A DNA stretch of 64,000 nt, taken from positions 21,320,676 to 21,384,675 of the forward strand of contig CM049311.1 of assembly GCA_026874595.1 (NCBI GenBank), in the 5' to 3' direction. Both the position numbers and the translations under genes were made by a program. Positions 1-64,000 of the stretch are shown one piece after another. Numbering within the stretch: position 1 is the first letter of the stretch; each line of letters starts with the position of its first letter. The notes under the pieces were generated by a model that worked only from the letters and a program-made list of their open reading frames with translations, was not told the origin of the DNA and did no database searches. Origin of the DNA: Sipunculus nudus. Lineage: Eukaryota; Annelida; Sipuncula; Golfingiida; Sipunculidae.

Positions 1-225
1 CTTGCCTCCTACTGAGACATTACCTGGTAAAATATCTTTGGAAACTTGAATTAGGTCACAGAGGCCTATATTTTGTGAGTTTGGCAGTTAAAACATGCCT
101 TGTCTCAACCATTACAACTAGAAAGTATCTGCATAACAACCAGTCAGGTACTAGTTAAATTTCCTTGTAAACCTAATTTAGAGACCTATATTCTGTGAGC
201 TATATGGCAAAAATGTGTTTCTGCA

Positions 226-880
226 TTTTTAGCGAACCTGTGAGCTTATGCGATGGTGCCTCGTCATCCGTCGGGTGTCGTGCGTCGTCTGTACTTAAAA
301 CCATAGCTATCTCAAAAACAGCAGAAGCTAGCATCACCAATTTTTTGGCAAATAATTAGTCATCTGAAAAACTCTATCAGATTTTGTTTATTTTTTTTCC
401 AACTGCATTTTCTTAGATTTTAAAGGGAAAATGCTTAAAAAGCTTTAAAAATCTTCTTCTCCGAAATTGTCCAGCCAAATTGTCCAATATTTCATAGAAA
501 TGATCCCTGGAATAATCTTTCTCAAGTTTGTTCGAATGGTTCCAGTTCGGAGATTTCTGGCCAAGTTACAGGAGGTTGAACTTAGTCATCTGTCCAAAAA
601 AGCACACTAAAATTAAAAATCTCAGAAACGGCTAGAGCTATAATCACCAAATTTTATACCAATGTTTGTCACATATGTCATATCTGAAATTGAGGTATTG
701 GTGGCACCACCTACATTGATGTGTTTTTTACAAGCAAAAATGTAATTTTAAACTCTTCTAGCTTATACACTGCTTTATGATGAAACTGTTAAGCTGATTG
801 GTTTAAACTTTACAAGAATTATTCTATGGTAGGGTTCTGCCAGTTTTATAAGAATAGATTGGGTATATACAGCTTTAAAA
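226..880 (+). repeat. degraded interspersed repeat
   Basis: The block starts near TTTTTAGCGAACCTGTGAGC and runs through a short GTCC/GTCG-like tract into a body with a GGTGGCACCACC palindrome near 708. That layout matches the other hairpin-headed repeats in the window. The end is not sharp. I see no coding signal in 1-225 or in 881-1096. The latter contains a small run of repeated GTCTAGAC-type palindromes at 1037-1080. Confidence 0.45.
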
Positions 881-1096
881 AAGCATTGTAGCCAAATGAA
901 AAAGGCTTTCTGTGTTTGAAAACAGATTTGACAACATGCTGAGTTTCAGCAGCCAAATCAAGAGGTCACTCAGTACAAACAGGTGGGGTCCAGACATCAC
1001 CATGGCAACTGACCTGGCTCTGGCAGGTGTTTAGACAATGTGTCTAGACGTCTAGACACAGGGTCTAGAGGTCTAGACACAATGTTTAGATGCAGA

Positions 1097-1946
1097 ATTC
1101 CCAGATTATTGGAACTATTTCTTTCAACTGTTTGAAAAAACTTGGTTTGCATTTTAAGCGAATCAGGTTTATCATCAGGTCACATGTGAACTGCTGCGCC
1201 CTCATTTTTGGTTGACCTCTGACCTTTCCTCTCCAGCCTCCATTTGTGTGTCTGTTTCCACACATAAACCCACATATCTTGGGAACCGTTTGACCGATAA
1301 GGCTAAGGATTTTGCACAAATGTAGCCCTTGGAAAGCTTTATAACATACTTTAAAAATGGTGGTGCCAACTGCAACCATTTTTGCACAGCATCCTTGTTT
1401 TCATCTCCCTTGAGATAAAAACACTCGTATCTCTGCATTGGTTTGATTTATCCACCTGTAATTTTTCATGTGTATACATCATGGACAGCTTTCTTGATTT
1501 TATGACAGGTGGTGCCACCTACATTCACGTTTAATCTGCAGACATCCAAGCTCATATCTTGGGAACCGTTTGACCAGTTGGGCCAAAATTTTGCATGTGT
1601 ATAGATCTCCCATAGCTCTTTATCATACACAAAACTGGTGGCGCCACCTGCAACCACTTATGCACAGCGTCCATCTGTTCATCTGCCTTGGGATAAAATC
1701 ACTCATATCTCAGAAGTGGTTTGACTTATCCACCTGAAATTTTGCAGGTTTTTACATCCTGGACAATTTTCTTGATTTTATGACAGGTGGCACCTCCTAC
1801 ATTCACGTTTATACTGCAGACATCCATGCTCAAATGTAACACACCTCACTCTATTCCCCTTGCCACTTAATCCATACCTCACTTCACCCGTCCCACTCTG
1901 ATTTCTGCGGATACACATAGTCACTTGTCGACTACCCATATTCTAG
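1097..1946 (+). repeat. Helitron-like repeat, 5'-truncated copy
   Basis: This is a diverged partial copy of the element at 7365-9101. Shared landmarks are CACATGTGAACTGCTGCGCC, the phrase around TGGGAACCGTTTGACCG, and GGTGGCGCCACC-type palindromes. The 3' end has a short stem (TAGTC...GACTA) and then CTAG followed by T at 1943-1947, as expected for a Helitron-type 3' terminus. The 5' hairpin found in the longer copy is missing. Short ORFs here are repeat-derived, not genes. Confidence 0.6.
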
Positions 1947-2117
1947 TTTTAAAATGTCCTAGTCTGAAACTTGCAGGTCTGAAACGTCCATTTTGCTGAA
2001 ATCATAATGACTAAGGTAGATATGCAGGACTTAAGAGGATCAGTACTAAATTTTAAAAATAAACCTCCATTCATACTCCCAAACTTTGCACAGGTTTGCA
2101 TTAGGCCTGTAGGCCTT

Positions 2118-2500
2118 GTTCAAATGAAAGCTCAGGTGACTGAAAGTCAGCTGAGGTAAAGGTATGACGCTTTGTCCGTCGTCTGTCTGGCCGTCCATTA
2201 GCAAGGCACAAAACTTCTGACCATAGAAGCTTCTAAGTAACCATCCATGGAGGACAATAAAAGATCTCCATGGAAAACTGAAAATAGATCTTTGCGACCA
2301 ATATCCTCTGGGCTATTGGGCTTGTAAGTACCCCCAGAAAAATTTTAAATTTGATACAAAACATAGGTATCTTTAAAATTAATGCATGGATTGTCATGAA
2401 TCTTGCCTTGAATATTGACCATGACTAATTTTGTCAGTTCTGGCAAAACTGATGGTGCCACCTGTATTTTTCTACTTTTTACAATGTTTTCCCTATTTTT
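2118..2500 (+). repeat. fragment of hairpin/GTCC-type repeat
   Basis: The segment reads GCTCAGGTGACTGAAAGTC and then a TTTGTCCGTCGTCTGTCTGG tract, followed by an AT-rich body with a GATGGTGCCACCTG motif near 2450. It resembles the heads of the other dispersed repeats but belongs to a different subfamily. Ends are approximate. Confidence 0.4.
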
Positions 2501-3140
2501 GGCTCAGCTGACTATAAGTCACCGGAGCTATAGTGGTGGTCCATTGCCCATTGTTCTTCTGTCTGTTTGTTGATCTGTCCATTAGACTGGCTCGCTTTGA
2601 AATAGTTAGCCCTACAAATCCAAAATTTGGCATACTGTTAAATGTCTCCAAAATATCCTACCAATGCAAAAATTAGGTCACTGCCAAAATCAAATTTCCA
2701 TTGAAAACCTATTATCACACTTCAGGATTATCAAATATCAAAACCACTTATCTGTTTTCTCAATATTTACCAGAAGTATTCTTCTAAATATTTCTTATAT
2801 ACATGCCAGAAATTAAGCCCATTAAGTGTAATTTCTCCAAGTTATGGGCCCAACCATAATGGACTTTGTGAAAAATCAGGAAATATATTTATTTACTTAA
2901 CATGAAAATTTTTAAGCAAGAGATTTTTTTCCAAGTATATAACTTTTTAATTTAGATTCAATTGTATACCCAAAATTAGATCTGAATTTGTAAATTTTTT
3001 AAGTTATTAGCATAAAATAAAAAATCAGTACCTTAGATTTTGCCCAACTTTGACCATGGCAAGTTTTTTCCCGTGAGTATAATTTTCACCGCATGTAAAT
3101 TTAATTGTTTAATGTGTTTAATTGTGAAACTTTCTTAAGG
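2501..3140 (+). repeat. partial copy of the AGCTCAGCTGA dispersed repeat
   Basis: It opens with GGCTCAGCTGACTATAAGTC, then a short tetranucleotide-like tract and the body phrases shared with 23800-26951 (for example ATGGGCCCAACCATAATGGA and the AACTTTGACCATGGCA region). Only the first module is present. It is the oldest-looking copy in the window. Confidence 0.55.
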
Positions 3141-3702
3141 CTCTACTGTAGTCACTTGGTAGGCTGCTCCTGGTCACTGGAAGTCAGCTTTGCCAGCTGA
3201 TTTGTTTGCAACACTGGGGGAGATCCCCGGCTGTGGCAGGTGTACAGTTATTTTCATGTCAACTCCATCCACCCCCCCCCCCAACCTTCCAACCCTCCCC
3301 ACCATGCAGGTGTTATGCAGTTATTGTTATTGTTCGCACTGTATTTCTTTCATTGTAATGTTGTTTCCACTCCAAAACTTTTTTTTTATTATTCAAGGAG
3401 TTATCCAAAAGATGCCATGTTTTGATAATGTAGCATTTTTAAAGAAATCAATTATATTACTTCTTCCTCTCAGACTTATCGCCATTTGATATTATTTTAG
3501 ATTTTTACCTTCAAGGACAACTTCAGCTGAGTGTTGAGACCCTTGTTTTTGTTCACAAAAACAAATTTGACAGTTATCCAGGTAATAATGAGGTAAAAAA
3601 AACTAAGTGATAAGCAAAATTGATTGTTGAAGATGGCAAATGAACATTGTTACTTTGCAGGGATTGAGTGAATAGTTGATAATATTTTTTTCTTCATTAC
3701 AG

Positions 3703-3912
3703 GTATTATTGATGGACTATGGTTTCCGGGATACCGTGCCTGTAACAGACTTGCGGACGTTAGATCCAAAGTTCCAGGTCAAGCCGTGCTTTGCTTTACG
3801 TTGCTACCTCGCTGACATCCAGCCAGCAGGAGACACATCTAAGTGGTCCAGCACCGCCTGTGAATTCTTGGATGAAGAAGTCCACGGGAAAGTGTTGAAT
3901 GTCGTACAGAAG
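3703..3912 (+). CDS. Tudor exon 1 visible: core of extended Tudor domain A
   Basis: The 210 nt exon is phase 0-0 and encodes 70 residues. The acceptor is TTCATTACAG and the donor is AAG/GTGAGC. It starts VLLMDYGF, the strand with the Asp-Tyr-Gly turn of the Tudor barrel, then DLRTLDPKF, then the CYLADIQP stretch that begins the second SN-like half, and ends with FLDEEVHGKVLNVVQK. The ATG at 3676 lies in the intron and is not a start. The preceding half of this Tudor domain is not in the 3.7 kb to the left, so it must lie upstream of the window. Confidence 0.85.
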
Positions 3913-6900
3913 GTGAGCTCTTATCGATCACTGCGCTTCATCCATCCTTGATTATTTTAACTCATTTAATGTTGCACCCTCTTTGGACTATGGTCAGACT
4001 ACATTCATTCTATATTACTCATTCCAATTAAACACTGCTTGCTAAAGCTATACCTCTGGATAAAGAGGTCCAGGGGAAAGTGTTGAACATTGTTCAAAAG
4101 GTGAGTTTTTAAGTGATCATCTGTGCTTCAATGATCTGTTATTATTTTGGTTGCCTTTTTGTTTATGAGGGTTTTGCAATACCCGTGAAATGGAAATTAT
4201 TGCAATAATAAAACCTGTTGGCCCCATTGCCATAGGCAAGTCAAAAAGCAAAAGATTGGTTTTATAGATAATAATAATAGACCTTGTATGTTACCATTAA
4301 TCCAAGAAAGGTTTTTATAAATAATCAGATCTTTCAAATTTTCTGCCTACAATGATTTCTGCTTGTTATTATACACCAAATTTTACAATTTTGTGCACAT
4401 AATAGTTTGTATAGTAAATTCATTAAATGAGGAATGTACTCTTTGTGTGAAACCCTGGTGAAACAGCAAAAAGGTGAAAATTGTGAGATGGTAACCTTGC
4501 AAATATAAAGACAACTACAACTACAGTATCTTAACATCTATTAGTGTTCCACATGTTGGGCATTGGTCATGCTATATGCATTCTATAATTCATTCAACTT
4601 AAAGGGGCCCAATCACCTAAATTTTGAACAAAAATTTATGTGATTTTTGGCTTCCTCTTTGTATATATTAATGATCTAAGGATAATTCTGGTTATGAAAA
4701 CGCTTTCACAAAGAATGTATGAACTTATTTATTAACAATGTGTTTGTAAACAAAGCTTTGTTGACACATAGGGAAAAAAAATGTGAACTAAGGTGGTAGG
4801 TTGCATATATGTGGAGGTAGAAAGGTCACTTGTTGCAAAACGCCATTTGCAAAGCTCTGGCTTATCTGACTTGCTGCCAGATGCCCTTGTTGAATTTGTT
4901 TTATTTTGGCGAGCCCCCATATATTATAAACACGTATATATAAACAAAACAAGCAGCCTGTGTGCAGATATCCTAGCTTTCCAGCTTATGTTTATAAAAG
5001 CTCCAAGGGATAATGTTTAGTTTATAAAGATCATATGGGTGATTGGGCCCCCTTAACCACTGCATGCTATTGCCCTGTTTGCTGGGTATCACCCCCTGGG
5101 ACACAGGGCAAAGTGTTTCAGAGTGTGAGAGATCAGTGTCACAGATCTAACCAAGTTTGGAACTGGGAATATTCCACTTGAATTGGTCTGAACATCCTAG
5201 CTCCAGTGCCAACCTGCAAACAGTGCTGTAGAATGCAGTGGATAAATGAAATGAGTCATTGAACAAATGTTATGTGACCACTTCATAAGGAGTACACTCT
5301 AATGTATGCTATAAGTCATGGTTCCAACAGGTTTATTATGCACTGGTGTGCCCATTAAACTTTTGCAGTATTTTTGCAAAACACTAGGTTAATTGAAAAT
5401 AAACTGCATTGGTAGAGTGATGACTGATATAGACCACTGTCAGGAGGAACAAGTGATAAAATAGAGTACATCCATCTGTTGTCTTTTCTTTAGGCATCAC
5501 ACACTCTGGATATCTTGTTAATGGATTACATTGCATGACAGTTTTTATACAACCATCTTATAACAGAGTATAATGGTATACCCACTGCCTGTCTGTTAAC
5601 TTTTTGTGTCGCTGTGATAACTTACCAGGGCTTTGATGGATTTTCATGAAACTGGCCATAAGTACTTATCAACAGCCCCCCCCCCCCCCAAGTTCATTTA
5701 TGGACAATGTCCAGCCATATTTAATAAGGTCACAGATCACTCTGCTATTTTATTGTGTCGCGGTGATAACTTACAAAGAATATGAAGGATTTTGATTAAA
5801 CTCATCAGAAATGTAATCAATAAAATATCTCACACAAGTTTGAATTACACTGAAATCCATGCAAATTTAATGAGGTCACTGCACTTTGGGGGTACCTTGG
5901 TGACTTACAAAAATCCTATGGATTTACATGAAATTCATTATAATTATTAACCAATAGTCTTTCTTATCTGATTTATATTCTCATCAAAATTTATGCATGT
6001 TTAATGAGGTCAGAGGTCACGGCAATTTGGAGGTACCTTGGTGACTTACAAATATCCTATGGATTTATATGAAACCCATTATACATATTGAACAATAGTT
6101 TGTCACCTGAATCATATTCTCATTAGTATTCATGCAAATTTAATAAGGTCAGAGGTCACCAGAAACACTACAGGTGTATTTTGCAGTTCTCTTGTTGAAG
6201 AAACCCCTTAGTATGTACTTCCTTGAAATCTTTATTGGTCAGATTAATTTTACACCCGACCAAATATGGTACTCCTATATTAACATTACAGGTGGTAATT
6301 CCATTACTGAATTTTCATTGGTTACTACAGAGCGAGTTTTTCTTAAGATAATAAGATATTGAAAATATTTGGACCTGAAAATTAATATACAGTATGTTTG
6401 ACCTCAGAAAATCTGTCCAAATGATGGAAGGTTAGAAGTCGATTTCAAGTGAGCCTGTGTAGCCCTCTGAACAGTTAAAGATTAACCAGTACCATGTACA
6501 TAATAGGTTTTGAGTTATTATGCATATAGTAAGTATAAATTAATTAATTAGGGGTTGGACGTAGCCTAGTGGTTAAGGGGTTGGACTTCGGAGCTGAAGG
6601 TCCCTGGTTCAAACCCCGCCGGTGCCTCAATGACATAATGGTGAACTCTCGCTAGAACCTCAGAGATTCGCTCTAATGTCTTAACGACAGGTTATATGAC
6701 TTCTGGATTATTCCTTACCCCGTGCATAAAACCTGAAATCAAGAAGGCTTAATAATAACATATCATTCTCATCATATGGATACCTGGATACCTTTGACCT
6801 TATTCAATAGACAGTGCCACCAACCGTCCATGGACTTTTCCTTATAAAAAAAATGTATAAATTAATTAGATAAAATAAGATAACTTAGATAAAAAATATT

Positions 6901-9900
6901 CATGATAATATTTCACCGGGTTTGATATACAGTAAAACCTGACCTAACGACCATCTTTGTTAAACGACCACCTCAAAACAACAACCTTTTTACGGGTCCC
7001 AATTCTTTTTATACAATCTCACCTAGAAGCCTACCTCACGTATGGGTTCCGATGGTGGTCATAATATAGAGGTTTTACTGTATACATGTATAGCATATTT
7101 GTCATGCTAAATGTAGCTTGTTTTCCTCTCTTAGGGTAACGTTGGTGACATGAAGATAGTCCCTGTAGACCTGTTACGAGAAGAGAAAATTCCCGGCGAG
7201 GCACTGACAGCAGACCGCATCGAGCACAAGAGTATCAGCCGCATGTTGGTCGATAAAGGTTTAGCCTTACCTGTACGCAGGTGTGTAACACAACGGGTGA
7301 TATCTTTTCTAAACCAGCTAATCACTTGCCTTACTTGTAAAATTTATGTAATTTCTGACTTGTTGTATCCGCCAAAACAGAGTTTTGCGGATACTATGTT
7401 TTCAGCTGCACGCCGCCGCCGCCGCCGCCGCGTAGGTTTCCGGAGAACTCCTCTGTAACCACTGGGCGGAATTTTACGAAACCCGGGATTATGTTTGGGT
7501 CACATGTGAACTGCTGCGCCCCGATTTTGTTTTGACCTCTGACCTTTCCTCTGCGCTCTGCGTCCGTTTGTGCGTCTGTTTCCACACATAAACCCACATA
7601 TCTCGGGAACCGTTTGACGGATCAGGAAAATTTTTTCGCACAAATGTAGCCCTTGGAGAGCTTTATAACATACACAAAAAATGGTGGCGCCACCTGCAAC
7701 CATGTTTGCACAGTATCCATCTGTTCGTCTGCCTTGGGTTAAAATCACTCATATCTCTGCAGTGACTTGACTAATTCACCTGAAATTTGGCATGCGTATA
7801 CATCCTGGATGGCTTTTCTGATTTTGTGACAGGTGGCGCCACCTACATTCACGTTTACGCTGCAGACATCCAAGCTCATATCTCGGGAACCGTTTGACCG
7901 ATCAGGAAAATTTTTTTGCACAAATGTAGCCCTTAGAGAGCTTTATAACATACACAAAAAATGGTGGCGCCACCTGCAACCATGTTTGCACAGTGTCCAT
8001 CTGTTCATCTGCCTTGGGTTAAAATCACTCATATCTCTGCAGTGACTTGACTAATTCACCTGAAATTTGGCATGCGTATACATCCTGGATAGCTTTTCTG
8101 ATTTTGTGACAGGTGGCGCCACCTACATTCACGTTTACGCTGCAGACATCCAAGCTCATATCTCGGGAACCGTTTGACCGATCAGGAAAATTTTTTCGCA
8201 CAAATGTAGCCCTTGGAGAGCTTTATAACATACACAAAAAATGGCGGAGCCACCTGCAACCATGTTTGCACAGTGTCCATTTGTTTGTCTGCCTTGGGTT
8301 AAAATCACTCATATCTCTGCAGTGACTTGACTAATTCACCTGAAATTTGGCATGCGTTTACATTCTGGATAGCTTTTCTGATTTTATGACAGGTGGCGCC
8401 ACCTACATTCACATTTACGCTGCAGACATCCAAGCTCATATCTCCGGAACGGTTTGACCGATCAGGAAAATTTTTTTGCACAAATGTAGCCCTTGGAGAG
8501 CTTTATAACATACGCAAAACTTGTGGCGCCACCTGCAGCCATTTTTGCACAGCTCCTGTCTGTTTGTCTGCCATGGGATAAAATCACTCATATCTCGGCA
8601 GTGGTTTGACATATCTGGCTAAAAGTTTGCAGGTTTATACATCCCCGACAGCTTTCTTGATTTTATGACAGGTGGAGCCACCTGCATTCTAGTTTATGCA
8701 GCAGACATCCAAGCTCATATCTTGCTAACCGTTTGACCGATTCCGCAAAAGTTTTGCATGTGTATAGTTCTCACATAGCTTCTTATCATACGCAAAACTG
8801 GTGCCGTCACCTGCAACCATTTTTGCTCAGCGTCCATCTGATTGTCTGCCAGGGGCTAAAATCACTCATATACATGTAGTGGTTTGACTTATCTGCCTTA
8901 AATTTTGCATATGTATACAACTGGGATGGCTTTCTGGATTTTGTGGTAGGGGGGCAACCTTCATACACAATTTGGCTGCAGACATCCATGCTAATATGCA
9001 ACACTCTATTTCCCTTGCCACTTTATCCATGCCTCACTTCACCCGTTCCACTCTGATTTAGGTGGATACACGTAGTCGCTTGTCGACTACCCGTATTCTA
9101 GTTCCAAGTATGAATTTAAGGTTATTCCTGCTTTTTGTGAAATGTTCAATAGATTAGCTTTATTTAACATGTGACAGATATTGGAATACAGGGCTTGACA
9201 ATAACAGTTAACCAATTGCCTGGGGCAAGTGATAGTTCAACAGAATAGTGGAAGGGCAACTAGAAGTTGCCTCCTACTTGCCTGACTGGGCAAGTGGGTC
9301 AAACGTAAACCTTTCCCCATGTAAAGGCTTGGAAAAGGATCTTTGTGTTCTTGAATACAATCAATAATATTTGTAGGGCAAGTAAAAATTCATGAAGGGC
9401 AAGTGAAACAAATGTGACCTGAGCTGGACAAGAATTATTTTTGCTGGATATATAGATATAAAATATTGTTTCACTTTCATCAGCAGTAGTATGCAGCATG
9501 TGCAAAATCTGAGGCAGAATGCAAATAATAAATACTGTATTTCTGTGAACTGAAACCCAGCCACTATATAAGGCAGGCTGTTATTTAAAGACAGTTTTTA
9601 ATATATGATGAAGTATCATTTTTAAAAGTTGATATATCTAAATAACAGGAGGCCAAAGTCCAGTGACGGGACACCTTCATCCCCTGAGGAACCGGTACCA
9701 CCAGTGACGCTAGCAGCTGGACGCACGAAAGTACATCTTCCAAAACTTGTTGGGGTCAATGACAATCCAACAAAAAAATCATCGTGCCTTATAAAAAAGC
9801 CTCCTGATACAAACAATAAAGAGGTAGGTGTTGTCCCTCCAGATGGCACCAGTGTTGACCCACCCACAGTCACGAAGGATACTCAGCCGCAACAGGAGAC

Positions 9901-12900
9901 ATCCCTTAATACCAAGGCACTGATAGAAGACCAAGTGATGTGCTTCCCACCTCCAAATGTTCCAGACTCAATGTTATTAAAGGTGGTTCCGACATACGTT
10001 GACTACAATTGCGTTATCTATGTTCAGGAGATCAAAGACCGTGAGTTGTCAGGCTGACCAAAACAGCTGCTTGTTACCATTGCAGTTAAATATATGGTAT
10101 TTTTAGCAAAATAAGTCCATGATAGGTGCCTGGACTTTTGTAATATACAGAGTAAACTCATTTAGTTGCTACTCATCCACTTGCCATACAAATTCACCAG
10201 TTGCTAGGTAATTTTGAAGTCCCAGTGTTCCATTTACTTCATTTTGCAACTCATTGTTTACCATGTTTAAAATCCTTAAAATGATTTAATTTACTTTCAG
10301 TTCCTTGAAAGGGCTTGAATTTTGCTAAAATTGAAAATTTTCTTGGAAAGAGCTCCAATTTCACTCTGTAATGCAATAGTTTTGATATGTGTAGGTAATA
10401 CATATCACCCATATTTAATTCTGTAATAGATTTCAATGAATTGTTATTTGGCAACAGGTGCATTAAACATTCCAGCATTATTTTGCCTTTTTTGTCCCCC
10501 ACTTCCTGGAATGGGGGTACATTGATTTGGGTTTGTCTGTCTGTCCTTCTGTCTGACTGTCCGTCAGGTTTTTGTTTCTGTGCAATAATTTTCCTTTATA
10601 TTTAACAGATTTTATTCAAATTTGGGTCAGTGATTGCTCTCATGCTTACCTTGGAAATTGGTTTTGCACCAACAGATGTCCCAGCGGTGAACATAAATTC
10701 CTTGGATTTGCTTGTTATGGCTTGATTTGATTTATATATACTGGTATCAGATATTTCCCTCAAAATGATCAACTGTTTTCCTGACCCTCTGTCAATCATT
10801 CTTTTGGCTCAGATGCTGGTAAGAGGACAAGGTTATTTGGTCAATCTGTCCCAATTATTACGAAGACTGTAAGGAACCCATATCACTTTGAACATTGTAA
10901 GAGCAGAAAAAGCAGCGTAAATCAGAAAACACCTTTTGTTTCTGAAATCAAGATCACACTAAACTGTTGGAAAATGAAGATACAACAGGGTATCACTTAT
11001 GAGTAGCTTCCAACTTGCTTACATTTAAGAAATCTGTGAATTGTTTGATGTGTATTCAAGGCCTTAAAAGTGCTTGAATTTAACTAACATTGAAAATTTC
11101 CTTAAAAGGACCTTGAATTTGAATGTTAATGGCTGGGCAGACCAAGCGAAACAAGGCATGCATTAACCTGTTAATAACAGTTTCAGACCAAGAAAAGGAA
11201 AGCATGTGTACACAGTTGCTATACCCCAATACCGTGGTTGTCTTTATATTCGCGAGGCTGAAATTTGGTGATTTTTTCATTTAAGACATTTTGCAATGGT
11301 TAAATTTTTGTGTTTGCAACAGAAACTATAAAATATAATTGCAGTAGTATTTGTATTGATTTTTTAGTTAAAATGAATCCTACAATATCTTGCTCATTTC
11401 TGGTTCAGTCAGTAGCTTATGACTTGTATCACATTCGATATAGCCTCAATGAGTACGGTATGCTTTTCAATAATTAATGCTTGGATGTATGGGCCAGTTA
11501 CAATATCATGCGCAGATTAAGATGCTGATTTGGTTGTTTCCAGAGGTCATCTTATTTGTTCAGACATCTTATTCCTGAGGGTTTCATATTCATGATTATT
11601 TCCTATTCATGAATATCGCAAAATAAAAACCCTTGTGAATAAACAGGCAACCACAGTATATGCGTTATTCTTCATAAGTTAGTTTGTAATTGAGTCTCGT
11701 CTGGAATGCTTTAGATTCAGTTAGTTTCTCTTTATTATGTAAATAGTATGCACCAACTAAGCATGTTGATTAAAATCATGAATAGAATAAACTTTGATAG
11801 ATCAAAGAGGTTGGGAGTATGGTTAAACAGGCTGTTCAAAAGAAAACGTTGAAAATACATTTAAATTTTTGAAAATTTTGGAAAGGAAAACCAAACATAT
11901 GTGGGAACCCTGTGTGAACATTAATATTTAGTATATTGCAGCTGAAGTCATGGCTAAGATATTAGTATGGACACCAAAAATAAGAAATATGAAATGGCAC
12001 TACCAGCAAAACTGAAAAAGTATCCTTTTAATTCTGTTTAGAAATTAAATCATGCTTTTTGTTGCAAAGTTCTGAAAGCCTGCTTATAGAAGCAAAACCT
12101 AAAGGGGCAGTCCATCAAAAGTTGTATTAAAATCAACAACATTATTTTCAGCCTTATATATATATATCTAACATAGAAGTTGTAATAAAGGATTATATAA
12201 CAGCATGCAATTATACTAACATTAAATTGCCTTTAGTTTTAGCAGCTAACGTCTGTGCATGTTTGAATATGATGTCTTCTGTTCTGTTGGTTTTGTGGTT
12301 TTAATTTTTTTCTCAACTGAAGTACATAAGTTTTAAGTACCAGTCCCAACACCACAGCCATGAACAGAGACACTTTTTTTTTGCCAGAGCAGATATTACA
12401 ACAGTAAACCTAATTAACATTAAGTCATCATTAAAATATGCTGAATTCTTAATTAATAAAGGATCTAGCCTCAAAACTTGTTGTTTTAACATGGTCTCTT
12501 ATCAAGTCTTTTTGACAAAAATGCCACAAAAATGTAATGTCAGATATTAAGTGATATCTGTTCTAATATAATGTGTGTGTGTGAAAAATTCATAAATACA
12601 ATAGACAAAAATAAAAATACAGTTGACAAAATAACAAAATGGACAATTATTGTGGGCAAAACCAAATATATTATGGACAAAGTAGGCCAAAAGTTTAATA
12701 AATGGAGAAGAAATGCTCTGGACAAATGTAAGAAAAACTGAAGAAAGAATGTCAAATCATCATGGACTGAAAGTCAAAATTCTGTGGGCAATAAATCAAA
12801 ATATCATGGATGAAAAATTAAATACGGCTGTCAAAAGTGCAAATACCATGTAAAGAAAGGCCAAAGGATAAAGACAGAAAAATCATAATGCTATTGACAA

Positions 12901-15900
12901 AATAGTAACAATACTGAACACAGAAGTTCACTATATCATGGACAGAAAAATCATCATGTGGTTTAAAACAGTTGGTATACCTTTAAAAAATGTCAAAATA
13001 CTATGGATAGAAAATCAGAATATTGTGAGACAAAGAATATTCTATAAGCAAAAATTAATCACAGTTGGTGATTTTTTTTGTTACATCACTAATATTGGGC
13101 CATAAAATAAAAATTAGTCCAGGTAGTAATGATATTTGGATATGTTTTCATCCAATATTTTATTAATTTGGAAAATCAAGTTAAATAAATCTAGGTATTA
13201 ACAATTTTGAGGTCTGTTTCAGCACAGGACAAACATTTGATTTTTATGTTGTTCTAGAGCAGCATTCGGAGGGACGATTTGGATTTCTGCTGAAAGAAAC
13301 AACATTGGAGATAACAATACAGAACCAGTATCTGGATAAATTTGGTTTACATCGCTGCCTTATCCCAAGGGACGGAAATTGCCTATTCAGGACTGTAGCT
13401 CAGGCTCTGCTTGGCGACATGAATAAACATGAAGAAGTGCGACAAAAGGCTGTGGAGACGCTTGGTGATAATTGGTCACATTTTGAACCAATGATCGTTG
13501 AGAAAAGCAAAGATGACTACCTCAAGGATCTATCCCGTCTTGGTACTTATGGCGGAGAAATTGAGATCCACATCTTGTGCTGGGCATATCAGATGTGTGC
13601 GGAGGTTTATTTCGGTGGACTTATGCATCCGGTTAAAATAAGGGAGTACGGAAACTGTCAGCATCAGAAAGTCAGGATGATTTACGTTTCAGATGGTTTC
13701 CATGACAATGGTCACTATGATCTTGTTTTGAAGCAATCTGCACCAAAAGCTGCAAAGGAAGCTTACAAAGCATGGAGAGGAGAGTGGATTGAATCGTTCA
13801 AAAGATCAGCCGGGCAACAGGATGAAAGTGTTTATGGTAATGATATTTTACCTTCCTTAGTGAAGATCTTTTTTTTACCCCCCATTGTGAAGATTTTCAT
13901 TTGTCAGAAAACTTTTTTTTATTTATGAATGCCTATATAGCAAGTGTTAAATTATCAGTTAGATGTTCAAATTATGTGGAATAATAATTAAACCACCATC
14001 ATATAATATGTATGTCAGCTATAAGTCTAAGTTCTATTTAAATAGCTAAAGAAAATTGCACAATTAAGTGTCATATTGAGACAGTACAGTTTACACAGCT
14101 CCAACTTTTTGTTAAAAAAAAAGATTAAAGTGATATATATGTATTTTCAAGTAAGCTAACTTACTGAATATCCCACAGCATTTCCATTTGAATATTTTAT
14201 CATCATGTTTCCTTCTCTATTTTGTTATTTTCTTCTTTTCAATAGAATACCTGTCTTGATGTTAACTTAAGAAAATGTACTAATGGTTAACGATTTTGGT
14301 TTAATGCATGGTTGCCTGACAAAATGTTGTACTGTGTAGAAATAAGCAATCTTTTTTCATTCAGCATGTGACGTTATCACCATGAATGATGATGCTACTA
14401 TCATAGCTGGTCAGCTAACTGAATGTAGAAATTTGTTATAACAATAGTGCATGTTCAAAATGTAAGGTATTGCAATTTTCATACAAGAAATCAGTTTGAA
14501 ATTTCATTATTTATTGTTCACATTTTACTAACAACTTATAATGAATAGCGTGTGGAAGGAGGATATGAATTTGCCGATGAAAAAGTCATGAAATGTTATA
14601 CCTAAGTGAAATCATTTCACCAATTTGAATCACAGGCGAGCTGTGCTACCTAGAATGAAGGCTATCCTAATACCAGTGAATGGGTCTAGCTCTGAATGGG
14701 ATAAACAAATTGCTTTTTATAGCTCAGTGATAACAATCTTAAAACAATGCTGATCCAGGTTTTGTTAAAATTTTAATGGATTGGAGTTTCGGCGTTTCTC
14801 TTAACCTCAAACCAATTTAATGATTATCAGTGGTTCTGTTTTCATTGATAAAGAAGCATTGTATGAAATTTCATTGATTTCAGTCCTTAATATAGTGAAG
14901 TGTTCTTGTAAAATCATGAAAAAGCTCCCTTTCAGGTTTTCATCAATAAGCACTTTATAGACTTCCAATATATCTTTCACTGTTGTAATGTTTAAAAACT
15001 TCTTCCATTTTGCTGCAGATAATAGCACCAAATTTTACAGGAAAATTGATCTTGTGACTTGACCACAGGTGACACTACCAGTGTTGACCTAATCTCTGTG
15101 ACCCAGAAAGATTGTCTTTATGCAACTTTGAGACAGGTCATATGTACAGTAGAACCTCTGAATTATGGCCACTGACAGAACCAGACATTTTGCCTGCAAT
15201 AGGGAGGTACCCTCAGAAAGGGAGGTTATAGATTTCGGGACTTACTTTCAAGGGAATGCCAATAGTGGCTGTAAATAATGGAGGGTCCTTAGTACAGAGG
15301 TGCCAGTAAAGAGAGGTTCCACTGTATATAAGTAATGTTTGGTTTCATATGGTTGATTATTTCTTAAAGTAAGGGGAATATAATCTGTAATTAATTACCA
15401 TATTCACATTACAGCCTTTTGTCATTATTATATTCCAGTTATGCAAATATCCATCAAATCTGTTAACCAGTCTTTTGTAATATGTTTCTGTGACAACAGA
15501 AGACAGTGTGTTAGAGCAGCTTCACCAGTTATTGTTGACGCACTATGAGAACACGCAGCCAGAGGAAGTGGAATGGCGGCCTGGGCAAGCCTGTGTGGGT
15601 CAGTTCAGTGACAGCTCCTGGTACAGAGGCAGGGTCACAGAGGTCAACCCAGAAAAGGGGGTCAAGGTCAGTACAGATTGTAACAAATTTCTTGTATATC
15701 TCAAATATACTTTTGAAAATGTACTCTCTGCTGGAACTACTTAAACTTAAAAGAGAGAGCTTTTTTGAGTCTCTCAGTAAGACAACCATCAGTCGTACAA
15801 AATTTTCATGATTTAATATGATCTTACCATCTGAACTAATGTTGAATGTTTTGGCATTGTATAACTTGTATTATAATCTTCATCAGAGACAATTGTTTCT

Positions 15901-18900
15901 TCAAATTAACCAGGACCACCTCACTGTGACAACTACTTTTGTATTTCCCCCTCTGATCTTAGGAAGATCTGAAGATCTTGACCACCCCAAAAAACACCTC
16001 CATTTTTACTGGTTTAAATGTTATTGTCTCACCAGTATTTACATTATATTTATGTGTATTGTATAGAAGAGAAATTTTGTTACCTTATTTTCTTTTTTGT
16101 TCTCATCTAAAGGTGTTCTACATAGACTTTGGGAACAGTGACTATGTGGACCCATTCCATCTGAGAAAACCAACAATACTAGGTGAAGTGCCACAACAGT
16201 GCTATGAGTGTGAGCTGGCAGGCATCAAACCGGTAATTATAGATTAAAAGTGTAGATTATCTGTAGTAATTATAGTTTATCTCTTGTAATTAAAAGTTAT
16301 CTGTATAACTATAGCTTATATATGCAGTATTTACATGTTACCACTATTTATTAAAGGCTTTCTCTAGTAATTACAGGTTATATTTAGTACTTAGGTTAAT
16401 CTGTTGTAATTTCAGGTTATCTGTAATAATCTGTTGTAATTTCAGGTTATCTGTAATAATCTGTTGTAATTTCAGGTTATCTGTAATAATCTGTTGTAAT
16501 TTCAGGTTATCTGTAATAATCTGTTGTAATTTCAGGTTATCTGTAATAATCTGTTGTAATTTCAGGTTATCTGTAATAATCTGTTGTAATTTCAGGTTAT
16601 CTGTAATAATCTGTTGTAATTTCAGGTTATCTGTAATAATCTGTTGCAGAAATTCATGCTGAATCTATATCTTCCATGAGTTAATAAATTCTTATTGATT
16701 GGCTTTGTATATTCCTTACTATTAATTCAAACTTTTATAAAAATAAAAAAAAAATGGCAGCTTGAACAGATATTGGAATGCCAAGGTCAGTCTTGCTTCT
16801 CTATCATAAACATATCTTCTGAGTGGCTTACTTCATAACTGACATATTCCTTATGACACAGCCTGGCCATATTAGTTTCGGGGTCATCGGTTGGAACATA
16901 CAGATGTAGGTCTCTTTAGAAATCTGTATAAAACAATGTGCCCTGTGTTGTATGCATCAGATAAGGATCACATTAACTGTTTTCAGAAAACACATGACGG
17001 CAAGTGGCAGATTTGGGTGCTGGATGAAATCCATCGCCTGATTGTTGGAAATACCTGTCTTTTAGGACTAAAGGTGAACTGTCAAAGGCTCATACACATT
17101 ATTCATAGTAGTTCTAACAGGTATTGAACCAGCTGACAAATTAAGGAGTAGCACTTGGTTTTACTTGGTTTAGAGTCAAGCAGTTGATACCAAACCATGG
17201 TGACATTCAATAAAGAAACTTTTCAAATTGAAAATTATAATAAGGGAATTTTACTTCTTTTTCTAGTATATGCCACAAGTATTTAAGAAGTTACCATCAT
17301 TACAATTCAGATGGTTAGGCATGTAAAGTTGAGCTGTAGCACTTCATTGTGCAAACATTTTATTTATAGTGGTTGGAAAGAAAATATAAAGGTATTTTTA
17401 TGACTGAATGAATTTAAATATAATCAAATGACAAAGACAGATATATCATATTTTGACAAATTGAACATATATTTTAAGGCAAATGAGGTCAGTTTTATAA
17501 AAGTTGGCAAACCAAATCGGTCACTGAAAAAAATCAGCTTATTTAGATATGCAACAATCTGGAAGCATAATGAACATATGATATCAGATGTCATGTTTTC
17601 ATCAATACAGAAACCTGCAGTTTACAGAGAACACCTCCAAGTGTCTCTGCTGTTGCCAGATGAGAGAGACTTGGCTGAGTTGTTGTGTGAGACAGGCTTG
17701 GCCATGCCTGCGGATCAAGATCTCAGCCCAGATATCGACAGAACAGTGTCTCCTCTACCTGTACCAGGATTACCGCAGCAAGTCCTGGTTACAGGCAGTG
17801 TGGTGCCCCCTGGTGTCGAAGAACCTGTACCAACAGGAGTGTCGTTTACAAGAGAGGTAGAACAATACTTTAAAAAAATGATTAAACTTTTTATTTTACA
17901 TGGATGGTATAATTTGTTATAACTTAACGAGGCACTCTCTGTGGCTCAGATGCAGGCATCTGGGAATCTGTAGAGGTTTGGGAAACCTGAAGACCCAGGG
18001 AAAAGCAACAACCTTGGACGGGCCGCTACAACCCACTCTCATAGCTGTGATGGGAACCAAACCTGGGTCACCAGTGGAGAGAATGGTGCAGATTACCCCT
18101 AAACTGTCCAGCAAAAATTTCAATACTGTAATTTTGTTTCTAAAAGTAAGAATCTGCATATAGTTTAAGTTAATAATTATATTTAGTGTCAGAAAAGATT
18201 TTCTTGTTTCATTGTAAATTCAGATAATATTTTATTGTCCCCTGCTTCCACGGAACAGGGGACATTGATTTGTGTTTGTCTGTCTGTCTGTCTGTCTGTC
18301 AGGTTTTCATTTCTGTGTGATAACTTTCCTAAATATTATCTTATTTCATTCAAATTTGGGTCAGTGATTTCTCTCATGCATACCTTGGTTGGGATTGGTT
18401 TTGGAGTGTCTGCCTGAAAATTTATTCTCACTAGCTCCAAAACAAAATTATCCAATTTTAATACTATTTCACAACCAAAATTATGACATAGGGAGACATC
18501 TTCAGGGCACCATGAAAACTAAAACAGAGCCAGATGACATGTGGAGACATCTTCAAGCAAAAATAAAAACTAAAACACATTAATAGGACAAGCATGAAGG
18601 ACAACTAAAGGCAAAAGTGAAGGACATAAATACCACAACTTTGCTTGTTCAAATACGAGAGTTTGCAAATGCTTAATCAACCGAAACTGTAGAGACTGTT
18701 TAAAATTACTTATTTTAAAGTCAAGTCTAGTGTAAAGCATGCAAACCATGGTAGGAATTATGTTGCAAATTTAAAATGAAAAATGTTCACATATTTACGT
18801 GTTGCAGTGGAAGAGCCCATACAGGCCACTGACACTTCCAGAACCCGGTGTTGAGACTCTAGTCACTGTTACCCAGGTGGACAGCACAAGCATGGTATGT

Positions 18901-21900
18901 TGACATTGACAAACACTCAAGTTTCCAGTATATTTTCATATAATACACATGACTGTGGAAAATTAAATTAAATATTATTAAATATGGTTGCTATCACGGC
19001 CTATCAGAAGATATCAGTTCTTAAACCAACTTCAGTTATACTTCTTTTGCAATTTAAATTTAAATAAGAAATACCAACAAAGATTATATGAGACTCTAAG
19101 AAATTTATAATGTATTTCTTTATTAGACAATCTTGGATCTTGACCTAATAACACATGACAATAATGCATTTTGATGGGGAATCCCCCCTGGAATGGCTAT
19201 CACGGCAGGCCACGTGTGTTCTGGCATTCAGTACGATATTTTGACACCTGTAGTTTTATTTAATCTTCCTTTTATGTTGATATAACACTTAAATGTTACA
19301 TATTTCGAAGATCCTTTCAAAATTATGACAATTCTTCATATACATTGTTTATTATCTCATATTTTATCATTACTTGTCATTTCTATGCAGAGCCTGAGAA
19401 ATAATTTATAATATTTTACGCTATTTTAACGGTAAAAATATAAAATGAAATGCTGCCCGCCCACATCATTTTACAAAAAAAGGTGCCTGAGAAACATTAT
19501 TATTTTTTTTTGTTTGGCTTGTGTAGAAGAACTTTGTTTTAACCATGGAGGTACGAATTGATCACTTGTGTCCTGTTCACATTGTTAAGATGTTAGGTGC
19601 ACATTTAATTCATACAAAATAATGAGTATACTCTTTATTAGATTACTTTTTACCGAGATTATGTCAATTGAACCCTCATAAAACACAGTAAAAGTAAAAA
19701 TCTTGAAAACATAACCTCGTGATAATGAAACACTCAAAAGTATGATCATAATACACACACTCACTGCTTATTTATTTATGTACAGTGGAACCATGAATTA
19801 CTGACACTGATGGCACCCGCCATTTTGCCCACAATAGAGAGGTGCCCGTAGTAGGGAGGTTATAAATTTCAGTACCTTCTTTCAAGGGACTGCCTGTAAG
19901 TAGGAGGTGCCCTTAGTACAGAGGTGTCCCTAAGAAGAGGCTCCACTGTATATATAATACACATATGTGTATGTTTGGCCAGGTTTACATACAGGTGGTG
20001 AAGCAGGATCATCCGGTTGGGGACTACCTGGTGAAGATGTGTGTGCAGCTGGACTCGCTTCTTGATATGATGGAGCACATCTCACAAGATGCTGGTTCTT
20101 ACCTACCACTCACCGACCCAAAGCCAGGTACAAACATCAACTGGATATATAACATATGGTATTGATGGTTTGGATTGGTGCTGCGGTCATGTTTTCCTGA
20201 GGGCAGCTGTAATGGCTCAACTCAGTCAGACTGAGAACTTATCTGCTGCCTGTAGGCTAGTTTGAAGGCCCAATTCAAAGTTTCACTATCATTTTATCAG
20301 TATGTCAATTTCACACCAGAGCTTGCACATTTGACTCTTCTGCACTCCATTCAGCTGATATAGGCACATGCCAAGCAGATTAAACCTATTTTAACCAATT
20401 GTGAATGCTTTCTGCCATGCTGACACATATGATGCTGGAACATGATAAAATTTATTTATTATCGACAATTTGTTAACTATCAGATTCAGTTGCCTTAGGC
20501 CAGGCAATACTTTAGAAGATGCCTCTGCAGTATTGCTTCCAGTGAAATGTTCAGCATTCTTCAGAATTGCATGCAAAGAGAAAATGTACAATTTTCAAAA
20601 CCATCTTTACATTTATGATTGACCATAGGTAGGTCTCAGATGAAATTTTTCCTTGCATGACAAAGTTGGATAGATGAACCATGTTTTATTTCTTAAAGCC
20701 AGCTATTCACCTATCTTTTTCTATGGTATTTATGTGATTTCTGGTTCACTCTGAGGAACTCTATAAAATTCCTGTTAGAAAATGTTCCCATGACACCTCT
20801 GGGAGATGTATGAGGCTGTTTATTTACAAGCTGTTAGTAAACACATCAGTGTTGACAAACAAACAAAATCATGTACTCTAAGGTGGCTGGTTGCATGTAT
20901 GTGGAAGTAGAAATGTCACAAGTTTCAAAATACACTCTGCAAAACTCTGGTTCATCTGGCTTGTCACCAGATGTCCTTGTTGAATGTGTTTGGATTCTGT
21001 AATGGGCCCCCCTACATGTTATAAACATTTGGATATAAACAAAACAAACAACCAGTGTGCAGTTGGGTTGGTGTTTTCTTGCATATTCTTATAGACAGTA
21101 CAAGGGATTATCTTCTGTGAATAGACATCAGAATAGGCCCCTTTAAGTTGACAGAGAATGTTGTGTTTCCCTGCTTTCAGGTAAATACTGTTTCTAATAA
21201 AACACATACACTTTTTGCCAGGTGATGTTTGCTGTAGTCAGTATACATTGGATGACTGTTGGTACCGTGGTGAGGTGGTAGATGTCAGCAGTGATGCCAG
21301 TGGCCAGCGTATTGGAGTTTTGTATGTAGACTATGGAAACTCCGAGTACGTCCCGTTAGACAGGTATGTACCAAGCCTAACTGATCATTATATCCTATTT
21401 ACGTCACCTTCATAGACCAAACAAATCATTAGTTATTATATTTGACATTAAAATATGTACTGCTAGAAAGTAGTCTGAGACCACATATACACCTCCACCA
21501 GGATCGTTATCAAACTTTGGTGTGTGCAACACAGAAAAATATGTGCAAGGGTTACCAATTCTATGGTTGGGTCACGGTTTAGCTCTGCTGAATAGAACAA
21601 AGGCCACCCCTACAACCAGGGAATGGCCCTTGCCCACAGCAAGGCTAAATATTTGCTCCATCTCACAAATGTAAAAAAACCTTTAAATGTAAAACATATT
21701 ATGTTTGTCCAGAATTCCCCCAAAATCAGTGAATTGTTCCGCAGGCATTGCCACAACCCTGTGCATTACAGTGGGGGATGGGGGGGGGGGGGGGGGGGGG
21801 GGGGAGTTCCTGACCAAATATGCCCAATAAAAGATAGAAATTATGATAAAGGTAAGAAATTATTATAAATTTATGTTATCAAGATAAAGATCCTCTTACA

Positions 21901-22183
21901 CACTGATTACTGCTGAAGGGGCAATCAGTCTTATCACAAGTTAATGTGTGCTTTAGATATATCTTCCTATAACAGACAACTGTCTATTATGGACAGCTCT
22001 ATTACAGGCAATTGTCTGTCACAGATTTGGTCTGAGACACTCATGATTTACAAGTAGATTCATGGTCTGTAACCTCTCATATACATGCACCCCTCTGTTA
22101 CATGCAAAACACTGTGTCACCCCATGTACCAGTGTCTATAGTTGGGAAGTTCCGCTGTATTAAAATCGGTGAAGGGTGTACAA

Positions 22184-22232
<49 letters not shown>

Positions 22233-25200
22233 TCCATTTTCAGACTTAGGGTTTTGCCAGAAGAGTTCAGGCACCTGCCGGCCCAGGCTGCTCAGTGTTG
22301 CATCATGGGATTGCAGCCAGCAAGCAGCGCTGTCGCTAGGGAAGCAGTGCTAGCCCTCAACATGGTGTTCAGTGAACCAGTCATCATGTGTGTCAGGGTA
22401 GGTTGGAATGCATTTTGCATGGGTCAAAGTTCAAAGGTCACCTGGATGAGGATATGCTTCTTCAAGCTATTATGAATTTTAAGATTTCAGGTGTTTGCGC
22501 AATTTATGTGATATGTATTACTTAACATCTTAGGAACTGCTGCATGCAGCTATCAGCATCAGATTTTACAGCCTTATATTATTATAGATGGATTTGATCT
22601 TTTTTGGCCCCTTGGCTTTATATGTCAGTGTGCCACCTTCCTTTGATATTAAGGTTTCTAATCCCAGTTTCTGTGTAAAAAAAAACAATATTCAGAAATT
22701 TTTCAGTAATCCTGATTGTGATCAGGGTCCAAATAGGGGTGAAAAATCAGCAACACAAACACAGTGAAAACGAAACCCTCCTTGACAGAGGAAATAACCT
22801 GAACGTTGTCTCTCCAGGAACCTGGTGATCCGACCATTGTGGAGCTGTACAAGCAGAATCCAGGAGCATCGGACCAGCCACCGATATACGCATACCAAAG
22901 ATTGATTGATGAAGGCCTGGTAGTCATCTGTTCCAATAGTCAAGAGTAAGTTCATCAAGTTTATACTTAGATGACTCTAAGGGTGCTTTTCCATGTATGT
23001 GTTTTGCGAGCTTTTGGTGCGTGGCTGCCGTGCGGCGAAAATCCAACCAGTTTAAAAGTCATATGCTATTTCCATGTATGCCATTGCCGCGCGGCAAACA
23101 CACTTGTCAGTTTTGGAAGCCAGCAGTGCAATGACGTCACATGTGGGGTTTCCCCGTACTCGTATGTTTAAGTCTGTTCAGATGTGACAGGAAGGCATGC
23201 AATTGCTGCGCGGCAAATGCTTACAAAATGCTCACATGGAAAAGGATTGGCCGTGCGTCAAACGCATGCGTTTGACGCGCGGCCGCCCACATGGAAAAGC
23301 ACCCTAAAGATGTTTTCACATTAATAGCTTGTTAAATACCATTTCCTCAATGCTGTATGGAGAACTATGAAGCCTGTGTAATATGACCACCCATGTGACA
23401 GGCCAAAAGTTAATTCTTTAGTCTTAATTCACAGGTTGTGTTATTAGACAGGTCAGATATATAACCATTATGAATGTTTTCAGTTTACTCAATGATGGTC
23501 TTAATAGACAGGTAGTCTTATTGTATAGGTAGTCTGTCAGAGAGGTTTGACTGTATACTGTGCTTCATTTTTGAGGGGTGACAATTTTGCAATATTCACA
23601 TTATCACTGTTCCGTGAGGGTTATATTTTCAGGTTGTAGGGCAAAGGCCCACCCTGACAAAAGCCCACCCTGACAAAGGCCCACCGGACAAGAGATCACT
23701 GGACAAAAACCCACCCCTAAAAGTGCAAGCCTGGACAAAAGCCCACCCTTGACTAAAATATAAATTTTAATGATTTTATCATGTTTTTCTAAAGTTTTTA
23801 GCTCAGCTGACAATAAGTCATCTGAGCTATAGTCATGGTCCATTGTCTGTCGTCCGTCCGTCTGTCTTGCCGTCCGTCTGGATGTCCGTCTGGATGTCTG
23901 TCCGTAAGACTGGCACGTTTCGACACCGTTGGACCTACGAATCTGAATTTCGGCATACAGTTAGATGTCCCCATAATCTCCTACCATGCCAAAAATTGGG
24001 TCAATAGGACTTCCTTCCTTTGAGATATTAAGGAAAAACCTCAATTTTTTATTAGAAATCTATTTTCACACTTCAGGACTGCCTAATATTAAAACCACTC
24101 ATCTGGTTTTCTTCATATTTACAATAAATATTCCTCTATATAGTTCCTATGTACATGCCAGATATTAAGTCAGTATTATATAATTTAAAAAAGTTATGGG
24201 CCCAAACATAATGGACTTTGTAAAAAAATCAGGAAGATATTTGGTCACTTAAGACCAAAAGTGTTAAAGGTAGGGACTTTTTTCCAGTAATACAACTTTA
24301 ATTAATCAAAATTTAATTGTATACCAAAAATTAGATCAAAATTTGTTAAATTTTTTTAAATATTGGCAAAAATATAAAATTGGTACTTTAAATTTTGGCC
24401 AACTTTGGCCATGGCACGTTTTTTTCCTGTAAGTACTGTGGATTTAATTTTCACACCATGTATACATAAGGATTTAATCTGTTAAAATCTGAAATTTGAA
24501 AATAAAAGCTGCAAAATTAGGCTAGTTATTGAATTTTTTTGGAGGCTCTTGTTGTATTCCCTTACATTGTCAAGCAGTCCACTTTGATGACTGTAGGTCA
24601 TTCAGTGCACATCTCTATGCTCCCCAGGCTGTTGACATAATTTTAGATGTCTCCAAAATCTCCTACCATACTGAAAATTGGGTCATTAGGACTTTGTTCC
24701 TTCGAGATATTAAGGAAAAAAAACTCTGTTTTCCATAAAAAAAAGCCATTGTTACACTTCAAGGCTGCCTAATATCAAAACCACTGATCTGTTTTTGATC
24801 GTATTTAGTATTCACATTCTTTTATACATTTTCTATGAACATACCAAAAATTAGGTCAGTATTGGGTATTATTTTGAAGTTATGGGCCAAACATAATGAA
24901 ATTTTAAAAAAAAATCAGGAAATATATTTACTCACCTAACATGAGAATTGCTGAACCTAGAGACTTTTTTTCAGGAATATAACTTTATTTAATCAAGATT
25001 CAATTGTTTACCCAAAATTAGATCTGAATTTTGCAAATTTTTCAAATTATTGGCATAAATAGAAAATTAATACCTTCAATTTTGTCACTTTGGCACTGTT
25101 GATTTAATTTTCCCAGCATATATGCATAAGGATTTAATCTTTCAAAATCTGAACTTTCAAAAGAAATTGATTGGAATGAATAGCTTTTATTCATGTTTTC

Positions 25201-28200
25201 ATACACCATGTCAAGTGTTGTTTACATCTAGCCCACCTAGTAGTACAGCCTTCACTTGCATTATGTAACCCACCCCAGGCAGCTTACCTTGGCCCAGCTT
25301 GGCCACTACTAGCAGGCTTCCCCTCTGCCCTGCACTCACCCCCCCAAGCTGGTGCATAAACTAGATGAATGTTATAATTTTTCTGTATTTTATTTTATTC
25401 TTGGACATGCTACATTTTAGATTTTGTATTGAACCACCAGGGTTACAATGATTAAAGTGTACATTTAATTGTGTCCACAAAGTGGTGTATTGCTATGAAA
25501 GTGTGGATGTTCATGAGATAAGTAATTCCTTAATTCAGAAGAGTACAAACTTCACCAGGTGTGAAATTGACTATTAATTCCAGTAATTAATTAAAACTGG
25601 GATAGTAATTAGCACAATGATATTGTTTGTCCCTCATTCAACCAACAGTGTGTATACTTTATTTGTAAAGATGTTTTATTTTATCAAATTTACTTTTATT
25701 TTATTTTGGTGAATAAAATTAAGCATGTCCTGAAAACTCCAATGTGCAAAACTTTTTAATAGTGATTCAAGGAATATTCTTGTAGATGCCATGTTGTGGC
25801 ATTATTTTCTTTTAAAATCAGTTTAAACATTTATGATTTAAAAATAATAAAATATATGTGGATGCATAATATGACCCAATGATTTTTACTCTGTATATAT
25901 AATGATTGCAACTTTTGCAACAATTCTAATATTTTAACTTATATTTTCAGGTTTTTTAATTAAAAATTTATAAACCTGTAAATAAAAAAATGATTCAGAT
26001 AAAAACTTCTTAATGGAAAAAGTGGATCTGCTTAAAAAAATAGGATTATATATAAACTTAAATGCATTATTCTCTTGAAAGTGAAATAAAGGTATTAGTC
26101 CATTCTGTCCACTTGCCTGTCCATCTGTAAATTTTTGTATGCAACACAGTATCTCAAAACTTTTACTGTTTTTCTTCATGACAGTCTTGTCAGAGTATTA
26201 GTTTGCAATCATATATTTAGAACTTTACTATAACCAAGTAGGAGGGCCCCTTTCCTCTTAGCTTTTCATATTCTTATATAAATGAAAAACATTACAATAG
26301 AATATTTCTACATCCACCTTTGTGCTGCCCTCACTTTTCCCTTCTCCGAACCCCATCCCAAAGTCAGCCTCAGTAAGCAAGAACAAGATGAATCAGATAT
26401 ATTCATACTTTAATATTTTGTATAACTATTTGTCCATAGGTACCTATGTACATGCCAGAAATTATGTCAATATTGTGTAATATGTAGACATAGTGGGCAT
26501 CACAATAATGTACCTTGTCAAGACTAAAGAGATATTGTGTCATACAGTCACATATTCATAAATCACTTCATCAGCATAGTTAATCATAACATCATATCTG
26601 TCAAATTGAACGCTTGCAGACTACCATACACGATCCTTCAACAAATAGCCTTATCATCATTCTACTACTGCTTATTACTGCTGTCATTGCATTCATATTT
26701 GCTCAAATATATCACAATTTTCAACCCCTCCTAAATAAATAAAAAATAAACCATTTTATTTGACTCTATTAATCCATCAGTCAGGTAATTTCATTTATCA
26801 TTTACTCACATATTACATTACATTCCTTTATAATAGCCCAACATGTACATGATATTCATATACTTTATCGACTCGATATAGTATCACAGTGGAGAAACAT
26901 TTATAGTCCAATCACGATCAGCTGAGCGCCGTGACCCATGGGTCCCTTGTTTAAATACTTCTGTATCATTTTCTAAATGTATGTAACATTTTTAGCTCAG
27001 CTGACTATAAGTCATCTGAGCTATAGTCATGGTCCATTGTCCGTCGTCCGTCCGTCCGTCTGTCTGTCTGTCCGTCTGGATGTCCGTCCGTAAGACTGGC
27101 ACGTTTCGACACCGTTGGACCTACGAATCTGAATTTTGGCATACACTTAGATGTCCCCATAATCTCCTACCATGCCAAAAATTGGGTCAATAGGACTTCG
27201 TTCCTTTGAGATATTAAGGAAAAACCTCAATTTTTTATTAGAAATCTATTTTCACACTTCAGGACTGCCTAATATCAAAACCACTCATCTGGTTTTCTTC
27301 ATATTTACCATAAATATTCCTCTATATAGTTCCTATGTACATGCCAGATATTAAGTCAGTATTATATAATTTAAAAGGTTATGGGCCAAAACATAATGGA
27401 CTTTGTAAAAAATTCAGAAAGATATTTGGTCACTTAAGACCAAAAGTGTTAAAGGTAGGGACTTTTTTCCAGTAATACAACTTTAATTAATCAAAATTTA
27501 ATTGTATACCAAAAATTAGATCAAAATTTGTTAAATTTTTTTAAATATTGGCAAAAATATAAAATTGATACCTTAAATTTTGGCCAACTTTGGCCATGGC
27601 ACGTTTTTTTTCCTGTAAGTACTGTGGATTTAATTTTCACACCATGTATACATAAGGATTTAATCTGTTAAAATCTGAAATTTGAAAATAAAAGCTGCAA
27701 AATTAGGCTAGTTATTGAATTTTTTGGAGGCTCTTGTATTCCCTTACATTGTCAAGCAATCCACTTTGATGACTGTAGGTCATTCAGTGCACATCTCTAT
27801 GCTCCCCAGGCTGTTGACATAATTTTAGATGTCCCCAAAATCTCCTACCATACCGAAAATTGGGTCATTAGGACTTTGTTCCTTCGAGATATTAAGGAAA
27901 AAAACTCTGTTTTCCATAAAAAAAAGCCATTGTTACACTTCAAGGCTGCCTCATATCAAAACCACTGATCTGTTTTTGATCGTATTTAGTATTCACATTC
28001 TTTTATACATTTTCTATGAACATACCAAAATTTAGGTCAGTATTGGGTATTATTTTGAAGTTATGGGCCAAAACATAATGAAATTTTTAAAAAAATCAGG
28101 AAATATATTTACTCACCTAACATGAGAATTGCTGAACCTAGAGACTTTTTTTCAGGAATATAACTATTTAATCAAGATTCAATTGTTTACCCAAAATTAG

Positions 28201-29909
28201 ATCTGAATTTTGCAAATTTTTCAAGGTATTAGCATAAATAAAAAATCAATACCTTAAATTTTGTCCAACTTTGGCACTGTTGATTTAATTTTCCCAGCAT
28301 ATATGCATAAGGATTTAATCTTTCAAAATCTGAACTTTCAAAAGAAATTGATTGGAATGAATAGCTTTTATTCATGTTTTCATACACCATGTCAAGTGTT
28401 GTTTACATCTAGCCCACCTAGTAGTACAGCCTTCACTTGCATTATGTAACCCACCCCAGGCAGCTTGCCTTGGCCCAGCTTGGCCACTACTAGCAGGCTT
28501 CCCCTCTGCCCTGCACTCATCCCCCCCCCCCCAGCTGGTGCATAAACTAGATGAATGTTATAATTTTTCTGTATTTTATTTTATTCTTGGACATGCTACA
28601 TTTTAGATTTTGTATTGAACCACCAGGGTTACAATGATTAAAGTGTACATTTAATTGTGTCCACAAAGTGGTGTATTGCTGTGAAAGTGTGGATGTTCAT
28701 GAGATAAGTAATTCCTTACTTCAGAAGAGTAAAACCTTCACCAGGTGTAAAATTGACTATTAATTCCAGTAATTAATTAAAACTGGGATAGTAATTAGCA
28801 CTATGATAGTGTTTGTCCCTCATTCAACCAACAGTGTGTATACTTTATTTGAAAAGATGTTTTATTTTATCAAATTTACTTTTTATTTTATTTTGGTGAA
28901 TAAAATTAAGCATGTCCTGAAAACTCCAATGTGCAAAACTTTTTAATAGTGATTCAAGGAATATTCTTGTAGATGCCATGTTGTGGCATTATTTTCTTTT
29001 AAAATCAGTTTAAACATTTATGATTTAAAAATAATAAAATATATGTGGATGCATAATATGACCCAATGTTTTTTACTCTGTATATATAATGATTGCAACT
29101 TTTGCAACAATTCTAATATTTTAACTTATATTTTCAGGTTTTTTAATTAAAAATTTATAAACCTGTAAATGAAAAAATGATTCAGATAAAAACTTCTTAA
29201 TGGAAAAAGTGGATCTGCTTAAAAAAATAGGGTTATATATAAACTTAAATGCATTATTCTCTTGAAAGTGAAATAAAGGTATTAGTCCATTCTGTCCACT
29301 TGCCTGTCCATCTGTGAATTTTCGTATGCAACACAGTATCTCAAAACTTTTACTGTTTTTCTTCATGACAGTCTTGTCAGAGTATTAGTTTGCAATCATA
29401 TATTTAGAACTTTACTATAACCAAGTAGGAGGGCCCCTTTCCTCTTAGCTTTTCATATTCTTATTTAAATGAAAAACATTACAATAGAATATTTCTACAT
29501 CCACCTTCATGCTGCCCTCACTTTTCCCTTCTCCGAACCCCATCCCAAAGTCAGCCTCAGTAAGCATTAATCCATCAGTCAGGTAATTTCATTTATCATT
29601 TACTCACATATTACATAACATTTCTTTATAATAGCCCAACATGTACATGATATTCATAAGCTTTATTGACTCGATATAGTATCACAGTGGAGAAACATTT
29701 ATAGTCCAATCACGATCAGCTGAGCGCCGTGACCCATGGGTCCCTTGTTTATACTTATGACAAGTATTATATATGTTTATGTGCTCATATACATGCAAAT
29801 ATATCTGTTATATATCTATCTACAGCTTGCTAAAACAGATATATAAATATATATAAGTGAACATATATGTGTTATATTTATATTTTTCATAGATCACTTT
29901 ATAGATCAC

Positions 29910-29983
<74 letters not shown>

Positions 29984-32900
29984 CATATACATAATATATA
30001 ATATATAATGATATATTATATATATTTCATGTAAATTAAAAAATGTCAATAGGCTAATTAGTTATAATTTATATGTTAACCAAAATTATATAATTTATAT
30101 GTTAATTATAATTATACTTGTGATCTTTATGTTCAACAAAGGGAAATGTAACACCCAATCTTTTGAGCAAATAATCAGGCTAATTAGCTAATTGGTTTCT
30201 GATTGGGGTCTCTACAGCTAAAGTGATGTAATCAAAACAAACACAAACATCAAAGAGAATGCCTAGGGTTCTCCTAAACTATTAACAGAGACATATATAT
30301 TATAAATTATATATTAAAAAATGATATAATCATAAAAGAATGATAATTTTACTAAGAATATTATATTAAAAATCCAACATATATTATAACATATAATAAA
30401 ACAAAATATATATATATATATATATAAATTATAATTAATATAGAATATTTATATAATATAATGTATACGTATTTCCTGTAAAAACAATAACATCAGTGGG
30501 CTTATTAGGTATAATATATATTGGGATGTTAATCTTCATTTTATAATGTGTATGTTAATATATGTTAATCATAATATTTATACTCTTCCACACAGTACCA
30601 CAGGGTTCTCAGAATACAGATGTATTTAAAAAAACTTAAGAAAAACACAATAAAATCATTTAATTTTACATTTTATTCAAGGGTGGGCTTTTGTCCAGGT
30701 CTGCACTTTTAGGGGTGGGTTTTTGTCCAGTGGGCTCTTGTCCGGTGGGCCTTTGTCAGGGTGGGCTTTTGTCAGGGTGGGCTTTTGTCTGTCACCCTAT
30801 TTTCATGATCTGCCCAAAGTGTAAACTACACGGTGTCCATCCAATAAAACTGATATGAATAATTCATATTAAATAATCCGTAAGCAATTCAGAAAAATTG
30901 GACAACAACTCCAGGCAACATCCAATATGTGGAAATTCTTGTTCATTATTGGCAGATTATTTGAAACATTTGATATCATTTATTATAGCAGTCTTTGATT
31001 CAAGAGTAACATACATGTCTATTATTATTCATATATCAGTATTTTGCTTTACGACTTCCTTTCGACGAAGCGATTTTCCCTTTTGCGAATACGAAACTCT
31101 CCTGTACAAAAACCCAACCACAGAATTCAGTTTTAAATACCTACACTTCATGTTCACACTAAACCAGTAAAAGCTTATTCAACACCATACGTCCTACAGG
31201 GGTAGGACATAGCCTAGTTATTAAAGCGTTGGACTTTAGAGCTGATGGTCCCTGGTTCCAATCCTGACGGTGCCTCAATGGCATAATGGTGGAATCTCAT
31301 TAAACCTCAGAGATTTGCTCTAATGTCTTAATGACAGGTTATGACTTCTGGATTTTCCTGACCCTGTGCATATAAAACCATGAAATCCAGAAGGCTAAAC
31401 AATAACATATCATTCTTATCATATGGATACCTTCAACCTCATTCATTAGACAGTGACACCAACAGGCCATGGACCTATCCTTAAAAAACTAAAATAAAAA
31501 ACATGTTTTATTACGTAAACATAATTGTGAGCTGTTCCTGTATTAATGAGAATTTTCTCTGTTAAAGTTTATACGCCAGAGTAAGCCAACCGAAAATTTT
31601 CCCTTATTGGGCCTATTATCGCCCATCCTGCCTCGTTCCCGTGTATCTAGGTCACACTTCCGTTTCCTGTAATCACATTTTTCTTCTGGCGTCAGCCATG
31701 ATGGACATGTGATCACGCTCTGCGCGATTCGTCCACTGTTTTGGTTTGTACAGTCGGGTTTGCCAACTGAATTGTAAGTAGTGATTCTTTTCCCTTCCCG
31801 CCATGGAGCCCTTCACTGTTCTTGTGGTTAATTAATCCCCCCTGGGGATTCTCACCCCACTTGTTTCACTTGCCGTTCACACAATGACATATGCCTGGGC
31901 CCTGCTGATCCCTGCTTCTTTTGTCAGCCGTGGTTGTCTGACAATTGGGCCATGTACCATGCCTGGTCCCCTTCCCCGGTTGTAGGGGTTCCCCGTACAC
32001 GGTGCCCTTATCTGGTCCCGTTGTTCCTCCCGGGGGGGGGGGGGGGGGGATCCTACCATGGGTGGACGCAACACGTCCGTGTTACGTTCCCCATTCAGAT
32101 TAACCTGTACAGTTACTTCCCGGTAGTTCAACTGCTAAATCTCTTTCCTATTAATTCATCACATTCGGCCCCAGTCCGCTTATACCCTTTTGAGTTAACT
32201 CTCACGTTTTGCTCTTCCGTGGTGTCGGATCTAGACGATTTGTCTAGACCCGCGTCCGTTCGCCCGCTTACCTCTCCTACCCGGTTCTCGGCCTTCGCCT
32301 GCTGCCCTCCCCGCCGGCCCCCGGCCGGCTTCCTTCTTTGTTTCCGGGGCCGGCTGTTGCTGTCATGCTGGCTTCCTTGGGACTTCATAGCGCTGAGGTA
32401 GGTCATTACGCTTTTTTCAGCCGCCTTCGCTTCCTGTGGTTCCTGCTGCTCTGGCGGGCTGCTCGGTGATCCTTGGCCAGCCGGCCACCGCTTTGTTTCA
32501 GACTACGGCTGCTGTTCCGCGTGCGGGCCCGGTTCCTGTGACTTTTCGGCCCTGTACTGCTGCTGGCCTACCGCGCCCGGCCCATCACGCCCTGGCATAA
32601 GATCAGTGGTCGGTGATCGCCCTGCTACGCCAGGCTTGGCGTATGCGCATCTCTCCCGGCCGATCCCGCCCTGGCATAAGATCAGTGGTCGTTGATCACG
32701 CTGCTACGCCTGGCTTGACGTCCGCGCCTCTCTCAAGGCTGATCCCGCCCTGGCATACGATCAGTGGTCAGCGATCGCGCTGCAATGCCAGGCTTGGTGT
32801 CCGCGCCCTCTGCGCTGATGGACCTCGCCTCAGACGGCTGATCCCGCCCTGGCATACGATCAGTGGTCGGAGATCGTGCTGCAACGCCCGGCTTGGCGTA

Positions 32901-35900
32901 AGCACACCTCTGCGCTGCTGGACCTCGTTGCTAACTCCCCGAAGGAACCGCAACCTGATGGTCTGAAGTTGCGTCGTTTACGGCCTCGGACTTCCATGGC
33001 GTCGGCGGCCGGTTCTTATTTGTATCCGGCCGCCCTCCTTTGCCTTCCTCCACACCCGCCAGTGTGTGTGACATTCCCCGTTCATTCGGTTGATATTTAC
33101 GGGAAACTCCACGCCGCCGTCTCGGGGTCGATCTCGACTGCTCCCGGGGCCCCAGTACCGCCTGGGTCTAATATGGCTTGGTCCCCCGGCACCCTCTGGA
33201 CCTCCCGAGGGTACCGGGAGTCAGGTTTGATCGTTTGATCCCTTTCCGGATCTTCCGGCAGTTCCTTAGGCGCCATACGTCTAGAGTCCGGGCTGGAACA
33301 ACAGTTCGCGGTTGGGCATTCCTATTTTCTTCATCCGCCCCGAAAACCGACCGTCTACTGCCGGTTTTCAAGGGGCTCGGCCGTCCAGCGGCGGGGCTGG
33401 TGGATGATTTACTCTAACCTCCTCGCCGTCTCACTGGATCTGCCCACACTGTATGATATTTGTCAAGCGTCCGCCCATGCCTGTGCTGCACACCGACAGG
33501 TTAATTGGCGTCTTGTGGTACTTGTGTTTTACTCCGCCTCTCGGCCTGTATCCATTCATTACGTACCTTGAAACCCGAACTCCGGCTGATTTGGCTGCGC
33601 TTTACGCTCATCTTTTACGGGGTATCTTCTGTTTGGCGGCCCCCTTAGGCCCTCTTAGACCGTGCCTTGGATCGTTCTGACCGGCCCGCCCGCTCCCGTT
33701 CGGCACCTCCTCCTCCGCGCCCGTCTTCCCACATTCTGCAGACGCGGCCTTCCTGTACAGCCCTCTCATCGGCTTGTCGGGGCCCCGCTCCGTCGTCCCG
33801 TCCCTCAGGCCGTACCGGTCGTGCACAGCCTTTTTCACGGTTGTTCCTCACGCCGAGGTTTGACCCGTAACTGACTCTTTCGGTCCGGTTGGCGCTCGTC
33901 TCCCCGACCTCTTTTCCTGCTTGGGCCTCACGTCACCTCATTAGTTCTCAGCCCCCTCTAGTTCGGATTCCGTTTACGTTTTTGCACGTTCCTCCAGTCA
34001 CCCTGCACCCGTTCTACCCTCAGCCTTACACTGAACTGTTCAAACGTCTCGCGTTAGAGGCGGCCATGCAGTCTGCTCGACCCGAGGGTGATTCTCGAGG
34101 TTCCCCCTTCCCTCGGGGATTTTCCTCTCTTCTTTTGTTGGTTCCGCAACCGCACAGGCAAGGGCGCCTATTATGGCTCTCAAGCGTCTCTGTTTGGTCA
34201 AATTAGACCTTCTGGATGCTTCGTGTCACGTTCCGTTCCATCCGTCATCCCTACCGTTTTTTGATTCGCCTACCAGAACCGCGTGTATGTATTCCCTGGC
34301 CTTCCGTTCGGGTTCACTGTGGGCCCTGGCTTTTTACGCTGCAGGGCATAGCGCCGTCTTCCACACGGTAGCTCGTTACCTCCGCTCCTGGGCCTATCTG
34401 TGCTCCCTTACCTAGACGATTGGTTTATCCATGCGGCCGATCACTCTTTCTTACTGGCGCTCCGCTCCCCGGTTCTCGTTTACTCAGGAACCTGGGCTTT
34501 CTTGTCTATAAAGGGACGACTCTCGATTTTGCGTCAGGTACTGCGTCTCTACCGAGTGCCTTTGCTCTCCAGGTCCGGACGCGGATTTGTCCCTTTCTTG
34601 CGTCTTGCCGTATCGATTCTCGGGCCGCTGCTTCTCTTCATAGCCCTCACAACTGGGCCGCCGATTCGTTCCGTTCGGTTGGTTTTATCTCCGTCCGGTT
34701 CGGTCTCTCCTGCGCGCTCGCGGCCTTCTCCCTCTCCATTCGGTTCGTCCTGCGGTCCTCCCATATCCCCGTCCTTGGAGGACCCTTGCCCCTGCCTGAA
34801 CTTTTCGGTTCTCCTTCAGGACGTTCCTTTCTCTCAGGGATCGATTGTCCGGTATTTCCCGACACATCTCTCCTCGGTTGGGGTGCCCATGTGGCCGATC
34901 TCCGCGCCTCGGGTATCTGGTCCAATATCCTGGACCTGCGTGACTTCCGTCGCGCGATCTCCGGCTGGTCCCCCCACTTGCTCGGCCGTCTCATTCATGT
35001 CCAGACCGACCACGCCACGGTCATGGCGTATTTCCACCGGCAGGGCGGTCCTCGGTCTCCCTCACTGATGCAGGAGACCTACCTTTTTGTTCCATCTATA
35101 CCTCTCTGGGCCTCGCTTCGTGCGTCGCCTCTTCCGGGCGTGTCGACCTTCTTGCCCCCACCCTTTCCAGTCGCCCTGCGTCTCCTCCTCCGCCGGTGCT
35201 CCTTCCCCTCCCGGTTCGGTGTCTTTTTGCTCGCCTGGGGCGTCCGGAATTCGATCTGTGCGACTTTCCGTCCCCCTCTGTTCTCGAGCCTACCGCAACG
35301 CGTCTACGTCACCCTCCCGACCGTCTCCCTGACTCCCCGCCGTCCGTGTGGTCTCACCTGTTTCTCCTTGTGTTTCCGGTGCCTCACCGCGCGGACCAGA
35401 CGGCTCTACTTCCCATCGTTCCCACGAGCCCGTCGCCCTTTTCGGTCGTGCCCTCTGTGCGCCTGCTGCTCTCCTTGCCTTGGCTCCCCGTCGCAGTGCT
35501 TCGGCCCGCCTCTCTGCCTCCCGGTGGCGTCTCTTCCCCGGTTGGGCGTCTGCCCGCGGCATCTCTCCTTTAGATCTGTCGCTCACGGCGGGTTTTAGAT
35601 TTTTCGTGTTTACTGCAGGTTAAGCATTTATCCCTTCCGTCTCTGCGTGGCTATCGTGCCGCCCTGCTGTCCGTACTCAGTCCGCTCGGTCACGATCGTG
35701 TCCTTCCTCATCTGTTAGGGCCGGATTTTCTCAGGGGGTCCATGCCCGCGCATCTCTTCCTCGCTATATCGCGCCTTCCTGGCGCCTGGACGTTGCCTTC
35801 ATCCCCTCCGCGCCCCTTTTCTGAACCTCTGCGTTCGGCCCATCTTCTGCTTGTCTCGGAAATCGGTTTTCCTCGTGGCCGACTCGCATTTCCTCTCCTT

Positions 35901-38900
35901 GCAGCAGACGTGGCGTCGGCCACCTTCCCTTTCCCTACGGACTTTATCAGCAGTCCCGTCGTTCGATGATCCTCCGTTCACCTGGCACGTTCCGGCCCTC
36001 CCTCACTGCCGGTATCGTTACGGGGCTCACGTGTGCCCTGTTCGTGCTTTCCGTTACTCTCTTCCAGCTCCTCATTCTCCATGAAGGGGGAGGGGGGGCG
36101 CATGATGTTGTTTATTTCAACGAAAGTCACTCCATCAAACGAAGAAATTAACCCTATCTCCATTAATGCCTGGCTAAAAGCTACCTTTGTCTCAGCATAT
36201 GAATCTGCTTCTCAGTCATCATTGGAGCAGCTTCACGTCAAGGCTCCTGACGTCAGGGCCATTTCTCCGTCTTTGGACCCTTTATTGGGGATTTCCCCGA
36301 ACTCACTGGTCAAGAAAGGCTCTTGGATGTCGCCTTCTACCTTCCCCGCTTCTATCTGTCGGATGTCATGTTCCAAGCTTCGGTCCCTTATTCCTTGGGC
36401 CCTGTGCTTTCGGTGGGTGTGGTCCTCCAGTTCTCCCGTCCATCCTCGTCTCCTCCGTCTGTTCTGGCGACGATGTCTTCGTCTGCTTCCTTGCTGCTGT
36501 GCTGTTCTCCTTTTTCCGTCGTTCCTGGTAGGTATCCCCTCCCCAAGGTTTATCTGTTATATTCTCATTAATACAGAAACAGCTCACAATTATGTTTACG
36601 TAATAAAACCCCCCCATTCCCTCCCTGTGAATGGTGGTTTTGTTAGTAAACTGTTGTGAGCTTTTCTGTATTACAAAAATGCTCCCTCCCAGTCCACTTC
36701 CTTCCGCCTTCGAAAAATGTGATTACAGGAAACGGAAGTGTGACCTAGATACAGGGGAACGAGGCGGGGTGGGCGATAATAGGCCCAATAAGGGAAAATT
36801 TTCGGTTGCCTTACTCTGGCGTATAATTTTTAACAGAGAAAATTCTCATTAATACAGAAAAGCTCACAACAGTTTACTAACAAAACCACCATTCACAGGG
36901 AGGGAATGGGGGGGTTTAATACACTTTACGTACACACTGAAGATGTTTCATATATGGGATCAGTTACTGTATCTTCTCAAAGGTGTAGAGAATACTTATG
37001 AATCAAGAAAATAAAAACATATGCTTATCCAAGAAAGCATAGCCATACATAACTAGCTATTTTAAACGTCCAAAGTAAGTGACAGAGCTTTTCTGTCCAG
37101 TGGGCTCAAGATGAATTGTGATTTCTCAAATCAACTCCTAGTTGTCTGAAAATAGGAACTCAGGCCCAGGTATATTACAATTTAATCTCAGCTGAAATAA
37201 TCTCAGCTGTAAAAATCCGCTTACTTATGTGGTTTATAGAAGTAAAGACTTTTAACTTCATGGATATGGGAGAAATATATTTTACAGACACTATAAAGAT
37301 AAAGGATAGAGTTGCCCATTTTTATGCCCCCGCCACAAAGTGGCCGGGGCATATAGTTTTACCCATGTCCGTCATTCCGTCCTTCCGTCATTCTGAAATC
37401 AAACAGTTGTACGGACTTTTTTTCGCAATGCCTGCAGATATTGGCCTTATTTTTGGTGTGTGGGCAGATATAGACCAGTTACAGATCGAGTTCGCGTTTC
37501 GTCCCGGTTGACCTACTTTTGACTTTTTTATGGCTCCTAAACTTAGAAAATTTCATGAAAAATAGAAATATTCATGACAGATACACATGTACGGACTTTT
37601 TTTCGCAATGCCTGCAGATATTGGCCTGATTTTTGGTGTGTGAGCAGATATAGACCAGTTACAGATCGACTTCGCGTTTCGTCCCGGTTGACCTACTTTT
37701 GACGGTTTTATGGCTCCTAAACTTAGAAAATTTCATGAAAAATAGAAATTTTCATGACAAATACACATGTACGGACTTTTTTTTGCAATGCCTGCAGATA
37801 TTGGCCTAATTTTTGGTGTGTGGGCAGATAATGATGAGTTACAGATAGAGTTCGCGTTTCGTCCTGGTTGACCTACTTTTGACCGTTTTACGGCTCCTAA
37901 ACTTAGAAAATTTCATGAAAAATATAAATTTTCATGACAAATACACATGTACGGACTTTTTTTCGCAATGCCTGCAGATATTGGCCTGACTTTTGGTGTG
38001 TGGGCAGATAATGACCAGTTACAGATCAAGTTCGCGTTTCGTCCCGGTTGACCTACTTTTGACCGTTTTACGGCTCCTAAACTTAGAAAATTTCATGAAA
38101 AATAGAAATTTTCATGACAAATACACATGTACAGCCGTTTTTAGCCCTCAGCTCATAGGCTGATGGGCTATTGTCGTCACCCAAGCTGTCCATCTGTCCA
38201 TCTGTCTGTCCGGTGTCTGTCCGTCCGTCTGTTCTGCGTCTGTTAACTTTTACCTTGTGAGCGGGATATCTCTAAAAGGATTCACCGTCGGAATTTTATT
38301 TCAGCAGTGAAGATGTTTATCGATAAAATCTCGATCAAGTTCGAAGATGGGTGACCTTGACCCATTTTTCTACATTTTAGAGCTGATTATAGAAAAACAC
38401 TCAGAAGTTTATATCTCAGGAACCATTGTGTGGATTTTCACAAAACTTACTATAATCATTGGGACTGATGGTCTGTATGTGCTGCACAATTTTGGTGTAG
38501 CCACCTGCAATTTCTGATTATTTAATGAAATTTTATCGGATTTTTTCAATTTTGGCCTTTTGTGCAGGATATCTCCAAAGGTATTCAACACAGGAACTTC
38601 ATTTCTTCAGTTCTATTGCATTATATTTACAAACTCTTGGTCAAGTTCAAAGATGGGTGATCTTGACCTACTTTTCAAGGTCACAGAGCTTTTTTATAGA
38701 AAGAAACTTAGGAGCTTATTTCTCAGGAAGCATTTGGTGGATTGTTATGAAACATGGTATATACCTCTCCAATTTAAATTTATAAATGATTATCAACTTT
38801 TGCTAATATTCTAGTTTTGCAATGCAATGCTTACAGATACTGGCCTGTGTTTGGTCTGTTGGCGCATAATGACCACTTACAGATCGAGTTCGCGTTTGGT

Positions 38901-40284
38901 CCCAGTTAACCTATTTTTCACCATATGACAGATCCTGAACATAGAAAATTTCATGAAAGACAGAAATTTTCATGAAAAATGCACATATATGGACTTTTTT
39001 TTCACAATGCTTGCAGATACTGGCCTGATTTTTGGTGTGTTGCTTGATAATGACCCTTTACAGATCGAGTTTGCATTTTGCCCTTGTTGACCTACTTTTG
39101 ACCATACAACACTTCCTGAACTTAAAAAAAATTTACAAAATTTAACAAATGTTTCTAATCTGCCCCAGGCGGGGGCATTCGTGTCGTTCCGACACATCTA
39201 GTCTATTTTCTGTTCCACAGCAGGGTGCCCATTAAAATTTGGCAACATTTTCATGAACAGATAGATTAATTCTAAATAGTATCATGCAATGAATGAGTGG
39301 GACTTAGGCCTAATTAATTATAAAGAAATAAAAACCCATACCTTGCAAAATATTTTGTTAGTTCATGAAAATCAGTCTGTAAAAAAGTCTATTTTTTACA
39401 GCATCTCAACCTAACTGATGAAGGCCAAGGTCACTGGTCACATGCTCAACCCATCACATTTAAAACCTGCTGATTGGTTGCTTAGTGTCATAAAGATCCT
39501 AAAAATGTAATTGTCAAGGTGAGGCTGCTAAACCATGACAGAGGCCATGTCAAATGGGCAAATGATAAAGAAGAAACAGAAGGTTGCAAAATATAAATGT
39601 TGCTTTTGTGATGTAGTTTTACATCTCATATTAGGCCTTTGCTCCCTCATGAGCTTTTGTGTCAGATTGTGTGATAATATTTAGGTTTAAGAGTATAATC
39701 GCAAAATTTCAATGGGCACTCACTGGTGGAACAGACTATAGTGGCACATACTCATCTCGTTGGGGAATGCATTATGCATGGGGTATTCATACATTTTATG
39801 GAGCTGATGAATTTGTATGTCTTTTTTCAGCTCTGTGATAGAAGAAACATGTGAAGAAAATGGCACAAAGGATGTGATAACAACAGGAGAGATCAAGGAA
39901 GGGTGATGACCTACCACTGCCATATAAAAGAGAAAAACAAAAATGGACGAGGACTAGTGTGGGAACAAGAAGAAAAATAAATTCTTGTCATTGGATTGAA
40001 GTAAACAAAAAAGACGAAGGATTCAGTAATTGTATGTGAGAAATGGAAAGAAAGGGACTTTCTTTCTTCAACATAGGCTTTACATATTCAGTTAGATTTG
40101 GAAATAATGTAACATTCACAATGTTATCATTCCATTGAGTAAAAATAAAGGATCATCATTTTCTGTGACATTTGGTCAGAAAGATGTTCAGACAAAGATT
40201 TATACACTATATACATTAACTATAAGCTAAAGAGGAATATTGGTTTTTATATGTAAAAGTTGAAGAGATGAAGTAAATGAGGGA

Positions 40285-40321
<37 letters not shown>

Positions 40322-42345
40322 TTATATTAGAAGAAAGAAATATGAGTGAGATTTAACAAGGAGGAAAGCTTGGGATTGTCATCGTGTTCCAACACACAAA
40401 ATCAAGACCTTGATCTTTACATGTAATTTTTGGATGCAAAAATTATTGAACCGTAGGAGTTTACTTTTCATTTGATTCAGAAAAGAAACCATTTAGAACA
40501 TTGCATCATACAACTGAACAAAAAAAAAAAACAGCTGATGACTTCACCATACAGGTGGCAAGGTTATGGAAAGAACTGGGAATGAAGGACTTGCTGTTGC
40601 GTTAGTTATGCTTACAGTAGTGACTTTGTTGCTTTCTGGCTCACCTCACTGTGTAAACACCAAAAAAAAAAATGTCCAGTATTTTCTTCGATAGTTGGTT
40701 GCATGAAAAAAGCTAATCAGTTTACAAGGGAGTTAATATGACCTGCTTGATTTTGGATTTGTAACTGAACCAAGTCAAATGGTACATCATTTTTTTTTCT
40801 TGACCGTGACATTTTTGTATAACCATGAGTGCTTTGTTACCAGGTTGAAAATCTCTTAAACTGATTTATTTTTTACACACGTTTTGACTCTTCTGTGCAA
40901 ATTACCATTTGATATAATTACTATGATATTGTTTGTTAAGGTAAGAAAATGTGATAAAAAAAGGTTTTTTAATGAATTTATTTATTGTAACCATGGAGTG
41001 GTGAACACGTTTCAGATTTCAAATCCTATGTTTTTTTTTTAGAAACAGTAGGCATATACACATTTTCTTAATGTAGTTTGACCTTGAGTAATAGATAGGG
41101 GGGGGGGGGGGAGGAGGGATCCAAAATGATAAACTGAAGTATAACATACTTTTTGTTCCTCTTCCAACTGATCTGATGTATCAGTTTGTTGTATTGTAAA
41201 TCTAGTGACTTTGGGTTATGTTGTTGCTTTTCAAAAAGTTGCACATTGTGGAATATTACAGACTTCATATGAAAAGGATTTTTGGTTAAGCTAAGTTCAT
41301 ACAGATAGGTAAAATTAGGTTTACTGCCACATAGAATTAAAAGAATTAATTTTGAGATGATACTTTATTCCAGCTGCGACCTCCTGATCTTTATAATTAC
41401 TTAATTAAAAATACTGCAAACTGTGGACTCTTAAATGGAAGTTTATGGGCAGTATTTAAGTCTTTCTATCATGTGAATGATCACTCTTTCTAATTAACTT
41501 AATATTATCAGCATGCAGTGGCTGTATTGTCTACTAGTGGATGCATTGTTAACAGATTGATTTTTTTGAGTTATCAGCATGGAGGGTTATGTGGATTGTA
41601 TATTCCAAGTGCACATTCCGTTACGATATTCTGTTCATTTACCACAGGCATAATTTTCGGTATTGAATTTCAGCACCCCAAGTTATAACGTTTCAGGTAA
41701 TACTAGTCAACAGGGCAGTTTAATATAAAAAAACGTGTACAATAAAAACCTAGGAACTGTGACAACCAAGGTAAAAGAAAGATGATAGGCTACTCTATGT
41801 ATATGGGAACTTTATGGTATTAAATTCCATGCCATAACGTAGAAAATAGTAACACTGCATTTTACATGCTTTTCTGCTTTGTCTGGTTGTAGCACTATGA
41901 GTAGCTGTCTAGTTTTAGGCATTTTGAAAATAGCACACAAATTAGGGTTTATTCCATTTTTTTTTTTTTTACTTGAACATAGCTATATATTGGTAATTCT
42001 AAACAAAATCTGTCCATATTACACTTGAAATTACAATTTATTTTTATAATATATAAGTTGCAGTCAACACACATAGTTAGGTTTGAGCACACTGAATGAT
42101 TAAAACTTATGCATTAGTATAAATGTTGCTAGCCTTGTTAAGATTTATTTGAATATGTTCTTTTTTGTCTGTTTAATTCTAGCTGTTTTCTGTTTAAGGA
42201 GTCAGTTGACAACATTGTTGATGTAAACTGAAAGCAGATTTTAGTTTCATGTTTTGTCATATGGATAATTTTTTCAATGTTGTTGATTTTGTAAAACATG
42301 ACCTAGCATTTATATAAATAAATTATTTGTAAGCTTTTGTACATA
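3703..42345 (+). CDS. multi-Tudor protein with an embedded OTU domain (3' part of the gene)
   Basis: The visible exons are 3703-3912, 7135-7280, 9649-10040, 13258-13836, 15500-15666, 16113-16232, 16987-17073, 17611-17856, an unresolved linker exon near 17976-18145, 18808-18894, 19983-20127, 21222-21363, 22244-22397, 22818-22945 and 39831-39906. Every junction except those of the linker exon is GT-AG and phase-consistent. Domain order is: second half of an extended Tudor domain, disordered linker, extended Tudor domain split by an OTU deubiquitinase domain, linker, complete extended Tudor domain, short acidic tail. Proteins with several extended Tudor domains bind dimethylarginine on Piwi and related proteins in germ granules; that role is known for the family and inferred here. 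The N-terminus lies left of the window. It is related to the TDRD class, but no single vertebrate orthologue can be named from these exons. Confidence 0.85.
4056..4100 (+). pseudogene. duplicated 3' fragment of the preceding Tudor exon
   Basis: These 45 bases repeat the end of exon 3703-3912 about 188 bp downstream, including the following GTGAGT donor and some intron sequence (TGATCA...CTG...GCTTCA). The copy reads LDKEVQGKVLNIVQK against LDEEVHGKVLNVVQK in the exon, so the frame is kept. I see no good acceptor that would splice it in phase, so it is most likely an exon relic from a local tandem duplication. Confidence 0.6.
4603..5052. mobile_element. MITE with TTAA target duplication
   Basis: Terminal inverted repeats of about 15 bp (AGGGGCCCAATCACC at the left, GGGTGATTGGGCCCCC at the right) are each directly flanked by TTAA (4599-4602 and 5053-5056). 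A TTAA duplication is the hallmark of piggyBac-type transposition. At 450 bp with no transposase it is non-autonomous. A diverged second copy lies at 20697-21142. Confidence 0.7.
5562..6170 (+). repeat. dispersed repeat with ~130 bp internal units
   Basis: The head reads AGAGTATAATGGTATACCCA. The body repeats a unit of about 130 bp containing AATTTAATGAGGTCA and GGTACCTTGGTGACTTAC. An inverted relative occupies about 63300-63795 at the other end of the window. There is no coding content. A poly-C run lies at 5678-5689. Confidence 0.55.
6551..6854 (+). mobile_element. tRNA-derived SINE
   Basis: The head has a Pol III box A (TAGCCTAGTGG, 6562-6572) and a box B-like GGTTCAAACCC about 35 bp later, as in a tRNA. 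It is followed by an unrelated body and an A-rich tail. A 14 bp target duplication, GTATAAATTAATTA, is found at 6533-6546 and 6855-6868, which indicates LINE-driven retroposition. A second copy is at 31199-31492. Confidence 0.8.
6930..7080. mobile_element. short MITE, CAGTAAAACCT ends, TA duplication
   Basis: CAGTAAAACCT at the left and AGGTTTTACTG at the right form an 11 bp perfect terminal inverted repeat. Both ends are flanked by TA, as in Tc1/mariner-type elements. It is 151 bp with no ORF and lies 54 bp upstream of the next exon. Confidence 0.7.
7135..7280 (+). CDS. Tudor exon: end of extended Tudor domain A
   Basis: The 146 nt exon enters in phase 0 and leaves in phase 2. The acceptor is CTCTCTTAG and the donor is CAG/GTGTGT. 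It reads KIVPVDLLREEKIPGEALTA and later MLVDKGLALPVRR, the typical end of an extended Tudor domain where a final strand and helix are followed by a 'GLA' motif. The split Arg codon is completed by the first base of the exon at 9649. Confidence 0.85.
7365..9101 (+). repeat. Helitron-like element with 280 bp tandem core
   Basis: The 5' end is a hairpin at 7365-7394 (GTATCCGC...GCGGATAC with an inner CAAAAC/GTTTTG stem). The core has units of 280 bp, with landmarks at 7832, 8112 and 8392, each carrying two GGTGGCGCCACC-type palindromes; a fourth, diverged unit follows. The 3' end has a 7 bp stem GTAGTCG/CGACTAC, a short spacer and CTAG (9098-9101) followed by T. That is the classic Helitron 3' signature. 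Near-identical ORFs of 70 codons spaced 280 bp apart are repeat artefacts. Confidence 0.7.
9102..9648 (+). other. intron sequence without recognised features
   Basis: This is the tail of the intron before exon 9649. It is AT-rich and includes a stretch at 9190-9420 that repeats GGGCAAGTG several times and looks like a decayed dispersed repeat. I see no exon here. Confidence 0.5.
9649..10040 (+). CDS. linker exon and first strand of extended Tudor domain B
   Basis: The 392 nt exon enters in phase 2 and leaves in phase 1. The acceptor is AATAACAG and the donor is GACC/GTGAGT. The first ~95 residues are rich in Pro, Ser, Thr, Lys and Asn and look disordered. The last ~30 residues read MLLKVVPTYVDYNCVIYVQE, the typical opening strands of an extended Tudor (SN-like) domain. 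The next exon does not continue this fold but begins the OTU module. Confidence 0.85.
10494..10802 (+). repeat. hairpin-headed dispersed repeat (GTCCCC family)
   Basis: The head reads GTCCCCCACTTCCTGGAATG then GGGGTAC, an imperfect hairpin, followed by a GTCTGTCTGTCC tract and the phrase TTCAAATTTGGGTCAGTGAT. A clearer copy starts at 18236. It is non-coding. Confidence 0.5.
10803..13257 (+). other. long AT-rich intron remainder
   Basis: This covers most of the intron before the OTU exon. It is AT-rich with no recognisable exon. At 12560-13040 there is a loose array of short degenerate units around TATTGTGGACAAAA/ATCATGGACAG, probably an old minisatellite. Confidence 0.45.
13258..13836 (+). 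CDS. OTU deubiquitinase domain exon
   Basis: The 579 nt exon is symmetric, phase 1 at both ends, and 193 codons long. The acceptor is TGTTCTAG and the donor is TATG/GTAATG. After a short lead it carries a full OTU fold: NQYLDKFGLHRC, then the catalytic DGNCLFR with Asp at 13371-13373 and Cys at 13380-13382, an EEVRQKAVE helix, YLKDLSRLGTYGGEIEIH, and NGHYDLVL with the catalytic His at 13713-13715. All triad positions are present, so a cysteine protease acting on ubiquitin chains is plausible. The layout is closest to the OTUD4/Ovarian tumor group, which also pair OTU with Tudor-type domains. The exon sits inside an extended Tudor domain: the Tudor fold resumes in the next exon. Confidence 0.93.
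13837..15499 (+). other. intron with one short MITE
   Basis: This intron is AT-rich. Apart from the MITE at 15147-15324 I see no repeat family or exon. Runs of T follow the donor (13867-13920). Confidence 0.5.
15147..15324. mobile_element. short MITE, CAGTAGAACC ends
   Basis: CAGTAGAACCTCT at the left and GAGAGGTTCCACTG at the right are imperfect inverted termini flanked by TA. The body (CAATAGGGAGGTACC, GGGAGGTTATAGATTTC) matches the element at 19783-19948. No ORF is present. Confidence 0.65.
15500..15666 (+). CDS. extended Tudor domain B, first barrel half
   Basis: The 167 nt exon enters in phase 1 and leaves in phase 0. The acceptor is GACAACAG and the donor is AAG/GTCAGT. It encodes the connecting helix (DSVLEQLHQLLLTHY) and then the Tudor barrel start with C-V-G-Q-F, SSWYRGRVTEV and GVKV. 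The Trp-Tyr of the aromatic cage region is present. It resumes the extended Tudor fold interrupted by the OTU exon. Confidence 0.9.
16113..16232 (+). CDS. extended Tudor domain B, second barrel half
   Basis: The 120 nt exon is phase 0-0 with acceptor CATCTAAAG and donor CCG/GTAATT. It reads VFYIDFGNSDYVDPFHLRKP, the strand carrying the cage residues (Phe, Asp-Phe-Gly-Asn), then CYECELAGIKP at the start of the second SN-like half. Confidence 0.9.
16411..16650 (+). repeat. 30 bp minisatellite, eight units
   Basis: Units begin at 16411, 16441, 16471, 16501, 16531, 16561, 16591 and 16621. The first seven are identical over 30 bp and the last changes near its end. Each contains TTGTAATTTCAGGT, which resembles a 3' splice site. 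Degenerate relatives precede it from about 16250, next to the donor of exon 16113-16232. There are no unique spacers, so it is not a CRISPR-like array. Confidence 0.95.
16987..17073 (+). CDS. extended Tudor domain B, helix exon
   Basis: This 87 nt exon is phase 0-0, with acceptor CTGTTTTCAG and donor AAG/GTGAAC. It reads KTHDGKWQIWVLDEIHRLIV and ends CLLGLK, which fits the helical stretch after the Tudor barrel (W..........F..L..G). Shorter than most exons here, it rests on frame continuity and family pattern. Confidence 0.75.
17611..17856 (+). CDS. end of extended Tudor domain B and linker
   Basis: The 246 nt exon is phase 0-0, with acceptor ATCAATACAG and donor GAG/GTAGAA. It starts KPAVYREHLQVSLLLPDERD and LAELLCETGLAMPAD, the closing strand, helix and 'GLA' motif of an extended Tudor domain. 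A Pro/Val-rich linker of about 45 residues follows. Confidence 0.85.
17976..18145 (+). CDS. candidate linker exon, frame unresolved
   Basis: A coding-looking stretch ends at a strong donor AAA/GTAAGAAT (18146). The frame that reaches it in phase 0, as the next exon requires, reads GKATTLDGPLQPTLIAVMG and so on. However, the AG sites upstream do not give a phase-0 entry from exon 17611-17856 without a weak acceptor (CCCAG at 17998). A second frame from the TGTAG acceptor at 17973 reads RFGKPEDPGKSNN and hits a stop at the TAA following GADYP. It is a real exon only if transcript data show it. Confidence 0.4.
18236..18500 (+). repeat. hairpin-headed dispersed repeat (GTCCCC family)
   Basis: The head GTCCCCTG...CAGGGGAC forms an 8 bp perfect stem, followed by (GTCT)n and TTCAAATTTGGGTCAGTGAT. 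It is the same family as 10494-10802. The 3' end is not clear. Confidence 0.6.
18808..18894 (+). CDS. extended Tudor domain C, first strands
   Basis: The 87 nt exon is phase 0-0. The acceptor is GTGTTGCAG and the donor is ATG/GTATGT. It reads WKSPYRPLTLPEPGVETLVT and then VTQVDSTSM, the usual opening of an extended Tudor domain. It joins in frame to VYIQVVKQDHP in the next exon. Confidence 0.8.
19783..19948. mobile_element. short MITE, CAGTGGAACC ends
   Basis: CAGTGGAACC at the left and GGCTCCACTG at the right are inverted ends flanked by TA. The body matches the element at 15147-15324 (CCCACAATAGAGAGGTGCCC and GGGAGGTTATAAATTTC). Its right end is 34 bp from the next coding exon, so the branch-point region of this intron is partly transposon-derived. 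Confidence 0.65.
19983..20127 (+). CDS. extended Tudor domain C, connecting helix
   Basis: The 145 nt exon enters in phase 0 and leaves in phase 1, with acceptor TTGGCCAG and donor CCAG/GTACAA. It encodes VYIQVVKQDHPVGDYLVKMC and a long helix (LDSLLDMMEHISQDAGSY), the SN-like strand and helix before the Tudor barrel. Confidence 0.85.
20697..21142. mobile_element. diverged second copy of the TTAA MITE
   Basis: The segment is flanked by TTAA at 20693-20696 and 21143-21146 and shares interior sequence with 4603-5052 (for example GGTTGCATGTATGTGGAAGT, and the TGGCTTGTCACCAGATG region). Its termini have decayed (AGCCAGCTATTCACC against AATAGGCCCCT). It sits directly upstream of exon 21222. Confidence 0.6.
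21222..21363 (+). CDS. extended Tudor domain C, Tudor barrel
   Basis: The 142 nt exon enters in phase 1 and leaves in phase 2. The acceptor is CTTTTTGCCAG and the donor is CAG/GTATGT. It contains DDCWYRGEVVDVSS and GVLYVDYGNSEYVPLDR, a complete Tudor core with the Trp/Tyr, Tyr and Asp-Tyr-Gly-Asn positions that form the dimethylarginine cage in active Tudor domains. This barrel looks binding-competent. Confidence 0.93.
21779..21804 (+). repeat. poly-G tract
   Basis: A run of about 26 G follows GTGGGGGAT inside the intron. Its length may be a sequencing or assembly estimate. Confidence 0.8.
22186..22228 (+). repeat. (TA)n microsatellite next to a splice acceptor
   Basis: An uninterrupted TA tract ends 15 bp before the acceptor of the following exon, so it occupies the branch-point/polypyrimidine zone. 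Only TGTATTCCATTTTCAG separates the two. Confidence 0.9.
22244..22397 (+). CDS. extended Tudor domain C, second SN-like half
   Basis: The 154 nt exon enters in phase 2 and leaves in phase 0, with acceptor CCATTTTCAG and donor AGG/GTAGGT. It reads LRVLPEEFRHLPAQAAQCCI, then MGLQPASSAVAREAVLAL and FSEPVIMCVR, matching the 'L..LP..F..LPAQA..C.L.GL.P' pattern of extended Tudor domains. Confidence 0.9.
22818..22945 (+). CDS. end of extended Tudor domain C
   Basis: The 128 nt exon enters in phase 0 and leaves in phase 2. The acceptor is TCTCTCCAG and the donor is GA/GTAAGT. It reads PTIVELYKQNPG and later YAYQRLIDEGLVVICSNSQE, the closing strand and helix of the domain. The final Asp codon is completed 16.9 kb downstream by the first base of exon 39831. 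Confidence 0.85.
22981..23304. mobile_element. PIF/Harbinger-like MITE
   Basis: GGGTGCTTTTCCATGT at the left and ACATGGAAAAGCACCC at the right are a 16 bp perfect terminal inverted repeat. Both sides are flanked by TAA (22978-22980 and 23305-23307), the 3 bp target type of PIF/Harbinger elements. At 324 bp it has no ORF but is unusually CpG-rich, with a GCGTCAAACGCATGCGTTTGACGC-type palindrome near 23257-23280. Confidence 0.8.
23800..26951 (+). repeat. AGCTCAGCTGA dispersed repeat, copy 1
   Basis: The head is a hairpin (AGCTCAG-C-TGACT-ATA-AGTCA-T-CTGAGCT), followed by a (GTCC/GTCT)n tract. Two diverged modules of about 690 bp (starting near 23955 and 24645) share the phrases CTCCTACCAT..C..AAAATTGGGTCA and GAGATATTAAGGAAAAA. 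The tail ends CAGCTGAGCGCCGTGACC then CATGGGTCCCTTGTT, with a GACCCATGGGTC palindrome. It carries an extra ~390 bp (about 26380-26768) absent from copy 2. ORFs of ~60 codons recur in both copies and are not genes. Confidence 0.85.
26994..29749 (+). repeat. AGCTCAGCTGA dispersed repeat, copy 2
   Basis: This near-identical direct repeat of 23800-26951 starts 43 bp after copy 1 ends. Order and internal modules are the same. It lacks the ~390 bp segment between CAGTAAGCA and TTAATCCATCAGTCAGG. The high identity implies a recent tandem duplication or gene conversion. Confidence 0.85.
29750..30671 (+). other. extreme AT-rich stretch with (TA)n
   Basis: The stretch holds a (TA)n microsatellite at 29914-29978, a second short one near 30407-30425, and very AT-rich sequence, all still inside the TIR-bounded element. 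There are no ORFs of interest. Confidence 0.7.
31199..31492 (+). mobile_element. tRNA-derived SINE, second copy
   Basis: It matches the SINE at 6551-6854 along its length, including the box A-like ATAGCCTAGTTATTAAAG, GGTCCCTGGTTCCAATCC and the body phrase TGACAGGTTATGACTTCTGG. Its tail abuts the left end of the DIRS element about 12 bp away. No clean target duplication is visible. Confidence 0.75.
31525..31683 (+). repeat. DIRS left inverted terminal repeat
   Basis: It contains TATACGCCAGAGTAAG, CCGAAAATTTTCCCTTATTG and GTCACACTTCCGTTTCCTGT. The reverse complement lies at 36712-36869 with a few mismatches and small indels. Confidence 0.9.
31800..33420 (+). pseudogene. DIRS gag-like region, degraded
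   Basis: GC-rich sequence lies between the left terminal repeat and the RT region, where DIRS elements carry gag. Short open frames are broken repeatedly, and no domain is recognisable. It includes four tandem copies of a segment around CGCCCTGGCATA. The gag label rests on position only. Confidence 0.4.
32588..32930 (+). repeat. tandem repeat inside the DIRS gag-like region
   Basis: CGCCCTGGCATA recurs at 32588, 32667, 32746 and 32845, with spacing 79, 79 and 99 bp. Each copy is followed by GATCAGTGGTC and then a GC-rich stretch around CCAGGCTTGGCGT. Because 79 is not a multiple of three, the duplications break the frame. Confidence 0.8.
33880..35330 (+). pseudogene. DIRS reverse transcriptase-RNase H, frameshifted
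   Basis: Segments in different frames follow the RT order. A motif-A-like VKLDLLDASCHVPFHPSS lies near 34200, and the Tyr-Leu-Asp-Asp catalytic box is at 34409-34420 (LPYLDDWFIHA). RNase H in another frame has DTSLLGWGAHV from 34861, an Asp at 35008-35010 (QTDHATVMAYF) and GG..SPSL near 35045, as in the DIRS/retroelement RNase H. At least three frame changes occur (near 34400, near 34470, and near 35100-35200), so no functional enzyme can be made. Confidence 0.85.
35600..36480 (+). pseudogene. DIRS tyrosine recombinase, frameshifted
   Basis: LRGYRAALLSVLSPLG near 35645 matches the start of the DIRS recombinase. A VFLVADSHFLSL stretch and CPVRAFRY (near 36035) follow in other frames. Then INAWLKATFVSAYES (about 36160) and KAPDVRAIS (about 36250) match the C-terminal catalytic part, where the usual His-x-x-Arg reads Pro-Asp-Val-Arg. 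FYLSDVM near 36353, in yet another frame, fits the final Tyr-containing segment. The lost frame and the His change both argue for inactivity. Confidence 0.8.
36561..36673 (+). repeat. DIRS internal complementary region
   Basis: The left arm (36561-36609; TTCTCATTAATACAG, CAGCTCACAATTATG, TTTACGTAATAAAAC) is the reverse complement of 31505-31552. The right arm (36606-36673; CATTCCCTCCCTGTGAATGG, TTTTGTTAGTAAACTG) is the reverse complement of 36850-36917. The arms meet at a shared AAAC, the expected circle junction. Confidence 0.9.
36712..36869 (-). repeat. DIRS right inverted terminal repeat
   Basis: It is the reverse complement of 31525-31683 (GTGATTACAGGAAACGG, GGCCCAATAAGGGAAAATTT, TTACTCTGGCGTATAA). 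It carries small differences from the left copy, so the insertion is not brand new. Confidence 0.9.
37325..39201 (+). repeat. Helitron-like/pearl-like element with 180 bp tandem core
   Basis: The head hairpin is TGCCCC-CG-CCAC-AAA-GTGG-C-CGGGGCA, followed by a CCGTCATTCCGTCC tract. Four 180 bp units each contain TACGGACTTTTTTTCGCAAT and GTTCGCGTTTCGTCC (near 37410, 37590, 37770 and 37950). A nested TTTTTAGCCCTCAGCTCATA segment follows near 38140. The 3' end is a GTGTCG/CGACAC stem, AT, then CTAG (39198-39201) followed by T. That combination of microsatellite, tandem core and hairpin end resembles the pearl class of bivalve elements. An inverted copy is at 47747-49631. Confidence 0.75.
39225..39719. 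mobile_element. MITE with GTGCCCATT ends
   Basis: GTGCCCATTAAAATTTGGC at the left and GCAAAATTTCAATGGGCAC at the right form imperfect 19 bp terminal inverted repeats. The 495 bp interior has no ORF of note. It lies between the Helitron-like element and the last Tudor-gene exon. Confidence 0.55.
39831..39906 (+). CDS. last coding exon of the Tudor-OTU gene
   Basis: The acceptor is TCTTTTTTCAG. The first base completes an Asp codon from exon 22818-22945 (phase 2), and the frame then reads SVIEETCEENG...ITTGEIKEG and a TGA at 39904-39906. The 24 full codons give a short acidic tail with no domain. Phase agreement over a 16.9 kb intron and the strong polypyrimidine tract support it. Confidence 0.75.
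39907..42345 (+). other. probable 3' UTR of the Tudor-OTU gene
   Basis: AT-rich non-coding sequence follows the stop codon. It has a (TA)n tract at 40287-40318 and a poly-G run near 41099-41111. An early AATAAA near 40142 could give a short form; the best site is at 42317. Confidence 0.55.
42317..42322 (+). terminator. candidate poly(A) signal AATAAA
   Basis: AATAAA lies in a TTATATAAATAAATTATTTG context and is followed about 30 bp later by a GT/T-rich stretch (AAGTGTTTGTTTTATT), the expected layout of a cleavage and polyadenylation site. Confidence 0.5.
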
Positions 42346-43667
42346 TTCATAAAGTGTTTGTTTTATTACTAGAAAATGCTTTGAGATCAACAGCACACTG
42401 GTGCTAAAAGTATGAATCAGCATACCTAAAGTATTTAGAAGGATCCTGATTAAATTTTCTGGTTTAAAATAGCAAAGGAAATACCATAATATTAATCCAA
42501 GCCTAGAGAGATGTGTCATGGTTCACCAACTTGATGTTTGCATCACAGGTTAGCTCTGCCCTTTAGGTCAAAGATGGCTGCAATTGACCTTACTACCACA
42601 GCCCAAATGCTCCGCCCTTTTAACCTAATTATGATAATGAGCCCCAAAAACACTCCTACACAGAAGGCCTTCAATTCCCACGGTTGCGAGAGCTGTTTAC
42701 AAAATAATAGTGATATCACAAAGGTGGAACATGCGAATAAGGTCACATAAGAGTTCATGGATAGGTCAATCAGTCATATCTGTGCACTTCGCAGACAGAG
42801 GAGACATTCATCCCATTCAGAAATTTACACTCAAAGCTTCCTGGATACCATACTAGAAAATAACACAGGTCCCCCCCCCCTCCCCAGGTACTACCAAATT
42901 CATCTTGCAATGGTAAAGTACCCACATCTGTGAAAAAAGTCATAATCGTTTATAGTTTATATCCTTGAAGGTCTGCCTGCAAGACTTGAACAAAATTGTC
43001 CCAACTAAAACCAGAAATTTATTCATCTCAGGTTCAACCTGCAATGGCCTCTTATGCAGCGAATAATAGAACTCAAACTTCACATATGTGTGACCCATCA
43101 CATAAGGAAAAACCTATGAATATGGTGTCAAAGATCAAGGTCATGTGAAATTAATCTAAAATGCACTTTTTTAATGAAAAATTCCAGTTGTGGATGTTAA
43201 GATAAAATTTAATGCCAGTCAGCTAAGCATCACTTGGTAGCTCCCTGGAGAGAATTAATGCAACCAAAGCAACAATATTGACAAGCAGTGGATGGTTGTT
43301 CTTTCTACATTTGTCAGCCACTCTTATCAGTACCCTGGTACTGAGAACTTGGGTTTTCTTTTCAAACAGAATGATCTTCAAATATCAGGAATTTTTGTCT
43401 CACATTACATGTCACCTCATTGTCAGAGCTCTCACAAAAGACCTTCGTGAAAGAGAATAGAATATCACTAGTAATCTGCATTCCAAGTAATACAAGCCTC
43501 CAAAATATTTGAATTTACTTATAAGGCCCATGTTCAAAGGTTCATTTGTGCACAAGTGCTGTCCACACTAAAATCTATATTGATTCTTCATCGTTGTGGA
43601 CAAACACAAAAAATACATGAATGGGAATGAACACATACCCTTCTGGCAGAATGCACTGTGGAGTGCA
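42346..43667. other. intergenic, no recognised feature
   Basis: This is the space between the converging genes. A poly-C run lies at 42871-42882. No exon or repeat family could be recognised. Confidence 0.5.
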
Positions 43668-44000
43668 TACAGCCACCAAGGCAAAACAACTCCTGTTGAA
43701 CATGTCCCTTTGCCAAGGCAAAACAACTCAACTTGAATGGTCCCTTTACCAAGGCACAACAATTTGTCTTGAACAGTCCCTTTACCAAGGCAAAACAACT
43801 AATCTTGAATGGTCCCTTTACCAAGGCACAACTACTCGTCTTAACCCTTTACCAAGGCAAAACAACTCATCTTGAATGGTCCCTTTACCAAGGCAAAACT
43901 ACTAGTCTTGAACAGTCCCTTTTCCAAGGCAAAACAACTCATCTTCAACGGTCCCTTTACCAAGGCAAAACAACTAGTCTTGAATGGTCCCTTTATTCAG
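43668..44000 (+). repeat. 36 bp minisatellite, nine units
   Basis: Units open with CCAAGGCAAAACAACT and end GGTCCCTTTA, differing at a few positions. Most are 36 bp (12 codons), so frames stay open on both strands. One unit near 43830 is about five bases short, which breaks the periodicity, so it is more likely non-coding than a repeat protein. Confidence 0.9.
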
Positions 44001-44909
44001 CTCTCTACCCAAATTTAGTTTATGGGGTCTTATCTTGGCCATGTCCCACTAACTTACAACAAGAATTTGGTGAATACATCGCCTTTTTGCTGCATGTTAA
44101 AGTAATGAACTTCAGAAGGACTGCTCATTTCAAACGGTCGGGGCTTTCAATAGAAGTTGTGGAGTCCTGAACTCTGAGGCAAAAGGTATGGAGAATCAGT
44201 TTTCACAAAAAGATATGGTTTCTAATCTTCATTTGTCTCTTCATTAGACTGGGGTACCTATAGATAGTGGCAGTAAATTACTTGCCTAATAGTCAAAAGT
44301 GGACAAGTGAAGTCTATTCCAACTTTGACCTACTGGGGAGTTTACTTAATCATAGGGGTGTTAATGGATCAGTCCACTTGAAGTAAAGGAGGGGTGTATA
44401 TATACATGAGGGTTGATCCATGGAATAACCTACCATTTACATCCAAATCTTCCATTCTGGACACACCTGACAGTACAACACAAATAACAAGACGAAGACT
44501 ATCCTGATACATAACTTTAATATAATAAACTAAATCCACACAATTATACAGATATGTACACCATACAAAAAGTATATTTTTGTTTTATTGTTTGTTTTGT
44601 ATAAAACTATAATTTCTGCATGTGTGTATGCAAGTGTCCATATGTTGTATCTGTCTGTCTGCATTGTTGTGTGCCAATGCATAAAGTACAGAAAACAAGA
44701 ATTGAACCATTCCGTGCATGCACGCGTTTTAACCGGTGTATCGACAACTTGGCACCAGCTGGATGAGTAAAGTACACATTTTCCCTCGGGGAGCGATTAC
44801 GTTATCTCAAGAGTTGAACAAATATGGCACCATATTTCACCTGTGACTTTTGACCTCATCACCTTTGACCTGACCTAAAAAATCTTGATCTTTAACCAAT
44901 CTCTTCCAG
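44001..44909. other. intergenic, no recognised feature
   Basis: An open frame carries over from the minisatellite to 44170, but nothing in it resembles a domain. The rest is AT-rich and featureless. Confidence 0.4.
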
Positions 44910-45020
44910 AGGTTGCAACTGCTTTGCCGAGTTAAGCATGTGGCAGAGTACCCTCTGGTGGAGACTGATGACATGACAGCAGAAGTTTTTCTGCAGAGGA
45001 TAACTGCTTTTACCTGTTAA
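44910..45020 (+). CDS. orphan terminal exon candidate
   Basis: A strong acceptor (CCAATCTCTTCCAG) is followed by 36 codons and TAA at 45018-45020. The reading RLQLLCRVKHVAEYPLVETD then DMTAEVFLQRITAFTC looks like true protein, with no low complexity and a clear amphipathic pattern. It does not fit the phase of the last Tudor-gene donor (22945), and I see no partner exon in 42.4-44.9 kb. It could be the last exon of another gene nested in or spanning this locus, or a relic. No family is recognised. Confidence 0.4.
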   Translation, partial: RLQLLCRVKHVAEYPLVETDDMTAEVFLQRITAFTC

Positions 45021-46128
45021 TCAGAACATGATTTTCATGAATATGATTGCCACTTACCCTAATGAAATGCATGTATCGTATCATACAGTATGCGTGTGTA
45101 ATACTACACCAGCCTGGAATACTGAATCTATTGAACTCAGTGATAAATCTAATACTTGGAACAGGCTCGTGTATTCTATTCCCAACCATAGCCCTCTGGT
45201 GGTGAATACTATCGGTCAAATCATCTTGCATTTAATTATCTAACTGTAGGCTGCATCCAACCTGTGGTTCATATATATTAAGTACTCTGAAAAGACTAAT
45301 AGGACTGGAATTAATTTGAACAAAAAAGCAGCAAAACAAGACTGGTGCCCCTCCCAATATTTAGCTGGCTTTGATAAGACTGGGAGGGAGGCCATTTAAA
45401 AAGAAAAATTCTGGAGGTACAAGCAGTCTATAATCTTTTCCATTTGGCAAATAAATTCAGCCTGGTTTAACCCCAGACTGGTAAAATAAAAGGCTCTATT
45501 CCAGTTGCATCTCATCAATCATGAAACAACATCTCAAATTTATAAACTTTGATATGCAGCAGAATTGTGGGTTGGCAAATTTGATCACATGCAGGAAATA
45601 TGTGAATCCGTCAGATTAGAGCCAATTTGTGCTCTTTGACCTTGTAATTTGTACATCATTGTAAACATACATTGTTGTCTAAATTTTGAGTAGTATTTCA
45701 TCATAGACACATTACTTAGGTTTGCAAGTGTCAAGCTTATTTCAATAAAATTTATATAAGAGAGAGAGATTGGCAGTTTTTTTTGCAATATATATATTAT
45801 AAATATAAATTAAAACGTGTATAAATAAAGACCATGATATTGTCAAATTAGAATAGTTCATGATGTTACATACATCTGTAATAATGTGAACCATGAGAGA
45901 CAAAGCAATATTGCAGAATTTCTTTTTACAGGGAAAATGCTGGAAGTTGTTACAGAGCATGTACAGATCTAACCAATCCTCTTTTTTAACCTGTTTCATT
46001 AAGACCTTGTATTTTAACATGTCCAGATGTCTGAATTTTGAAAACAACTTTATAAAACAAGAACGCAAATGTTTCAACTGTCTCCTTTCTAGTGAGCCCC
46101 GGGAAGCTGTAACCAATGCAAACCCATG
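45021..46128. other. intergenic, no recognised feature
   Basis: AT-rich sequence without a recognisable exon or repeat family. Confidence 0.45.
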
Positions 46129-46600
46129 TGAGCCAGGGCACCTGTGGGATAATACACTTGAGCCAAGGCACCTCTAGGCCAGACAAACCAGTAGGCATGG
46201 CCCACCTAAGTAAGACAGCTTGCCTCAGTGAGCCCAAGCCAGGGAACTTGTAGGCTACATCTAACTCAGTGAGCCAGGCCACATATAGGCTAAATCTACT
46301 GCACTGAGCCAGGGCACTTGTAGGCAACACCCAACTCAGTAAGCCAGGGCAGCTGTAGACAACATCCAACTCAGTGAGCCAGGGCACTTGTAGGCAACAC
46401 CCAACTCAGTAAGCCAGGGCACCTGTAGGCAAAACCTAACTCAGTGAGCCAGGGCACCTGTAGGCAACACCCAACTCAGTAAGCCAGGGCAGCTGTAGGC
46501 AACACCCATCTCAGTTAGCCAGGGCACCTGTAGACAACATCCAACTCAGTGAGCCAGGGCACCTGTAGGCTACGTCCACCTCAGAGGACCAGGGCACACC
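46129..46600 (+). repeat. 35 bp minisatellite
   Basis: About twelve units follow the pattern CTCAGTGAGCCAGGGCACCT then GTAGGCAACACCCAA. The middle units (46260-46560) are regular at 35 bp, and the outer ones have decayed and vary in length. A period of 35 bp is not a multiple of three, so it is non-coding. Confidence 0.9.
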
Positions 46601-47152
46601 TGCACACAATCTTGTTCAAAGAACTTTAATTTCTCAGAAAGGGGTTTTTATACTTTAATAAATGCCTAAAATATAAGTTGCAACATACACAGCACCAATT
46701 AAATATAAATGCTTACAAGCAGTTCAGGACATACTTGTAGCAAATATCAAATTCCAGAGGTATGTAGATGTACAAAACTAGTTTTATAATGCATATATTA
46801 TGCAAATGCTTACATATTTTTCAGATTTCACAGATGTTTTCACAAAAATGGAACTTTTTCAAATTACCATGATAAAGATGGGACAATCTTTCACTTATTC
46901 TAAGGAAATCCCATGAAGCAAGATTTTCATCTGGTTATAAAAATTGGGCTCTGAACCCTGTTGCATATATGCTTGCTTCACTGTTTTTAAATATATGCAT
47001 TCTTTGTTAGCAACAATTCTAAATGTCTATAAAAGTAAATCTGGCTGCTTTAAACTAGAAACCAGGAGTACATTTGCCAACATTAATTTTATACTTAATC
47101 ATTCTCTTCATGGTGATAAGAATTTTATCCTCACTTTTGTAATTAAAATGTA

Positions 47153-47291
47153 TTAACACAGACTATGACACAGATATGGATACACATACAAGGACATTCT
47201 TTGCATTCCAGAGTTGAACAGCCTTAACATGTCAGCAGTGACAGACGCTGTGTCCTGGTACTGGTATTTGCAGGACTCCCAGTCTGGCATC
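47153..47291 (-). CDS. orphan terminal exon candidate
   Basis: On the minus strand an acceptor with a good pyrimidine tract (TTCCTTAATTTCTTTAG) is followed by a frame reading MPDWESCKYQYQDTASVTAD and MLRLFNSGMQRMSLYVYPYL, ending in TAA. Composition is protein-like. I find no upstream partner exon before the importin-alpha stop at 57170. It may belong to an unseen gene, or be chance or a relic. Confidence 0.25.
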
Positions 47292-47746
47292 CTAAAGAAA
47301 TTAAGGAATTTTATAGGAGATATTGAGACAAAAATATAGAAGTTCACAGAGATGTTTCTGCCAAAAATATAGGAGTTTTCATTGCACAATTGTGGCTTGC
47401 ATAGTAAGTTGAATTGACCATCAATTATTCAGACAGCTTCTAAAGGTCTATTCAATTGGTTAAGATGGCTCCACTTGCATGACTGCATCACTCACATGGA
47501 CAGATCTACAAATGAGCTGTATGTTTTTAATAAAAATAAGTTTATATAACAATAATTAATCAGAAATAATGATTAAATTGGGAATATGTAGTGAAAACAT
47601 ATAGGATATTTCAGTCTCAATACTTGAAAATATAGGAAATTATAGGGGACAATTATAGCAAAATTAAAGCAAAATACAGGAATATAAGAAACAATTATTT
47701 TATAGGAAATATTAGAAAACAATTTTTTCAAGGAAAAAATAGGAAA

Positions 47747-49631
47747 CTAGATGTGTCGGTACGACACGAATGCCCCCGCCTGGGGCAAATTAGAAACAGT
47801 TGTTAAATTTTGTAAATTTTTTTAAGTTCAGGAAGTGTTGTATGGTCAAAAGTAGGTCAACAAGGGCAAAATGCAAACTCGATCTGTAAAGGGTCATTAT
47901 CAAGCAACACACCAAAAATCAGGCCAGTATCTGCAAGCATTGTGAAAAAAAGTCCATATATGTGCATTTTTCATGAAAATTTCTGTCTTTCATGAAATTT
48001 TCTATGTTCAGGATCTGTCATATGGTGAAAAATAGGTTAACTGGGACGAAACGCGAACTCGATCTGTAAGTGGTCATTATGCGCCCACAGACCAAACATT
48101 AGGCCAGTATCTGTAAGCATTGCATTGCGAAACTAGAATATTAGCAAAAGTTGATAATCATTTATAAATTTAAATTGGAGAGGTATATACCATGTTTCAT
48201 AACAATCCACCAAATGCTTCCTGAGAAATAAGCTCCTAAGTTTTTTTCTATACTAAGCTCTGTGACCTTGAAAAGTAGGTCAAGATCACCCATCTTTGAA
48301 CCTGACAAAGATTTTGTAAATATAATGCAATAGGACTGAAGAAATGAAGTTCCTGTGTTGAATACCTTTGGAGATATCCTGCACAAAAGGCCAAAATTGA
48401 AAAAATCCGATAAAATTTCATTAAAAAATCAGAAATTGCAGGTGGCGCCACCAAAATTGTGCAGCACATACAGACCATCAGTCCCAATGATCATAGTAAG
48501 TTTTGTAAAAATCCACACAATGGTTCCTGAGATATAAACTTCTGAGTGTTTTTCTATAATCAGCTCTAAAATGTAGAAAAATGGGTCAAGATCACCCATC
48601 TTCGAACTTGACCGAGATTTTATCGATATACATCTTCACTGCTGAAATAAAATTCCAACGGTGAATCCTTTTAGAGATATCCCGCTCACAAGGTAAAAGT
48701 TAACAGACGCGGAACGGACGGATGGACGGACAGACACCGGACAGACAGATGGACAGATGGACAGCTTGGGTGATGAAAATAGCCCATCAGCCTATGAGCT
48801 GAGGGCTAAAAACGGCTGTACATATGTATTTATCATGAAAATTTCTATTTTTCATGAATTTTTCTAAGTTTAGGAGCCGTAAAACGGTCAAAAGTAGGTC
48901 AACCGGAACCAAACATGAACTTGATCTGTAACTGGTCATTATCTGCCCACACACCAAAAATCAGGCCAATATCTGTAGGCATTGCGAAAAAAAGTCTGTA
49001 CATGTGTATTTGTCATGAAAATTTCTATTTTTCATGAAATTTTCTAAGTTTAGGAGCCGTAAAACGGTCAAAAGTAGGTCAACCGGGACGAAACGCGAAC
49101 TCGATCTGTAACTCGTCATTATCTGCCCAAACATTAAAAATAAGGCCAATATCTGCAGGCATTGCGAAAAAAAGATCGTACATGTGTATTTGTCATGAAA
49201 ATTTCTATTTTTCATGAAATTTTCTAAGTTTAGGAGCCGTAAAACGGTCAAAAGTAGGTCAACCGGGACGAAACGCGAACTCGATCTGTAACTCGTCATT
49301 ATCTGCCCAAACATAAAAAATCAGGCCAATATCTGCAGGCATTGCGAAAAAAAGTCCGTACATGTGTATCTGTCATGAATGAATATTTCTATTTTTCATG
49401 AAATTTTCTAAGTTTAGGAGCCGTAAAACGGTCAAAAGTAGGTCAACCAGGACGAAACGTGAACTCGATCTGTAACTGGTCTATATCTGCCCACATACCA
49501 AAAATCAGGCCAATATCTGCAGGCATTGCGAAAAAAAGTCCGTACAACTGTTTGATTTCGGAAGGACGGAAGGACGGAATGACGGACATGGGTAAAACTA
49601 TATGCCCCGGCCACTTTGTGGCGGGGGCATA
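47747..49631 (-). repeat. inverted copy of the Helitron-like/pearl-like element
   Basis: It matches 37325-39201 in reverse, including the CTAG and GTGTCG/CGACAC hairpin end (now at 47747-47770), the nested segment, 180 bp units near 48830-49520, and the TGCCCC head hairpin near 49604-49631. The 3' hairpin loop differs (TAC against TTC) while both stems are intact. Confidence 0.75.
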
Positions 49632-50613
49632 AAAAAGATTGAGTCAGTGGGAGTCTTTTGTCTGAGTCATGCCACTGATGTTGTATCCATCCAGGATGCA
49701 ATATACAGAGGTACATTAAATAAGCTGTTTCCCTATCCATATCCATGTCAGTTTCATATAAAATATATACTGTGATACAAACATTCAAGTTTCCATTGCC
49801 ATCAATGCAGTTCAAATTGCTACTGCTCAATCAATATACATGTTTACAGGTAGTTCTTTTTAAAAAGCTATTTCCATATCCATAGCCTTGTCTAGCACAT
49901 TTTCAAATGTTATTGTCTCTTGAGCAGAACACTTTAAAATGCAGTTGTTATGTTCATATCCTTCAGTGCATTTTTTATCTAACCAATGTTTATATGGACA
50001 CACTGTGTAGAAAAACATAAGTTACTTATATTATAATATTCATATCCATATGAAAATAGATTTCCTAAAATAAGCTTGGTTTAAAGGAATAACTGCCAAT
50101 GAATTCTGTAATACTAGTATTGTTCAATTGCCATTGAATTCTGTAATACTAGCATTTTTCAAATATTAAGGAAATCTATAATACTAGTATTGCACAAATG
50201 TTACAATGTGCTTTGACCTTAAAATCACTAATACAATTATATTTCTTGCCTTGCCTGAATCTTTACACTTATTCAGAGAAAAACATGAATGCTGTCCTCA
50301 CAGTTCTTGCAGCAGTAAGTTAACTATGCATTTAAATATAGTACCTGAGTGACTGATCCTACCACTGAAGTATGCAAGAGAAAATACAGTAAAATATTTC
50401 CTGCATAGTATCTAACATAACGGTTCACCCAGGTGAACATACAGAATACAAAAATGAGGATTTCATAACATAAATTATACAACATAATGGAATGCATATG
50501 ACACACTGTAGCATTGTGTACTAATGTTGAGTAATATACCCCTTTCACACGGCAAAAGCAAAATGGTTTGAAACTTTTTTAAAAGAAATTTAAACACACT
50601 ATCACATGGCATT
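49632..50613. other. intergenic, minor tandem repeat
   Basis: Three short units containing TAATACTAG(T/C)AT lie at about 50100-50200. Otherwise AT-rich, with no recognised gene. Confidence 0.4.
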
Positions 50614-53248
50614 AACAAGGGACCCATGGGTCACGGCGCTCAGCTGTTATATATGATAAAAAATATGATTTGGGAAAGAGGCACATGCTTGTTTTGTGAG
50701 GTAATAAATATAAGCTTTATTATGAGTTGTTGGTGTTTAGCTTATGTATGATTTTGATAGTATCTTTGGAGACAAGGAAGAGGATTGATTTAATTTATTT
50801 TATTAACAAATGGAGTGCTATTGTCACACAGATTTTGACTTGGCCATATAACTTATAAGCAGCACATATTATAAAAGATTTTAACTATTTATTAAAATTT
50901 AATAACAAATATTGTGCCAATATAATTTTTATTAAAAAGAACAATAAGAAAATCATACGATTTTTTAAAATAAAATATAACTGAAATGATTATTGAAATA
51001 ATATTATAGAATATATTCATGAATGCATTCATGAATACATTTTGAAAGTATCTGCACTGGTTTTTTACCTGAATTCCCATTCTTATGCAATAAAATTTTT
51101 TAATGCAGTACATATTCATATTCGTATTCAAATACATTTGCAAAGCATTCGCACCATGTCTAGTATTTATTCAGTTTTAGCCAAACAAAGATGTTGAGAA
51201 TCCAGAATATACAAATTCACAAATTTAAATAATGATCACAAGTACCTGGTTTTATGGCTTTTATTTATATTAAAAAAAATAAATGTAATATATTCACTCT
51301 GGACTACTTTCACATCAATCTACACACTAGACACAGTAGGAATCTAGATTAATATTATCAACTGCATCTTTGTCTATCATTAATTTCCTTCATATGATCC
51401 CTAATGATTAGTAATGAATAATTTGATTTATTTTTTTATCATTAAAATTTCACTGAAAAATACCATAGGTGACTGCATGGTGTTATTTGGAATAACATTG
51501 ACATTGACATTCTATCCATCCATACAAGATTCTTACATCATCAGTAACTGCAAGTTAATTTTCTGTTACTCATCAACTAACAAATTCCTTTTCTATTAAT
51601 TTTTCTTTAATTTGTTATAACAAAACCAATACAAAATTATTAATTCATTGTTTATTGTTATGTTGTTTTTCAAAACAACTACTAGATGAGTTGGGTTGGA
51701 CACCTGGATCAACTGTGGCTGGGCATTAGCTGCCTGGCTGCCCCAGTGTATGCTTCGCTCAAGCATGCATAATCTGATGAAAGGTCAACAAGGTCAACAT
51801 ACAAGTGACTGAAGAGGGGCTGGACATGGTCTCATATAAAAATTAATAAAAGCTACAATATTTAGCCAATTTCTTTCAGCTTTCTAAACTATAAAGATGA
51901 AATCCTTATGTGTGCATGATATGAAAATTATATCAACAGTGCTCTCAGGAAACAAATGTGCCATGGTCAAAGTTGGGCAAAATTTAAGGTACTAATTTTA
52001 TATTTATACTAATAACTTATAAAATTTGAAAAATTCAGAACTTATTTTTGGTATTCAATTGAATCTTGATAAAATAATGTTACATCCCTGACAAAAAATC
52101 TCTAGCTTCAGCAATCCTCTTGTTAAGGGAGTAAATATATTTCTTGATTTTTTTAAAAAGTGCATTATGTTTGGGCCCATAACTTAAAACAATTACACAA
52201 TACTGACATCATTTCTGGCATGTGCATAGCGAATGTATAGAAAAATATGTATATTATAAGATCAAAGTCAGATCAGTGGTTTTGATATTAGGCAGTCTTA
52301 CAGTGTAACAATGGGTTTTTAATGGAAAAATGAAGTTTTTCATTAGTATTTTGAAGGAATTAAGTCCTAGTGATAAAATTCTTGGCATGGTAGGGGATTT
52401 TGGAGACATCTAACTGTATGCTAAATTTAAGGAACTTAGAGCTGAAGCTGGGGAGCTGAGCTCAGGCAAACTGCATAACACTAGCTTGATGTAAACTTGA
52501 TGTGATATGGTGCTTGAAAACTTGAATAAAATCTACAGTTTTTGATCAACTGGTTTTGAATTTTGGTGTTAACAGACAAAATGCTAACAAAAACATGCTG
52601 TGAAAATTAAATCCACAGTACTTACAGGAAAAAAACGTGCCATGGTCAAACTTAGGCAAAATTTAAGGTACCAATTTTATATTTTTGCCAATATTTAAAA
52701 AAATTTAACAGATTTTGATCTAATTTTTGGTATACAATTAAATTTTGATCAATTAAAGTTATATTATTGAAAAAAAGTCCCTACCTTTAACACTTTTGGT
52801 CTTAAGTGACAAAATATCCTTCCTGATTTTTTTTACAAAGTCCATTATGTTTGGGCCCATAACTTTTTTAATTAAATAATACTGACTTAATTTCTGGCAT
52901 GTACATAGGTACTATATAGAGTAATATTTATGGTAAATATGAAGAAAACCAGACGAGTGGTTTTGATATAAGGCAGTCCTGAAGTGTGAAAATAGATTTC
53001 TAATAAAAAATTGAGGTTTTTCCTTAATATCTCTAAGGAACGAAGTCCTATTGACCCAAATTTCGGCATGGTAGGAGATTTTTGGGACATCTAACTGTAT
53101 GTCAAATTTCAGATTCGTAGGTCCAATGGTGTTGAAACGTGCCAGTCTTAGGGACGGACATCCGGACGGCCTGACAGACAGACGGACTGACGGACGACGG
53201 ATAATGGACCACGACTATAGCTCAGATGACTTATAGTCAGCTGAGCTA
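50614..53248 (-). repeat. AGCTCAGCTGA dispersed repeat, reverse copy 3
   Basis: The left edge is AACAAGGGACCCATGGGTCA and CGGCGCTCAGCTG; the right edge is the head hairpin (ending GTCAGCTGAGCT) next to a (GGAC)n tract. The modules near the head match copies 1 and 2, but the tail half (about 50640-52000) is different and matches copy 4 instead, so there are at least two tail subtypes. Confidence 0.75.
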
Positions 53249-56200
53249 AAAAAAACTGTACCTGTTAAAAAATTTAGTGCAAGTGCAGTATGAACATTCC
53301 AAACAAATTTGGTGTCCCTGCTGATATAGATACTGCACTATCAGGCGAAAGCAACTATTATCTGGCAACCTGAACTGCTGATACACCCTTATTGAGTGCA
53401 GGATGCCTTTTGAAATATTTAAAAGAATCTGTTTTGCTTAAGATGGTTAGAAACCATTTGTGTGTGGTTGTGTGAAAGGGGTAATATATTGGTGTTTACG
53501 CTTGCAGCTTGTTGTATACATGGTTCTATGCCGTTGTTTGTGCCTGCGTATACCAATATGTCTGCAAGTACGTGTCTCTAGTTGTTTGCGTACATGTCAG
53601 ATGAGCATGTATGCAGATCTGTACAACATTACTCTCACACACCGGTGTGGGCGTGGGCAAATGCGGGCACCCAAAAACCACACGTTCTCATGAGGCCACC
53701 ACTAGTATAAGGAGGAGGTTTATATAACCGGGTATTCTTCATTTAAATCTTGATACAGGCCTCATAAATGATAATAGTATATACCATATTACAGCAATTC
53801 ATACAATTTTTAACAAACTACTAATTTTCTGTGAAACAGGTAAACTAAATTCGAGTATATGGCATCAAATAGATACAAAGTTCACGGGAGTAAAATCTGA
53901 CTAAAAATTAAACTGTCGGAAAAGGGTATAACAATAAGTGGCTAACTTAATTAATACCATCCACTTATAAAGGCAATATTAACAGAAACTGTCTAATTTG
54001 ACCACTAGACAATCAATGCCATAGTGGTGGAGCTTTTTTAACTGAAAAGCTAATTAGACCAAATTACTATACATTCATGTAGAGAAGCCTGTCTAAATGG
54101 ATACCAGCCAAATGAAAGCACCAGACTTTCAAAAGTCCTAAGTGCTGATACATGTCTTAATATGGCAAATAAATAAACTACACAATACAATCCATTCAGC
54201 TGGTGAAAGCTGCTCAACTTAACATATGTCTAATAACCACTATCAGACTTTCAAGTCTACTGAGACCACCCAGCTATTAAGATGGGGAAGGTCTAATGAG
54301 TACCTGTCTCATTAGACCATTATGTGTCATAATAAATTAATTACAACCATATGATGAAAGCACCTGTGAATAAGGTTCACTATTTAACCCAGTTACTGTT
54401 TTAACCTGAAAGGAACCATTTATTATTTGAGGGTCTAAACATGACTTTTAGTATATTTAGCTTTAGCTTTATGTACTTAGAGAATTATCTATTTCAGGAA
54501 CCCAAACATATTCAGTTGGCCATTTTCTAAGTTATGTGCATTCTTCCATTACATAAGAACACAAACATTACCCCAGCATGACAGAGGTTAATACCAGTAT
54601 GGTGAGCCATCTCTCAAATCTTTGTTTAATTAAAAAAAAGTTGTAAAGGGCAGCCAAAAGTATTAAGTTCATTCTAAATATTAAAATATTTTTGTGAACA
54701 ACTACTCACATGTCATGGTCCATGTCAACATTTGTTTTTACTTCCTGTGAGAGCTTTTTATTTTTATTATAGGCCAAATAGATGCACAAAAGTGTGCAAA
54801 ATCTGGTAAACTCTACTTTGTCAGAGTGAAAATGACCAATGAAAAATATCTGAAATGGCTAAAGGATGTATTACTACAGATTAATTAAAGTTTGCAGCTT
54901 AAAACTCTTAAATGTTAACTGATAAATTCATTTTCTAAAACTATCACTGCATGTGTGTTATAATAGCCAAACTATATTGTAACTTGTAATTTTGTCAAAG
55001 GTGAAATTAACACTGTGACAGTAAAATAAGTTCTTTTACACTGTTTTTCTTAGCCACTTTACTCTAAATGTGAAAAATAACATGTAAATCTTTATTCTTA
55101 TCAAATTTTTTAACAAGATTAGGTAAAAGACTCCGTTCTCTGGGTATATATATTATAGCAAAGCCACATATGGTACTGATCACAGAATAAATTGTGAAAG
55201 AATGAAAAGATGGGAGCGTCTGCCTCCATGGAATACCAGGCTTATACGTACAGCTGGACAGGGTATCATAAAGCCGTCATGACACATCCTTATATGTGCT
55301 CTACAGATACAGTTTTGATCAAATCATCTGAAGTGACCCAATGACCCACAGGGCTCAGTCCTCAATTGCATACCAAGTTTCCCCACATAGTAACTGAATG
55401 GTTGAGGCAGTTGTATACACTGAAGTTCTTCGCTTTCAGCATTTTTTTCGAATATGTCAGATTAGCACTGGCTGATTATAAAATACACTTAGTTATTGTA
55501 AAGATACTTTGGCATAATGCAAATGACCCTTTAGATTAATGGTCTTGTGCAATGTTATTTAAAAATACATACCAATATTAATGTACTTCTTTATCAAATT
55601 ATAAATAAGATGGATTAGCTGCACACAAGAAACCTTAATTACTGAAGCATTTTTTCATTTTTAAACCTATTTAAGTGCTACTTTTTCTGCTCAATAAAAA
55701 AAGAACAGGTGGATATTTCAATCTTATTTTAAATTATATCTACTCTCTTCAGTGCCAATCCTCAACACAAATACCATTCCCAGACCATAAATTAAGCAGT
55801 TTTCCTTAAATATTCAAATATACAGACATTCCACATGATAATATGAACTGAATTTAAAAAAAAACCAATTTCATCAATGGGGCCCCATCAGTTTTTTGGA
55901 GTCACTATTTCTTTACAAGGACAGTTAACAGAGAAAACGTAGCTTTGTGATGTACCATGAACTTAAGCAATTGATAAATTATCAGGAAACTTAAAACCAA
56001 ACCTTGAAGAAAATTTGATTTAAACAGCTTAAGATATATAAGGACAATCTCTTCAATCAAAATGGGTTGACTCACAAGTAGGGTTCAAGGACAATGATCA
56101 CATGCATTAACAATCATGTGACAGACACTGCCAGGATATTGGTACCATAAATATTTAGTTAAAAAATCTGCAAAAAGAATGAAAATCCTTCAGTTGTCAA

Positions 56201-57169
56201 TTCACAAAGCAGCTGTCATGTCAGAAAATGTAAATTAACTTTTTAGAAGTAGAGGATTTATAGTCTGATATCAGTGACCAAGTCTGTCTCATCTCACTTT
56301 ACAACCTTGAAGTCACGAGTTCTATGTACTGACCATTAGGCCACCGTGCTCCACAAAAAAAGGGACTTGCCATTAAATTCTAAATGATAAGGGTTCTCAT
56401 TTTTATATCAAGAATAAAAGTAGGAAAGAAACATGAAATCTGTTAAATATCATCCCACCCTGATGAGCACCTATTAGTGGAACAGACATATAGCTTTCTG
56501 ATTTTGCAAATAAAATAAAAATGTGATATTTTATTAAAAGAATACCTGTTACATTTTTTAAAACATAAATAATATAGTTAGTATGTCTCATGAGACCAGG
56601 TTGTCAACATCAGTATTCTTTCATTGACTGCTATAAATAGTCAGTTACAAAGAACTGATTTGACGATTAACAGGGGGGGGGGGAATTTTGTGAAGGATGG
56701 GATTTACCATATACAACAAGAAAGGACTCGTACCAATAAAAAGTCCACAACTTTAATAAGGGAGTAGGGTTGGTTTGGAGGATGGTTTCAGCCTTACAAA
56801 ATAGGGACAAACACTGGAGAGAGGAAACTTCTCCAAGTGGGGGTGGGGGGGTAGGGGTTAACCCGCTGGATCCACTTATGATTTAATCTTAATGATATTA
56901 CCCCTGGTTAGACCTATCATTAGCACTTGCAGTGACTTGGCTTTATGTACAGCACTGGGCTGGTTGGCTGGCTGACACTGTGACCAGGGCAAGCTATTTC
57001 TATTCGCGGCCTGAGCAATGTGGCAGTTGAAAGATTAATCCATACCTACCACTGAAGGGGAGGGGATTGGGAGGTTAACTGTGGTAGGCCGTGATCATAT
57101 CATGTAACGTGGCTCGTTGTGACCACAGTATACAATTCTGGAACAGGTTTAGCTGATACAGCCATTAGC
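53249..57169. other. intergenic and importin-alpha 3' UTR side
   Basis: The region is mostly AT-rich sequence without recognisable exons. It contains a perfect 11 bp hairpin at 54290-54318 and poly-G runs near 56672 and 56842. The 3' UTR of the minus-strand importin-alpha gene must start at 57169 and run left. A minus-strand AATAAA-type signal at about 56529-56535 is one possible end, but several alternatives exist. Confidence 0.4.
54290..54318. repeat. perfect inverted repeat (hairpin)
   Basis: GGTCTAATGAG and CTCATTAGACC form an 11 bp perfect stem around the 7 nt loop TACCTGT. Related fragments (GTCTAATTTGACC, AATTAGACC) occur nearby at 53990-54060, so it may be the remnant of a small foldback element. 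Confidence 0.6.
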
Positions 57170-57357
57170 TCACAGGTTGTAATTAGCTTGTGCATTTTCT
57201 TCGACGTTGAACTGGAACTGCTGGGCATTCTGATCGACTTGCGGTGCGATACTTTTGTCCTCCTCTTCTGTACCGAAGTAACGTTCAATAATATCAAAGG
57301 CTTTCTGGTATATATCCTGGTTCTCATGGCTCTGCAAAAACTCTATTTTGTCCAGAC
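57170..57357 (-). CDS. importin-alpha last coding exon
   Basis: This exon has 61 residues plus TGA (57172-57170). It starts [20 protein letters not shown] and ends [11 protein letters not shown]. The acidic GTEEED stretch lies at residues 28-33 of the exon, in the region recognised by the export factor CAS in known importins. An AT-dinucleotide tract begins only 47 bp upstream of its acceptor. Confidence 0.9.
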
Positions 57358-57399
57358 CTGAAAATTATAAATATATTTATAATTATGGTTACATACAAA

Positions 57400-57458
<59 letters not shown>

Positions 57459-60400
57459 TGTCACCAAACACCGATCTACAGATGGATACACCATGCAAAA
57501 TTTCAAACCCACACCAATCCACTCCTGAGAAAAAGTGCATCAATGTATTCTATAAAATTGGTACAGCAGGTGGTGCCACCTGTCTGGTCTACAACAAAGC
57601 TATCCAAGATGGATAAACATGCAAAATTTCAGGCTGATACATCCTTCCAATCCTTAGATATGAGTGATTTTACCCAAAGCAAATGGACAGATGTATACCC
57701 AGGAAAACAATTGAAGATGGTATCAGCTGTCTTGAATATGAGATGGAGGTATCCAAGATCTATGAACATGCAAAATTTCAGACCAATACTGCAAACTACT
57801 CCTGAGATATGAGCAATTATCACACAAAGCAAACATACGGATGGAGGCCATGTGAAAATGACTGCAGATGGAGCAAACAGTCTTGAGTTTGAGATGGAGG
57901 TATCCAAGATCTATGGACATACACAATATCAGCCCATCCTACAAACCACTCATGAGAAAAGGGCATTAATTTATTCTTAAAAAACAGGAAGGTAGGTGGT
58001 GCCACCTTTCTGGTCTATGAAACTACCCTACAAGATTGATGGACATGCCAAATTTCAGACCAATACATTGAACCAATCCTCAGATATAAGCAATTTTCGC
58101 CCAGAGCAAATGTACAGATGGACCACACGTGAAAATAATTTCTGATGGTGCCACCAGTCTAGAGTATAGGATGGTGGTATCCAAGATGGATAGACATGCA
58201 AAATTTCAGACCAATATATTGAACCACTCTTGAGATATAAGCAATTATCACACAAAGCAAATGTATGCATGGACGCCACATGAAAACAATTGCAGATGGT
58301 GCCACCAGTCTTGAGTAGAGATGGAGGTATCCAAGATCTATGGAAATGCACCATTTCAGTCCAATACAATGAACCAATCACTAAGATGAAAATTAATAAT
58401 TTTTATTAATTTGCCATAGCCAAAGTTGGACAAAATTTAAGGTATTAACTTTTTATTTATGCTAATAACTGAAAAAATTGGCAAAATTCAGATCTAATTT
58501 TGGTTTAACAATTGATTCTTGATTTAATTAAGTTATATCCTTGAAAAAAAAATTCTCCAGCTTCAGCATTTCTCATGTTAAGTGAGTAAATATATTTCCT
58601 GATTTTTAAAAAATTGCATTATATTTGGACCCATAACTTCAAAACAATACTCAATACTGATCTAATCTTTGGTATGTTAATAGAAAATGTATGGAAGAAT
58701 ATGAATACTAAATATAACAAGTGACCCATGGGTCATGACGCTCAGCTGCCAAGCATGACCTGCGACATCACGGGCTGCGATTCACAACTTCTAGTAAAAT
58801 TGTTGCATAACCTATATGCCAATTTTGTTTAAATTTTCTACATTGCCATAAATTCTAATCATATATGTCTGGTTAAAACATAGTGAATGGTGGTCTGAGG
58901 CAAAATGTATGGTTGTTGAGCTATCAGGAACTAATCCCACAGCTTGCTGGATACCTGTCAGTCTCAAAAGGAATACCACACAGGCCACATATAACATCAA
59001 AATATAGCAAAAGATCAAGGAAATCCATGCAAGAATTATTGTGAAACGTGTGCTTCCATATTAATTTTTATTCAATACAAGCTTTCATAAATGATGGTCA
59101 TATTTATTAAGAAATCTTTGACCCAATGCAAGATTACATTAATATACATCCCACTGCATTCACTTTAATAGTTCTTGAGATAATATGTTCTAAAGGAATT
59201 TAAAGATGGCTTCCTGGTGGCCATATTGGATTTCTGACAGGTCAGAAATTGAACAACAAACATCCTCTAAAAGGGATCAAACATCATAAACAAGGGACCT
59301 ATGGGTCACGACACTCAGCTGTTATATATGATAAAAAAATATTATTTAGAAATGAGGCACATGCTGGTTTTGTGTGGTAATAAATATAAGATGTATTATG
59401 AGTTGTTGTTTAGCTTATGTATGATTTTGATAGTACCTTTGGAGACAGGGTAGAGGATTGATTTCATTTATTTTATTAACAAATGGAGTACTATTGTCGC
59501 ACAGATTTTGACTTGGCCATATAACTTATAAGCAGATTATATAATATAAGGGTTTAACTATTAATTAAAAAAAATTACAAATATTGTCCCAAATATACTT
59601 TTTATTAAAAATAATCAGAGAATATGATTTTTTAAAATAAAATATAACTGAAATGATTATTAAAATAATATTAAAGAATATATTCATGAATGCATTCATG
59701 AATACATTTTAAAATTATTTGCACTGGTATTCATATACTTTCATTTTTACCGGAATTCCCATTCTTTATGCAAGAAATTTTATAATGGAGTACATAATCA
59801 TATTCATATTTAAATACAATTACAAAGTATTCGCACCATGTCTGGTATTCATTCAGTTTTCACCAAACAATGATGTTGAGAATCCAGAATATACAAAATT
59901 CAAACATTTAAATAATGATCAAAAGTACCTGGTTTTATAGCTTTTATTTATATTAAAAAAAAACTGTAATAAATTCATTTTGGACTAATTTCACATCAAT
60001 GTACACACTAGACACAGTAGGAATCTTGATTAATATTATCAACTGCATCTTTGTCTATCATTAATTTCCATTATATGATCCCTAATGATTAGTAATGAAT
60101 GATTTACTTCTTTATCATTAAAATTGAACTGAAATATACTATAGGTGACTGCATGGTGTTATTTGGAATACGTGACATTCTATCCATTGATACAAGATTC
60201 TTATATCATCAGTAACTGCAGGTTAATTTCCTGTTATTATAAACTAACAAATTCCTTTTCTATTTTTCATTAATTTTTTATTAAAAACCAATAAAAATTT
60301 ATTAATTTATTGTTTATTGTTATGTAGTTGGTTAAAACTACTAGATGAGTTGGGTTGGACACCTGGATCAACTGTGGCTGGCCATAAGCTGCCTGGACTC

Positions 60401-63176
60401 CTGTGTATGCCTCGCCTCAAGCATGCATAATTTGCTGAAAGTTCAACAAGGTCAACATACAGGTGACTCAAGAGGGGCTGGAGAGAGCCAAAGTCTAACA
60501 GGGTCTCATAAAAACATTAATAAAAGTTACAATTTTTGGCCAATTACTTTCAGCTTTCTAAACTTAAAAGCTGAAATCCTTATGTGTGCATGATATGAAA
60601 ATTATATCAACAGTGCTCACAGGAAACAAACGTGCCATGGTCAAAGTTGGGCAAAATTTAAGTTACTAATTTTACATTTATACTAATAACTTATAAAATT
60701 TGAAAAATTCATAACAAATTTCGGGTATTCAATTGAATCTTGATTAAATAATGTTACATCCCTGACAAAAAATCTCTAGCTTCAGCAATCCTCTTGTAAA
60801 GGGAGTAAATATATTTCTTGATTTTTTAAAAAGTGCATTATGTTTGGGCTCATAACTTAAAACAATTACGCAATACTGACATCATTCTGGCATAGAGAAT
60901 GAAAAATATTAATATTATTTATGATTAAAGTCAGATCAGTGGTTTTGATATTAGGCAGTCTTGAAGTGTAACAATGGGTTTATAATGGAAAAATGAAGTT
61001 TTTCATTAATATCTTGAAGGTATTTTTTCCTAGAGACCAAATTCTTGGCATGGTAGGGGATTTTGGAGACATCTAGCTGTATGCTGAATTTAAGGAACTA
61101 AGAGCTGAAGCTGGGGAGCTGAGCTCTTGCAAACTGCATAACACTAGCTTGATGTAAACAATATGTTACATGGTGTTTGAAAACTTGAATAAAATCTACA
61201 GTTTTTGATTAACTGGTTTCAAATTTTTTGTGTTAACAGTTGAAAAGGTAACAAAAACATGCTGTGAAAATTAAATCCACAGTACTTACAGGAAAAAAAT
61301 GTGCCATGGTCAAAGTTGGGCAAAATTTAAGGTACAAATTTTTTATATTTATTAATATTTTAAAAAATTTAAAAGATTTTTATCTAATTTTGGGTATACA
61401 ATTTACTTTTGATTTATTAAAGTTATATTACTGGAAAAAAGGTCCATAGCTTTAACATGTTTTGTGTTAAGGGATCATATATCTTTCCTGATTTTTTACA
61501 AAATGCATTATGTTTGGGTCCATAACTTTTTTAAATTATATAATACAGACATAATTTCTTGAATGTACATAGGAACTATATAGAGGAATATTTATGGTAA
61601 ATATGAGGAAAAACAGATGAGTGGTTTTGATATTAGGCAGTCCTGAAGTGTGAAAATAGGTTTTTAATAAAAAATTGAGGTTTTTCCTTAATTTCTCAAA
61701 GGAATGAAGTCAAAAAGACCCAGTTTTTGGCTTGGTAGGAGATCTTGGGGACATCTAACATTATGCGGAATTTTGGATTCCTAGGTCTTACGGTTTCAAA
61801 ACGTGCCACATCTACGGACGGACGGATGGACGGACAGACGGACGGACGACGGACAATGGACCACGACTATAGCTCAGATGACTTACAGTCAGCTGAGCTA
61901 AAAAATCACAGAAACTGCCCTGGCAAAAGGATTTCTAAAATGGCTACCTGGCAGACATAATGGTTTTCTGACAAGTCTGACATTTGATATCACACATCCT
62001 CCAATAAGACACTAAACTTGTAGCAATTGCTTCAAAGAATGTAACAGTTATGAATGTCCAAAACAATTCAAAAGGCATGATCAGGTTGGAGAACTCTCAT
62101 ATCAGATTTATGAACATGCAAATGTAAAAAGTGCATGTCCAATTTGTTTTAATTATCAGCTTGCTATTCAATGAGGTCAGCAGGGTAGGTAAATTGCAAA
62201 ACCTAAAAGAAAAGAAATGCAGAAAGCATCACTAAGAGTCTTGTAATCAAATAAAGCCATCCTAAATCCAGAATATGAATACTAAATATAATAAAAAAAC
62301 AGACCAGTGGTTTCGATATTAGGCAGCCTTGAAGTGTGACAATGGCTTTTTCATGGAAAACGGAGGTTTTCCTTAATATTTTGAAGGAACAAAGTCCTAG
62401 TGACCCAATTTTCAGTATGGTAGGAGATTTTGGGGACATCTAACTGTATGCAAAATGTTGGATTCATAGTTCCAACGGTTTCAAAATGTGCCCTGTTAAC
62501 GGCCGGCCGGCCGACTTATATTCAGCTGAGCTAAAAATGTTATGGCACTGTCTGTGTGGAATGGTTACAGGAGTATGAAGTAGCTCATAGAAAATGAAGG
62601 TAGCTCATAGAAAATGAAAATATTTGTCTGTATTTAAACAATTTTTTTCTTCAACTTGGACAAATACTGTTGGCTTCATATTTGCAGGATTAAATGTTTG
62701 CCATTTTAACTTTTCTGTGTTTCACTAGGGTTCCCTTTTCAGGATCTCACCATTATGTAACCTTCACTAGCTTTAAATCAGTTGTTATATGAAGTATTTA
62801 TATCAAACATCAGATGAGTGGAATTTTTGTTATGTAGTGGCAGATAACAGAAAAGAACTTTCAGCTGTTGATGATACAGACAGTACAGGCATACACATTT
62901 TATGATGAAGAAAATATATGAAACATAAATCAAATCTTGCTGAAATGTGATTAGATTGATAGCTAACCATCAGATAACTTTGAATGAGTGACCGACTTAC
63001 CATAGCATTCTTCTATCATCACAGCATAAGGGTTTGTTCCACCCAGCATTTTGGCATCCTGTTCACCGAGACGTAATATATTCTCCAAGCCGTTCAGGGC
63101 CACCTGGACAATCTTACTGTCCAGCACCGTCAACAAGTCACACAAAGGAGGGATGCAGCCCTGGTCAACAAGGTAT
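57170..63176 (-). CDS. importin subunit alpha (KPNA1/5/6-like), 3' end
   Basis: Two coding exons on the minus strand (63001-63176 and 57170-57357) splice in phase: TATG/GTAAGT at the donor and a CAG acceptor, completing a Gly codon. Together they encode the last armadillo region and the acidic C-terminal tail of importin-alpha, the adaptor that binds nuclear localisation signals and is carried through the nuclear pore by importin-beta, then recycled by CAS. The C-terminal sequence with [26 protein letters not shown] and [11 protein letters not shown] fits the KPNA1/5/6 group better than KPNA2 or KPNA3/4. The N-terminal IBB domain and most armadillo repeats lie beyond the right edge. The intron (57358-63000) is filled with repeats. 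Confidence 0.9.
57404..57454 (+). repeat. (TA)n microsatellite
   Basis: A TA tract of about 50 bp lies in the importin-alpha intron, close to the last acceptor. It produces false Tyr-Ile repeat ORFs on both strands. Confidence 0.9.
57560..58380 (-). repeat. degenerate tandem array related to the GGTGGCGCCACC family
   Basis: Units of roughly 130-160 bp share GATGGAGGTATCCAAGATCT, CATGCAAAATTTCAGACCAA and TGGTGCCACC. The order of landmarks matches the reverse of the core of 7365-9101. It is too diverged for sharp borders. Confidence 0.6.
58410..62532 (-). repeat. AGCTCAGCTGA repeat split by a nested insertion
   Basis: A reverse-oriented repeat runs 58410-58716 and resumes at 62271-62532, ending with the head GCTGAGCT. 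The two parts are joined by the same 20 bp, GAATATGAATACTAAATATA, at 58697-58716 and 62271-62290. The insertion between them (58717-62270) starts ACAAGTGACCCATGGGTCAT, i.e. with the terminus typical of the same family, and itself contains the full copy at 59289-61900. Confidence 0.7.
59289..61900 (-). repeat. AGCTCAGCTGA dispersed repeat, reverse copy 4
   Basis: It is a close relative of 50614-53248 along its whole length, with the same tail subtype (AACAAGGGACCTATGGGTCA... to ...GTCAGCTGAGCT) and the GGAC tract near 61813-61855. It sits within the larger insertion described for 58410-62532. Confidence 0.8.
63001..63176 (-). CDS. importin-alpha penultimate coding exon
   Basis: The acceptor (CTTTTTGGTTTACGTAG) and donor (TATG/GTAAGT) bound 176 nt that read [53 protein letters not shown] and IEECYG. 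This is the late armadillo repeat of importin-alpha with the conserved Asn of [12 protein letters not shown] that lines the signal-binding groove. Confidence 0.92.
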
Positions 63177-63299
63177 CTACGTAAACCAAAAAGACAACTC
63201 AATTTTTAGTCTATCAACCAAACAAGGTAACTGGATTGGTTACAGATAGTGTTCAGAATCAGTTGAATTTTCATGACATCAGTAACAAGTGCACTGCAA

Positions 63300-63795
63300 A
63301 CGTGCATAATATGCCTGTTGTGTATCTGCTGAACTCTGACCTCATAAAATATGCGTACATTTTGATGAGAAGATAATTCAGGTGAGAAACTCTAATGGTA
63401 AATATGTATAATGAGTTTCATGAAAATCCATAGGATTTTTGTTAGTCACCAAGGTGCCTCCGAAATGCGGTGACCTCTGACTTCATTAAATATGCATGGA
63501 TTTTGCTGGAAATCAAACTTAGATATTTCATTGATTAACATTTCTGAAGAGTTTTATCAAAATCATTCATATTCTTCAAAAGTTATCGCAGCGAGACCAC
63601 AAAGTAGCCTAGTGACCCTTGACCTTATTAAATATGTTTGGATGTTGCCCATAAATGAACTCAGGTGAGATTGTCTGTTGGTAAGTAGTTATGGTTAGTT
63701 TTGTGAAAATCCATCAAAGCCCCGGTAAGTTATCGCAGGGACAAGTTAACGGACGGACGGTGGGTATACCATAATACTCCTGTCATATGGCAGGC
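63300..63795 (-). repeat. inverted relative of the repeat at 5562-6170
   Basis: It contains GTCACCAAGGTGCCTCC, AAATATGCATGGATTTTG and ends ACGGTGGGTATACCATAATA, the reverse complement of the head of 5562-6170. The last 200 bases of the window show nothing recognisable. Confidence 0.55.
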
Positions 63796-64000
63796 GTATA
63801 AAACTGATCAACCTCAACCAACCGACAATGGGAAATAATGGGTTATTTAGGAGTATTAACTTTCAGACCATACATAGACTGGTGCACAATCTCAACTAAT
63901 AAGTAGGCATATCTTCATTCTATAGCCTACATGTCTAGAAAGTAACTTCAGAATTCAGTTTTTTCTAGTAAATAGAGACTTTTCTCTGGTTTGTTTGCAT

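Follow-up and report, generated by a model that had tools for sequence, protein, structure and literature searches.

The 64,000-nucleotide stretch of the Sipunculus nudus genome analyzed here (the window) opens in the middle of a forward-strand gene that starts over 50 kb before the window does. Exons of this gene, given below as forward-strand window positions unless assigned to a contig, encode extended Tudor domains (eTuds) and were scored with the Pfam TUDOR profile and with an eTud profile derived from 17 eTuds that other genes in the same genome encode on single exons. The third eTud (eTud3) contributes its later barrel strands at positions 3703 to 3912 (eTud profile positions 84 to 149, 42.2 bits; phase 0 at both ends) and its C-terminal SN-like part at 7135 to 7280, which forms an in-frame chain from phase 0 to phase 2 with a presumed acceptor. 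Next come a linker and the first two strands of eTud4 (exon 9649 to 10040, with the strands at 9971 to 10039), which join in frame from 7280 and are recognized by the joined profiles; the acceptor at 9649 falls under the pyrimidine threshold of the splice-site scan. A complete OTU domain follows on a single symmetric phase 1-1 exon (13258 to 13836), inserted in eTud4.

The remainder of eTud4 begins with its linker helix and first barrel strands at 15500 to 15666 (Pfam TUDOR, 29.1 bits; eTud profile positions 21 to 86, 35.3 bits; both computed on the open frame 15481 to 15744), where the claimed frame is not clearly favored by codon usage. It continues with the later barrel strands, containing VFYIDFGN, at 16113 to 16232 (Pfam TUDOR, 25.4 bits; phase 0 at both ends). 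An SN-like part (16987 to 17073) and a C-terminal SN-like part with linker (17611 to 17856) were assigned from the joined eTud profile match, which runs to position 181; exon 16987 to 17073 has no codon bias in its own frame (−0.05, with another frame at 0.20). The intron that follows the eTud4 barrel exon carries a tandem array of a 30-base unit at positions 16390 to 16640. The fifth domain (eTud5) comprises strands and linker helix at 19983 to 20127 (matched by the eTud profile from position 24 onward once the exons are joined, the first strands having no profile match), barrel strands at 21222 to 21363 (Pfam TUDOR, 48.8 bits on the open frame 21185 to 21415), and a later part with an uncertain 3′ end at 22244 to 22387 (eTud profile positions 101 to 149, 16.8 bits).

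Of the 61 Tudor matches in the genome (E ≤ 1), 8 fall within positions 21,294,805 to 21,342,051 on the + strand of the 88.9-Mb contig (C6) that holds the window. When exons are joined, they yield five eTuds in order, scoring 118.9, 106.7, 110.9, 85.9 (with the OTU removed), and 90.3 bits, the profile matches of eTud2 (positions 2 to 128 of 184) and eTud5 (24 to 132) being partial. Read as one joined chain, the exons of eTud3 through eTud5 contain no stop and are compatible in phase at their 12 joins; phases are likewise compatible over the exons of eTud1 and onward as far as the fourth of eTud2. Phase was among the criteria by which exon ends were picked from candidate sites, so this agreement indicates consistency and is no independent test.

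A RING exon (C6:21268074-21268198, + strand) matches zf-RING_5 at 29.1 bits (cut-off, 27.9) and zf-C3HC4 at 25.1 bits (cut-off, 21). A match to zf-RING_UBOX (32.3 bits; cut-off, 25.2) takes in residues ahead of the start of the RING exon. The first of the RING's Cys pairs could not be placed. The B-box that follows (C6:21277133-21277249, + strand) scores 49 bits, second among 123 matches when 150 of 469 candidates were scored. A candidate first B-box scores below its cut-off. The next exons resemble a coiled coil on visual inspection and have no Pfam match over the cut-off. Splice phases are compatible from the RING to the exons past the B-box. Exon placement is incomplete at the 3′ end of the gene, and also from the B-box region to eTud1 and in the C-terminal part of eTud2; because of these last two gaps, a single transcript from RING to eTud5 is one that we infer.

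The gene is RNF17/TDRD4/Qin-like because its RING, B-box, and five eTuds follow one another on a single strand, an assignment made by domain layout and not by alignment to a named RNF17 sequence. Proteins of the RNF17/TDRD4/Qin type have a B-box and coiled coil after the RING. The chain described as TDRD-like in the initial annotation, which was made from the window alone, is therefore upheld and narrowed to this type. The product is likely a RING-bearing five-eTud scaffold in which the OTU would lie between the two N-terminal strands of eTud4 and its linker helix. We think it probable that an RNF17/TDRD4/Qin-type gene gained one symmetric phase 1-1 OTU exon, which entered eTud4 after strand 2 and ahead of the linker helix.

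The protein encoded by the OTU exon matches PF02338 from position 2 to 128 of 128 (55.8 bits; cut-off, 23.3; E = 8.6e-15). Among solved chains, its nearest matches are the catalytic domains of OTUD1 (4bop; E = 2.5e-11), OTUD5 (1.1e-8), and OTUD3 (1.7e-7), and the OTUD1 match rises to 1.3e-26 with a six-row OTU profile; OTUD4 is not among the listed chains. We know of no nesting of the OTU domains of OTUD1, OTUD5, or OTUD3 in a Tudor domain. By alignment with OTUD1, the predicted triad consists of Asp39, Cys42, and His153 (P0001 numbering), in the motifs DGNC and GHYD, which we take to be the catalytic residues. The codons of Cys42 (13380 to 13382) and His153 (13713 to 13715) specify residues that are invariant in six alignment rows, and that of Asp39 (13371 to 13373) specifies one replaced by Asn in a single row (C12:23517125). 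The full profile match and the OTUD1 alignment agree with the complete OTU domain and Asp, Cys, and His triad of the initial annotation. AlphaFold2, run on the OTU exon alone with single-sequence input and no relatives, returned a mean pLDDT of 35.2 and a pTM of 0.26.

The OTU would be an active deubiquitinase. It might instead be spliced in as a noncatalytic binding module that reads ubiquitin or holds partners, a reading we consider rather unlikely. Loss of OTU activity has been reported in two Drosophila OTUD4-family proteins (PMC4654579); for Otu and CG3251, that report describes replacement of the catalytic Cys by Ser plus further events, whereas in the inserted OTU the Cys is present and Asp, Cys, and His all appear to be kept. 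Moreover, an in vitro deubiquitination assay of Otu is listed in the supplement of PMC12677786, so the inactivity of the Drosophila OTU is itself not settled by these sources.

The OTU exon is 579 nt long, is flanked by AG and GT (acceptor, TGTTCTAG/AGCA; donor, TATG/GTAATG), and is in phase 1 at both ends. Its 5′ neighbor ends at 10040 in phase 1, and its 3′ neighbor starts at 15500 with two completing bases, such that the frame is kept whether the exon is included or skipped and neither joined reading contains a stop. These splice sites and this length confirm that the exon is symmetric, phase 1-1, and a multiple of three, as first annotated. Because the exon is symmetric, its skipping would yield a plain eTud4. 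The donor conforms to the consensus at 6 of 9 positions; compared with it, 17 of the other 21 donors used are higher, 3 are equal, and 1 is lower, the lowest being that at 17856, which was hand-scored with the exon end set to 17856. So modest a donor would fit occasional skipping of the exon.

Codon usage in the OTU exon is best in the claimed frame of the six, and its score is equaled by 1 of 469 presumed noncoding stretches from window positions 38000 to 62000, each taken at the best of its six frames. The G+C content of the exon is 0.43, against 0.32 in each flanking intron. We infer that the exon is spliced into the Tudor transcript. The large introns on either side (3.2 kb on the 5′ side and 1.7 kb on the 3′ side) would also leave room for a separate OTU gene nested in an intron of the Tudor gene, but the open frame that holds the OTU (13185 to 13928) has no ATG ahead of the catalytic core, which argues against its being a stand-alone gene by itself. 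Both the phases and the codons of the exon fit the Tudor gene on both sides, and the upstream intron has five + strand frames of at least 60 residues, none with a Pfam match above the cut-off. A nested gene is, on these grounds, very improbable. Repeats in the two flanking introns are only short and diverged (minimum length, 25; longest, 82 nt at 73%).

Removal of the OTU restores a nearly full-length Tudor match across the two parts of eTud4. With the OTU kept, the Pfam TUDOR profile (PF00567) aligns from position 26 to 121 (61.8 bits) and the eTud profile from 29 to 181 (76.3 bits); with the OTU removed, the former aligns from 4 to 121 (73.4 bits) and the latter, in one run, from 8 to 181 of 184 (85.9 bits). 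Judged by this profile, the two strands, the helix, the barrel, and the SN-like C-terminal part would all be present in eTud4. The 32-residue strand segment together with the downstream part scores 90.6 bits against the 17-eTud profile, and the downstream part alone scores 81.2 bits. None of 2,000 shuffles of the strand segment reached 90.6 bits (best, 90.2), and none of 236 other linker or OTU segments did so (best, 84.5); since the best shuffle came within 0.4 bits, the shuffle test on its own is not overwhelming.

At E ≤ 0.001, the joined eTud4 has matches to 23 distinct sequences of solved eTuds as well, including SND1, Tudor, TDRKH, and TDRD1, and its match to SND1 with the OTU removed has an E value of 3.6e-11. 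In the SND1 alignment, the OTU site falls right after YVQEIKD, ahead of the next helix. This point coincides with a boundary described for T2/T3 Tudor domains, between two N-terminal strands and a helix-plus-barrel unit (PMC12147562). From these profiles and alignments, the strands at the end of exon 9649 to 10040 belong to the same extended Tudor domain as the sequence that begins at 15500, and this domain would fold around the OTU. The single interrupted domain and the Tudor-OTU-Tudor order proposed at the outset are thus sustained by the match obtained once the OTU is removed; the interruption stands, and the accompanying label, extended Tudor domain B, does not, as joined profile matches make this domain eTud4 of five.

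The origin of the OTU was sought in the same genome, where an OTU profile has 52 matches, just one of which is on contig C6, in this gene. A protein search with the OTU returned 9 other places in the genome at E ≤ 0.01, with 26 to 37% identity, and the top relatives are short open frames, located on C12 and, in one case, on C14. The DNA was inspected at 41 of the 52 matches, the C6 exon included and the other 11 left out, and no close donor was found among those 41, a survey that an intron-split donor could escape. The OTU seed profile matches 44 of 45 loci, the exception being a piece that is OTUD7-like by eye, and many of the other OTU loci sit in long repeat-type frames, as judged on frame length only. 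One open reading frame at C16:21873461-21874861 contains a stretch that resembles a LINE-type endonuclease (by eye) and, after it, an OTU-like stretch. Viral contigs gave no pattern match when probed with the OTU exon and 64 stretches that fit the pattern, none confirmed, when probed with the six-row OTU alignment; the same alignment fit 44 stretches in prokaryote genomes, again with none confirmed.

OTU and Tudor domains occur on one protein, as they do here, in Otu, OTUD4, and ALG13, which also have germline or RNA links (PMC12147562, PMC4654579), and the pairing cited for Otu/OTUD4-type proteins in the initial annotation agrees with both sources. As presented there, these proteins have a single T1 Tudor outside the OTU (after it in Otu and CG3251) and no multi-eTud chain, whereas here a T3-type eTud surrounds the OTU. 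The layout of an OTU followed by one separate T1 Tudor is therefore not the one encountered in this gene, where the OTU splits an eTud within a chain of five. A hunt for ALG13 through its glycosyltransferase domain gave 73 genome matches, mostly to other proteins judging by their spread.

This co-occurrence raises the question of whether an OTUD4/Otu-type unit replaced the core of eTud4, its Tudor part having arrived with the OTU. The OTU interrupts eTud4 at the boundary that has been proposed as the site of Tudor entry into an SN domain (PMC12147562), and the eTud4 core alone scores higher with eTuds of another gene (47.1 and 42.7 bits) and with eTud5 (41.1 bits) than with eTud3, which is fourth at 39.2 bits. 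By direct score, however, the best match of the whole eTud4 is eTud3 (54.5 bits; next, 54.0), and in a tree of 22 eTuds from this genome the two form a pair with support of 82/89, a tree that includes no T1 Tudor, leaves 11 of its 19 inner branches open, and flags eTud4 as a long branch of unsure place. In addition, eTud3 and eTud4 have a common intron pattern after the helix, in that both lack the helix-barrel intron present in eTud1, eTud2, and eTud5. Replacement by such a unit is highly unlikely; on balance, duplication of an eTud followed by insertion of the OTU would fit better than import of an OTUD4-type unit. The intron of eTud3 lies a few residues further on and is in phase 2 (by eye), so the position of the OTU intron is not common to eTud3. 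Elsewhere in the gene, a portion of one eTud2 exon (HYKLKKLLNQFLVLPPQ-like) is repeated a short way downstream, at L012:3451-4080, with three more eTud profile matches (E = 0.52 to 0.0019), as if the end of this exon had been tandemly duplicated.

That the OTU exon reflects an assembly error or a pseudogene is scarcely credible: some contigs of the assembly are apparently bacterial, but the exon is open and intact on an 88.9-Mb contig, and the best other match to it in the genome is 37% identical. Glyco_tran_28_C (MurG-like) frames of 222 to 385 residues occur on 11 small contigs (C61, C62, C72, C74, C77, C79, C80, C83, C89, C90, and C115), which suggests bacterial contaminants or symbionts in the assembly.

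The insertion of one OTU exon into an RNF17/TDRD4/Qin-type gene would add to a layout that is already known. In the table of a 2025 survey, the relevant entry reads "TDRD4, Qin, Multiple T3, ZnF-RING" (PMC12147562); these proteins share with the gene a RING and multiple T3 Tudor domains, and the table gives them no OTU, whereas here an OTU is nested in eTud4. In SND1, a Tudor is nested in an SN domain (PMC12147562), an arrangement of domain within domain like that seen here; SND1 has no OTU, and here a third module is nested. The result would be a nesting three deep, with an OTU in a Tudor-bearing SN-like domain, and the exon phases show a possible route to it without breaking the host domain. 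A20/TNFAIP3 also combines an OTU deubiquitinase with zinc fingers of the E3 type in one chain; it is an NF-κB regulator with no Tudor domains, and its layout is unlike that of the RING-eTud-OTU gene. Among the open-literature matches listed, none reports an eTud that has an OTU inside it or an OTU-bearing protein of the RNF17 type, and an unremarked entry may exist in the subscription papers and animal sequence databases outside that scope. Relative to the literature examined, the placement of an OTU inside an eTud appears to be new.

SND1 has residues that form a methyl-arginine cage. In the SND1 alignment, the cage positions are F, Y, Y, F, and N in eTud4, which makes methyl-arginine binding plausible. 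Binding of the eTuds to PIWI-type clients marked with methyl-arginine would place the scaffold in germ granules, and the OTU within eTud4 would be kept near the client-binding face. There, it would trim ubiquitin off the clients or off the scaffold itself, acting against the scaffold's own RING; to our knowledge, the substrate of the RNF17/Qin RING in the piRNA pathway is not settled. With a deubiquitinase built in next to a Tudor pocket, the job of the protein would seem to include the turnover of ubiquitin on its PIWI-type clients or on the scaffold itself, and ubiquitin-adding (RING) and ubiquitin-removing (OTU) modules would share a single chain. Skipping of the OTU exon could turn the eraser off by producing a plain eTud4, and the gene would offer a direct test, with one exon in or out.

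By analogy, the germ-granule link of the OTU-bearing protein would follow from the role of the RNF17/Qin family. RNF17 and Qin are described as piRNA pathway proteins that restrain PIWI ping-pong, with Qin in nuage (PMC9114089; PMC12497819), and the germ-granule tie of the family is also supported by PMC12147562. Turnover of PIWI proteins via ubiquitin is reported for mouse MIWI, with RNF8, and in Paramecium (PMC12497819). Tentatively, then, one polypeptide of the piRNA machinery may combine a RING ligase with an OTU eraser on a cassette exon, and splicing could possibly switch between forms of the scaffold. In the zebra mussel, the candidate sex-determining region is reported to contain a single uncharacterized Tudor-domain gene (PMC13015404).

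Two regions, L021:3947-7300 and window positions of about 31800 to 36600, have long overlapping frames that look retroelement-like by eye. In L021, the one frame tested matches RNase H weakly and below the cut-off (E = 0.0049), and the two tested frames of the window have no such match. At window positions 62963 to 63205 on the − strand lies an Armadillo-repeat exon (Arm, E = 1.4e-8) of a different gene, which is importin-alpha-like by eye.
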